Of a stretch of DNA of 64,000 nt, positions 1 to 64,000 are shown in pieces (position 1 is the first letter of the stretch; every line of letters begins with the position of its first letter). The DNA lies in assembly GCA_013115135.1 (NCBI GenBank), contig JABANP010000095.1:72001-136000 (forward strand). The letters are read 5' to 3'. The notes under the pieces are model-generated. The model searched no databases and was not told where the DNA came from. It saw only the letters and a list, made by a program, of their open reading frames with translations. Both the position numbers and the translations under genes were made by a program. Source of the stretch: Perkinsus olseni (lineage: Eukaryota; Perkinsozoa; Perkinsida; Perkinsidae).

Positions 1-1283
1 AGACAGGGAAATCCTTCGGCGACGGACACTCGGCGATTCCTTACCGCTATTCGACCTGAGACCCAGGAAATTAGAGTATCGATGAGGGCATCATCTTGAG
101 GCTGGTCATCGCGCCAGGCTTCTTGACTCACCCCGTGAGATTTGCCGCTTCTATGTGGCGTGGCAAGAATTGCCCTGCAATCCATCAAACTGGTACTGCA
201 AAAGTAAACCTGCGATGGCCAAAAGGCTTTCGGGCTTTCGCTTTCGGCGAAAGCGAATGATGCTGGGTCTAAATACATCAGAAGGGAGCAGCACAATAGA
301 GAAGAGACGAACATCACAGCGCGCAACTGCGGAGCTTATATGACATTAGGAAATCTCTACACGATTCTGCCGACTGAAGGGCCGTGGCACCAGCTGGCAA
401 GCTCAGGGTCCCACATACTCTACATACTCTACGAGAGCGTCTTCGAGTACATGTACCTCATCGTGGATTGCTTCCACTGAATGACATTCACATTCCTTAA
501 TTACAAGTTTTTCACGCTTTCAATGCATATATTGAGAGCTATAGCAACAGTTCTCCTTCCACGCTTTACGTGTTAAATTCCCTTAGTGAACGCTGAATGG
601 TGAATTCCCTCATTGGATTCCGATTGAAGTACCTGCATTGCAGGTTCGCACGTCTACTCAGAGTCACAATCTATAAGCCATTTCAGTGGGAGTGAGGGAT
701 AGAGGGCTCAACTGTTAAGTGTTAACGTGATCGGAGTCCATTCACTGGACAACACCGTGGATAAGCTCAAAAAGCGGCCCCACTTCCAGCATTGTCCACA
801 CTTGAATAGTCGGCGCATTGTTGTGAATGTCAGTCGCAGTGCCCGGTCATTATACTGCTCAACAACGGCGGAGCGCGAATTTCTCCCTCCATAGATGGAT
901 ATTACATGCACTTCCACAGTGGACTGTTGATTCGTCGGCATCCAATGAGTAACAGTGCCGCCTCTCATTGCTAGTAGGAGCGTCGTACGTCTCGCAGATA
1001 CCGAGCTTCAAACTTCTCTTGTAGCAATAATAGATCATGCGTTGTCATTGTGAGGTGGGACAGAAAATGTAAATAACCGATTCAAAAAGGAATTTCACAA
1101 AAGGAAAGTTCCAATCCTCCAGTCGTACAGTATTGGAGAGAACGTCTGAATATCTCAATCCGTCGTACGGTATTGGGGGGCGATTTTAGGGCGAGCGAGA
1201 TCAACCTGTCGTACAGTATTGGGGTCGTACAGAATTGGAAGTACCCCAGCAGGGACCCCCTCGAAGGCGGACTTGGGCGTGAT
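1..1283. other. no gene recognised
   Basis: No conserved protein, tRNA or rRNA was seen on either strand apart from the repeat at 1122-1238. Open frames here, for example 708-968 on the minus strand (86 codons), have no family signature and no plausible splice partners. This stretch lies downstream of the orphan aldo/keto reductase exon at 1284-1364, and no further exon of that family could be found in it. Confidence 0.5.
1122..1238. repeat. four-copy 15-mer GTCGTACAGTATTGG
   Basis: The 15-mer GTCGTACAGTATTGG occurs at 1122-1136 and 1208-1222, with one-base variants at 1162-1176 (G for A) and 1224-1238 (A for T). All copies are in the same orientation with irregular spacing. They fall in what would be the first intron of the aldo/keto reductase fragment. 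Origin is unknown; a mobile-element remnant or a regulatory array are both possible. Confidence 0.7.
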
Positions 1284-1364
1284 ACCGACTCTGTAGGTAC
1301 CGAACCCCACCATAGGGATACAGTGACCACTAGACAGCATTTTGGTAGGCGTCATGTTAAACAA
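1284..1364 (-). pseudogene. orphan first exon of an aldo/keto reductase
   Basis: Read from 1364 downward, the frame starts with Met and contains LSSGHCIPMVGFGTYRV, which matches the start of aldo/keto reductases (N-terminal beta hairpin and first TIM-barrel strand, consensus L-x-x-G-x-x-I-P-x-x-G-x-G-T). The frame then meets a GT donor (GTATCACGCC). The expected next exon, with the G-Y-R-H-I-D-T-A motif, is not found between 1283 and the window start. This suggests a relic or truncated copy; a very long intron running out of the window is the alternative. Confidence 0.45.
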
Positions 1365-1954
1365 TCAACAACAGATAATAATGAACTACTGCTACACGAT
1401 ACCTTATTCGACCTTGGATTCTCCAACGCTGTGCCCAAAAATTTCCACCGTCTTTTCATAAGGAGTTCCAAATACAGTCAACCGAAAACCTCTTCTAGCT
1501 TACTGTAAGCGCGCCGACAACTCAACTAGCATGCTAGAACCAGTATCACCATCGGTATCATGCTGATGAGAAGTCGATTATACGGGCGCGCGCGATCAAC
1601 AGCGCATTCTTTGGTTGCGCTCTCACTTGACAACTAGCGCGTCCCGTGGGGAACCGGTGAGACTAGGAGGGCAATGGGCTTGATCACGGACAGGATTTGA
1701 GGATCTATTCGCGAGCGTATTCAAGATACTACTGCTTTAGTGCACAACACCCGTTCCGTGGCCATGTATCAGGCAGCAGGTCTTACGCTGTCTCCGTGCT
1801 CTACCGGAGACAGCGCGGCAGGGGGCAATGGTCGCATGATGCAACAGCAGCAGTGAGGACTTCTTCGCACGGTCGTGGCAGTGATGGCCGCTGCGACCGG
1901 TTACTAGAGGACTTAACCCTCTTTCAGCTTTTGAATAGCCTACCCGGTATCATT

Positions 1955-2833
1955 ATGGAGCCCTCAGTGCAGCAGGACGTAGCCAAGCACCTGTTCTACA
2001 TCGGAGAGAATGCTCGTCCCCTAGCGTACTTGGAATACCGTTTACCGACTGGTCGCAGGGTCCTGGACATCACCCATACCTTCACTGCCCCAGCTGGTAG
2101 GGGTAAGGTAATACCCAGGGAGGAGGAGGATGCCCTCACTACGCGACCGTACAATATCGTCTCTGCTGAGCAAGGCTAGCGCTACTTCTTGCAAAGACCT
2201 GCTTGAGCGAGATCGTTCCCTTCGAGCGGTCGAACCTTCGTGCTTATACGATCGGTTTCGCCAGCAGCTCTTTAGAGTGGATACAAACTCGGCTAGACTG
2301 TTGGCATGAATCCCGTTGAAACGTTCGTTACCGTGGAGTCCCTGAGAAGTTCCAGCACAACATGCTGCACCATCCATGGGGATTCTCCTGTGTATCCGCC
2401 TTGGAGGTGGGGATAGGTTAAGACGTGTCGAGCCGGCGAATGGCTTGGGGAAGTGATCTTACTGAACAGCTCATTCAGCGTCAGCGCCACCATATTCGCG
2501 CTCGAGTTCCTCGTTGTGAGTACAGCATACTCGGCCGCGCTGCTTTATTAGTGCTTTTCCAGTACTTAGGGGTGAGGTTGCTATGGTTATCGCTTATGAA
2601 TGCAGGGTTGGTAGTAGCGGGTAGCGGTCGTTTCTCCGGTACCCTACTAGTGCCTGAACTTCACTGCTCAGGGTTTGGCTGCTCTGCTCGCTGTAGCTGC
2701 CTTCGAGTACGCCAAGTCAAACGGATACAAAGTGATCCCCACTTGTAGCTACATCTCCCAAACCTTCCTACCTAAACACCCGAGCTTCGCCTCCCTAGTG
2801 CTGGATGACAGCCGCAGCAGCAGCCATTTGTAG
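1955..2833 (+). CDS. NATD1-type GNAT N-acetyltransferase
   Basis: Two exons, 1955-2107 and 2672-2833, join in phase 0 to a protein of about 104 residues, the usual size for the short GNAT family of animal NATD1 and plant At1g21770. Visible family blocks are AYLEYRL, then VLDITHTFTAPAGRGKG across the splice (strand beta4 and the acetyl-CoA pyrophosphate loop, R/Q-x-x-G-x-G/A), then AAFEYAKSNGYKVIPTCSY and FLPKHPSF near the C-terminus. These proteins are thought to acetylate amines or N-termini; the substrate is not established. The Met at 1955 is preferred because it gives the family length, though the frame is open upstream to 1697. The 564-nt intron is long for this window. Confidence 0.75.
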
Positions 2834-3402
2834 TTTCCCTCCTTCCGTGTGGCGTTGTGTTGTTACTTGAGCGCGGAAGAGTCCGTCTAAGTGTTACCTG
2901 TGGCAGAAGTCCTATGGTATATGTTCCGTGCAGCGATTTTGCGGGTGGTTCCCCATAGGTAATAGTACCCACGTTCTGTTTAAACCAGCAAGGGACCGCA
3001 GCTCGGTAAGTGCAGCCGAGGAGAGTAATGCAGAGCGGAAGGAAGCAAGGATGATGTGGAGAATAATCAATCCGAACGTGCAAAGCGGCATGGACGGAAG
3101 GGCTGAAGTAAGCTCGGCTGCGGCTGAGTCGAGGCGCATTTGATCATTGTCGTTGGTGGTAGAGAGATCACTTAAGTCCCTGCTTTTTTGGCAACTAAAC
3201 TTCAAGATTGATACTACTCTGTGCCAAGTTGATGGCTGCGGTGAACAGATGATCACCCAATCCACGTTCCTCTCTTTCGAGGAATGTGGAAACCCGAACT
3301 CTGTCCACGTAGCAGTCAGGTCGTCAGGCCGTTGGGGGGGATGGGCGATGTTCCCTCTCAGAGCGAAAGTGAGGTGATCAGTTCCAACACAATACAAGTG
3401 TT
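2834..3402. other. intergenic, no gene recognised
   Basis: The gap between the acetyltransferase and the CDPK. A 161-codon minus-strand frame (2912-3397) and a 76-codon plus-strand frame (3147-3377) overlap each other. Neither has a recognisable motif or consistent splice sites, so I call no gene. Confidence 0.45.
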
Positions 3403-5424
3403 ATGCGTATGTTGCAGTTGATTTATTTTCGTTGCTTGCACGCATTGTATCGTCTTAAGAGTACTCGCCAGTGGTCTCGTTGGGTGACCGCCACAGTCGC
3501 TGGATCGACGGGGTTCGTCGTCCATGTGACCAGTAGCCGTAAGCAGGACACCTTCTGTCAGACGGAGACCACCTTCTACCGCCCCAAGCCCAACACCTTC
3601 ACCCGCCACGTAAGTGTGCACACCACCTCCTCGAGTATCAGATGTTCTTCTCTCCTTCAGGCTTCCTTTATCGACTTGTCGGTGGAGCGTCACTCCTTCA
3701 TCCGTCGCAACACCAACCCATTCTACTCCCGTTACGCTGTTCTACGCGAGCTCGGTAGTATCTCCACGCCTGCTTGAAGCGGAGGGAAGGGCCGTTGCAG
3801 GTTCGGGCGGCTTTGGGACTGTTCTGCTGGCCGAGCACAAACGTACCGGCACCAAGAGGGCGGTGAAGCAGATACCGAAGACACACGTTGGGACGGACAA
3901 GGTGGGCAACGCGCTAGGACTTTGTCGTCTGTACGAATGGTCGTTGCTTCTTCCTCACAGTTGGTTTTCGAGCACGAGATTTCCAGCCTGCTTGCCTTGG
4001 ACCATCCGCATATAGTCAAGTTGATAGAGTACTTTGAGAATGAAGTGAACTACTATCTAGTTTTCGAACTCTGTGCGGGGCCGGATCTATTCGACCACAT
4101 CATTAATGTCTTCGACACTAGAGAGAATGGCTTCCAGGTGAGCAGCTTGCCAGGGACTGGAATCTCATTCAGCTTCCTCTTCCTCCCTTCTTCAGGAGCA
4201 GGAGATTGCTATCATCATGCGGCACATGCTGAAGGCTGTCGTGGGGTGTCACCATAACAATATCATCCACAAGGACATCAAGCCGGAGAACTTCATGTTC
4301 CGTTCCAAGGACACGGCCAGTTCTACTCTGAAGATGATAGACTTGGGTCTGGCTGAGGTAGATAGCCGCTTCAGTTCATGTCATTAGCTCTGGTTATGTT
4401 CCTTCAGCACGGCTCGGAGGTGGCTGATTTGGAACGTAAGAAGTTCGAAGAAGGCAACGCAACAGCGGGCACGCCGGCCTACATGGCGCCCTGAGGTTGC
4501 TGCTGGAGGAACATACGGTGAGAGCCACCATGCATGCTTCATCATCGGCAACAGCCTCGGCTAGGTACGGCCTCGGACATGTGGTCCTTGGGTGTTATCT
4601 CCTATGCTCTGTTTACGGGGGAGCCACTTTTCGGCGGTGATTGCGCGGACTCCCCAGCGGAGATCCTTGACGAGATCCTCGACGCCGGCTACCTCGAGTG
4701 TCGATTGAATAACCCCGCACTGCTGGACCGATCGCTCAATGCTAGGAACCTTCTTAGACGACTTCTCGAGAGGGACCCACGCAATCGTATCACTCCCGAG
4801 CAGGCCCTCAAACACCCGTTCATTCGTAGCTTCCTTAGCAACGCTGGGGAGGCCAGTGACGGCGATAAGATATGCATAGACATAAGGTTTGCCCACCTCT
4901 TCGACTCTCACTGTGTCGAGAGGATGGAACGCTTCACTCGCCTGCCGATGCTGAAGCGAATGGCCATGATGAGTGCGGCGCATCTCATCGACGACGATTC
5001 GGTATCTGCCCAGCAGCATACTTTCCGTATGTTCGACCAGAACGGCGATGGCTATGTGTCGTTCGCTGAGTTAGAGGACGGTCTTAGGCGAGCTGGAGTG
5101 GCGGTGTCGACTGACCTTCGTAAAGTGTTCTCGAGAGTTGACTCTGATAATAATGACGCTCTCAATTACAATGAGTTCATGGCTGCAACGCTGTGTGACA
5201 CGGACCTTAGTGAAAACCTCGCCCTGCAGACCTTCGACATGATGGACATTGATGGTGATGGTTTTATATCCCCTAAAGACCTGCTCAACTTCGAACCCAA
5301 CCTCGGTTCAGAAGGCCACGCTCTGGACGTGTTAATGGAAGCGTTCCCTCAGCTGCTTGCTTCTGAGAGGGGGTCTCTGCAGAGGAGTTTGTTGTGCTGT
5401 ATTTGGCAAGAGCCCCGCCACTGA
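3403..5424 (+). CDS. calcium-dependent protein kinase (CDPK)
   Basis: Seven exons: 3403-3609, 3661-3754, 3801-3901, 3961-4137, 4195-4357, 4408-4517, 4565-5424. The kinase domain shows the glycine loop ELGSGGFGTV, the ATP lysine in RAVKQI, catalytic IIHKDIKPEN (HKD for HRD), IDLGLAE (DLG for DFG), TPAYMAP and SDMWSLGV. A junction segment is followed by EF-hands DQNGDGYVSFAE, DSDNNDALNYNE and DIDGDGFISPKD. A fourth hand is degenerate. In alveolates such kinases turn calcium signals into phosphorylation controlling motility, secretion and egress. There is no N-terminal Gly for myristoylation. The frame breaks twice: an extra base at 4489-4492 puts TGA after the Met-Ala-Pro of the APE motif, and a missing G in the run at 5369-5373 would restore a VSAEEFVVLY ending with stop at 5436-5438. 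Both look like indels. Confidence 0.85.
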
Positions 5425-5833
5425 ATATTGTTAACTGAGCACTAACACCAGCATCACTGCATTTCTATATGATAATTGAGTTTTTTTACGTTCATTGCAC
5501 CACAGCAGTGGTTGCTGGTGCTGCTGTTGCCTTCACCATCCCATGTTATACTATCGTCAACTGTGCTTTATCGTTAACCAACGTTCGGGGTGGTTCCGCG
5601 TTGGGGAGGGGTTCACTGGCTCGCTAGTGCTGATTAAGGTCTTCAGCTTCCTCCCCCTTCCCTTCCGCCCTCACAGGCCAACGTGGATCGGAATTTGACT
5701 GGCATCTCGCCTTAGCGTTCTCGTGAAACAAGCAAGCCTGCCGCCTCAAGGTCCTCCACAGCAGAGTCGTTTATCTTCACGTTGAATTGTACCATTCCTT
5801 ATCGGTCAGTTTGACCACTGAAGTTCCCATCTA
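5425..5833. other. intergenic, no gene recognised
   Basis: The gap between the CDPK and the filamin-repeat gene, presumably 3' UTR plus promoter. It contains a short frame at 5495-5698 without family signals. No RNA gene was seen. Confidence 0.5.
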
Positions 5834-7395
5834 ATGCTGCAGTCCGACATGACTTTACGTCATCTGGTCAGACGGGCCGTCTCCACCGTCCAACAGGAGA
5901 TGGAGGGCGAGAAAATAACTTCCGGGGACCTGCCCGAGCTTGGCCAGGGGGAAGAGCAGCAGCAGCCGAACCAGGCGCCGGAAAATGCCGCCGTTCCCGC
6001 CAGTTTTGGCGCGAGGAATCGTTACGAGCCCGTGTGGCGGTCCATCAGTCCCAATGATGGTGAGCTCGAGGGAGACATAGAAGAGTGAGTTCCTGCTGGT
6101 GCTTCCGCTGCGAGGGATGCTGTTCTCTCTTCAGCCAAATTCAAGGGCTTTCGGGCCACTCGCCGCGACAGACCTTCTTCCTGGACGAGACGGGTCGCCG
6201 TTGGAGTACCGTCCCTTGGCCTGAGCGATGTCTCGCCTATGGTCCAGGCGTTGCTGGTGGTCTGTGTGGCGAAATGGTCGAGCTCACAGTGAACACAGTG
6301 AATCACAATCGGTCCCGGATACCCGTAGGCGGCAACAATGCATCACTCTTGCTTCGACCTAAAGATCCCACCCTCTCGATCGGAGAGTACAAGGCATGGA
6401 CTATGGACTGTGAGGACGGCTCCTACAAGCTTCGGTATGATTGTGGCCGCCCTGGCTACTACTTCCTAGACGTCACTGTGAATGGTGGTCACGTCTGTGG
6501 CAGCCCCTTCGACATAGTCATGCGCCCAGGGAAGGTGGAGGCTCAGTGCTGTCGAATAATCTCCGGCTCAGTCGTGCCTACGTCTGACGGTTCCAGTCTG
6601 GCCTTGCCCGACACTGCAATCGGGTTGACACATGAGCTTTGGGTGGAGACGTGTGACGCCTGCGGGAATCGGTCTTACGATCCAGCCGGTGTGTTTGGTG
6701 CCCGTCCGGTAGGAGCAGTACGAGTGACCGATGTCACAGACTGTGAGACCGGCATATTCGTCGTCGCGTTCACCATCGTCGCCGGTGGTCCTGGAAGGAT
6801 AGATCTGCTCTACGACGAGCAGCACATAGGTAGCTCGCCTCTGTGGGTCGAAGTCGAGGAGCCCCCGCAAGTACGTGAGCCAACTCAATTTCACGGTGTG
6901 ACCGAAACGCCCGCAAAGTCGCAGCCGAAGGACGCCCTGATGATCCTTGAGGAGAAAGAGGCGCGCATAAGGCAAATGACCGTCAGGCTGGAGAGGCTTA
7001 AACGAGAGACCGATGCCAAGGCGAGGGAGAGTCGACGGCTGATGACGGAGAGGTTTCAGCAACTGGCTGAGGTAGCCGACAAGTTACCCGAACCTGCCCG
7101 GCGGTCACTACAGCATGTGGCCGATGAGCGCTCCGTGGTGAAGCTGGCAAAGATGGTGTCGGAGGTCTCCAGAGAGAGGGAAGTTTATAGAGAACGCAAT
7201 GCACTGTTGTGGGAGGCGTTACACAAGCTGAACGACAGCTGGCTCGAAATAGAGGGACGCAAGGCAGAGGGCGAAGCATTGAAACGCGGTGATCCCTCGC
7301 TGGGTCTAGCTGATTTTGACGACGGGATACCGGACTCGAAGGAGCGGTCTGTCGGGGGAGCGGAAGAAAATGATGAACTGGGCAATACCGCCTAG
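5834..7395 (+). CDS. filamin-repeat / coiled-coil protein
   Basis: Two exons, 5834-6084 and 6135-7395, separated by a 50-nt GT-AG intron with a pyrimidine-rich acceptor, give about 504 residues. The N-terminal 85 residues are acidic and Gln-rich. Residues from about 120 to 330 form two immunoglobulin-like filamin repeats: the first opens with YGPGVAGGLCGEMVELTV, matching G-P-G-x-x-x-G-x-x-G-x-x-x-x-F-x-V, and closes with VTVNGGHVCGSPFDIVM; the second ends in IGSSPLWVEV. The C-terminal part (from about 350) is a charged coiled coil beginning MILEEKEARIRQMTVRLERL. Filamin repeats bind partners and can act as mechanosensors; no actin-binding CH domains are present, so a scaffold role is inferred. 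The Met at 5849 is an alternative start. Confidence 0.75.
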
Positions 7396-7703
7396 TCGTC
7401 CGAGTATGTCCTTTCGATAGAGGACCTCTCTAGTCTCGCGGTAGATCGTATTTCCCTTCTGGCTTAACCGCTTTCCGAATGAACTGCCTATGGATATTGC
7501 CACCTGAGGTCTGGACCGGTCTGGACACTGTCGGTTCTCACCTTAATCACACGGTTGCTTTTGCCCCATGCTACATTGAATCGAATCCCGAGGCGGTTTG
7601 CGTTCGGGGGTGTACCCGTAACCTATAATTCGTCCACTCGCGGATCTTCTTCTCGCGGCTGGGAATCTCCCGGCTGATGTTTCTCGTGTTGGGATTCTCG
7701 TTA
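7396..7703. other. intergenic, nothing recognised
   Basis: Short gap between the filamin-repeat gene and the multi-exon EGF/TSP1 gene. No conserved frame, RNA gene or clear repeat was seen. Confidence 0.5.
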
Positions 7704-10700
7704 TGGAAGGCTTCGGAGCTACGAGGATTCTACTGCCATCATCACTCTCAGCCATTACACTTATCAATACCATCATGTCTGTACTCCGTCGGGCGACCTG
7801 GCCCACGCTTATAGCATTCACAACAGGTGGGAGCATGGAGACTGGTGGCCCCCCTCTCCACTGGTATGATCAGGTATGAGGCGAGCGGACCATAATGGTG
7901 CCGACCTACAGGCATCATCAGCCGCCCCCATTTTCGTACCGGGGGCGCACTTCCATCTCCAGGTAGCCAGTACGACAGGGCTTGGTCTTGTGTAGAGTCT
8001 GCAATCCCTACCTCAGGAGCCATTAGGCGCTCCCATGGCGAAGTTCGAGGAGGCATGGCGATCCTCGCTACCCTCGACCCACCGCCCGACGCCTGAGGCC
8101 GAGCAGCTCCGTTCGGGGGGCCCGAGGCTCTACGACTTGGATACAACTATTCACGACTTGTCGGACCCCAGCTCTGTAAGAATTCTCGGGAGGGGTGTCG
8201 GGTGAATCACCCACAGAGTTGTTTCCTTGTGCCAGTTCGTGCATGCACTGCTGAGGACCTCCTCGATGCCCCTTGGGCCCAATCTCGGCTCCTACAGCGT
8301 GGACGGCATCTACGACCAGAAGTTCCCCCTGGTCGGCATGGACAGGGTGATGAAAGAGAACTCCGTCACAGGGAAGATGACCACTGGTTATTGGCCCCTC
8401 TTCGGAGCTCTGACGGCTGGGGTGAGCCGCTGGACAGGAAGGTTGGGTCATGAGCGACCATTCATCAGGTGTACATCAACAAGGGCACGCAGTCGTATTG
8501 GCGAGAGGTGTACGGCTACAACGGGGCCACACGAGTAGGGATCATGCCAGTAGACCAGAGTGTCACTCCCATTCCTCATCAGACGGTCAACTGCGAGCCC
8601 GGGGACGTGGTCATTGGCGTCCGATGGCGATCACACGCTAGAGAGGCGGCCAGGCGTGCAGCTGCCTCTGAGCAGGGGGACGGGCAGGACGTTGTGTCCT
8701 CTCGGAAGCTCCTCGACATCCCTGATATCCAGTGTAGCTGCCAGTGGCCTCCTCGCTCCTTCGAGTGCGCATTGTCCTTCCGTAGGCACGAAGCTCATCA
8801 CGGCAGAGGTGAAAGCATACGGGATAGATACGACGTACCAAGTGAAGAACGTCAGTTATGACACTGAAAGACAGACCAAAGATGAGAACGTGATTGCGAG
8901 GTGAGAAGGAGACTCGAGGCGAGGTACTGAGTGTTGGTCGCTGGGTCAGCGTCAAAGACGTCCAGCAGTGCATGCTGAGCTCGGTGGAAGGGTTTATGAT
9001 CAAAACCGGCGACGATTCCGATAAGCGGCGAGGAGCTCAACACTTGCACAGGGCGGCTCAGAGAGACGGCCAGGCCTTCCAGCTTCATCAGGTGCGCTGA
9101 GCCCTTTACGTCCCAACGGACACTAGTCTCCTCAGGTGGATGCTCAGCGCTCGGCCGACCAATGAAGCACGCCAGAGCAAGACAACAGAGAAGCGGCCGA
9201 CGGAGAGGGCCACATCACCTGAAGGGCTCATGGAGATCGATATGGGTTACAAGGTGGGTGCTTGGGGAGGGTTGCTGGTCTTTAGTATGGCTATGTCTCC
9301 CCTGTAGGCCGATCCAGACATCGTAGCACAGATCCTGGCTGGCAACTTTTCCTTCGACGCTGACATGTTTGGTCCGACTAATATTGAGTCGCCCGCGGCG
9401 GCTAGAGAGGAGGCCATGGACAATGCGCTGGAGGGGATGAAGCGTGCCTGGGATCTTGACAAGGTCCCTTCGATAGAATCGGTGAGGACTGGGCAGCTGT
9501 GGTGACGTACTCGCGGATGGCTCGACCACAGGTGAAGAGCAACTTGCCGGAGAAGCCGTGGGAATCTTCTAAGCTCATCGTCGGCAGCGACAAGTTCCTG
9601 GAGGGCACTATGCTGGGTGGTCGAAGGGTGAGTTGGACTTGGCGGATGGGAGATCGCTGCGCTAACGCCTACGCCCCTCACCATACGCCATCGATACCGT
9701 TGGACGCACAACTGGGACAGTACGTGTCCCTGTGCGGCGCCCTTGTCCTCCTTACTCTGGACGGTGCCTATGCCTCGCTGGCTGAGGGAAACGCTGTCGG
9801 CTCAAATCGAACACCATTATCACCTTGACCTTTGGATTCTCTCAATGTCAGGCAATGGCGGTCACCGGCTTCACGATGTCCACCGACGACATGCCGGAGT
9901 TTGTCTGCGGGAAGATCGTTGCTTGTGAGAAGGGTACCTGCCAGTCCAACGGCTGTGAGTGTCTGCCGGGCTACGAGGGACCCAACTGTGACACTCGGAG
10001 CGACCCGTAAGTATTCGGTTAATTTCGTGGCGCGCGGTCGTCCAGTGTTCTGCCGTCAGCTGCCATACCGAAGCCGTGTGGGCAATTTGGTGAGTGCGTC
10101 GAGAACTTCGACAAGCCGACTGGCTACGAGTGCCAATGCCAAGCCACATGGTTCGGTACCCACTGTGAGACCACCACCAATATGTGCCTGGAGAAGTTCC
10201 TCTTCGAAAGTGAGCCACAGTGGAGGGGTCCGTGATTATCGTTGTACCTCTTTCGGCAAGATGAGACCGACTGGAGGGTGCGCGACTGCGGCAGAGGGGA
10301 CTGCGTGTCTGGTAATGGGCAATACGAATGCCGGTGCGAGGATGGGTGGGAGCGGAGTACGCCTGGCCTTGGAGGGAAATGTGACCGAGAGGTAACCGCC
10401 GCCCGGCCTTTGCCGCTGATCCTTGACAATGCTCCCATGATCGCAGGTTCAAGACTGCATCGGCCAGTGGGTTGGCAGTACCTGCAATACCAACTGCATG
10501 CAGGAGATGACCTTCAAGATCTTCCAAGTAGGGGGACACGCGAAGGGATCCTTGTAGTACTGGAGTGGTCGCTCTGTCTCAGCCTGTCCGCGGGTCCGGG
10601 ATCCCATGCGAACATTCCGCAGGCAAGAGCCGAACAGAGATGTGCAGTTGGGGTGACTGCAAGAAGTGCATGGGGAGGTGGCACTCTCCCCATCAAGCCC

Positions 10701-12004
10701 GCCGCCTCTCTGCACGTTCATCATACTCAGGGACTGCAATGGGCGAGGGACTTGCGATACAGCTACTGGCTCCTGCGTCTGCGAGGGCATCTTCTCTGGC
10801 GACAACTGTGAGCTCGAGAAGACCGATTGTTCTGAGGTCAGCGCGGCATTACCCTTCTCGGATTTGTCATTCCTTCTCGCCTCAGAGTCGGTGTAACGGG
10901 CATGGGAACTGCGTGGGCGACGGTTGTCGTTGCGTCAACGGATGGGCTAATGAAGGACCAGACAATGGCCCCACTCAATGGGGTGTATACTGCACTCGGG
11001 ATCCCCTGCGAAGGTGCGCCCCTCGCAGCCAGATCGTGGCCGTCAATCGCCAACTCAGGCTGCCCAGCGGGTCAGTGCGACCGTCGGACAGGCTTCTGTT
11101 CGTGTCGAGCCGGGACTTGGTCGGACGTCAATCGAGCTGCAGGAGAACCCGCGTGCGAGCTGTCCTCAGGGAGCATCGACTGCGTCGTAAGTCTACCTAC
11201 CCCCGTGAGGTTCTATTCCCAGCGATCTGTCATCAGGGGCGAGTGGGGCCCATGGAGCGAGTGCCAATCGGATTGCCAGAGGCGGCGATACTTCAGCATA
11301 TCAACCATGCCTCGTAACGGGGGGAAGCAGTGCCCTGCTGGAGGCGGCGATGAAATGCAAGAGGCCTGCCAGATGGGCAGCTGCTGCCTGTAGGAGCTGC
11401 GCTCTTGCGAGGACGGCGGCCGGGGGATAGTGATAATGTTCTCAGACTGAAAGACGCAGACTGTCTCAATGGCGGCACTCTGATGACCTCGACGTGTGAT
11501 TGCCTCTGCGCCCCGGGGTTTCAGGGAGCCCGTTGCGAGACTAAGGTCACTGACGCAGACAGGTAAGTGCCACTTACAGAGGTCCTGTCGTCTGTGACGT
11601 TGTTGTCTCTGTAGAATACTCGAGCGGGAGGCTATCATAGACTTCAGTGGCGATCCGGTTATCCCAGAACAGGACAGCGAGCCCGATGCGGCCATGGACG
11701 CTGTCCAAAACATGGTGGTCGAGAAGAAGCCACCAGTCATGGTGAGTTCACACTAACAGCAGCGGCGATGATACCTACTTTCTCCCAGCTCATCCTCGGG
11801 GCCGTGCTGGTGTTCTTCCTCTTCGCCGGAGCAGCATACTACTATCAGAAGGAACAGCAGAAGAAGATTAGGCCTGGTGCCGTGGATCCTGATGCCTTCA
11901 TGGCCGAGTGAGCAGCTCCTTGCAATAACGTCGCCCCTTTTCACTCCCTTCCTACCAGGGTGCTCGCTGGCCCAGGAGAAGATGCCCTCGACCTGTATGC
12001 ATGA
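7704..12004 (+). CDS. EGF and TSP1 domain type I membrane protein
   Basis: About eighteen short exons. The first third (7704 to about 9630) reads without frame loss through most junctions but matches no family I know; the joins near 8905 and 9125 are unsure. A hydrophobic segment (about 9720-9780, VSLCGALVLLTL) precedes Cys-rich EGF-like modules: CQSNGCECLPGYEGPNC, a second ending YECQCQATWFGTHC, a third with ECRCEDGW, and later CNGRGTCDTATGSCVC and CNGHGNCVGDGCRC. A thrombospondin type 1 repeat follows (WGPWSECQSDC, then NGGKQCP), then another EGF ending CDCLCAPGFQGARC. After a stalk rich in acidic residues comes one transmembrane helix (LILGAVLVFFLFAGAAYYY) and a short tail ending LDLYA. 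The layout resembles apicomplexan micronemal adhesins, so a cell-surface adhesion role is inferred. The first third could be a separate gene. Confidence 0.65.
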
Positions 12005-12850
12005 CCGCATGACTGCAGGACCGCCTGCTTGGTGTCCGTCGTAGCCATTCGGTGATGCGAATGTAGAACAGCTGTGGTTGCGTTGAGTGTTGAGGTTAAC
12101 AATGGCTGAACGATGGTCGACACGCACTCGCTGACGTTGTCACCATGGCACTTCCGTCTGCATGTCTCCTCTTACCATGACGCTGTTGTCTCACAGCATT
12201 CCCCGATCTCCGGAGTTTCTCAGATATTTCTTCGTCTTTTCGCTCTCCTGCGGTGCGATATGTGCTAACCCGAGGGCATCAGTCCTAATCCCAACTTGAT
12301 GGTTCGGGAGTAATTCCGTAGCTGAGGACTGATCTACGCACATGCGTTGCGCCTGTGTCCATGCCTGCAAGCGGAGCACAATAATAATTACAGATTGAGT
12401 TCCAGTGAACGAAGTTCCTTGCGCTCTACACCCCATAGAAAGGCTTCCTTGGAGGAACCCTCCCTATGGAGTTTGGGGTGCGCAACACTAACCGCACTCC
12501 CGTTCGTCCGATCATTTCCTGACGCCGAGGACATGCGCAAGGAACGCCTGCGCAGCGTCTTCTTGGTCGCGATCCCGGCGGGAAATTCCCGCTCATTGGA
12601 ATCAGCTGCACTTCGAAGAGTCGCTTTAGGAGTACTCTCATGGAATTATGAGGAGGTAGACTAAGAGTTGTTAAGTAGCTTTTCCTTGAGACCTTTAAAT
12701 GGCATCCTCGGGTCGTGCTCACGGAGGTCATCATATCAGTCTCCACTCTACAAAAAAACTGGTGAATATCATGGCGCATCTCTCGGCCGTTTCGTACGGT
12801 AGCAGGCGATAGGCCTGCATGCTCGGTACGGCCCTCAATCTTCTGTATGT
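12005..12850. other. intergenic, no gene recognised
   Basis: A gap of about 0.85 kb before the threonine aldolase gene. Overlapping frames on both strands (12347-12664 plus, 12426-12779 minus) carry no recognisable motif. It probably holds the adhesin 3' UTR and the aldolase promoter. Confidence 0.5.
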
Positions 12851-12904
12851 GTGCTCCCTTTTCATGGTTCCACGGTTCTAGAGCTGTTAGGCACTTGTTT
12901 TGGA

Positions 12905-14368
12905 ATGTCTAATACCCCTACAGTGGAGTTACGCAGCGACACCTTCACTCAGCCAACGAGCGAGATGAGGCGTGCCATGGCTGAGGCGGAATGTGGTAAG
13001 CTAAGCTGCCGTCCGGTATTGGAGAAGCGTCCGGCTGCTGCTGCCAGGTGACGACGTGTGGGGCCTCGACCCCACGGTGAATGCATTCCAGAAAGAGGCC
13101 GCTGAGAAGTTCGGTTTCCACTCTGCATTGTATCTGCCGACGGCCACCATGTCCAACTTGGTGGCGATGCTGGTCCATTGTGAGAAGAGGGGCAGCGAGA
13201 TCATACTCGGGGACAAGGCTCACATGCACATGTGAGTCGCAGCAGCAGCAGCTGGTCGAGTGATAACTGCTGTGCGCAGATACGAACAGGGCGGCTACTC
13301 GACCATAGCCGGGGCTCACTGTAGAACAGTCCCCAACCAGCCTGACGGCACTTTACGTCTGGAGGACGTGGAGTTTGCCATCCGTCCCTTTGAGTCGCAC
13401 TATCCGATCACCAGGGCTGTCTGTGTGGAAAACACTCACAACATGTGTGGTGGCAGGGTAAAGCCTTTGGGCGTCTCCCGAGACGATCCAAGCAGCGCGT
13501 TGCAGGTCCTCGGGAAGGACTACTTGGAGTCTCTGGGCGCTCTCTGCAAAAAGTATGACGTCAAGTTACACATAGACGGGTCGCGAATCTTCAATGCTGC
13601 CGTTAAACTCGGTACTCGGCTGTGGGCTCCCCATTGCGTCCCAGGACGTGGTTACTTAGGCATTTCTGTGAAGGAGTTGACCGAGCAGGCCGACTCGGTA
13701 ACATTGTGCTTATCTAAGGGCCTTTCGGCGCCGTTGGGGGCGCTGCTCCTCACTCGAACAGAGGCGGATGCGGTTCTGGCCCATCGCTTCCGCAAGGTCG
13801 GCCAGCCGTGGGTGGCGTTCCGAAAGACGCCGGACTTTCAGGTGCTCGGAGGGAATATGAGACAGGTCGGGGTGGTGGCGTGTTGTGGACGGATCGCCAT
13901 TAATGAAATGGTCGATAGATTGGCAGAGGACCACCAGAACGCTAAGATGCTCGCGGAGGGCCTTGCCAGCATTGATGGAGTTGCCTGTAACGTTGAGGCC
14001 GTGGAAACAAACATGGTTCGGTGGGGACTCGACAAGAAGGTAGGTCGTTATCCGAGCGAACCATCGCCCTAAATGATGATCCGCAGGTTGGAGATAGAGT
14101 CACATGTGCCAAGTTGGTGGAAGCTCTCGCCAGCGGTGATGACGTCTCCGTGAAGATGATTTGTATTGAACGTGGAGCCGCTATCAGGGCCGTTACTCAC
14201 CGTCACATAACGTCAGACGACATCACTAAGGTGAGTACGTGAATCCAGTAACTTGACGAAACTCCGCTTTTGCTTCAGGCGATCACCAAGGTCCGCAAAG
14301 TCATGGAGACCGCAGTAACCACCTGGCCCAAACTAACTGCAGCCGATCACATTCTGACCATCGAGTGA
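12905..14368 (+). CDS. low-specificity L-threonine aldolase
   Basis: PLP enzyme that splits threonine or allo-threonine to glycine and acetaldehyde. Exons: 12905-12995, 13048-13231, 13280-13457, 13506-13611, 13660-13796, 13842-14039, 14087-14230, 14279-14368. Family blocks are VELRSDTFTQP at the start, GDDVWGLDPTV, HMHIYEQGG, ENTHNMCGGRV, HIDGSRIFNAAVKLG (PLP-contacting Asp and Arg), the Schiff-base lysine in LSKGLSAPLGALLL, and LGGNMRQVG. Three introns (13458-13505, 13612-13659, 13797-13841) are multiples of three and stop-free, so a plain ORF reads through them and carries spurious insertions; removing them restores the family spacing exactly. An upstream in-frame Met at 12851 would add 18 residues. 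Confidence 0.9.
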
Positions 14369-14515
14369 CGGCCCCTTCTTTCGGTTCAACAGTTGCTTTG
14401 ACATGTTAGTGGATCGGTTTTTTCAAGCAGATGCCGGCCTCTGAGTTACGGCATAGTGCACACTGAACTCACGAAAGAACAACCGGCAATGCACACCTAT
14501 TCGGGTGAATGTGAA

Positions 14516-15481
14516 CTAGCCCCATAACGCAAAACCATCGTTGAGTAGCATAGAATCACTGATAACGTCATTCCCATAGTGTCTCCCCGAGCCATTCACC
14601 CCCAAAGGCATATCATATACTCTGTCCTTCCAATGGCCCGTGTGGTTGGCGGAAGACACAAGCTGTCGTGCGAGGCTCTTAGCGCTCGCACTACCTGCGG
14701 ACTCGAAACGCGCAGGGAAGTCGTACCAGTCACTGAAGATATCAGCGACCATGTCGGAGTTTAAGCGACCCGTCCACTCCCCAGGGCTGTCAGCCTTCTC
14801 GCCAGGGCGGGTGTATACGTAGTGGACTCGATACTTCTCTGGATAGAGGGCCTTCAAACCATCAAGTTGGCGTCGGAATAAGACTTCCTCGGGCCCCTTG
14901 TTGAAGTATAGCAGACGTACCTCAGCGCCGTGGCTCAGGAGGGCCCTGATGGGGTCCACACAGGCAGTTATAGCACCACCAAAACAGAAGAAGCCGACTC
15001 TGGCGGCGGATGTATCCAAGCTGCGCAGGATGGCAGGGAGAGGAGGCAGAGGGCCATAGATGTGCATCAAGGAACCAGGCCAAACATCCTGAGCCATTTC
15101 CAGTGACACACCGCTGAGCACCTTGACAGCCAGCAAAGTTGCCTGCCCATCATCAGTAGCGACTGGTGAATAGTTTCGAGTTCGCTCTGAGGGTGCCTCG
15201 TACTTGATCCACTGGCCTGGATGAATATTGTCCTGGTAAGGGTAGTCTATCGTATACTGTATGGTAGAAGCAGTGACATTCCTCTTGTCCACCAGCTCAA
15301 CATCGTGGGCATGTAGTGCTTGTGTGACTGCAGCACCCAAGCCACCAATACAGACAACCGCTAGAGCCACCAAAACCAGGCAGCCGCAGCGCCAAGCGAG
15401 ACGCCGATAGGACCGTCTCTTCCTCGCACGACGTCTTTCGACGGCTGCATGCCCAAGAAGGAACTCTGGGTCTACTGGCAT
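14516..15481 (-). CDS. membrane-anchored ferredoxin-reductase-fold oxidoreductase
   Basis: Intronless, 321 residues. A basic cytoplasmic start (RRRARKRRSYRR) is followed by a transmembrane segment (LVLVALAVVCIGGLGAAV, about residues 35-52), giving type II topology. The rest follows cytochrome-b5-reductase-like proteins: GQWIKYEAP, the flavin motif RNYSPV (R-x-Y-S/T), GSLMHIYGPL, and the nucleotide-domain pattern VGFFCFGGAITACVDPIRALL, EVRLLYFNKGPEEVLFRRQL and VHYVYTRPGE. The NAD-binding G-G-T-G-I-T-P motif is changed to GGAITAC and the usual C-G-P-P-x-M near the C-terminus is absent, so nucleotide preference or activity may be altered. It is convergent with the aldolase, 147 nt away. Several N-x-S/T sites (NVT, NHT, NGS) fit a lumenal catalytic part. 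Confidence 0.65.
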   Translation of the reverse strand: MPVDPEFLLGHAAVERRRARKRRSYRRLAWRCGCLVLVALAVVCIGGLGAAVTQALHAHDVELVDKRNVTASTIQYTIDYPYQDNIHPGQWIKYEAPSERTRNYSPVATDDGQATLLAVKVLSGVSLEMAQDVWPGSLMHIYGPLPPLPAILRSLDTSAARVGFFCFGGAITACVDPIRALLSHGAEVRLLYFNKGPEEVLFRRQLDGLKALYPEKYRVHYVYTRPGEKADSPGEWTGRLNSDMVADIFSDWYDFPARFESAGSASAKSLARQLVSSANHTGHWKDRVYDMPLGVNGSGRHYGNDVISDSMLLNDGFALWG

Positions 15482-17437
15482 TGTCGACTAGCAGTGAGAC
15501 TCAAGCACCTACGACTGAAATCATACCCTCGTCAACGGGCATCGTCGCAAGCTCGAAGAGAATTCACTCGTGGGAGCTCAGGTGAACTACTCGCCCGAGA
15601 GAATATCAGAAGCATCCCTTGACGATGAGGTCTCATGCGCCCTCCCGATCTATCGAGCAACTCCCACGCCCTTGTACTGTCTAACGCAATGCTGATGGGG
15701 TGAAACCGATGTGGCAGTACCAAAACAGATGATGAAGATAATGACGCATAGTAAGATGGGATTATGCGGGAAATGGTTCACTTGTACTACTCCTTCGTAT
15801 TGTCTTTGACTGCCGCTGACTACAGGCACTTCTACACAAAAGGAGACGATGAGATGGTCTAACAACAGTGTGAAGGATCCAGTCCGAATCGCAGCAGCAT
15901 ACGAAGGATGGTACAACAGAATTATTAAGATAGCTCTTTCTACCGCTTGAAATTACTACATAAAATTCTACTATCAATTGCCTCACGAAATCACGGATAC
16001 CATACATGAGCCCGTTCAGGGCCACAACACCGTGAAAGGACACCGAAGTACAGCCGACAGAGTATATCATCAACACCATATGGTACATCATCCTTTATGG
16101 CGGACGGAGATGGTGGAGAGAGGGATGCCAAGACGGCATACACTTGATAATGAGAATGAATTTATGGCGACGACGACCGTTGGTGGTAAGCCTCATCTGT
16201 TCGGAAGAATTCGCAAACTCTCAACGTCACCGGCTAGTCAGTGCCTTCTTCAGCGTTTTGATGATGATCACGCTACAACAACCGAGTGCGACCTCATCAC
16301 AGCAATGACGACTACAAGCAGCAAGAGCCTTCGATCAATCCCGGCCGACTGAGTTCGTATGCATGGTCCCAGACTCGGGACCAACGATCTCAGGGCGAGG
16401 GCTCAGCAGCGGCAGTGACAATAGCAGCTTTAGTAAGCGACTAATGACGTGAACCAACCCATAACAAGAAAGGTTGGTACTAATACAAGCAGCCACCGAA
16501 CAGAGATTTTGAGGATAACGGACGATTCTAGACCAACGCTGCTGCCGAGTCTAAAATGAAAATGATATTATGTTTATGAGAACAGTGTGACTGGCAGCAA
16601 TGACAGTGAGACATCAGTGAGGCTTGCTATCTCAAACGACAGCAAGTCTGGGTATCATCAATGGTCAATCTAGGTGACGAAAAAATCCTGCAACACCCTA
16701 CTGTACCACGGCGAGTTAGTCGACAAGACAAGCTGCCCAGCGACAAGTAGGATAGTATTACTAGTAGGATGAAGAAGATGACTATCAGTTGGATAACATT
16801 CAGACGGTAGTAGCAATGACGTTACTTAGCAACGACGACGACAGACAAATGTTGACATGAGATTTCTACTATTCAGTAGCCGTCATACTTGCTAGTACTA
16901 CTATTATTATCGTTATTATACTCTTCCCAACATTATCATGAAACAGTCTAACAGTAATCGACCACAATCAAGGGCTGCCATGTCTCGGCCCTGCCTCCTA
17001 GAGGACGAATGATGATCTCGACACGGGAGGGGTTCGGCGATCATCACGGATAACAGCTGGCGGTAGTCTGGCAGGTACGAATTCCTCGTAGCTCAACAAC
17101 GGCGACATCACATTGGCGAATGGCGACTCCAGAGAGCGTCGCGTGGCCTGAGGGAGGATATAAGACTGTCAAGAATTCTACTAAGTGCTACAAGTGCAGT
17201 GGTGACACACAACGCACAAGGCGACGAAGATACTTCCGACAGCGGTTTCTCACCCGATCTTCTCCATCAGCTGCCTTTTTAAGACATTCCTTCAAGACAT
17301 TCTCAGGGCTAGTATTGCCTCTACTGCTGCCGTCTCCAACGCTACTTGGGCTGCTGTCCAGCAGGTTGCTCACCGAGGAGGCCAAGGCCGCCATGTGAGC
17401 ATCAACTTCATCGCATACGTCGTGCTTGTGACCATTT
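15482..17437. other. long gap, no gene recognised
   Basis: Nearly 2 kb between the oxidoreductase start and the end of the RRM gene, both on the minus strand. Frames at 15978-16352 and 17120-17398 (plus) and 17188-17394 (minus) lack motifs. The stretch 16350-17000 is richer in A and in GAT/GAC-like triplets and stop-dense in all frames. I saw no tRNA, rRNA or transposase. Confidence 0.5.
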
Positions 17438-18744
17438 CTAGCGATCTCTTCTATCCCTGCCGAGTCCGATAGTCCCCCATCTGTGTATAGGGTCGAGCCC
17501 GCCGCTTTCGTCGAGGGAGTTGAACCGATCCGAATCAGGGGGAGGCAAGTAAGGGACCAGCGGCGTTGATGGCCTTGCGCCGTTGCTGCTTATAGAAGAT
17601 GGAAGTAGTATCGAATCAGTTTGGCTTCTAACAGTTCGGTTACGTGGTTCCATACCGGGCGACGGACGGGAAGTTGGTGAGTTGTGACCAACCATTGTCG
17701 TAGTCGCAGTAGTTGATGTTGTCGATTGTGGCCGAGCCTCGGCGGGCATGACCTGGACCTCCTGATCTTGCAGAACATGCCTACCAGCCCCCAGTGCTGC
17801 TCTGGCCGAACGAACATCGCGGAAAGTGACGAAGGCGAAGCGACGCTGGGCACCAGTGGCCTTATCCTTCGGGATGTAGACGTCAGTGACTTCGCCGAAG
17901 CTATTAAAGTAGGTGCGCAGGTCCATTCTGGTTGCGTTGTCCGGTACGTGTTTTACGAAAATCCTATCAGTATTGACAGAGTAGTCCGGACGCGGCTGCG
18001 CCCTGGTGACAGTCAATTGGGTCCCCTCCACAACATGGGGTTGCTCCTGGGCCATAACGTCCTCGAGAGAATGGCTGTCTTCGAAGCATACGTATGCCAC
18101 ATTAGTTGCAGACTCCGGTAGATAGCAATCCAATATGGCACCGTAACGGCTGAAGTAATTACAAACAGCCTCTCTAGAAGGGATCGGTCTGTGGGGTGAT
18201 GCCCGGCAATCGACACGACAGAATATACGGAACCCCGACCTAGAATTGGACCTTTTCCCGGTCCCAGAATGAGGTAGGGCTCCTTGCTGATTAACGATAT
18301 CCCCCGCACCACCAAAAGAGATACTACGAAGTGGGGGAGGGGAGGGCCACCCGGCACTAGTACTAGGACTACCACCGTACAACGACCCGATGCCTCCTGC
18401 AGCAGCAGTGCTACGGCCAGTGGGTGACATCTTGGAATTGGTTCTGCTTCTATTGAGTGGGGTCACCAGATCGGACGACGACGGTGCTGGGGACCTCGAA
18501 TGGCTCAGAGGGAATGAGCCCGGTGAGAGCTAAAAAGAAGGTGATATTGATCCAGCAGTGTTTCCCGAGGTCGGGAGAAGACGGCCGAAAGCCCCTATAG
18601 TACCGGTTCGACCTCTATTCCCATTGCTGTATTGAATTCATCATCATCGATTCTCCTAGGGCTCCTTCTGTCTCCCCCTTTAGAAGGTGATTGCCGTACA
18701 AGTGTTGGCGTCGTAGCTGAAGCGCTGTCGTCGAGGGACTGCAT
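17438..18744 (-). CDS. two-RRM RNA-binding protein
   Basis: Two exons, 18744-18604 and 18529-17438, joined in phase 0 across a 74-nt intron that ends CTTTTTAG. The N-terminal 130 residues are Ser/Pro/Gly-rich and look disordered. RRM1 (from SGFRIFCRV) contains AVCNYFSRYGAILDCYLP and NVAYVCF. RRM2 is canonical: RNP2 RIFVKHV, DLRTYFNSFGEVTDVYIP and RNP1 RRFAFVTF. The tail is again Ser/Thr/Pro-rich. The RRM pair resembles hnRNP/TDP-43/Musashi-type tandem RRMs, so a role in mRNA processing or stability is inferred; the specific family is not resolved. An upstream Met at 18804 is in frame, but the one at 18744 gives a more natural start. It shares an 835-nt divergent promoter region with the DnaJ gene. 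Confidence 0.8.
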
Positions 18745-19579
18745 CGTTGTGAGATTATTAGAGTAGCAAGTTAACGAGACAGCTGATACCACACACCGGC
18801 TCACAACGCTCCCTTCAATTCACCCCTGTCACGTGATTGCGTACTAGCACGGCATTGGCATTTCTGGGGGTAATCGATTACTGTGGCGTGCGCTTTTTTA
18901 TACGACGCAAGTTCACACGTCTTACCCACGAAGAACTGCAGCTCAGACTTCCATCCGCTTCTAGTTGTTGAGGCTAGGAAAGATCGAGTATTGACGCTCT
19001 TCCTGAGTGTTTTTAGGAGGCGGATACAATGTGGTAGGAGGTGGCCGTGGTAAAGTTTGTTGCAGACCGCTCACCACTGGTGAAGCTGAAGAAATTCCCA
19101 ACGGGATTTAGTATTGTTGATCTCACGACCGCAGGCGTTGCTGCTCTCGAGAGCAGCTCATAAAGCTGCCTTTAGCGACAAACAGTAGTTGCAGTCGTGG
19201 TACGTTGGGAAGTTGGGTGAGGGGGGAGCCCATTTCGTCCATTTGCCAATCAATTCTGTCACTTTTCACGGCTTCCCGACAATTCACGGAGTCGGTGAAG
19301 CTGACCGCCGTCGGAACCCTTTCCTGTGGCTCAATCGACTTAACGGCCAGAAAACTGCATTTCTCTGACTCCAACTTGAATGAGGTGTGCTTGGGTACGA
19401 TAATACGGGTTCGATACGGTCGAGCATGCTGTGGCATCTCAGCTCAGCTGACGGGTTTCAGGGGGGTATCCGCGGCGTTCTGTATTTCGTGGCGCGCGGC
19501 TGGTTCATCACCTCTCCGCGTTGGTCTCCTGTGTAGACCTTGAGGCAACGGTTCCAGCCTGTTCTTTCCCTCTCATCCA
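18745..19579. other. divergent promoter region, no gene recognised
   Basis: Lies between the RRM gene (minus) and the DnaJ gene (plus), so probably holds both promoters and 5' UTRs. Small frames at 19123-19437 (minus) and 19205-19543 (plus) have no motif. A tRNA box-A-like string sits near 19485. Confidence 0.5.
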
Positions 19580-20788
19580 ATGTCGGTGCCTGCTGAGGTG
19601 CTCTCGACCGAGGGGGCTGTCGGGGATGTCCCCTTCGGCACTAGGAGCCTCAAGTTGCAGGACTACTATGCTGTACTTGGAGTGCCACGCTCGGCCACTC
19701 AGGGTAGGCCGACGACTGCGCCAGGCCCAGGCCACCCTCGTCTGCTTCAGATGACATCAGCAATGCTTACCGCCTGACTGCTATAAAATGGCATCCACAA
19801 AGACACCCTGAAGGTGAGGACTCCTCCGGCTTGGTGTATCATCGTTTGTTACTGAATCACGTAGCATCTCTCCTGGCTCCAGCGAGAGTTCTTTCGGCCA
19901 GCGCGTCGCTTAATTTCAGGTCACCTTCGAGTTCATGCCACGTCCCAATTCCAACTTGTGGCTGAAGCTTTCGTGGTTCTCCGTGACCCCCAACGTCGAA
20001 TCGTCTATGATCGTTACGGTCACCAGGGTCTCCTTTATGGCGTTCCAGGAACGGCCCTGGGAGGTGGGCGCATCAGCAGGGACCTCCGCTTTCAGTCCCA
20101 CGCTACTTCAGATGCGCCGACGAAGGTCAACGCTATGGAAGTCTACGAGACCTTTTTCGGCTCCGTGTCTCCCTTTGCTGATCTCCTTCGTGAGAGGCAA
20201 GAGGCTGCCAAGAGAGTGGCGGAGTCGCAAGGGCCGGCCGCTAAGCATGTACTGGACATCTCTCTGCAGGAAGCAGTGCGAGGGACTGTGAAAGTGAGCA
20301 GCTCCGAGTGGCTGGCGGTTACGGCGTCTTTCAGACGATCACCTTGGAGGGTGGTCGTCAGTTCAGAGTGGCTGTCCCGCCGGGCACAGTCAACGGTACA
20401 GTTCTGAGGTACGACTGCATGGGGCTGGAAGAGGCAGATGCCGCTAGGCCCGGCCCGTTGTTGGTGACAGTGAGGTTCGGGCCACAGGAAGGCCTCACAC
20501 TGTGTCCTGAGGGTTCGGGCGACTTGCATTACACGAAAGAAGTCGGGCTGTGGGAGTCCTTCCTTGGTATGAACTTGGAGATCATCGACTTGGCCTCGGG
20601 AAGGGTCATGAGGCTAGCTGTTAGATGAGCCAGTGACCGCAGCGACTAGTAAGAGGTTTATAGGGAGGGGTGCACCGCGGCAGACTGGAGGAACTGGAGA
20701 CCTCGTCGTCCATTTCGCTGTTAAATTCCCGAAAGTGATGAGTGAAAGGCAGAGGGAACTTATTGAGGAACTAAAGTCTTTAGACTAA
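19580..20788 (+). CDS. DnaJ-type (type II Hsp40) co-chaperone
   Basis: Four exons: 19580-19703, 19751-19813, 19920-20293, 20335-20788. The J domain reads DYYAVLGVPRSAT, then ISNAYRLTAIKWHPQRHPEG, then FVVLRDPQRRIVYDRYG. The invariant HPD tripeptide that triggers Hsp70 ATP hydrolysis is HPQ here, which in known J proteins abolishes or greatly weakens stimulation. No Gly/Phe or zinc-finger region is present. The C-terminal substrate-binding halves follow: VLDISLQEAVRGTVK, VAVPPGTVNGTVLRY, VGLWESFLGMNLEIIDLASG and LVVHFAVKFPKVMSERQREL, ending EELKSLD. The frame breaks at 20623-20628 (AGA TGA G); skipping one base restores the family sequence, so I extend to the stop at 20786-20788. Possibly a J-like protein without classic Hsp70 stimulation. 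Confidence 0.8.
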
Positions 20789-20941
20789 TTATGTCCATGA
20801 GGGTGTTGTTACTTGCCTTGCTGTGCTGCTACTTGTTTTGTTGGTAAGTTGCGGTGATAACAAAATGGGGGAATGTTATCGTTCACCGGGAGTGCTCCGT
20901 GGTCGTCCTAGAAGACGGAGTGGGCTATCAGTTGTGAAACG

Positions 20942-22866
20942 ATGTCCAACTCTTCGTGTTCTACCACGGCCACCAGTCGAAGCAGCTTCGACAGTTCTGT
21001 GTGCATCGCTCCGCTGAAAGTGCGAAGTTTAACCTGGGAGGACCTGCCTCAGGATGTCATCGACGAGATCATCATGGTATACACGCTTGATACTCCACTA
21101 GAACTCATGGCCCTAGCCTTGGTCAACAGGGCCACTCTGCAGCGGACGAGGGAGCTGCTCCACCGGATGGCCGTACCTGACGTTGATGTCGTCTTAGCGT
21201 CCCCCGCCGCCCATGAGCCTTTCATGCTGCGATTCAGTCGGCATATGGCAGCATTAGCTCAGTTGCCGACCATGCATCTCATGAGGTCTGCGGACATCCA
21301 AGCACCGAGTTCCCAGGAAGTCCTTCCCGAGGCCAAGGGTCGACAAGTTGATGGTCATCGCGATGGCGTTGGACTGCGCAACGGTTTGCCCAGCACGATG
21401 ACTTTCTACTGTGTGGTATGTAAATCCCCCGTGCTTGTGAACTCTGCTATAATGAGCGACAACTATCATGGAGGCAGAGGGCCAGCGTTCCTCGTCGATT
21501 GGGTCCTTCGGCGAGTTGTCGTTGAAGAGACCCTGGCCTACACTACGACCTTCACGACGGGCAGGTACGTTGTGTGCGATATCAAGTGTAGCACTTGCAA
21601 TTTCGTATTGGGCAAAAGTACTTGGCGTCTATGGACCCTGCCAACAGCTTCAAGGCTGATAAGTTCCTCATCGAGCAGGCTGCCCTCTATGTCCCTCAGT
21701 GCTGCCGGAGGGGCGCCTCCCAGCGGAAGGTGTATTCATTGAGGCAATCCACAGGGTCATCTAGTGACGAGATGTGTAGTCGGTGTCTAGCCGAGCTGAG
21801 AAACGCGACGGCTGAGGCAATACTCCTGATCACCGAGGACTTCAAGTTTGGTCGGGTTGCTCAGCTGTATGAGGTCATGCGAGAGCAGGCCTCTGCCTGG
21901 AAGGGGGTCTCCTCGTTGGCATACCGACCAGTGTCCGTTGTGCGTAGCCATAGCGAAGAAGCTGGCTTCCTCAAGCGGGCTTTGAGGTTCGTCATTGGCG
22001 GCGGCCGTTCTGGTAAAGGCCCCTCCTCTGTTGTTCCCTCAGTGAGCAAGATCGACGGGGACAGGCTGGCACGGTATACGGAAAAAGTGTCCTGCTGTCT
22101 CGCAAGAATGCTGGTTTGGCTGGTACTAGCCGATCCCTCGTCGCATGAGAGTCGTAACCTGATCACAATGGTGCTCGACGATGGTATCCTCGAGGCGCTG
22201 TCCAAGGTTGCTAGCTCCTCTGAGCCCCCCAGCGCGCCAGGGCAGACCCCAAGGTATGATAAACTCATCATTCTCGAAGGCCTCGTCCGGGGCCTTTCAC
22301 TATCGCCTGCTTGTAAAGGCTTCACCCTTTCGATCCACCGGGCAGAGTCCCTGGCGTATGAGATCCGACGGAAATGGATCGACCCTCATGGGTTGTCTGG
22401 CGCCCCGTCGGACCCTACACAGCTCCGCCGCATGTCTCTCTTCGGCAATACAGTGCGAGGTCGTCTGGAGGAAGAGTCTACGATTCTCATGGCCTTTCAG
22501 CGCCTCCGTAGGAGCAGTACTCTCGCACACCTTCGCACGGCTAGAGGTGGTGATAGGGCCATCGAACGGAGGCTGTCATTGCTGGTCACGGCAGTTGCCA
22601 CTGTGACCGAAAACGACGCCACTGAAAGAAACGAAAAATCTCGGCTACGAATTAGAAATGACCTCGGTGCGATTCTCGGCCTGCCTCCAGAGCGTCTGCA
22701 GTCTCGGAGCTCCAGTGTTGATATGTGCCCTCCCGGGAATCCGGGTAAGTCTCTTGGGGCTGCTCCAGACGTCCGTCACTGCCTAGTTCGCAGCGGGCGA
22801 TCTCCTCCCAGAGAGTCGTTGGTGGCTTCCGCTCGCTCCTCGGTCGCCGCTGTCTTTATATCATAA
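20942..22866 (+). CDS. F-box-like / Yippee zinc-domain protein
   Basis: About 640 residues without clear introns. Residues 30-80 (DLPQDVIDEIIMVYTLDTP, then LMALALVNRATLQRTRELL) look like an F-box, the Skp1-binding motif of SCF ubiquitin ligases. Residues about 155-260 form a Yippee domain: zinc pair C-V-V-C in FYCVVCKSPVL, then NYHGGRGPAFLVDWV, then TGRYVVCDIKCSTCNFVLGK with the second C-x2-C, then KYLASMDPANSFKADKF. The Yippee fold also occurs in cereblon and Mis18. The frame slips inside the Yippee block at the A run 21614-21617; one more A gives the family LG-x-KY. The C-terminal 380 residues are helix-rich with no recognised family. A substrate-receptor role is inferred. Confidence 0.7.
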
Positions 22867-23493
22867 TTTTGTATTTCTGCTCAGGTTTCTGCGGCCCGAC
22901 ACTATTCAGCAGAAGTTAGCGGGCGACCGCGCCGGGCGGTGAAGGTTGCTGAGAGTTTGTTTCTTTGGCAAGGTTATTTCCTTCGCACTTCATGGTAGCA
23001 TAAATATGATGATCGCGCATGTCTTGTTATTGTGATGATGATGATGTTGACGAGAAGTGGTGGCGATGATGATAAAGTTCCGAGCAATTCTGACTTGGTA
23101 TATTTTCATAGTGAAGAGTGATGGACTGCAACCCCGCTCGATAAGTCAAATATTTCAACGACTTTCTCTCGTCACTTTCCTGTCGTGTTGTTGAGTGCGC
23201 ATGCGGCGTGTACGGGCGCACACGTACCGTGCAATATGCGTAGTGCGGTTTATTCACTCCATCAGATTAAGGTTATTATACAGGCGCGATACTCCGCTGA
23301 GCTTTCAAGTAGGATCACAATGGTCGGCAGGCTCGTATCGACAACTGGGAACATCACTGCTCGAGAACCGATGCCGAACTGCGCAAAGACAATCTCGCTC
23401 GCCCGTAAGTCCTGTGATTGAGACTTTACACACAGTTGGGTAGCCTTGTGGATGAAGGGTTGCTCTTGAGAATCAGTTGTCGCATGCACTGTA
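22867..23493. other. intergenic, microsatellite only
   Basis: About 0.6 kb before the first globin gene. Around 23032-23070 there is a short ATG/GATG-rich microsatellite. Frames at 23185-23443 have no motif. It probably contains the promoter of the globin gene. Confidence 0.5.
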
Positions 23494-26400
23494 ATGGCTA
23501 GTGTAGATGATCTCCTGAAGAGCGTCGAGAAAACACAGAAAGATGTCCAGTCGGTGAAGGGCCAAGTTCAGAGTGTCGCGGGTAATGCACCTCAGAGGGC
23601 AACGAACCAGCTCTCGTCGCACAGCACTCACGTTGTGGACATCTCACCCAAGCCGGTAGTTCAGCCGCCTTTGCTCAGACAAATTAAAGGCCATAAAGGT
23701 GCAAGTGGATCAGCGTAAAGTCGCAGCAGGTGGCGCAGGAGGGACCGCGGCCATCAATGCCGTCTTCGTTCAAAAGGAACTCGATAGAGCCCGAGGGATC
23801 ATCTCCAAGTACTCATCGCCATTGATGACGGACTTCCTGACAGTCCACCAGGTTCATGGCGATGATACAGCCCCCAGCTGATGGGGAAGGGAGTGGCCCT
23901 CAGGACGAGGCAGTAGCTGCCGCACAGGCTACGATCGACATGCTGGCGAAGAGAAAGAACGCTACTGATGACCTTTCCAGGCCACTGTACGGCTCTCACA
24001 GGGCTCCACGACATGAGAGGCTCGCGGTTGGTCAGGTTCGAGAGACTAGGAGGCGATACGGCGCTAGAAGCGTGTATCGGTCTAGTTTACGCGAAGGCGC
24101 TGCAAGATCCGAGGACCCGGTGAGGGATTGTCAACAATGGAAGGTGTTCGAAGGTGCTGCTGCTGTAGGGCCTACTTTGAGAAGAACCAAAGGAAAATTG
24201 ACTCGATAAAGAAAAAGATGCACCAGTTCTTATCGGGTCAATTTGGTAAGGCCCGCCGTCGGCAAGGCTGAGTAGAGCTGCTCACTGGCGTCTGGCCGCA
24301 GGTGGAGCTTCCAAGTACGATCTGGACGACTTGAAAATGATGCACTATCAAATGAACATTACTGACTTTCAGTTCGACGTGGTAGGTTGAGAATCTGCGC
24401 CAATCAGCGTGAATACCTACTCAGATGTCGGAGCTTTTCCATCACACTTTCGAGGCCGTAGGGGCCCATCCAAATGCAGTAAAGGTAAGGTGCTGCTCCC
24501 AGCTGGGGAGAATACTCATTACGATAGGATGCCATGCGAGCTATTGGCCAAGTGCGTAAGGCCATCACCACAGGGTGCACTGTACGCATGGAGCTTGCGA
24601 GGAGGAGTATTGAGAAGGGGAAGGACGGCCTTTATAGAAGGTAATCGACACAAGGGTCATAAGTATGCAGTTGTATTTGATAAGGCTCGGAGAGGCTGAG
24701 GGCATCAAGACCTTCATGGATAGGGTCTATGAATTGGTAGTCAACGACCATAGGCTCAAGACCTACTTCGCGGACAAGGACGTTGAGAAGTGATAACCGC
24801 GCATCGCCTGTTGCTGGGAGTGCGTTACCTTTAGGGTTAAGAACTCTCAATTGGTATGGATAACAGAGGCTCTGGGTGGCCCGAAGACTTGGCAAGGTGA
24901 GCAGGCCGTGCTGAGTGGGCTACTGAATACTGCCACTGCATGATTGCCGACTGCATCAGGTAAAGACCTCAAGGAGGTTCATAGGGACCTGGGTGTTAAC
25001 GATTACCTTTTCGACTGCTTCATTATGAACTGCCAAAAAGCCCTTAATGGTCTTGGTGTGGAGGAAGATGTCATGGATGAGGTCGTGTACTGGGAACCAC
25101 TTGTACGCGTCCCTCAGTGGATTCCTCTGTGGAGTAGCACTACGAGACGTAACGGGAGACTGACTAGGTCCCGCTGAGAAATATTCGTCTTGGGTTGCTT
25201 GTACTGTGCAGTAACCGTCCAAGACAAGTAAGGTTGGGCTATTCCATGTCATTATCCCGCAGGTACTGGTCTCACTGGAGCCAGCTAGGGATGGAGTACT
25301 ATGCAGGACTAGTGGACTCAGCGCTACGTCCAAAAGTAGTCAGTGGAAAAACAGTGCTAGAAAGGCTAGGCGGGGAGATGAACTTGGAAGCTGTCATCGA
25401 GACGATGTAGTACAGGGATGAGATACTATGCCATGCAAGAGTGGTCGGAAGCCGGCGGCCTTGGACTCGTGCTTTCGTCGATCTTGGAAGGAGTCAATCA
25501 ATTCACAGGTACACAGGCTGCCTCCTTGATCCCAGAGTGAAGTACTTCTTCTCGAAAGATACCTCTAAAATGACTCACATCAAATCCAAAATGGTAAGTG
25601 CTGCTGTCGAGCTTCAAGCCAAGCTGACTGTCGGTGTCTAGGTACAGTTATTAACAGGGATGCTCGGCGGCCCTCAGCTGTATCCGGTGAACAACCTTAG
25701 ACCAGCTCATTACGGTCTAAACATTACCGACTACCAGTTCGATGCTGTCCTGGAGAATTTTCAAGTTGGACTGGATGCAGGTATCGTTCGGTGAGCACCG
25801 TTCTTCAGGTGGCTGCGAATATTATGGAAGTGGAGCCAGCAGTGATGAACGACATGGTGGAAGTAGTGAGGTTCACTAGGAGCCCTATCACCTGTGGTTG
25901 CACGGTGAGGCTCGAGATCGCGAGGAAGAAGACAGAAAGTCAAGGTGAGTAGCGAGATGCGACGGCGCCGGGGAGCGGACCTCTTCCGCGCTTCGCGTCC
26001 GTGAGGGTGGTGCGAGTAGGTGCAGCCGGTAGTTGTCATTACGGCGGTTCGAAGTCTTCGCTGCTGCTCGTGGGCTCAGTGTAGTACTAGCAGATAATGC
26101 GATATCATAATGGCCGAGAAATGAAATCAAGCCGTCTGTCCCGATGGGGCGTCATTTTGAAGCGCGAGCTAGAGTGATCCGCTTGGAAGGATGGCTCAGG
26201 GTCCCTTCACTGCGTCTTAGGCACAGAGGGCCTCATATCGATCCTCGGCGGGCAGGAAGGGGTTGTCAGTTGGGTCGCCAAGGTTTATGATAGAGTCCTC
26301 GTTGACGACAGGGTGAAGCATTTCTTCCAAGGCTCCAAGCTGGACGCTGTGATGGAGAGTCAAGGTGGGGAGGACACTGCCTGCTTCTTCGTCATATTAT

Positions 26401-29188
26401 GCATTGTCGATCGATTCATGGAGACGACCAGGTCGCTGTTGTACTCAGGGAAGTACTTCCAGCAGTTGTTCGGTGCCTCGGCTGGGTACAGAGGCCGCGA
26501 CCTACCCGAGATACACAGCACGATACAGATATCGGACTTCCACTTTGATTCATTTATGGAGTCCTGTCGTGAGGCATTCCAAGCCATGGGAGTTGACAGC
26601 GAGACCATCGATGACTGTAACATGGCATGTTGCTCGCTGACGGGTCTGATGTTCTACCTCTTAGGCACAGTGCTGATGGAGTCCCTCAGGCTACAGATAG
26701 TTAACAAGGAGCTGATGAACCACGATGTGAAGAGGGCACTGGAGATGGCCAACCAGAAGCCACTGTAGGCGAGGACAGAGGGGCGTATGTTCCTCGTGAC
26801 GATAGTGTCTTCAGTTACGACCGTTTGGGTGGAGAGAACAGTCTTGAAAAGCTCATAGACTTGGCTTACGAGAAGGCACTGCAAGACGACCGTTTGCGCA
26901 GCTTTTTCGAGAAGAACAAGGCGAAGGTTACGACGATCAAGAAGAAGATGACACAGTTCATCGGAGGCCTCATCGGCGGCCCCGTCACCTACGACGCAAA
27001 AGACTTACTGTAGGAGCTTATCGCTAGACCTGAGACCGGTAGTATTCGCTTCTGCTCAGACCGGCTCACTATGGCATGAATATTACCAATTTCCACTTCG
27101 ACGTGATGCTCACCATACTAGCCACCACTCTACTCAACGATATTGGCGTCGAGAAGGCCTTGGCGAGGGAGCTGATGAGTGCCTTGCAGCCGGTGAGGTC
27201 TGACGTCACCAAAGGCTTCACTGTGAGAGGGGAGGTTGCTAGGAAGAACGTTGCAGACGGTAGTAGCGACACAGTCATGGTGCATGATAGACTTGGCTCG
27301 AGTCAGGTGTAGATCATCTCTTCGGTCGGATGGGTGGTAAGGACGGCCTTCTGAAGATTATTGATAGCCTGTAAGCCATCGTCGTAACCTCATCCTCCGC
27401 TACCGCGACAGCTGTGCTCAATCTCTCCTGATATTCAAGAGTACCGCATTAGATAGGGTCTGAGGGTGGGCCACTCGGCGCCCGACGCTTTCATGCTGCG
27501 TGTTATGCCGGGAGGTGTTCGACGCCATTGGCTCAGGTACGAGATCCTCGCTGAGGATGCGAGGGTGAAGGAGTTCTTCGGTGGTGGTGTATTGGAGAGA
27601 ATAAGGGATGGACAGACGACAGTCCTCGTGGAGCTACTCGGCGGCCCGAAGGTCTACCAAGGTGCCGTAGCGTGAAGTCATTTAAAAATAGACTCTGTGG
27701 GAATCGAACCGGCGTGATGCTCAGGCCGAGACCTTGTCGCTGTCCACAAGACTCTGGGCGTTACAGACTATCATTTCGATGCCTTCCTAGTGGACTTTCA
27801 TAAAGCACTCAGCGGAGCAGGGTTAGACGGGGACCTCATCGATGCGGTCATCATCACTTTGGAGCCCCTACGAGACACCGTGCTGGGGAGAGATCCTGGT
27901 AGGCGTCTTGTCGTATTCCTCAAGATGCCTATGGTACGATCACAAGCTGATAGATAACAGCTCGATACCAACTTTTAAGGAACTTCCCCTCTCCTCACGC
28001 TAGTACATTAGAAAGCGCTCCTCGGTAGGTGAATCAGCCGTAGCGCAACAGATGAAGCAGAAGAACGGCAAGCCTGTTATAGAACGATTGGGAGGGGATA
28101 TGAACCTCGAGACAATAGTGGAAGGGATGTAGCAACTCTCCTCGTCACGTCGACTTCCGTATCGATACCCTCGGCAACTATGGGAGATCCTCGTGTTTCT
28201 GCTGGCAGGTACGAGAAGGCTCAAGTGGACGACAGGCTGAAATTCTTCCTGGATAAGGGAAAGCAAAAAGTCCGGCAAATAAAGCAGAAGATGTATACCA
28301 CTCCTTCACTTCCTCTCCGCGTCCTCCTCAGCGTCCATCTATCAGGTATCAGCTCATGTGCGGCGCCCTGGGAGGGCCGACCCTGTACGACTTGAATAAG
28401 CTCAAGCCCGCACACTACAATATGAATATCACCGACTATCACTTCGATGCGGTGAGGGCGTCGTGGACTCCTGCCGCACCAATGCTGGGAGCGTGCGTAG
28501 ATTCTGGCCTGTTTCGCTGACACGTGCCAAGAGATGGACGTAGATGCGGATACAGTGGACGACGCCTGTCTGGTGAGTTCAGCCTCCCTTGGTAGCGTTG
28601 GACGGCCGTCTTCTCCCAGGTCCTCAATAGTGTCCGGAGCGATATCACCGCAGGCTGCACGGTTCGAATGGAGCTGGCCAGGAGACGGAGTCAAGTCGAT
28701 GGTAGGTACCCGGTCCGTTGTAGTTCTGTAGGGTTGCGGTCTTCAGGCGACGATCAGCTGTTTGCTCGCCTCGGAGGTATGGAGGGGGTGGAAGACGTTG
28801 TGACGCGCCTTTACGAGTGCGTGGAGCGGGACAGGAGGATAAACAACTTCTTCACCGGAGCGAAGCTACAGGCTATCAAGCGTACGCAGAGTGACTTCAT
28901 AATAAAGACCCTTGGCGGGGACCGACTGATTACAACGGCCGATCACTTGGAGGAGATCCATGCCGTCTTGGCCATAACCGACTTCCACTTGGACGTCTTC
29001 TTTCCAGCTCATGGCGAGGGCCCTCAGGGACTGCGGGCACGACGGTGACTCTGTCGATGAGGTCCGGTCGCTGTCTCTGCGCACCAGCGACACTGAGTTG
29101 TGCTCATCAGGTCCTCGTGCGGCTTGAAGGCCTCCGAAAACACATCCTAGCAGCACATTATGAGAAGAAAGGCTATAGTGTGAAGTGA
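23494..29188 (+). CDS. eight-domain truncated haemoglobin, copy A
   Basis: A gene of about thirty short exons with GT-AG introns of roughly 45-60 nt and a few longer ones. A heptad-like N-terminal segment (starting MASVDDLLKSVEKTQKDVQ) leads into eight tandem group-1-type truncated globin domains. Each has the A-helix R-L-G-G or similar start, Tyr at B10, Phe at CD1, the G-G-P turn and the proximal His F8: for example LKMMHYQMNITDFQFDV (domain 1), LKEVHRDLGVNDYLFDCF (2), LPEIHSTIQISDFHFDSF (4) and LVAVHKTLGVTDYHFDAF (6). Truncated globins bind haem and handle O2, NO or peroxide. No signal peptide is seen, so a cytosolic location is inferred. The frame breaks at 25332-25335 (extra A) and about 29001-29005 (extra base in TTTCC); the last domain also has a compensated pair of indels at 28916-28950. 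It lies 136 nt from the start of copy B. Confidence 0.85.
24035..29188 (+). repeat. eight globin-domain array in copy A
   Basis: Approximate genomic starts of domains 1-8: 24035, 24685, 25354, 26221, 26815, 27307, 28028, 28747. Domains 1, 3, 5 and 7 share an H-Y-x-x-N-I-T proximal-His motif, a Lys-rich E helix ending in Met (for example KKKM), and a C-terminal V-R-x-E-x-A-R-K/R. Domains 2, 4, 6 and 8 share a Gln in the E helix, a G-R-D-L or similar turn before the His, and mostly an L-E-P-x-R-like last helix. Introns often split the B10 Tyr codon region or the G-G turn at the same place in different domains. Confidence 0.85.
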
Positions 29189-29324
29189 CCTTTGGAATAC
29201 ATGCAACCGTACCATCGACGGCCTTCGCCTCTTCATCATGTCCGGTGTTCTTCGACACATCTGGTCATTCATCGTCGTGTTGGTTAATTCATTACCTGGG
29301 GCCCGTAGTGGAGCCTTAGTCGAG

Positions 29325-32300
29325 ATGGCGGACATCGTTGGTCTCATCACCAACGTTGAACGAGCGCATACTGACCTGCAGCAGCTGCGGACCAAGATGG
29401 CCAGTGTTACTGGTGAGTAGTACACCTCCTGTGGTGACTGTATGGCATGGGCGTTAGGCAAGCTGGAGGCTATCAAGCAGCAAGTCGGGCCGGCGGCAGG
29501 TGGTGGTGAAGACGGTACGACAACCATCAATGCATACTACGTGCAGAGTGAGCTGAGGAAGGCACGGGAGACGCTCGACAGGTTAGCGGGAGTATCAGCG
29601 GCCTGCTCATGCATGGGAAGCATACGGTTCATGCTGATTCGCCGATCGGGCTGATAGACTGAGATTGGTGTAACATAGTACCATGAAGTAGGTCTCTGGT
29701 CTCGTGTCGTAGTGGAGCTGGTTTGGATGAAGGCTCCACGTTCAGGGAAGCTCATCTTTTGATGTAGGTTCATGTCGATAGTACGAGAGCGAGCCGAGAA
29801 GCAAGACGCCACCAGCGCAGATGATGAGCTCCTCGAGGCCGAGGCAACCATGGAGGCACTGAGGAAGAAGTTGAAGGGCAACGACGACAAATCTAGGCCA
29901 TTGTGGGCTCCTCGGGTCAACCTAGGATTCGTCATATTCTCTCTTATCGTGCTCAGGATCGAGCGTCTAGGCGGTGACACAGCGATAGAGACATGTGTGA
30001 AGCTGGCCTACGCTCAAGCCGTGAAGGACAGTCGAACGAAGTGAGCCTCAAACGACCGGGACTAGGGAGAGGGAAGGTCGTCGCCTTTTAGGGCGTATTT
30101 TGACAAGACCAAGAGGAAGATGGACTCGACTAAGAAGAAGATGCATCAGTACCTCGCGGGGGCGTTCGGTGAGCAAGCTGCTCGACCGTCGTGGATTGCA
30201 AGTTGGGGGTTGATTCAGGCGGCGCCTCAACATACGATAACGATGGGCTGAAAGCAATTCATTATCAGCTCAACATCACCGACTTCCACTTCGACGCGGT
30301 AGCCTTCGTACCGTGGCTGCTGCTGCTCCTGCACACTCCCTTTTTAGTTCGCGGAGATGTTCCACCGAACATTCATCGCTACTGGAGCTCATGCCAATGC
30401 TGTCAGAGTAAGGCTGGACGTCCAGCTGCAGGGCCCCTCACCGCCGGGCTCCTCAGGATGCGATGAGGGTCTTAGCGGCTACTCGGAAGGACATTACCAC
30501 GGGATGCACTGTCCGGATGGAGCTTGCCAGGAGGAGCACTGAGAAGGGCCTTGATGCTCTCTACAAGCGGTAAGTTCATGGCTGCTGCTGCTCGCTCCAG
30601 CTACAGCTAGACCTGGTTCGCTCCCAAGCATTCAATGCGGTAGGAAATCTGCCGGTCTCTCGCTGCCATGTGGTGCCTGTCTGCGCTGCCTTTGTCGTCT
30701 CCCAAACCTAGGGTGTGTGCAGGCTCGGGGAAGCTGATGGAATCCGCGACTTTGTGGACCGCGTCTACGACCTACTCATCGGTGACAAGAGGATGGTATC
30801 TTATTTTGAGGGCAAGAATCTGGATGGGTGAGTCTCGGACGCGCAGCAGTCCCTGCCGTTCACTCTCCTATGCTTAACGCATCATGTTGACTGGGGCATG
30901 TCTGTCATCTTCGGGATCGGCATTGGTGTTTCAGGATAAAGAAGGCCCAGCTGGTCTACATAACTGCGCTTCTGGGCGGCCCTAAGGCGTGGCAGGGTAG
31001 TAGGCGTCAACCGTCCGCCCTTCCCCTTCATGACTGTGGAGGACGAGCTTGCTCTGATCAGGCAGAGACCTCGCTGAGATCCACAGTGGTCTAGGGATCG
31101 ATGACTATGGCTTCGATTGCTTCACCATGAACTGCGAAAAGGCCCTAAATGCCATGGGAGTTGACGAAGATACTATCGACGAGGTCCTTCCTACACCCAC
31201 CTCCTACGCTCATACCACAACACCCCCACCTCCTCTTTAGATAGTAGTCACCATGGAGCCTCTGCGTGATGAGGTCCTGAACAGGAGGCGTGGCTTGAGG
31301 GCCGAGACCAAGATGGTAGATGGGCAGTCAATTCTCGAGAGGATAGGCGGGGAGATGAACCTGGAGGCTGTTGTTGAGACCATGTATCTCTTATCCTCAT
31401 GCTCCCCCATCCCCATGATAGCCTCTGACATAGGTTCTCCGGCTGCGTTGTCGACCCACGCGTGAAGTACTTCTTCACAAAAGACCCCTCCAAGTTGAGC
31501 GGCATACAGATCAAATTCGTGAGGCCGTCTCCGCTGTGGAGTCAGGCGTGTGAATCTTTCTGCCGGATTAGACTCAACTCCTCACCGGTCTCCTCGGTGG
31601 TCCCAAGACCTACGACTACGCCCGACTGAGGCCGGCTCACTACAACCTCAACATCACCGATTACCAATTCGATGCGGTTGTCGAGAATCTCCAAGTGAGG
31701 CTATTTTCACTCGCACAGCCGTTCAAGGAGCTTCCGACATCTGTCAGGCAGTATGCGGTATGATGGACTTGTCTGACGCTGTGGTAGCCGATATCTCTGA
31801 GGTCATATCCACCCTGCGATCCTACATTACTTGTGGTTGTACTGTGCGCTACGAGATCGCTAGGAAGAAGACTGAGGCTTCCGGTGAGCAGCTTCTAAGG
31901 ATAGAGGCGGCTGCCTCTATGCGGTATCAATTGGCCAGGTACGGAGGGGCTCTTCAACCAGCTAGGGCGGGATGAGGGCATCACTAAGTTCATGGATGAT
32001 CTATACGCTCTGGTCACACGAGATGATAGGATCAAGCACTTCTTTCCAAGGAGCCAAGCTGGATGCTGTCAAGGAAAGTCAATGTAGTACCCCAGGAGCA
32101 TCGGACGATCAGCGGGAGGAGTGGTATGCAGCTGCCTCCTCTTCCTGTGAAGGTATCTTCTTCAAGGAGCTCTTCGGTTCCACAACGCACTACACTGGTC
32201 GTGATCTGCCGTCAATCCATTCGCTCATCCAAATATCCGACTTCCATTTCGACTCCTTCCTAGACTGTGCAAAGGTAGCTTTGGACAAGATGGGCATGGA

Positions 32301-34704
32301 CCCGGATACAATCGACGATTGTGAGTATCATCATCACCATGCATTGCTCGGCCCTCCACGGGTCCCTTTCCTCTTCGCAGGCGTTGTCTTGATGGAGTCG
32401 GTCCGGAGGAAGCGTTGTTAACAAAGAGCTCATGCAGCATGACGTCAAGAAGGCTATGGAGTTAGCGAACAAGAAACCTTTGTAAACAGCGGTAGCAACC
32501 TTGCCTTGTCCATCGCAAGGCAGATACGACCGTCTTGGCGGCGAGTACACTATTACTAAGCTGATGGACTCAGCATACGATAAGGCGCTAGTAGATGACA
32601 GGCTGCGCTTCTTTTTCGAGAAGAACAAAGCGAAGGTAGCCAGTGTTAAGAAGAAGATGGCCCAATTCGTGTCCGCACTGACGGGAGGACCGACGGGATA
32701 CGATGCTAGCGATCTCAAGTGGGTCTGCTCTACTGCAAACTCCCCATACCGATATTTCTCAGACCTGCTCACTATGCTATGAACATATCCAACTTCCACT
32801 TTGACACCATGCTCGGCCTCCTGGCCATCACCCTGCTGGAGGACCTCAAAGTTGACAAGGCCCTTGCACGAGAGTTCATGGCCTTGCTGCAGCCTGTCAG
32901 GGCTGATATCACTACTGGTTACACAGTCCGCTCTGAGATGGCCAGGAAGAGCGTCGAAAAAGGTAGTAATTGCTGCATCCATCCTTTCGGGTCGGTGTAG
33001 ACAGAGTGTGCGTTGAGGGGATCCTGTCCAATCGAAGGACCGCATTATCGACGTAGGTCTTGACCACCTGTACGAGCGGATGGGTGGAAAAGAGGGCATC
33101 CTCAAGCTACTTGACAGTTTGTACGAATCATCCACGTTTGGCAGCATCTTTTCAAGCCATGATGACAGGTATCAATTAGTGGCGGGCGATGCCCGGATAA
33201 AGGACTTCTTCGGTGATGGCACCTTAGAGAAGATCCGAGAGGGCCAGACGCTCGTCTTAGTGGAGCTGCTCGGAGGTCCTAAGGTCTACAATGGTAAGAA
33301 GAGCGTTGCGAGAGGTGTGATGGAGAGAATTCTCACAGGTCGGGACCTGGCAGAGATTCATAAAAACCTCGACGTCACGGACTACCATTTCGACTGCTTC
33401 TGCAGCGACTTTCAGAAGGCTATGATGGGCCTCGGCATGGACGAGAATCTCATCGATGAGGTCCTCATCACGATCGAACCCCTACGATTAACGGTCCTTA
33501 GGACGAGATGGCAGTAAGTCAGTCTCGGAACGGTCCAAGGTGGCGATGGAATCATTTCAGACGAGGCCGCGCTCGCCGCACAGATGAAGGTGAAGGACGG
33601 CAAATCGGTCATCGAGCGGCTAGGTGGTGACATGAACTTGGAAGCCATCACTGAGTCTATGTAGGGCCGCAGGAGAGGGAATTGCAGGGCACTGGATGAG
33701 TAGGTTCGATAAGGCGATGACTGATGATAGGATACGCTTCTTCCTGGACAAAGGGAAGGCTAAGATCCGCGCGCTCAAACAGAAGATGTAGTGGCCTGTG
33801 TCATGCTTCATCGTCGAAGGTCCCATTGGAAGGTACCAACATCTGGCGGGGGCGTTTGGAGGTCCGAAGCACTACGACCCAGCAGGGATCAAGCCGGCTC
33901 ACTATAACATGAACATCACAGATTATCATGTTGATGCAGTAGGGCGAGGATACAGTCGCTATATACACCTATCAGCCCTATACTCACAGATGCTGGATTG
34001 CTTCACGGAGAGCTGTCAAGAGATAGACATCGATCCTGATACCATCGATGATGCTGTCATGGTACAGCCCTGGTCACCCTAACCAGACCGTTTCGTACGG
34101 TCGCCCGTCAGGTGATGAACAGCGTTAGGAGCGACATTACAACTGGCTTCGCACTCCGGCGGGAGTTAGCCCAAAAACGAGATGGTCAGGATGGTGAGTT
34201 GCAGCTGCCGGTCCAACGCGAACTGGTGATGGTCTTGAGCAGGTGAGGACCAGCTCTTCTCGAGACTGGGTGGTCTCGAAGGGGTCGACGAATTCGTTAC
34301 TCGACTTTACGAATGCGTTGAACGAGATAGGAGGCTCAACCAGTTCTTCACCGGCGCCAAGTTGAAAGCAATCAAGCAAGCACAAACGGACTTCATCATA
34401 AAAACCTTGGTTGGGCCGTCCGACTACAGCGGACGGTCACTCGAAGAGATCCATGCCGTGCTGGCCATCACTGACTACCACATCGACTGTTTCTTACAAC
34501 TGGTGGCCCGGGCATTGCGAGACTGCGGCCATGATCAGGAGACCGTGGATGAGGTGAGTTCGAGTATTGTTTTTCTGATTATTATATAATTAAACTATCG
34601 AGACCAATGCATGTGAGTTGTGGCAGGTAATAGTAAAACTCGGGAATCTCCGAGCTAGCATACTGAAGAGTTACTACGCAAAGATGGGCTATACAGCTAA
34701 GTGA
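29325..34704 (+). CDS. eight-domain truncated haemoglobin, copy B
   Basis: Tandem paralogue of copy A with the same domain order and matching intron positions. The start at 29325 is chosen because the N-terminal segment (MADIVGLITNVERAHTDLQ) aligns with the copy A start. Eight domains follow, with proximal-His motifs such as LKAIHYQLNITDFHFDA (1), LAEIHSGLGIDDYGFDCF (2), LRPAHYNLNITDYQFDAV (3), LAEIHKNLDVTDYHFDCF (6) and LEEIHAVLAITDYHIDCF (8). It ends SYYAKMGYTAK, parallel to HYEKKGYSVK in copy A. Frame breaks needing one base skipped occur at 32043-32047, about 32413 and about 33503; in each case copy A is in frame at the same place, supporting indels rather than loss of function. Haem binding in all domains is inferred from the conserved His. 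Confidence 0.85.
29957..34704 (+). repeat. eight globin-domain array in copy B
   Basis: Approximate genomic starts of domains 1-8: 29957, 30723, 31327, 31939, 32524, 33057, 33562, 34243. Each domain is most like the domain of the same number in copy A (for example domain 5 ends in VEKG-type linkers and domain 8 shares LYECVERDRR in both). This shows that the eight-domain gene existed before the gene was duplicated. Confidence 0.85.
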
Positions 34705-35105
34705 CTGTATGGACATTTTACTAATGAAGTTATCATTCTGTGCATACATAATGTTGTCTGTTGTGGAGATATAAGCTCGCTGCGTTAATAGTGCTGCACG
34801 TTATCACGTTGGGTGGGAGGCACTGATCAGTGCCCCTGACAATGATTATGACGGCGACAATCAAGATGGGAGTGTAACTGGTAGCCATAAGATGGTCATG
34901 CAAGACATGTGATTGTTTACCTCCGAACTCCACCGGATGCGCTCTGCGCTGGCAGGGATGCACTTGCCTCTTCATTCGAGACTGCACCATTATATGATTC
35001 AGAATAGACTTATGTTCAAACCGATGTAACTTCTACTGGCTTCGAGTACCCGGAACTGAACAACTTCCTCACTCATTGAGAAACACCCATAAAAAATCTT
35101 TGCAT
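34705..35105. other. intergenic between convergent genes
   Basis: A gap of about 0.4 kb between the end of globin copy B (plus) and the end of the E1 beta gene (minus). AT-richer than the genes around it, with no conserved frame; expected to hold the two 3' UTRs. Confidence 0.5.
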
Positions 35106-36553
35106 TCAGAAGTTCACAGTGTTTCTGATCGCATCGGCAACACGATGCTTGTTGGGCACATAGAATTCTTCCCATGCCAGAGGGAAAGGAGTGTCAAAGC
35201 CCGTCACGCGGCTGACAGGAGCCAGAAGCGAGAGGAAGCAGTCGGCCTGTACCTTCGCTGCTAGCTCAGCACCTGTGGTGGATACAAGAAAAAAGCTACA
35301 CGATGGGTCATCCTCTCGGAAGGAACGAGTCAGTCCGAAGATATAAACCCTCACCGAATCCGTTGGTCATCGGCGCCTCGTGAGCAATGATGCATCTTCC
35401 GGTCTTCTTGACCGATTTAACCACAGCCTCGCGATCCCAAGGGAGGATAGTCTGCAGATCCACCACCTGCAAACGAGGAGTAGGGGGCCTCGATCATGGT
35501 AAATTATAGTACTTCAGTCGATATGCCCTCTTTGGTGACCATGTCGGCGGCATCCATGCACTTGTGAACTTGATTACCCCAAGCGATAATTGTTACATCC
35601 GACCCTGCACGTCAGCATTCGCTCTCCGATCATAAGATTAGGCTCAATTACCCTCTCTAACGATGTCAGCTTCTCCGAGTGGGATCTCGAAGTCCCCGAC
35701 TGGCACCTCGTCGCTGCTAGCCCTGTAGAGAGCTTTGGGCTCGAAGAAGATGCATGGGTTTCTGTCTCTTATACACGCTAGAAGAAGACCCTTCGCTTGC
35801 AGCGCCGAGCGTGGCATGGCAATCTGGAATCCGCCCAACTCACAAGCGCTCCGCAAGTGACGAATCGCACCTTTATCCCAGGGCAGTGAGCGAAGAACGC
35901 TTCGACGCTTTGACTATGGTAGAGCCCTCCGTGCCCGACCGCGCCGCAAGGAGCACGGAACGTGACACCCCCGACGTGGTATGCACCAGATGAGCGATAG
36001 CGATACCTTCAGCTAGCACTGTAGCATGCAGCATGGGAATGAGTTTACTTTGCGCCTTCATTAACGATTTGGTCGAATGCCGGGAAGATGTAGTCGGCGA
36101 ATTGCATCTCAGCAATGACATCATGCTGTCCAGTAGCAGCCATCCCGAAGGCGAATCCTGCGATACCCTACAGATGCCAACGCGATGGAGAAGCCCCGGC
36201 ATTAGGTATCGCTGCCATCCCACCTGCTCCGTGAGTGGAGAATTAAAAACTCGACTGGGGCCGAATCGCTCTCTCATGTTAACCGAACAACGGAAGACTC
36301 CTCCGAAAGCGACGTCCTCGCCTGCAAACCGTGGCTCATAATGTATGCGTAGTAATGAGTAAAGTGCGCTACCGAACATCACGGTTTTCGGATTCTCCTC
36401 CATGGCCACCGTCATTGCAGAGTTGATAGCCATAAACATGTTCATGTTTTCAGAGGGCACCTTGGAGGCTTTGGCTGCATACCCAGCACGGCTCGGGAAG
36501 CTTATAGTACGCGAATTGCTAGCGAGACACCTCCGTGTCAGGGCTAGGGCCAT
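35106..36553 (-). CDS. branched-chain 2-oxoacid dehydrogenase E1 beta, mitochondrial
   Basis: Part of the thiamine-diphosphate E1 component that oxidatively decarboxylates the 2-oxoacids of Leu, Ile and Val. Several exons on the minus strand join cleanly. The N-terminus ([19 protein letters not shown]) is an Arg/Ser-rich mitochondrial presequence. Family blocks in order: [138 protein letters not shown]-like [11 protein letters not shown] and [18 protein letters not shown]. These match BCKDHB rather than pyruvate dehydrogenase E1 beta (the VAFGGVFRC and FFEPK blocks). One intron, 36322-36372, is 51 nt, in frame and stop-free. No frame break was found. Confidence 0.9.
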
Positions 36554-36729
36554 ATAAATGACAACAAAAGAGAACCTAGATCGTCAGAGATCAAGCTTCT
36601 CTAGAGTGGCCGAGCATCATTGGGACAGAAGAATTCTCAGAAGCGGCCAATGCACGGTTGAAATTCAAGTCATCATCAAGATTGGGAAACGAGTCAACAA
36701 GCACATATCTAAAAACACGGTACTGTCTA

Positions 36730-39053
36730 TCACTGGTTCTTCCATTGCGCCTGGCGCTTCTCGGCAAACGCGGTCATGCCCTCCTTGCGGTCCTCAAGAG
36801 CCCAGGTGGAATGGAAGGTATTTCGTTCGAACCTGAATAACGGGACGATGATTGCTAATAGTTAGACGATGTACTGATGATCCCAGTGGACGACCAGTGG
36901 GATCTGACTTAGATCTTACTGGCCGTCCAAGAGCCAGTAGTTTTTCCGACGTGCAGAGCATTCCGCGGAAACCTATCCGTATCGAGAATCGAATCCGATG
37001 CTCCCAGCCTAGTCAGCTCCGAGAGAATCCGGGCCGGGTTCTAGCCTCCCAGGTTCCCTCCCCCGAACTCGAAGAATACAGCAAAAAATAGTGGAAAATA
37101 AAAAATAGTGAAAATAGTGATCCACGGATTCAATCTTGCATCAGTTCTAGAACTTCCGGCGGAAGCAGTCTGGGCGAACCATGCAATGGCTGGCCCCAAT
37201 GATCCGGGCTTCACCGCGAAACTCTGATAAAAGATGTAAGTTACATCACGTATGTCATGAGAATTTCTACATGTCAAGTGTGTACTCGGCAGTTCACAGC
37301 TTCACGAGAACGGTGTCTTCTACACACTGAGTTTGGAAACGAAGAAGTTGATGTTCGAGTGCCTCCGACCAATGAAGAGACGTCCGAACGCCGTGTGAAA
37401 CGCCTCAGCCGCGTTGTTGGTGCTATGCCGCTCAAACCAATCATGAATATAAAACTTGTCTAATAACTCTAGTCCTTCCCGGGTTGTTCCGATGCCCATC
37501 TCATGCATCCCGACATGGCACCTTTCCCTCAAGTCTAACCCCAACACATACTGGTGATCCAAGCACGGTCAAGGCCACAGTTTCCAATACACCCGCAGAG
37601 CTAAGGGTGCAAATTTGATGGCACCATGATGGCGATTCCCAATGCTCGAACCAATCGAAATCACCGGAGAGCGCACCTTGGTACAAGGCGGCCTTCTGAC
37701 AAAGCGCCCTCCGCTGATTCCTTGTCAATGGCCTTGTCAAGGCCCTTGCAGCAACCTATTCAAGCAAGCTATCCCGCAAGCAGCGCTCTCTCATCCACCT
37801 TCTCGTAAGGGGACCAAGCGTTACGGGAAGTAGCAGCGTCGTAGTCATAAGCACAGGGGCTCTGTCCGGAAAGCTAGTCTCGCATGACCGAGGCTCACCC
37901 GATGGGTGGTGGCTGACAAATGCTCCTGAACTCCAATGTTGAGATGGAAGCCAGCGCATGACCAAGGCTCACTCCACTGGATTGGTTTCGTGACTTTGGG
38001 CCATGTGGAGCCGAAAATCTCTGCGTTGCCCAACACTGTCCACCATCAACGGACTAGAATACACCTAAGCCTCCCCTGAGCCCCAGTTCCCTAGTAGAAC
38101 GCACGAATCCGACTAACCTTAGTCCTTCGCTGAGCGTTGTCTCATACGAGCGGTTAACCGCCTCCTTTGCCATCGCAACAGCGGGAGCTGAGAGCGAGGC
38201 TATCTTCTGGGCCATCTCGAGAGATTTGGGAACAAGTTCCTGCGGTGTGAAGACCTGAAACTCGATAAATGTAGGAAGACCTCGGTGAACGCTGCTGCCA
38301 AGAGTGAAAGGCTTTCCCACATACGTGAGAAACAAGGCCTCTCCTGAGAGCCTCTTCCGCCGGCATGTGCCTGCCTGTCAAGCAGAGCTCCATGGCTAAG
38401 CTCTTCCCTACCACACGGGTCAAACGCTGACTACCGCCCGCGCCCGGTATGGTACCCAGGAGGACCTACAAGCGTAGAAATTAATTCACAGATTGGAGCG
38501 CAGAACACCTACCTCCGGCTGCCCGAACACCGCCTTCTCGCTGGCGAGCGCAATGTCACACATCATAGCCAGCTCACAGCCGCCACCCAACGCATAGCCG
38601 TTCACGGCGGCGATGACGGGCTTCTTGACGTCAGACAGGTCTTGCCAGAAGGCAAGCATATTCTCCTTATAAACCTCAGCCATAGTTTGTCGACTATTCA
38701 TCTCCTTGATGTCGGCACCAGCCGCGAAGGCCTTCTCGCCGGCTCCAGTGATGACGATGGCACGGACGGCATCGTCTTTGTCGAGGGCATTGGTTGCAGA
38801 GCTGAGCTCTTTCATCAGCTCATCGCATAAGGCGTTGAGGGACTTGGGACGATTCAACCTGATTGAAGAGGCTGACTCAGTCGGGAGATGTCACTGGCAC
38901 GAGGTAGTACGTCACTAAGGCGGTCCCTTTGTCAGCATCAACGTCGACCAAGATGTTCTTGTATCCCGAGTAGGAAGCGAAGCCTCGATGGAAAGCTCCA
39001 AGGGTGCTCACCCTTGGCATGAAACTTTTGGCAGCTGTAGCGAATGATAACAT
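36730..39053 (-). CDS. mitochondrial enoyl-CoA hydratase (crotonase)
   Basis: Hydrates 2-enoyl-CoA to 3-hydroxyacyl-CoA in fatty-acid and branched-chain amino-acid oxidation. Exons: 39053-38911, 38858-38513, 38465-38325, 38254-38118, 36832-36730, giving about 290 residues, the family size. The start ([14 protein letters not shown]) looks like a mitochondrial presequence. Key blocks are [14 protein letters not shown], the oxyanion-hole [10 protein letters not shown] and [18 protein letters not shown] with the first catalytic Glu, FGQPEV with the second, [16 protein letters not shown], and the C-terminal [14 protein letters not shown]. The last intron (38117-36833) is about 1.28 kb, over twenty times the local norm, and contains a transposase-like relic. 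It is 176 nt upstream of the E1 beta gene on the same strand. Confidence 0.9.
37320..37562 (-). mobile_element. MULE-like transposase relic inside an intron
   Basis: A minus-strand frame of about 80 codons reads [20 protein letters not shown] followed by [13 protein letters not shown] and [11 protein letters not shown]. The T-N-N-x-x-E-x-x-H-x-x-F spacing followed by H-x-N-I-x-x-F is typical of the C-terminal part of Mutator-like (MULE) transposases. Upstream minus frames to about 38030 are broken by stops and frame changes. No terminal inverted repeats were recognised by eye. It is most likely a decayed insertion that explains the exceptional length of the enoyl-CoA hydratase intron. Confidence 0.45.
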
Positions 39054-39208
39054 TCAGGGAGTGAAAAAATACACTATCAACAGCACCGATGGCCCACCAC
39101 CACTGACTCTCCCTTGGCAAATCCAGCTTGAGTCCCGCTTGGGTAACACAATAATTGTCCCGTCTTCGAAAACTGTGACAAGCAGAACATGTTACATGCG
39201 TACAACGG

Positions 39209-42200
39209 CTACTGATAATGAGTATCATCATTGCAAATTCTGGAGGCCTCACTGTCCGGGTCTTCGCAGCCTGGACTCGAGCCTACCTCCTTGAAGTTGC
39301 AGCAGCAGTCGTGGTAACCTATCCATGGTGCTCGCCACTCAAGGAACACTACGGCGCATTGTTCAGGGAAGACATACTGCGCTGGCGATATGACCAGAGT
39401 CTCGGTCTCGCTCACTGATGTCGAGAACTCGAAATCGTCTATGCAGGGACGTAGGCTCCCTTGGCACCAGCAGACCAGATAGTTGCCAGCAGGTACTTTG
39501 GCAGCGTCTACAATGCCGAAGTCAAATGCTAAGCACTGCGGCGAATGATCAGGAGCTCTGCAACCGTCGCTCCGCCCGGATGAGCCAATACCTTCTAGCG
39601 CCCCCGGGCTGACTGTGCAGGGGTCGACACCGCTGGGGACGGGGTCCGTCGGGAGGTGCTTTATCATGAGTTTGTCTCCGGGATCTAGCGGCCTGCTGTC
39701 AGCTGCCATATACACGACACACTTCGAATGCTGCTCACATCGGAGAGGTCTCGCAGGGTCGGAGGCGAAACGTGTGAGCGTGAGGATACCCCCCGGGGTT
39801 TTGTAGTCATCAGCACTGTCGCTACAGCCATCACCAGCTCGACACCAGCAGAGCATGATGGTGATTCCTGTTCGAGAAGTGTCCAGAACAGGGAAGTCCC
39901 TCCATACGCCGTCGCCATGCAAGAACTCAGTTCGATATTCCGAACCGCCTGGAGTCCGAGTTGTCATGATCGCCGGATCGGCAGGAGGCCAGAAGCCGAT
40001 GCTTGATAACGAGGGGGTGCACTCTACGGCGCCAGCGAACGCTGAGAGCCGGATGCGATCACTTTGGCTGAGACCGTGGCCCACGTAGTTGGAGATGACA
40101 CAAGTATAGCCCCAGCGACATACATGGTAGTTTCTGATCGTGATCGGGACCAGAAACTACTAGCAGGCCGGCAAGGCCGCTCGACCACAGAGCGTCTTGG
40201 AGGGCACAGCACGACGAGGCGCACCAGCAGACCTTGTACTCCCCCAAGCATCGATATGCTTACGTCACGCCATTCCAGAATCGTGAGGTTGGATGCAGTT
40301 TGAGTAGTAGAATTCGGAGCCGATACAACGGGAACGGCGTCGGGGACATAGACGGCGTTGTGATGGTATCTAGAGCCCGGCGCGCCGCAATAGGGCACCT
40401 GACTGATCCTTATAGAGGACGTGTGGTCGAGGCCTACTCCCGCAACGTAAACCGAGGAGGGTCGTTGAGGTGCCATATTCCGGAGATATTCCCCACCCAT
40501 GCCTGGGCCCCGATTTCCACCACATGTGCCTTGGCTCACCATCGGCGGATGGTACCTCCTGCAGGTACAGGCCACGTAGATCGAAGGCCGCAACGGAAAG
40601 GTCCCAGCTGGTGGTGAATAGCCACGGACTGATGGCGCCTTCAGGCTGACCTTGTCCCCATGCTACAGCTCCTCGAGATGAAGCCCCACTTACCTCTCGG
40701 CCAGTCCGCGAGTTGGCGTCTACTTCACTGTCCCCGCTAGATGACAGGAGGGGCTCTCGGATGACCCGCACCGGCTGAGGGCGTTGGCGCAGAAGCTCCA
40801 GTCGGATGGAGCTGATCATAACTCGCTCCTCCGCGTTCGACTGAGCCACCTGGAACCTCAGCGTATCGCTCGGACGTGATAGGAAGGAGGTCTCAGGGAT
40901 GACGACTGGCGCGCCGCCGTCATGGCCGTGAGGAATCTTACCGCCCGGCACGCTGCATCCACCGTAAAGCACGCGGGCAGGCGTGCCAAACGCGGAGTAT
41001 CCGCCACCATAGGCGGTTCCTGTGAAGTGCCCAGACCTCGAAGGCCTGCCCCTCGAGCCCGTCATCACTGCCGCCAGTAGTGGCCTGCAGCTGCAGTGCT
41101 GTAACGTCATCGCAATGGCGTAGGTCACAGACGGTGACAAGCCGGTCCAGCCCAGTAGCGCCAGGCCTTGGGAGGGCATTGACAACATTGCAGGTTTGGT
41201 GGCCTGACAAGCCTAAGGAGGCACAGAGGTTCAAGCACTGCCCTAGGGTCGTCATACTATGGGCACCTATACCACTCCCACCGTCGAGTGAAATACAGTC
41301 CGACCGAACCGCGGTGGCAAAGGCTCTTACCAAGGACCACTCGCCACCGGGAGAGGCGGCCCAGTCGGTGATTGGCAACTGGCCGCTCGTGCAGTCATCG
41401 GCCGGGATGGCACCGATACTCGATACAGTGTAGGAACCTCGAACCCCTACGAACTCCCAAGGCAGTGTTACCTCTAGCGCCACCGTTGGTGCGACAGATG
41501 GGGACACGCAAGTGAGGTCGCTTATGTTCTCTAGTCTACGACGATTAGCATCAGGGAGAGGCCAGCAGGGGTAGAATGTAGCACTGCCAGCGGCAGAGTC
41601 AACCTCAACGAAGGGAGCGTTCCCAGTGGGGCCTGCCTCCACTACGTACCAAGAGAAAAGGAACCTTCGCTGAGCAGCCGTGTCCCGTCAAGGACGTCCC
41701 AGAAGGCCGGATGGAGGTGCGACGAGAGGGTCTCATTAGTGTCGTAGATGAAGACAGAATCCATGGTACGCACAGCCAGCCATTCTGAACCGCCAGGGGA
41801 TATGCCCATGGCAACGGGAAGTGCTTCGTGACCTTGTCGGCCGCTGGGGAGGGACCAGACGTTAGAGATGACAGGGCTGAGGGAATGGTCCAAGCGCAAG
41901 ACTGATACTGTACCACTGGTGCAGGCTGCGAAGACGTAGCTGTCTCCAGAGCCAAAGGACGCACACTGTAGATCAGCCACACCGCCGTAGCCACACAAGT
42001 CGTCAATAGCAGCTGAGGGCTCACTAAGGTCCGAGAGAGACCACCAAGACACGCTGCCAGCTAGGGTGCCGACCACCATGAAGGCTCCATCAGCGCACCA
42101 TCTCAGAACGGAAACCGGCTCACCAATTTGAGCCACGCCGACGACGGGCGACAGCACCGGGCTTAGCCGGAAGATGAATACTCTACCGAGATCATTGCCA

Positions 42201-42997
42201 ACCGCTACGATATCAGTAGTATTCGATGAGAAGGCAATGGTGTTGAAGGAACTGGGCTCGTTATCGACTCGGAGAACTGAATACTCCGACGCTGTAGCAT
42301 TAGTGATGTTCCACACGCTGGCACGCCCGTGGGCGCTCGAGACTGCCATGAGGTCCCCACGGGAAGCGATCCCTGTGATCGGAGCTCCACCGAGGGTGGC
42401 TCTACTACTCCACACCTCAGTGCCGCTGGCACCATCCCAGAACCTGACGTACCCGTCGCTGTGGCCTCCAATGACGATACCGTCAGGTCGAGCGGCGAGA
42501 GCATTTACATGGGCCCTACCAAGGAACCTCTTGGCCGGTGGAACGAGGCCATCGGCGACTGCGAAGGTGTCGTACTGTATGATGGTGACAGGTAGGCTAC
42601 TGCTAGGGGCAAGAGTATAGGTCTGTCCAGAGTCGTTCGAGAAGCACGCCTTACCAGTGCCTGGATTACGTGCACTGACGCTGCAGAGGATCTTGAATAC
42701 ACCGGTAGAGTTGTGGTATCCACCAGGGACCTCAGGGGAGCATTTGCCCGGCCGAGAGAGGAACCTGCTAGTGTCGTCAGTGGACGCGTCATGGCAAGTA
42801 TCCCCGGACCGAATCAGGACAACTGCGCCGATGGAGTCTAGGTAGCGACCCGCCACATGAAGGGTGAAGGGAGAGAACTGTACAATACAGCCGGAAGCCT
42901 CACCGGCATCGGCCTCGATCCAGGTTCGGAAAATCTCCGGGCCCACAGCCCCTGCTCCACAGAAAAGTAAGAAGAGCTTCAGTAAGGGGCGTAGCAT
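39209..42997 (-). CDS. secreted beta-propeller and Cys-rich protein
   Basis: Starts with a signal peptide (MLRPLLKLFLLFCGAGAVG). The first 450 residues carry propeller-like blades, e.g. ALAARPDGIVIGGHSDGYVR followed by FWD, and ITGIASRGDLMAVSSAHGRA followed by SVW, similar to WD40 or quinoprotein repeats, and many N-x-S/T sites. Downstream are Cys-containing segments in which a C-W-C tripeptide recurs: GEYKVCWC, TGITIMLCWC and AGNYLVCWC. The frame changes at 41656-41659 (T run on the coding strand), about 41030 and 40241-40245 (G runs); one-base corrections join the pieces. The last exon is unsure: a stop at 39228-39230 after a spliced intron, or at 39209 if unspliced. Extracellular or vesicular location is inferred; no catalytic motif is visible. 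Confidence 0.6.
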
Positions 42998-43312
42998 GGT
43001 AGATAGTCACGCTATCGCCATGAGGAAGATAAACTAGGACAGGCAGGATGAAGAGCGGAAAATGTGGTATGATTGACATCTTCACTGAGGCTCGACGCGC
43101 GCAAGTCGCAGATACGTTGGGAAGAAAGGCAACAGTAGCAGGGTGTGTACAATGAACTGTTTAGGAACTGTGATAGAGTTGGTTACGCCGCACCCTGGAG
43201 AGGAGGGAGGAAGCAGGGTCCAACTCAGCATGGGGCCTCACTGGCCTACGCTCTCTGCACTTGTACCTGACAGTGGACGTGTGGCTTGCACTAGTCGGGA
43301 CGACCGAAGGCA
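42998..43312. other. intergenic, nothing recognised
   Basis: About 0.3 kb between the propeller gene and the Lys/Glu-rich gene, both on the minus strand. It should hold the promoter of the former and the 3' UTR of the latter; no other feature was seen. Confidence 0.5.
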
Positions 43313-44383
43313 TTACTTGGCAATAAGCTGGTCGTAAGAGGCACTACCATCGGCCTTACTAGCAGTAGGCTGAGGTGTAGTCTGCTTAGAGGACTCTTCT
43401 GAAAGACCGTCAAAGTAATAGAGAGAACAGAAGGGAAGACGGAGTAGTACCAGCTGCCATGGCCTTCTTGACCTGCGCCTTCAACTCTGCCTTACGACGC
43501 TGAGCCTCCTCTCGCTCCTGCTTCTTCTTCTCTTCATCAGCAGCGCTTGCAGCAGCAGCGGCAGCCTAACAGGCCCCAGGTCGAACACAACCTCAACGCC
43601 TGCCCACTCTACTACCTGTTTCTTAGCCTTCTCCTCGGCCTCCTGCTGAGCCTTCTTCTTTCGCTCCAACTCCATCATCTGGGCCGGGGTTAAACCCTCG
43701 TCTCTAACACGCTCCTTCTCCTCCTCAGCCTTCTTCTGTTCGCGCTGAGAAGACTACCATAACCCGACCAAATCATCATCCTAATCACTACCATTTTCCG
43801 CAAGTGAGCAGGTACGTAGACCTTGGGTTTGGCCTCTTCCTCGGCCTTCTTAGCAGCAACCCTACAACAGATTAATCATCGACAGTCGGTGCTGAGGATA
43901 GTACCTCTCGGCCTCCTCTTTCTCATGCTCCTTCTCCTGTTCTTCGACCTCAGCAGCTACATCAGCGGCCGTCTTACCCCAACCCTTCTTAGCTGTACCC
44001 GGAAGAGCATTAACACACAGCAAGGAAGCTGCCCAGTACATTACTCTCAGTGGACTCGGCAGGCTCAGCCTGTTCGACTGGCTTGGCCTCTTCCTTCTCC
44101 CCCTCCTCGTTCGCTGTGAGATCAGTCTTAACAATCTTAGTCTCAGTCTTGACCAAGGGCTCAGCACCACTTACTATTGCCGTAAAATTGTCCTACAATA
44201 ATATATACAGAATGGCGTTCATGCTTTGCCTTCATTTTGTACCTCAAGACCGTGCTCTTCGGTGGTCTCTTCATGTGTCTCCTCAACCTTCGCCTCCTCC
44301 TTCATCTTGGCCGTCATGTTCAACGACTTTACCTTCTTCTTCTTCTTGGCGAAGAGAGCTCCTAATCCAGCGGTGGCGGACAT
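43313..44383 (-). CDS. Lys/Glu-rich low-complexity coiled-coil protein
   Basis: Seven exons on the minus strand join in frame to about 265 residues. The start is MSATAGLGALFAKKKKKKVK, followed by acidic/basic stretches, KKGWGKTAADVAAEVEEQEK, then AKPKVYVPAHLRKM, and a long charged helix (MMELERKKKAQQEAEEKAKK) with an Ala-rich patch; it ends ASYDQLIAK. The poly-Lys start with a later V-Y-V-P block is reminiscent of CDV3-like proteins, and the tripartite charge pattern also fits translation or RNA-binding factors. I do not assign a function. It is divergent from the first P4-ATPase, 436 nt away. Confidence 0.6.
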
Positions 44384-44819
44384 CTTGGGGTACTGTGAAA
44401 GAACTTAGCCCATACACCATCCTCTTGCCGAACTCTCGAACCAGCATCCAAGATTCCACTTGAGCGATCATGATGACTTCGTGATCATCAAGATGGGTTA
44501 TAGTTCGGTGTAATCCTGGGACGTCAAGCACCTCGCAACGCGGATTTTGACATCGCGCACGCCATTGTAATCGATTTGAGTGAGTCGTGCGCACCAACCG
44601 GAATTCTGGAACTAAGAGGGTTGCTGAATGGCTGTGAGCGTGTTGAGCCACTAGGAAGAGCGATTAGGGCTTCCTATTGACTTCGGATTTGTGACGCTTT
44701 CCGAACTGCACTCACATATCGTGCCGTATGATCAGCCGTCTCTGCGTCGCCCCCAAAATACGAGGCTAGGCGGCGAGGTGTCGGAATGCCGAGAGACTTG
44801 TACTTAGCGCTTCATTTGC
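44384..44819. other. divergent promoter region
   Basis: Lies between the Lys/Glu-rich gene (minus) and P4-ATPase 1 (plus). A 122-codon minus frame (44283-44651) overlaps the gene's first exon in another phase and has no motif. Expected to contain both promoters. Confidence 0.5.
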
Positions 44820-47800
44820 ATGTCTGATTACGTCGCTGAGTATATACAGCGAACCTGGAGGAAGGTCAGACGACGGGAGCGGGCTGATTCGGCACTTGCT
44901 CCTTACCGACATGCTGAAGTTGGTAATGGAAAAGCAGCGGGCACATGTCTATTCTTTTGGCCCTACTCTGTTGGTCTCAGGTATACCCAACCATGAGTAC
45001 CATGACAATCGGGTATCGTCTCGTCGGTATAATTGGATATCCTTTCTCCCGCTGTCTTTACTATTTCAATTCCGTAAATTCTCTAATCTGTTCTTCCTCT
45101 CGAGCGCTGTGGTGATGCTCATCCCCAACGTGTCCTCTCTAAGCCCAGTGTCCGCCCTATTCCCTCTGGCATTCGTATTGGTCGTCTCGGAAATACGAGA
45201 ATTCGTTGAGGAATACCAATCCTATAATCGAGATAAGGAGACCAACTCGACTAAGACCCACAAGATCGCCGAGGATGGTACGGTGGTAGCCGTCCCCTGG
45301 TCGGACCTCCGAGTTGGGGATGTTGTGCTGGTCATGGATCAAGAGCCAATCCCTGCGGATTTGGTATTATTGCTCTCTTCACACGCTGAGAACGCCAAGA
45401 CTGGGTCGGTGGCGTACATGGAAACGAGCAACCTGGATGGGGAGACTAACTTGAAGACGAGAGAGGCTCCGAAGTTGGTTGGGAAGATGGTGATAGCAGG
45501 CTCGGAGTTCACCAGAAAACGGTCAAAGACATCAGGTAGAAACGGGCGACTTGTTCTTTACAAGCTCTAAGCCTGCTAGGTTGTTGTGCAGTTACAACCG
45601 AACCTGACTCGAACACCGCTGGGACTCAGCAAGATGGAGCTGGGGAGAGAATGGTACTAAAGAATAATTCCCTCCCTGACCTCTTTTGCAGCCGCCATGA
45701 TGCTCTTGACAGGCCATCAAGCGGTTCGCTACTGGTTACAACGCCGAGGACACCCTGGGGCGGTTGGTATCATCAATGACGATGGACTTCGAGGCACCTC
45801 ATCCGGATATGTACAAGTAAGACGTTGTTGTCATGGGTGAGAAGGCTTGGGATTCAACCCACTTCATGGGTCCCAGGTTCAAGGGTACTGTTGCACCACT
45901 CAGTAATACAGAAGATGAGGGATTTGCCGAAGGCTTGTCGATCAACAACATGTATGAGTCGTGTATGTTGCGGTATGGCCAGCACGTAGTGTTGTCGTGC
46001 CAGGCTCCTTCGTGGTTGTAAACTGCGTAATACCCCCTGGGCGGTTGGCGTTGTGACCTATGCTGGATATGACAGCAAGGCTGAGATGAATAGCAGAGGT
46101 AGTTGGTGACTTGATCTCGGGGTTGGTATTTTCATCTTGTCATCAGCCGCTGGCCTGCATCCATCCAAGCACTCAACGGTGGAGAATCAGCAGAACGCCT
46201 ATGTTACATGGCTGGTCATCCTCTTGGTCATTCTCTGTGCTATCGTCACCATCGTCTTCAGCACGGAGCCTTCACCGGAAGATGAAGACTACCCCTGGTA
46301 GTACATCGTACCAGGCTGTGTGGAGAGTATCTTGAGGTTGACTCAGGTACTTGGTGGGTCTGAGTTATCAGAACCCTATCATCAACTTTCTTGCGTTCTT
46401 CGTTTTGTTGAATACTTTGATACCGATGTCACTGTGGGTTACGCTGGAGATCCTGAAACTAGCTCAATCCTTCCTCATCGAGTGGGACAATCAGTTCTAC
46501 GATCAAGAACGGTGAGTCGCAGAGGCCCCGTGGTTCGATTCCCGGCAGCGGCATTTGTTCTCAGAGATCTCCACGCTCGATGTAATGCTAAAAACATGCA
46601 TGAAGAGTTGGGTATGGTAACGCACGTGTTCTCCGATAAGACCGGTACGCTCACCTGCAACAAGATGGAATTTAAGGGCGCAGCGGTCGGAGGCAAAACG
46701 TACTCTCTCGATTTCAACCCGCCGGCGCCTGACGCTGTCCCCGAGGGGAAGAAGTGCAATGCCGTATTCTCTGGCGTTCTCCCCACTGACCAGCGTCTCA
46801 TCGGTCTTATGCAACAAGCCTTGCAGAAGGAGGGAGTGGATTCCCAGATCGGACAATTCCTCATGTGTTTGGCCTTGAATCACTCTTGTGAGCATGTTGC
46901 TGGCGGGCGAATAAATCCCCAGCATATGGCGGAAGAACCGGCGAAGATCCTCAGCGGCTGCATACAACTTTTCAACAGGAAAAAGAGGCGACAGCGCGTG
47001 GGTGATGATGAAGATTCCGGTCGGCTGGGTCGGGACACGCTCGGCGGTGGAATGGAGCAGCAGGAAGAGCCGGAAAATTATCAGGGTACATCTCCTGATG
47101 AGAGTGCCCTGGTGGGAGCCGCTGCTGATTTTGGTCTGCGCTTTGTTGACCGAACGCCGGAGGTTGAAATAGTGAAACTGCCGGATGGCACTGAGAAGAC
47201 TTGGAGACTTCTACACGTGGTGGAGTTCACTAGCGAGCGGAGGATGATGACAGTCGTTGTTACTGACAATGACACAGCTGGTAAGAACGATGATATCAGC
47301 GTTCTGTGAGTTGTTGGAGTTTTGGTATTAGATACTGATGATAAGCCTGTGTACATTTATACTAAAGGAGCTGACAGCTCTGTTTTACCCAAGTGTGTGA
47401 ACAATACAGCAGAGGAGAGCAAGGTCAGGGCGCATACTAAAAGGATGGTCGGAAGGTTCGCTGAGACAGGATTCCGTAAGTAGCTAAGTCAAAGGGAGTA
47501 GGGTGGTCACCCTTTCGGTGGGAATTAGGAATCCTTGGTGTACGCAAGCAATGTTCGTACCTCTCGGCATTTGACTGCTTGCTTTGGTGATGTCAAGCTC
47601 AGTTGGTATCAGGTACTCTATGCGTTGCATATCGTATGATACCCCTATCAGCATGGAAGGCCATCCAGAGTGAGATCGATGCGGCCCAGGCTAAGGTGGC
47701 TGAGAGGGAGCATCTCGTCAGCGAGATCGATGCCAAGGAAGTGGAGGTTGACTTCACCTTGCTAGGGTGTACAGCAGTGGAGGACAAACTTCAAGTAGGT

Positions 47801-50044
47801 CTTCGTCTATTCTACCACTGCCGCCTTCTCGTTGCTGCTGCGATCGTTGTCATCAGGACGGGGTTCCGGAGACTATCGCCTCTCTGCGGAATGCCAATAT
47901 AACTGTGTGTATGATCACTGGTGACAAGAGAGAGACTGCAATCAACATTGCTAGGAGTTGTCGGCTTGTCACCAGTAAACAGAATGTGTAAGTCGGTTGA
48001 TGGGGGGGGTTGAAGCAAGTGATTAGGTGAAGTTTAGGTACACTATGATGAGCCAAAACAACATGTTCGGTGGTGGTAACTTCGTGCCAATCAGGAGCTT
48101 GCAGCAGCTTCTAGGTGAGACGGAGCGATGCTTTCTTTGATATCTTGTACTGCACAGTAGCTGGTCGTAGAAAAGGGATTCTCCCCTCACCCTGCCGGAT
48201 CTCTTTGGGGTAGTGCACTGAGACTTTCTAGCAATTCTAGGGGCCTCGGACTGAGTCCAGCATCCAAGAGCCGCTGCTCTAGTGGGATATGCTGTTGCCA
48301 CGCCTTCCACTGTTCTCTTGATGTATCGTCATGCGTTTTGCCCTCAGAGGCCAAAGAGCCGGCATTGGGAGTGGACACACCACTGGAGCCGGGCTCATTA
48401 GACGACCAGCAGGACGTCGATGATGATACAGACATGCTGCTAGGGCCCAACCCCCTAGCAATATGGGAGCTTACGGGGGAGGGTCAGGACATAGAAGACA
48501 AGATTCGCAACGAAAAACAGGTGGACAAAGCGGGGTCGTGTTTCCGGGGCTTCCTGTCCTGCTTTTGCTTTTGAACGGCTTCCGAGGTTGAGGTGGTTGC
48601 TGGATCCTTTTTCTCGGCCGTGCTCCAACTTTGCAGATGGCCATTTTCCCTTTTTTTCATCAGGCCAAGAGGCTCGTGTCGCGAACGGCTTCGAACGCGT
48701 CCCGACTCCCTGCGTCCCCGATGCGGGTTGCGTCAGCGCGCAGCGGATATAGCACTCCGGATGGGAACCCAACAGCAACTACTGAGAAATTCTCGCTAGT
48801 TATTGATGGTGCAAGTCTAGCCACTATTCTTGTGAACCCGACTAGCAGGAAGAAGCTGTTGGAAGTGCTCACCTACGGTCAATGCGAATCCGCGGTGTTC
48901 TGCCGAGTGAATCCCAAGCAGAAGGGAGAGATAGTTCATTTGGTTAAGGACAGTCTCGATAAGCGAGGCAGAGTGTTGGCGATTGGTGATGGTGCTAATG
49001 ATATCAATATGATACATCAAGCCCACGTGGGTGTTGGTATATTCGGTCAGGAGGGGTATCAGGCGGCGGGCACAGCAGATTACGCTATCAGTAGATTCGG
49101 TGACCTCTATCGTCTTATGTTCTTCCATGGTCGGATAAACTACGAGCGAAATACACATTTTATCAACTTCTTCATCTACAAGAATTTTGTATACACTCTG
49201 TGCCAGTTCTGGTTCGGAATTGTTTCCTTCTGGACCGGTCAGACCGTCTTTGAGAGTTGGTACGTCCTTACCTATAATTCTGTTTTCTGTCTGGCACCCC
49301 TCTTCATCGCGGCCCTCTTCGATAAGGATATTGATCCAGACTTGGATGCCCCAGCGCCCAAGGGGTGTGGTCGAATGCCTCATCCACCAGGCGTTACGGT
49401 CGGGGTGTGGTATGAGCAGATCGTACCTAAGCTTTATCATAGAACCAACCAGAACTACAACTTTGGCTCGAACATTCTCCTCAAGTGGATAGTGATCGGG
49501 ACCATTCAGTCCTTGGTTGCCTTCTACGCCGTATGGGGTTATTGGGGTTACACGGGCACACCTCTGATGAGTAACGGTCAGGTAGCCTCCTACTGGATGA
49601 TGTCAATTCTCCTCTACTCATTCATAATGGTGATGGTAACGACCCTCATATTCTACTATACTAGTAGAATGGACGAAGCTCTTCATCTTCTGTAATACTA
49701 TCCTGAACATAGTCATTTACGTTGCCTTCGTGTACATCTATGATCTATGGTTCGGCAGTGATGTCTATCGCCAAGCTGTGGCTACCACTGGTAACATCAC
49801 CTTCTGGCTCATCCTCCTTCTCATCACCTCTGCCTGTGTACTGCCAATAGTGGGTGCTGCTAAGCTTCGGCAGTTGACTGATCATGCGTACTTCTCTGAC
49901 CAGCTGCAGGAGAGAAGGGCTTCTTATAAACGGAAGACCCGCAGGGAGGACAGGAATCGGCGACGACGAGGAGGGCATCGTCACTCGACGGTGGGTGAGC
50001 CCGACGATGACCATTACGTGAACAGAGTAGATGCTGTAGTTTGA
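44820..50044 (+). CDS. P4-ATPase (phospholipid flippase) 1
   Basis: Moves aminophospholipids to the cytosolic leaflet, usually with a CDC50 partner. I start at 44820 ([20 protein letters not shown]) because this exon splices in phase into [19 protein letters not shown], the conserved pre-TM1 block. Then come TM1-2, the actuator with [10 protein letters not shown] (P4-type DGET), [20 protein letters not shown]3-4, the phosphorylation motif [66 protein letters not shown], and the hinge [18 protein letters not shown], followed by the remaining membrane helices and a basic tail. Exons between 48120 and 48600 are poorly resolved. A single extra base near 49674 breaks the last membrane segment frame. 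It is a tandem paralogue of the next gene. Confidence 0.85.
46512..46564 (+). repeat. intron with tRNA 3'-half-like sequence (flippase 1)
   Basis: This 53-nt intron contains GGTTCGATTCC at 46532-46542, a perfect tRNA T-loop/box B consensus, followed by CGGCAGCGGCA, which has the layout of a T-stem and 3' acceptor strand. The 5' half of a tRNA is not present, so it is not a gene. The same block occupies the matching intron of flippase 2. Confidence 0.6.
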
Positions 50045-50377
50045 GTAGTAGTAGTATTACGCTAGTTTGATCGTCCTCCCATCCTGTCATTGAGGGCCCT
50101 AGACGTTTAACTTTTTGTTGTTATGCTCTCGTCGTCTGTCTTCGTGGTCACTACCACCACCACAATGTGGAGGAGCTTCTCTGAACACTTGGTAATCTAG
50201 TAGCCGGTACTCCCTCCCCACATTGGTGATCGTATATATAGTTGATGCCTTTGGAGCAGGCCATGGCTCTTATAGGTGATTATGATGATAATGACGATGA
50301 TTGCGATATTGTTGGTAAATCTCTCAGTCTGTAGTAGTTCATCCTGGAGTATTTGTTCCTACTTGTCGGTCATCTGA
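50045..50377. other. intergenic between the two flippases
   Basis: About 0.33 kb, AT-richer, with runs of GTAGTAGTA and GATGATAATGA-type microsatellite. No coding or RNA feature was recognised. Confidence 0.5.
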
Positions 50378-53300
50378 ATGCAGCTTAGTATTGCGTTCAT
50401 TCTGACGCTCGCCGTACTGTCTGTTTCAGTAGTAGTCATTCTGCCTAGACCCCCTCAATGCCTTCATGGCGAGCCTCCATATCCAAGGTTATGGCGATTC
50501 ATCCCGCAACTTCGCCATCTTGTTGTTGGTAATACTACTAGTACGGACTAAGCATCCCGCCTTATGTCGTTGCTCCAGGTGAAAGCTCCCACCTGTACAG
50601 CAGTAATAGCGTATCAACACGGGAGTACACCTGGGCCACCTTCCTCCCGTTATCGATAATCTTCCAATTCCGGCGTCTGTCCAACTGCTACTTCCTCCTG
50701 GCCGCCGTCCTCGCCAATCTGCCCGACGTCGGTTCCCTCAATCCCCTTCGCTTCGGTCGCTCCGTTGATATTCGTGCTCATCGTCTCGGTCGGCCGAGAG
50801 TTCATCGAGGAATATCAGGCCTACTTGCGTGACAGGGAGATCAATCGTACCCTTGCCCTTGTCGTGCATCGAGATGGGCATCTAGTAAGGAGGCAATGGT
50901 CTGATATCCACCCTGGTGATATCGTCATTGTCAAAGAGCGTGAACATTTCCCTGCGGATTTGGTATTATTGCTCTCTTCGCACGCTGAGAACGCCAAGAC
51001 TGGGTCGGTGGCGTACATGGAAACGAGCAACCTGGACGGGGAGACTAACTTGAAGACGAGAGAGGCTCCTAAGTTGGTTGGAACGGTGCTAGCGACCAAC
51101 CCCTCGGCAGAGGGACGCAGGCCGGGCAGCGTCCAACTAGGTAGACTCGTTGCTTCTCTTGTCTTGTGAAGGTGTATCGCGCAGATATCGGTGGGCCTAG
51201 CAGCGAGGACGGACAGGCATCGCCGAAGGTTGTCGTTGAGGAGATCGCGGATACGCCTGTAGGCACTCTTCCGCTCGCTTGCTTCGGAGAATGTCTTCTC
51301 AGCTGATTGGAGATTCTACCAGTCTTATGAATGCGGACATTGTGAAGTTATCAGCGCTGGTCGGTAGCTTCTTCATCGACTGTGAAGCGCCCAGCACCGA
51401 CATGATGAAGTAAGCCGCCGGCACTGGAGCATTCACCACAGTTCCTCACCTGTGCAGATTCCAGGGTACTATTGCGACGGTATCCGATCACACTAGGTCG
51501 TCGGACAACACGGAGGCGGTATCTATTGACAATATGTGAGTTCTCAGCATCTCTGTTTCGGTAGGAGTATTCTATTCAGATTGCTGCGGGGATGCAGTCT
51601 ACGTAACACGCCCTGGGCTGCCGGGGTAGTTGTGTATGCAGGGAGTGAGACGAAGGCGATAATGAACAGTCGCGGTACTAGTAGCAGTGGTAGTAATAGC
51701 GGGTTTGAGGTGATGCTTGTCAGCTCACTCGATGGGACCACGCAAGCAGAGTACAGTGGACAAGGCCATGAACAAGTACGTGTTGGTATTGTTCATACTC
51801 CAAGCCGTACTCTGCGGTCTTGCTACTATATTTACCTCCACTTACCCACAGGCAGGAGAGGAAGACGGAGATACAGATCCACCTTGGTAATACCCTGCTG
51901 CCACCTCCCCGGGGGAGATAGTGAAATCTCGTATCTTACCGTGAGTCGTTGATTGACTGATGGAAACTTCGTAATGATATTCCCCTCAGTTCGTAATGCT
52001 GTAGTAAGTGTCTATGACCTTGTGTGTGGCAGGTATTTAGAAGGCTTGTCTTATCAATCGGAAGTGGTGACCTATATATCCTACTTCCTCCTGCTCAACA
52101 CTCTCATACCAGTCTCACTCTGGGTGAGTGTTGATGTCATCAAGTTCGCGCAATCCTATCTTATTGAGTGGGACCTACAGTTACACGATGAAAAACGGTA
52201 GTGCGGGAGAATTCTGTTCGTGAGGCCCCTGGTTCGATTCCCGGCAGCGGCATTTCTCTCAGGAATCTCCACGCTCGGTGTAATGCTAAGAACATGCATG
52301 AAGAGTTGGGTATGGTAACGCACGTGTTCTCCGATAAGACCGGTACGCTCACTTGCAACAAGATGGAATTTAAGGGCGCAGCGGTCGGAGGCAAAACGTA
52401 CTCTGAAGAGCTCCTAGAGGATAATTCCACGTTCTTGAGCACGGTCCGTGTGAGACGACGCACTCACTTCACCGACGTTCTTCCACCTTCTGCTGAGCTG
52501 GTCGGATGTTTCCAAAACGCTCTAGCCCAACACGACCCCAACTTGGAGCAGTTCCTACTTGGGCTAGCTATCAACCACTCCTGCCAAAGGGTGAGGGCTA
52601 AGCGTAGTGCGGTCGAGGATATGGACACTCCCAGAGGGGAGAAGACGGGCTGCTGCAACCCTTGCCTCTATCTGGGTCGCAAGAAGCTGGGCAGCTTCCG
52701 CTCTGCTACGACAATTGAGAAAATGCAAGAGAGCAAGACTGGGTTAGATTGCGAAGAGGGCCCCATATTGTACCAGGGGACTTCTCCCGACGAAAGTGCA
52801 CTAGTGGGCGCCGCCGCTGACTTTGGTTTCCAATTTATCGACCGGACGCCGTTATCAATCGAGCTCGATCTGCCGAGTGGTGCGACGAAGGAGTTCAAAG
52901 TGCTGCATGTGGTGGAGTTCACCAGTGAGAGGAGAATGATGAGCACCGTAGTCACGGACACTGGCCCAGGTACGCTCATGTCGGCAACACGCCAATGGTT
53001 ACCTGTCCGTACTTCAGATATCCCTGACAAAATTGTTTCCGTGTTTACGAAGGGTGCAGACAGCTCGGTGGTTGCCAGGTGTGTAGTGAACGCTGACGCT
53101 GTTCTGGACCGGACACTGGAGCACACAGAACAGATGGTCAAAAGCTTCGCTGAGAAGGGCTATCGTAGGCATACTCCCATCTGCTGTCTAGGAGCCTGGA
53201 TGGTCGTTGTTGCAGGAACGCTGTGTGTAGCCCATCGTGAGCTGCGGTTTAGTGAGTGGGAGGTCATCGCCAAGGAGCTGCACGAGGCGCAGGTTGGCGA

Positions 53301-55195
53301 TATGGCCTTCAGAGAGGAGACGGTGGCGAAAATCTGCGATGAAAGAATCGAAACTGGGTTAACCTTGCTTGGATGTACGGCAGTGGAGGACAAACTTCAA
53401 GTGAGCCCTCTTGCTATCTTGCATTTCCTCAACGGTGGGTGGTCAGGATGAGGTTCCCGAGACTGTGGAAGCCCTCCGAAACGCTGGTATAACGGTTGCG
53501 ATGATCACTGGTGACAAGCGGGAAACAGCCATCAACATCGCAAGGAGTTGCAATCTGATTAGTAACCCAGATAACATGTAATGATGGAACGATTTGGGCG
53601 AAGAGTGGTATGGCAAGTATTCAGGTACAGAGTTCTGTGTAGTCCACCAGACGGCAGTGGTGTAGGCAGCTGCGTTAGTCTCGCCACCATGCGTGTATCG
53701 GAGAGCAGCATACCTGGTAGTAGTCGCCGTACCATACCATCACCAGATCTCGCCCCAATACGCCTTCGTAGATGCCCGGAGTGCAAGAGAGGAAGGAGTT
53801 CAGTTCGTCGAGGAGCGGGTCGTCTGGGGACTCGTGGATGAGGAGGAGCAGACTGAGAAGGATCCATCCCTTTCTGTTGTGCCCGGAGCGCTTCCAGTAA
53901 GCTAACCGCCTGTCATGGGCGTTGCCGCTGTGCCTTCTGCTGAGCTTATCATTTCCAGGAGCAAGAGGCGCGACCTCGTCGCCTTGTACGTGGGATGAGT
54001 TTGGCGGTTGAATCCAAACCAGTCCCCCAGCCTGGCGCCTCCGGGCAGAAATATTCGGTGGTGGTGGACGGCGCCACCTTGCCGGCTATACTGCAGTCGC
54101 CTCCAAGCGCCGCTCGTCTCCGCTCGGTCATCAGCGACAAACACTGCGAGTCGGCCGTTTTCTGCCGAGTGAATCCTAAGCAGAAGGGGGATATTGTTAG
54201 GCTGGTGAAGGATGAGCTTCATGGTACAGGCAGAGTGTTGGCGATTGGTGATGGTGCTAATGATATCAATATGATACATCAAGCCCACGTGGGTGTTGGT
54301 ATATTCGGTCAGGAGGGGTATCAGGCGGCGGGCACAGCTGACTACGCTATCAGTAGATTCGGTGACCTCTATCGTCTTATGTTCTTTCATGGTCGATGGA
54401 ATTATGAGCGTACGACGCACTACATCAACTTCTTCATCTACAAGAATTTCCTCTTCACCCTGTGTCAATTCTACTTCGGTACTGCGTCACGATGGTCCGG
54501 TCAGACAGTGTATGATTCCTTCTACGTATTGGTCTACAACTCTGCCTTCAGCCTCCTTCCCCTCACTGTTGCGGCCCTCTTCGATCGTGATATCCATCCG
54601 GATCTGGACGGACCGAATGGGGATGGCCGAATGCGCCACCCGCCCAGTGTCACCACAGCCTCCTGGCGATACCAAATTATCCCCAAATTGTATCACCGCT
54701 CCGCTGCGAACTACAATTTCAATCCCTCGCGTTCTCTTCCACTGGATAGTAATAGGGACCTTCCAGTCTGTAGTGTGCTACTTCGGCGTCTGGGCCTTCC
54801 GCCAGTACTCCAATGCCTCTGTTGGAAGTCATGGCCTCAGCTCAGACCTGTGGATGGACTCTATTTCACTATATACGGTAGTGCTTGCATTGGTATCAGT
54901 GCTTATATTACAATATACCAGGGAATGGTCCTGGGTTCTAATCCTAGCAATGGTATTTTTTCAATTTCTCCTGTACATTGCTTTCACCTTCGGTTACAAC
55001 TCGGTTATGGAAGACGACGACGCCTCAGGTTACCTGCTGAGCGCCCTCGGTTCTGTCGGCTTCTGGCTGATTCTCCTACTCCTTGTGGTTGCCTGCTTCC
55101 TGCCTGCCTTCGCCCTCCACAAGTTGAAGCTCCTTTCCAGTCAAGTGCCGCTTGTTGATACTATTTTACAGCTTCGTCGCCGTCATAGTAACTAG
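50378..55195 (+). CDS. P4-ATPase (phospholipid flippase) 2
   Basis: Paralogue of the preceding gene. The first exon chosen here starts [20 protein letters not shown], a hydrophobic segment that flippase 1 lacks, and joins in phase to [19 protein letters not shown]; a later start is possible. Family motifs follow: [139 protein letters not shown], and six C-terminal membrane segments ending LQLRRRHSN. Two introns (52970-53017 and 53165-53215) are in frame and stop-free. Frame breaks occur at 50743-50746 (extra C) and about 54731 (extra base); both repair by one base to the paralogue sequence. Confidence 0.85.
52198..52262 (+). repeat. intron with tRNA 3'-half-like sequence (flippase 2)
   Basis: The intron just before the DKTGT exon carries GGTTCGATTCC at 52231-52241 followed by CGGCAGCGGCA, as in the equivalent intron of flippase 1, but the first 28 nt differ. 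The shared part is continuous with the near-identical exon that follows, so it was probably homogenised with it. Confidence 0.6.
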
Positions 55196-55409
55196 TGGTT
55201 TTAACAATGTAGTTCGAGATTTGTAAGATTGCCCTCCCCCATGCCTGCCATGTTGTCCACTCTCCTCATGGGTTGTCCAGATATCCGCCTTGGGTTGTGT
55301 TCTAGATCGCTCTAATGTCTTCCATCGTAGTGCTTTTCCCCATTTCTATCGCCGTTGACAAGACAGCGGTGTGCCTGCTGGCCAGTGACTATATTGTAAC
55401 AATAGTAGC

Positions 55410-56700
<1,291 letters not shown>

Positions 56701-56985
56701 GCTAACCACAGTCCAGGAAAGTCCGCTGTAGATACGCCCCATCACTGCTGCTTGTAGTCCGAATGATACACCAATAGTGCCCGCATTGCGTTCGAACTCT
56801 TCGTCAATTGTGAAGGCTTTCTGGAGGCGCAAATCAGCAGGTGGCGTTAGCCAGAGGTGGCCTGGTGAGGTGAACTCAGTTCCGAAGGCGAGAGGGTATT
56901 GTAGCCGGCAGCATCGGTGCCTGTTCTATGGGGCTTCTCGAAGGAGATACGGCTCGAAATTGTCAAAGTATCGAATCAGTTCAGC

Positions 56986-57661
56986 ATGAATAGTCCTGCC
57001 TCCCACGCTACGACAGCCTCCACAGAGGGTAGGAACGCTCAATACCCGTACCTTGCTCACTACCTACGAGTGCATCCTGACGCCTGTCATAGGGATGTCA
57101 TGGTGGTCGGTAGCAAGGACCGCTATTTCGGCCCTGAGCCTGTCTGCTGGGCGTGCCTCGGCCCCCACAAGACCTCAGTATGCCCTGGAAAGCGCTGTTT
57201 CCGATGTGCTCAAGTGGGCCATAGCTACGATCAGTGTGAGGTTGGTGAGTTCTGCACCTACTGTCGCAAATACGGCCATAAATCCCTGGCGACCTGCCCG
57301 GTCTACGTCTACCGTCAAACCCGCAATCCTGCTCTCCACGCTGGGCTCACGTGCTTTGCCTGCAACGCGAAAGGTCATGTGGAGTGTGGCGAGGTCGCGG
57401 GTCTCCAAGATTCTAAGGGAGACTTCCAATGTGATCACGGCAATCCTCGCCGGTACGACAGCGCAGGGGTCGTTCACTCAGGGAAACCCAGTAGCGCACT
57501 TGGCGGGCTTTCGGCAAGGCTTGAGCATATCCGCGACGGGCCAGTGGCACCGCGGGACTCCTGCTGCGGTGGGCTACACTAGAGGGAAGTACCCTGGGCC
57601 CTACACTAAGGCCAAGGACTGCCCACGTCCCCTACAGCATGCTTGCCAGTGTCGGGAGTGA
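56986..57661 (+). CDS. CCHC zinc-knuckle nucleic-acid-binding protein
   Basis: Four zinc knuckles follow a 60-residue start: CWACLGPHKTSVC, CFRCAQVGHSYDQC, CTYCRKYGHKSLATC and CFACNAKGHGDFQC. The last is complete only if a 39-nt in-frame intron (57379-57417, GTGGAG to CTAAG) is removed; read through, the His-Cys spacing is wrong. The pattern resembles AIR1/2, ZCCHC7 and CNBP-type RNA- or ssDNA-binding proteins. The C-terminus is unsure: the same frame stops at 57580-57582, while another frame with a richer ending (GYTRGKYPGPYTKAKD) stops at 57659-57661. It lies 285 nt after PP2A and just upstream of the channel gene. Confidence 0.65.
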
Positions 57662-57836
57662 GTGGTGCCCTAGTAGCTACAGTCATGCATGTGTGTACCA
57701 TTGGATGGTATCAGCCTACCACTGCTGTTGCGCAGCTAGTCGACGCCTAGTCCAGCTCAGCACGGGGTTCACCGTTGACCGAACTCGGAGTACCATCTTT
57801 CGGGCACATCGTCGTCATGTTAGCCTCTTCCAATTG

Positions 57837-60800
57837 ATGTCTCTTGAGAACCCCTTCGAAGCGAGGTATGATGAGTTTGCTCTCGAGCGAGACTCTAACA
57901 AGTTCCTAGGGGATAGTTCCTTCTGGAAACACTACGAAAAGATACCAGTAAGCAACCTGAGGCCGTCTCTGCCGCTGTTTATCAACCCCGAGCACTGTTA
58001 ACGAACTCGACCGTGGAAAATGATCTGTTCTCATCGCATCACAGGTTTCCCCCCAGCGTCCACAGCTTTAACCCATCGGTTCTCAGGTGCGCTTTGTGTA
58101 CAAGGCTGGGTCGATAGAGTACAGGAACCTCAAGCTCATGCTACTGGAGATGATATTCTACCTCTCGTTAGTTGCCTGTCTCACCGCTTTCCTGTAAACA
58201 ACTCTACACACGCGTACGGCAGGAGCTGAGGCCCTTTGAAGATACAACCACATCGATGCCTCTCTCGAGTACCAGGCTCCGGCAGCAGCAGGAGCAATAC
58301 TGGGGACAGTGTTCGTCAGAAGACCAGAGTGTGGGCTGTAGAATAGAAAAGGTTAAAGACGTTACATCCTTCTGGGAATGGTAGGCAGCAGACTGACAAC
58401 CGAACATCTTCAGGTGGGGCGAAGTAGTCTGGGCCAGGTACCGAGAGTCCCTCGTTCCCCTAGCGTTCAACGTCGTCGGCGACCAGAACCTTGTCCAGCA
58501 GGTGAAGGATCGGCTGCGTGTGCGCTGTGTAGATTTCCTTCATATCATCACACAGTCGTACACTTACACCATCATCGTCTGTGTGTCGATATCAGAACCG
58601 GAGCTAATCACCCCTTGGCAGGCCGTGATCCAGAGTAGATCGACGGACGACGACGCTTCGTCCGCAGCAGGAGAGTACCCATCATTGACTCCCGCCGTGA
58701 CCCCTCCAGAGGGTTGGCTCGACGGCATGCTAGCAGTCGAAGCATCCACGCCCACCGAGGCCGTGACGAATGATACCAGTCTCGACCTAGAGCTCCTGGG
58801 TATGGCGTGGGAGTGACGCTGCTTGAGACCATCCTCTCCCCAGGTCTCACCACTACCACCGCCATTCCAACAGCCACAGCTTCCACTACTACCCCGGCGA
58901 CGGGTAGTGCCCGAGTATTACCCCCACCGTCACCCGTGCCTGTTGTTTAGAACTCATCCTCGAGCCCTCGGTCCCTCGCGTTTGGCCCGAGCATGCCGCC
59001 ACGCTCTTTGTGCTCAACGAAGGTTTGACGGGTCTCTGTGAGCGAGTGGTACCAGCGCGCTCTATCAGAATCGATTGCCTGGAGGCCTCGCTACGTTGGG
59101 GATACGAAAACCAATATCCTCCTGGGGCCCATCAGAATACGCCAAGTTGCTGTTACTCCTCAGCGGGCTTGTGCGGTTCAAGACGATCTAGCCTCCGTCC
59201 ATTCGGTGAGTTCCTTGGAGCCGTGGTGCCTCGATGCTTCCTCACTGCAGGTGTGCTTCGGGCAGTGGTCCTCCAGTGACCAGTACAAGTTTAAAATTGC
59301 CAAGACCGGGACACCGGATCGGGTCAAGGATGCCTACATGTCCGCCCGCTGGTCGTTGCTGCGCCTTTCAAGCTGTACCACTGGACAGATGGCGGCCAAG
59401 GAACGAGACCCAACAGGGGGCTCTCATCATCGGCAATTATTCGGAGTATACCGGCGATGGCTACATCTTCGACTTGCCGGCAGACATCGTCCAAGCCTTC
59501 CGCGTGGGGCCCCTTCCTGTCCAGGTCGAGGAGAGCTCTGACGTGGCTATCAGGTTGCTGATGACCTGGAGGAGTGGGAGTGGTTGGATATGGCGACTCG
59601 TGCCATCATAATAGAGCTGTCAACCCTCAACCCCAGCATCAACATGGTCGTCAGCACTAGGCTGCTCTTCGAGTACAGTCCACGAACGCCTCCACAGAGT
59701 GTTTCCTTTACTCTTCACAGGTTCGGCCCCGATGGATCGGTCGGCGTCAAGCGAGAGCATACTCCTCTACCGGTCGATCAGATGTCATTGCCTGTAATTT
59801 CGTGGCGCAGCGGTCACGCCTGGCATGTCCGCTAGGTGATGCTCGACAGCGGAAGCTACCTCTCTCTCTTCGTCTATCAAATTGTCATCACCGGCCAGTT
59901 CCTGGCCTTCATGCTCTACTTCATCGCCAACCTCTACAGGACAGGTCTCGTCCGCTTTTTCACGTAGGGTCCCCGAATGCTCTGCAATGACAGCTGCTCC
60001 TGCCGCAGGTACATCTGGAACATCGTAGACTTCATTATTATTACTCTGTTCTTCACCTACCTCTCGGAACGGTTGAAGTTCCTCTCAGTCTTGGATGAGG
60101 AGCCCAGCCTCCGACCTGAACTCCTCCCACTGCCGCAAGCAGTTTTCATGCCGTCAGTCTGCTACAGTGTCTTCTCCTCACGCTGGGGTGGCCGGCTGGT
60201 CGTTCAGGTACTCTGTATTCCGCGATCCACTGATGAGCAGCCGCAACGCATTCTCCCTGCTCACCCTCATTGTCTGGCTCAAACTACTCAAGTATATGGT
60301 GGTGGTTGCCGCCTTCAGGCCATTCGTCAGGGTCATTGAACGCTGCATGTAGGGGGCCACAGCAATTGGCCGTCGTCACCCACCGCCAGATACGAGCTGC
60401 TTGTCTTAGCGCTGTTATGCATCGTCCTCCTTGCGGGACTGGCGGTGTCATTTCACGCCATTCTCGGATCAATAGTAATCCGTCCCCAGCCAGCGGTGAT
60501 CTCATCTCCCCTCCTAGGTAGACGACTTCACCTGGATACACGGCAGTTTCTACGCGCTCCTGTTCATGGTCGTGCGGGGACCAACAGACTTCAATATGCA
60601 GCGGATACTGCACGAGGAGCCTCAGTTGGGGAAGCTTCTTCTCATCATGTAGGGGCGATTTTGTCTTCAACTCCTTCTGCACCCTCGGCCTCACAGATAC
60701 ATAGTCCTCATCACCTTCCTGTTGATGGCCTTCTTCTTCGGGATTGTTCTTGATATTTACAGCGAACTGACGGTCCTCGCCAAGAACCCTGACCCTAGCG

Positions 60801-62054
60801 TGTTAAGAGAGAATCCTCAAAGACGAAACCCGATGGTGGCCTTCTTGTGAGCCTCTGTTGTAGTCTTCGGAGATCTTCATGTCAGCGTCACTCAGATTTA
60901 CATACTATTACAAGCTCCGAGGGGTGTCTCTCGTGCAAGATCTCGCCGATGAAGAGGAAGTCGGCGGACCGAACGATCAATGGATCGAGCTTCGAGCTCT
61001 TCCGGCCTGCCTAGTCGCAGCCTGGGAGAGGAAGAGGTTGGACTGGGCTTGGGAGTTGCCAGTCTATGGATCGTGTGATGTCCCAGACGGGAACTCCAAT
61101 ACGAGATTGAGGAGAGCATCGCGGAAAGAGAAGGAGAGGCCGCATTGAGGAACCTGGAATTGAACAGGCCTGCTCAGGGTTCAATATTCGGTGAGTCACT
61201 TGGTCGATTGAACAGAAGAAGGACTATCAGTTGGCAGCACGGATGTCGGAGAGAATCGTCGAGCATTCGAAGGTTAAAAGAAGACAGAGCACAATTCGCG
61301 GAGGAGCGTGAAGAAGCGTACAAGCTCGTGAAACAGGCAGATCACTGCGATGTACGCGTCTTCATGCAGTCGCTGCTGTTCTGTCACTTCAACCGACTCC
61401 GTCAGTGACTAGCCGCCACACGTCTCTGTCCCTCATCTGTGGTTTCAGAGAATTACGAGAGTTCAGCTGCAGAGGCTTCTGAACGACATGCCGGAACTCT
61501 GCGAGCTTGTCGGATGCGGGCGCGCGGTGGAAATCATCCGTCGATACAAGAGCGCTTACCACGACGAACGGGTCGAGGAGAGGATGCGACGTATAGCTCG
61601 AATGCAGGTCTGATCGAACTCGGTCACCAACAGCGAGTCCCGGATGAAGCGTCCCTGCTCGCCCATTCAGGAGACTATTTTCACAAAGATGGAGAAGCTC
61701 GGTGACAGAACCTCGAAGTTGAAATTTGATGCGGCCACCTCTATGGAATTGGTCAGCACTGAACTCAACGAGGCGATGACTGAGGCAGGGAAGCGGCAAG
61801 CGAGGGTCGAAAGAGACAAGTTCGACGACTCAGGCTCAGAGTGTATGGCGAGCAGACATGGCGGACGTGTTGGAGGGCATCAGCACCTTCAGCGAAACGA
61901 TGAAAGATTTGACGAGAAACATTGAAGAAGCGAGATTCCCTAGGGCTAGAGAGCTGCTGAGTTTAGGCATTTCTCGCAGGTTCAACTTGCCCATACACGT
62001 CTCGCAACGGAGTTGCAACTTGGGAAGCTGAACCTCGCCGATCAAGCTCCATGA
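57837..62054 (+). CDS. polycystin-2-like (TRPP) cation channel
   Basis: Many exons. TM1 is in LKLMLLEMIFYLSLVACLTA; the large extracellular TOP domain shows VTSFWEWW, VGDTKTNILLGPIRIRQV, FKLYHWTDGGQGT, YSEYTGDGYIFDLPAD and WLDMATRAIIIELSTLNPSI, the block that in PKD2 precedes TM2. Then TM2 (LFVYQIVITGQFLAFMLYFI), TM3 (YIWNIVDFIIITLFFTYL), TM4 (LIVWLKLLKYMVVVAAF), TM5 (LLVLALLCIVLLAGLAV), pore helix (GSFYALLFMVVRG) and TM6 (YIVLITFLLMAFFFGIVLDI). The C-terminal part is helical and coiled-coil (EIEESIAEREGEAALRNLEL; VEERMRRIARMQ) ending LNLADQAP, with no EF-hand recognised. PKD2 channels often act in cilia or flagella. Exons 58500-59000 are uncertain, and single-base frame slips occur near 59363, 59416 and 59558. 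Confidence 0.8.
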
Positions 62055-62552
62055 TCAGCCATTGTCACGTCAATGCCTGTAGATTACCATCAACAACAAG
62101 ACTCTGAGTTAACAGTATAGACACTATGATGAATGTCTGATGAGCTTCCATCGAGTGCGATGTGAGCGCACCGGCGCGGGGCTGGACGGGTTCCGTGAAG
62201 GTGTTTAAGATGAGATCCCTGCCTTATTTTGCGTCATTCCATTACGCGAGTCTGATGTGGTGAGTTGATCGGCCCCGGCCCTGAGCTCTTACTAAGGAAT
62301 GTAGTTCCGATGACATTTCCAGTCTGATGCAGTGGATCATTCGAAGGATGGTATCTCTCCCTAACCTTCTATTCTCCATAGACATCCTACGTCGTTCTTC
62401 CTTGCAAATGTACCCAATTCTAAACTCATTAAGTCCGGCTAAGCGAGCACTTAATAGGAACTCAACAATGCAAGCATGACATAGTAACAGAAATGTACAC
62501 TACTACTGTAATGGCGTCCTCAAATCTTGACATAAAAACCGGCCAGTGCCGT
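62055..62552. other. intergenic between convergent genes
   Basis: About 0.5 kb between the channel gene end (plus) and the EEP nuclease end (minus). No conserved frame, RNA gene or repeat was recognised. Confidence 0.5.
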
Positions 62553-63545
62553 CTAACATCCCCCCAGAACGGAGCCTTGGGAGGGACCAGTCAGCTCCAC
62601 CTCACACATCACGGGAAGATGGTCGCTCGCGTGACTCATGTTGGGAATCCCCCTTTCGGGGGTGCTAGGGTCTCGAGAATCTGCTGCAGTGACGGCGCCG
62701 TTCCCGCTTTCGTCGTGGTCGGAGCCGACTGTGGTAGCATCAGTCACTTTGATCGAGGCCTCGGCAGACTGACTGCCTACAAAAATATAGTCAATCTCGT
62801 CCTCTCGGCCAGGGAGCAAACGATAGTCACCAGACCGAGAGCTCAGTACATAGGAAGGAGGAACCAAACTGGTATATTTCAGGCGGTTTCATCCCCCCTG
62901 CAGTAAAACAGTCCTCCATCCCACAGCCCCTGATCCGCATGAAGGTGTCGCTGTCACGGTGGTTGTTCAAGTCGCCACAGAGAATGACGGGCTCTCCTCG
63001 ATTGAGCAGAGCGCGTAGCTTGGCTGTGAGCTGATCGACCTCCCTGCTCTGTGTAGGACAGGAGCCTTTCCAGTACAGATGGGTTCCTACGACTGTGAAC
63101 CTTTGGCCGTGCAAGTTTTGCAGACGGCAAATAGCCGCAACTCGCTCGCTCCCACCACTGTAATGGAGAGTCTCAGCACTGACCAACTTGAGGATGGATT
63201 TTCGCCAGAAAATTGCAGAACCATCATCCCGTCCTCCCGGCCGTGCGGCAAAGTAGCTATCGTAGGCGGACCCCTAGAGACTGACGAAAATCTTCATAGG
63301 AATCCATCTCGCAAAGACAGAGGATATCTGGCGTCGGACTCGAGACAGGTCCTTGCGAGCATCGGCAGTCGCATCTTCCAATCGAGCAAGGTGGGGAGTT
63401 GAGGGGCATCTTTGGCGGCAGGGCAGAAGTTTCTAGCTGCCGAACCACCGAGGTACGGCCAGGCATAGCTGAAGTATTTGGAGAAGGCGAAGTAGCGGCC
63501 GAGAATGTTGTATTGCATCACTTTCATGCGCTGTACTTGTGACAT
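62553..63545 (-). CDS. CCR4/nocturnin/Angel-like EEP-family phosphodiesterase
   Basis: Endonuclease-exonuclease-phosphatase fold. Motifs in order from the start at 63545: MKVMQYNILGRYF (N-x-L), LDWKMRLPMLARTCLESD, PDILCLCEMDSYEDF with the metal-binding Glu, RPGGRDDGSAIFWRKS (as in CCR4-like proteins), GTHLYW, ILCGDLNNHRDS (G-D-x-N), DEIDYIFV and the catalytic SDHLPV. CCR4-type members shorten mRNA poly(A) tails; nocturnin acts on NADP(H) and Angel on 2',3'-cyclic ends, so the exact substrate is open. Cys replaces the usual Gln before the catalytic Glu (LCE for LQE). Three frame slips (about 63335, 63271-63274 and 62865) each repair by skipping one base. A Met at 63593 would add a short hydrophobic start. 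Confidence 0.8.
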
Positions 63546-63703
63546 GATGGGACAAAAAGGAAGAAAAGAACAACTGACAATCGCAGTAAGCACGGCTCAG
63601 CCGCCAGGAGGAGCTCGAACACGAGGCCACGAGCGCCTAGTCAGAAAGGAGGGGTAATGATACCGGCAAGCATACATTAACAAGTGGACGTGCAGAAGAG
63701 CCT

Positions 63704-64000
63704 TTAACGAGTTAGAGTGGTGGGCTTCTGATAAGACAGACGCAAATGTGATGACACAGCACCCATCACGACGAACTCGTCCAAGTGAAGGTTCAGTTTT
63801 CGCGGCCGCCACGGTGAAAGCAGCTGAGGTCCTCGTTGGCCCGGCCAAGGGCAGACAACTCGGGTGCCATTGACAGAGCCGAGGTCGGTAACCGTAACAG
63901 TTTCTCCCTGACAGAAGGATACGCGCATGTGCTCTCGAGATCGACGGATGGTCGATGACGTGAAAGTTGCGCAGCTGCTTGGGATTGGTGCGGCCGAAAC
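63704..64000 (-). CDS. FHA-domain protein, 5' end cut by window edge
   Basis: The minus strand from the window end reads GRTNPKQLRNFHVIDHPSIS, then RAHARI, then FCQGETVTVTDLGSVNGTRV, the forkhead-associated core (G-R, S-R-x-H, D-x-x-S-x-N-G-T) that binds phosphothreonine peptides. A one-base slip near 63927 separates SRAHARI from FCQGE. A final segment (LNLHLDEFVVMGAVSSHLRL) supplies the last FHA strands, probably after a short intron, and the frame stops at 63704. The N-terminus lies beyond 64000. The gene may be short, with FHA as its main domain. Confidence 0.7.
   Translation of the reverse strand, partial: VSAAPIPSSCATFTSSTIRRSREHMRVSFCQGETVTVTDLGSVNGTRVVCPWPGQRGPQLLSPWRPRKLNLHLDEFVVMGAVSSHLRLSYQKPTTLTR

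Follow-up and report, generated by a model that had tools for sequence, protein, structure and literature searches.

Two adjacent Perkinsus olseni genes, each predicted to encode eight group-1 truncated-haemoglobin domains

What might a unicellular organism do with a protein that carries eight globin domains in one chain? The question is raised by a window of 64,000 nucleotides from Perkinsus olseni (contig JABANP010000095.1, positions 72,001 to 136,000), in which two neighbouring genes, here called octaglobin genes 1 and 2, each appear to encode such a protein. The product would be a haem protein of very large size, all in one chain, whose eight domains alternate between two pocket chemistries; this design is kept in a parasite of molluscs as well as in a relative that lives free. 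This opens two matters to experiment: a unicell's need for so many globin sites per chain, and cooperation between neighbouring haems of unlike chemistry.

The evidence for eight domains comes from several kinds of search. A splice-aware profile search found eight group-1 truncated-haemoglobin (trHb) domains in each gene (Table 1). The original prediction had proposed a search with hidden Markov models as a check; here, Pfam PF01152 picks out eight stretches in the profile-search model of each gene, with scores of 334 and 346 bits, where the cut-off is 21. Another profile was made from 56 domains of seven proteins whose place in the tree is outside the Perkinsus sequences. It likewise finds eight domains per gene, and its path scores are 1310 and 1324. 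Pfam, profile and PDB sequence matches agree, and the predicted pair of group-1 octaglobin genes, each for one very large haem protein, is borne out by them. The gene models and the single-ORF transcripts of relatives suggest that more than one 2/2 globin domain would lie in each polypeptide.

The Pfam Protoglobin family matches the gene 1 model as a whole protein (53.6 bits against a cut-off of 25), with no single stretch passing. Neither gene model has a Pfam match (E 0.001) to PF00042 or to the FAD/NAD reductase domain that marks a flavohaemoglobin, and an exon-by-exon search of the genome for PF00042 returned 0 matches.

Could the array be a product of chance, or of low-complexity repeats? 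With the 56-domain profile, the reverse strand scores 0 at both genes, and none of 20 dinucleotide shuffles exceeds a score of 5. These path scores rule out both explanations. The raw scores of single domains are less clear, as one domain in 5 of the 20 shuffles reached 112-134 before intron costs, and the weakest real domain, gene 1 D8, has 143. A tandem repeat finder listed nothing across the gene region. A cluster of separate short genes can also be set aside, since exons span domain borders (24528-24640, for example, runs over D1/D2), introns do not mark those borders, and three transcript relatives are each one ORF.

Table 1. Features of the octaglobin gene pair, in window positions
Feature	Position	Strand	Description	Basis
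Octaglobin gene 1	23494..29188	+	31 exons, 1173 aa, about 131 kDa	model
Gene 1 N-terminal extension	23494..23986	+	118 aa; exons 23494-23581, 23679-23808, 23852-23986	
Gene 1 D1	24037..24578	+	odd type, with Lys at E10, Met at E11 and His at F8	splice-aware profile search
Gene 1 D2	24633..25307	+	even type: E11 Gln, F8 His	splice-aware profile search
Frame discontinuity, gene 1 D2/D3 linker	25312..25336	+	bridged by a 25-nt gap	model
Gene 1 D3	25357..25901	+	odd type	splice-aware profile search
Gene 1 D4	26235..26705	+	even type	splice-aware profile search
Gene 1 D5	26816..27219	+	odd type	splice-aware profile search
Gene 1 D6	27321..27891	+	even type	splice-aware profile search
Gene 1 D7	28079..28658	+	odd type	splice-aware profile search
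Gene 1 D8	28761..29158	+	even type; frame broken inside domain	splice-aware profile search
Spacer, gene 1 stop to gene 2 start	29189..29324	+	136 nt	
Octaglobin gene 2	29325..34704	+	31 exons, 1149 aa, about 129 kDa	model
Gene 2 N-terminal extension	29325..29902	+	exons 29325-29412, 29458-29581, 29768-29902	
Gene 2 D1	29958..30507	+	odd type	splice-aware profile search
Gene 2 D2	30562..31285	+	even type	splice-aware profile search
Gene 2 D3	31334..31840	+	odd by position, with Lys at E10, though B10 and E11 are both Phe	
Gene 2 D4	31953..32400	+	even by position; frame broken	
Gene 2 D5	32525..32922	+	odd type	splice-aware profile search
Gene 2 D6	33071..33493	+	even type	splice-aware profile search
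Gene 2 D7	33611..34150	+	odd type, Phe at B10	PDB sequence matches: group-1 trHbs
Gene 2 D8	34257..34674	+	even type	PDB sequence matches: group-1 trHbs

The outer limits first proposed for the pair, 23494 and 34704, coincide with the start codon and the last base of the stop codon in the gene models. The arrangement had been called back-to-back, wrongly; the genes stand head to tail on one strand. Each model must span one gap that is no believable intron, of 25 nt in gene 1 (where the next shortest gap is 43 nt) and of 28 nt in gene 2. In this assembly, gene 1 D8 changes frame twice with no intron to account for it, once within 28919-28948 and again near 29003. The frame of gene 2 D4 is discontinuous near 32045 and 32401, and its distal residues are unreadable in frame. 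Relatives, and certain other loci in this genome, have an unbroken eight-domain frame; the window genes, as assembled, do not.

These breaks might be real lesions in decaying copies, with other loci holding the functional genes. Three other loci (C717, C179 and C801), which parse without short gaps, fit this reading. It is nevertheless unlikely: a different P. olseni assembly, with its own locus-tag series, supplies the model P0003, which at the protein level is in frame at the places where gene 1 D8 and gene 2 D4 are broken, and both window genes group with P. chesapeaki relatives on short branches. Short gaps also occur in loci C201 and C878, as fits general assembly error. A second alternative makes one protein of 16 domains by reading gene 1 into gene 2. 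The shortness of the spacer invites this, as do the public models P0001 (P. chesapeaki) and P0002 and P0003 (P. olseni), which have 10-11 domains and join both genes. However, P0001 and P0003 do not join the genes in quite the same way, gene 1 ends in its own stop codon, and all three full-length transcript ORFs (P0006, P0011 and P0021, of 1154-1159 aa) are octamers; a 16-domain product is highly improbable. Two octamers remain the preferred reading.

The residues of the haem pocket divide the domains into two types. Counts were made over 21 octaglobins (168 domains, 84 of them even). The haem-binding His at F8 is present in 168 of the 168, and in 16 of the 16 domains of the window. Odd and even domains alternate along the chain, the odd having mostly Lys/Arg at E10 and Met at E11, the even mostly a small residue at E10 and Gln at E11 (29 of the 84 are without this Gln). 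Tyr occupies B10 in 127 of the 168 domains, with another residue in the remaining 41; within the window, Tyr B10 and Phe CD1 are each found in 14 of 16. The HbN-type pair, Tyr B10 with Gln E11, is in all four even domains of gene 1 and three of four in gene 2, whose D4 is unreadable in frame; it is in none of the four odd domains of either gene. Nearly every domain has a hydrophobic residue at E7.

How old is this design? The FOZ60 assembly of P. olseni, a 61 Mb genome, has eight octaglobin loci with about 64 domains, and relatives occur in other Perkinsus, in Oxyrrhis marina and among marine sequences, the last of which branch outside Perkinsus in the tree. In the tree, each of the eight domain positions has a group of its own, although support for some groups is weak. 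From this arrangement, the octamer most likely had a single ancient origin. Recent expansion of the array is ruled out by the eight groups, together with the 20-43% identity among gene 2 domains. In three divergent relatives outside the 21 (P0033, P0035 and P0040), D5-D7 are degenerate, implying that some relatives do not need eight working sites. In public annotation, the tandem genes are fused into a single protein, and the products are labelled hypothetical. As to a viral origin, P0014 was compared once with viral contigs and had no relative among them. A query of one odd domain, in a search limited by a length filter and by its word-based method, gave one match, a fragment of 215 aa from a contig of 1.2 kb, and no stand-alone odd-type globin.

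A predicted structure of P0006, the homologue from Oxyrrhis marina (1158 aa; mean pLDDT 83, pTM 0.67), bears on the fold. In this model, the even domains would adopt the 2/2 fold, with group 1 closest by VIA-align; the odd domains are absent among the top structural matches. The region matching the gene 1 N-terminal extension is modelled as helical, with low confidence.

What, then, might an octaglobin do? We think it somewhat probable that it serves as a high-capacity buffer of O2 and NO and as an NO dioxygenase, with eight haems in two classes of site. Each gene would give one chain of about 130 kDa, in which eight group-1 2/2 globin domains follow the N-terminal extension as four odd-even pairs, every domain loaded with haem through F8 His; we infer that the chain is soluble and located inside the cell. 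The even domains, with Tyr B10 and Gln E11, would have a polar pocket like that of classical group-1 truncated haemoglobins, and are predicted to hold O2 tightly and to convert NO to nitrate. The odd domains, with Tyr B10, hydrophobic E7, Met E11 and Lys/Arg E10, would bind O2 more weakly, or might take their sixth ligand from Lys E10, and would form a second, exchangeable class.

Several observations weigh against this proposal. The hydrophobic E7 leaves the even pockets one polar residue short. The even domains without Gln E11 and the domains without Tyr B10 count against it as well, as do the lack of an electron-donor domain within the chain, the frame breaks of the window genes and the degenerate D5-D7 of divergent relatives. 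The absence of odd domains among the top structural matches points the same way.

The original prediction had offered O2 storage, NO dioxygenation or defence against peroxide, in a parasite exposed to the host oxidative burst. The first two are plausible for the even domains, as judged from pocket residues; the burst finds no support as the reason for the design, as the same eight-domain protein is present in Oxyrrhis marina, which is free-living, and in marine sequences outside Perkinsus. A design common to a free-living relative suggests that octaglobins probably serve ordinary oxygen or nitric-oxide chemistry, and are no invention of a parasite.

Within such chemistry, the chain might be a plain O2 store, in which NO chemistry is incidental and the odd/even difference merely tunes affinity. 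Some invertebrates have multidomain 3/3 haemoglobins with an analogous role. Eight sites per chain, eight loci in one genome and the presence of octaglobin in Oxyrrhis marina all speak for such a store. It is unlikely, though, because even domains mostly keep B10 and E11 residues tied to very slow release of O2, which suits storage poorly, and because O2 stored in so small a cell would presumably last briefly. About equally unlikely is a multihaem relay, in which the odd (Met E11, Lys/Arg E10) sites would hand electrons or ligand to the even (Gln E11) sites, making a single-chain NO dioxygenase that re-reduces itself; on this reading, the number eight and the position-specific sequences would have been kept since before the split of Perkinsus and Oxyrrhis. 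A haem reservoir, in which the chain would chiefly bind and buffer haem and not gases, is highly improbable. The many haem sites, the invariant F8 His and the eight loci in a parasite would fit, but haem storage alone needs no conservation of distal residues by domain type. The buffer and NO dioxygenase described above is the function we prefer.

Octaglobins of Perkinsus or Oxyrrhis are not described among the papers listed by the literature searches, which covered few subscription papers and, in one case, 20 of 2,311 matches. Other systems offer comparisons. The single-domain group-1 trHbs (M. tuberculosis HbN and those of Tetrahymena, Paramecium and C. eugametos) share F8 His and Tyr B10 with octaglobins, and Gln E11 with their even domains; both domain types match them in sequence, and the even domains of the modelled relative would share their fold. 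Octaglobins differ in that eight domains are fused and the pockets come in two types, the odd domains having Met E11, Lys/Arg E10 and two extra residues between CD1 and E7. The EukProt transcript protein P0031 (1882 aa, 12 domains detected) is likewise a large single-chain group-1 array, but the 3 of its 12 domains placed in the tree fall with single-domain globins, outside the octaglobins. Animal multidomain haemoglobins also have many globin domains per chain, in the different, myoglobin-like 3/3 fold. Hade et al. reportedly reviewed multidomain truncated haemoglobins in 2017; to judge from the title, those proteins resemble octaglobins in their tandem truncated globin units. Chlamydomonas reinhardtii THB5 is described as four consecutive 2/2 globin domains (PMC7082302), and by that description it resembles an octaglobin in having several group-1 truncated-haemoglobin domains per chain, and differs in having four where the octaglobin has eight. 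Tandem truncated globins are already known, and the paired octaglobins are a further variation on them.

Two adjacent genes, each with eight truncated-haemoglobin domains, were the core of the original prediction, and a splice-aware profile search, run with our own script, delivers them. These octaglobins are indeed adjacent; they are, however, not back to back but head to tail, the stop of gene 1 and the start of gene 2 being separated by 136 nt. Guided models give 31 exons in gene 1 and 31 in gene 2, of which 22 of 31 match in length and order. The median intron length is 53 nt, over 190 introns in domain-only parses of ten sequences. A Pfam search of the spliced models had been proposed as a check; here, PF01152 occupies eight stretches in each gene (domain-only parses). 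For gene 1, the model further matches Protoglobin at the level of the whole protein, with no stretch of its own, and shows two weak matches under their cut-offs.

To guard against circularity, another profile was made from 56 domains of seven proteins branching outside those of Perkinsus, the domain borders being set using a model built from the P. olseni genome's own domains. This profile again finds eight domains per gene, with path scores of 1310 (gene 1) and 1324 (gene 2); the reverse strand scores 0, and none of 20 shuffles exceeds 5. In 5 of the 20 shuffles one domain could be assembled, its raw score, with intron costs not yet deducted, being 112-134; scores of the 16 genuine domains run from 143 to 239. 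Elsewhere in the genome, the model on contig C801 agrees with the P. olseni protein P0020 (FOZ60_015921) at 1013 of 1013 residues. As P0020 is one of the 11 rows in the guiding profile, this agreement tests the modelling script in a partly circular way.

Octaglobin loci in the P. olseni genome, and coding features of the window
Feature	Location	Strand	Remarks
Gene 1	23494-29188	+	eight globin domains
Gene 2	29325-34704	+	eight globin domains
ORF, ~8 kb upstream of globin pair	14519-15481	-	FAD-binding reductase domain, PF00970, 23.8 bits
Kinase with EF hands, filamin repeats, P-type ATPase pieces	4534-5424, 6085-7395, 46320-55158	+	neighbouring coding pieces; ATPase pieces match a phospholipid-translocating ATPase C-terminus
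Octaglobin locus	C717		eight domains parsed
Octaglobin locus	C201		eight domains parsed
Octaglobin locus	C878		eight domains parsed
Octaglobin locus	C1 (L016)		eight domains parsed
Octaglobin locus	C179 (L017)	reverse	eight domains parsed, with D4 and D5 separated by an intron of 2.9 kb
Octaglobin locus	C801		examined stretch begins inside D1; eight domains present in P0020
Partial copy	C456 (L015), contig end		D6-D8, very like the C1 octaglobin by eye

The window sits on contig C945 within a 61.5 Mb genome that holds eight octaglobin loci, the pair and six others. The partial copy is perhaps an uncollapsed haplotype. In the C179 gene, which is compact elsewhere, model exons run to 3480 and resume at 6425. 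Single-domain globins lie on C113 and C457.

Neither window gene reads through cleanly. Comparison with homologues places intron-less frame changes in D8 of gene 1, within 28919-28948 and near 29003, and in D4 of gene 2 the frame differs between neighbouring pieces near 32045. Two gaps in the models, of 25 nt (25312-25336, gene 1) and 28 nt (32401-32428, gene 2), mark further breaks; every other gap in the two genes is longer, the next shortest being 43 and 42 nt. The D6/D7 linker of gene 2 may hold another near 33494, where the exon is 155 nt long and its gene 1 counterpart 174 nt. These breaks might be lesions specific to the strain, or residual errors of assembly. P0003, a protein model from another P. 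olseni locus-tag series and known from the protein alone, is in frame across the D8 and D4 places. Short gaps recur on C201, with two of 25 and 31 nt, and on C878, with one of 35 nt; C717, C179 and C801 are free of them. Assembly error is the likelier reading, and a strain-specific lesion the less likely.

The haem pockets alternate along the chain. The residue table covers 21 octaglobins, namely 15 clean octamers out of 31 homologues and six models from the P. olseni genome; with P0020 added to the six models, that genome supplies seven of the 21, and near-copies occur among several of the rest. Proteins with other domain counts, joined tandem models, partial proteins and P0022 (last domain incomplete) were left out, and the divergent P0033, P0035 and P0040 stand outside the 21. 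HbN and Tetrahymena trHb served as alignment references for the helix positions, with helix names taken in part from PMC7082302. The proximal F8 residue is His in all 168 domains, Tyr occupies B10 in 127 of 168, and E7 is hydrophobic in nearly all. At E11, 58 of 84 odd domains carry Met and none carries Gln, while 55 of 84 even domains have Gln there. Lys or Arg fills E10 in 79 of 84 odd domains, against 2 of 84 even ones. A subset of 14 proteins, hand-picked to cut down near-copies, keeps the pattern (E11 Met 36/56 odd, Gln 35/56 even, F8 His 112/112).

The F8 His predicts that each domain binds haem. For clade N group-1 proteins, passages of PMC4720485 tie Gln at E7/E11 to high computed O2 affinity, and hydrophobic residues there to low; according to PMC7082302, Lys E10 coordinates the haem as its sixth ligand in three Chlamydomonas proteins, THB1, THB2 and THB4. 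By these analogies, even domains would carry out tight O2/NO chemistry, and odd domains would be weaker or Lys-coordinated sites. The product of the ORF upstream of the pair is a possible electron donor. It matches nitrate reductase and cytochrome b5 reductase in the PDB, and by eye has a possible N-terminal membrane segment.

Protein searches found at least 31 homologues with gene 2 as query (7997 candidates scored) and at least 46 with the family alignment (8000 scored). Among the matches listed, sources are P. chesapeaki, P. olseni, P. marinus, Oxyrrhis marina (P0029), and metagenome or transcriptome proteins. P0006 (MMETSP0469) and P0029 are 90% identical in the alignment, and 81% across 53% of the query by local BLASTP. 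With P0011 and P0021, P0006 is a transcript ORF of 1154-1159 aa with eight domains. Oxyrrhis is free-living. Its octaglobin argues against the host-defence role raised in the original prediction as the origin of the design.

P0033, P0035 and P0040 form a divergent second type, in which D1-D4 and D8 are recognisable and D5-D7 degenerate, some of the latter lacking F8 His at the corresponding alignment position. For P0014 and P0040 alike, the longest contig listed has 31,603 bp, so a regular octaglobin-type gene and one degenerate in D5-D7 may likewise sit together on a single contig of an uncultured relative. Twelve group-1 globin domains were detected in P0031, a EukProt transcript protein of 1882 aa. 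The three of its 12 domains that were tested branch outside the octaglobins, so large arrays of truncated globins may have more than one origin.

How the octamer grew was approached with a tree to which eight octaglobins contribute 64 domains, rooted against five outgroup domains, over 117 columns only. Each of D1-D8 forms one group (8 changes, the minimum possible), with weak support for D2 (72), D5 (43) and D7 (53). The odd and even sets split (SH-aLRT 98 and 87), and D2 joins D6 (96). Growth by steps, from pair to four to eight, would fit this grouping and the short strands in both the D2/D3 and D6/D7 linkers of a predicted structure model; of this, the tree backs the D2-D6 grouping only. 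A second tree covers 32 proteins, whole or partial; one P. chesapeaki row in it spans just 32% of columns, and the positions of C717, C201 and P0020 are unsure owing to long branches. There, gene 1 and gene 2 each group with a P. chesapeaki relative of their own (supports 84-100). Thus, the tandem pair is older than the split of the two species.

Proteins with several truncated-haemoglobin domains are reportedly the subject of Hade et al. 2017, judged by its title. Passages of PMC7082302 describe several 2/2Hb domains on one chain as a known kind of protein, and THB5 as having four. Thus, the tandem truncated-globin kind is already known. Among the open-access papers listed, no description was found of the fixed octamer, the odd/even alternation, the eight loci or the tandem pair. 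THB5 has four domains per chain, whereas the P. olseni octaglobins have eight.
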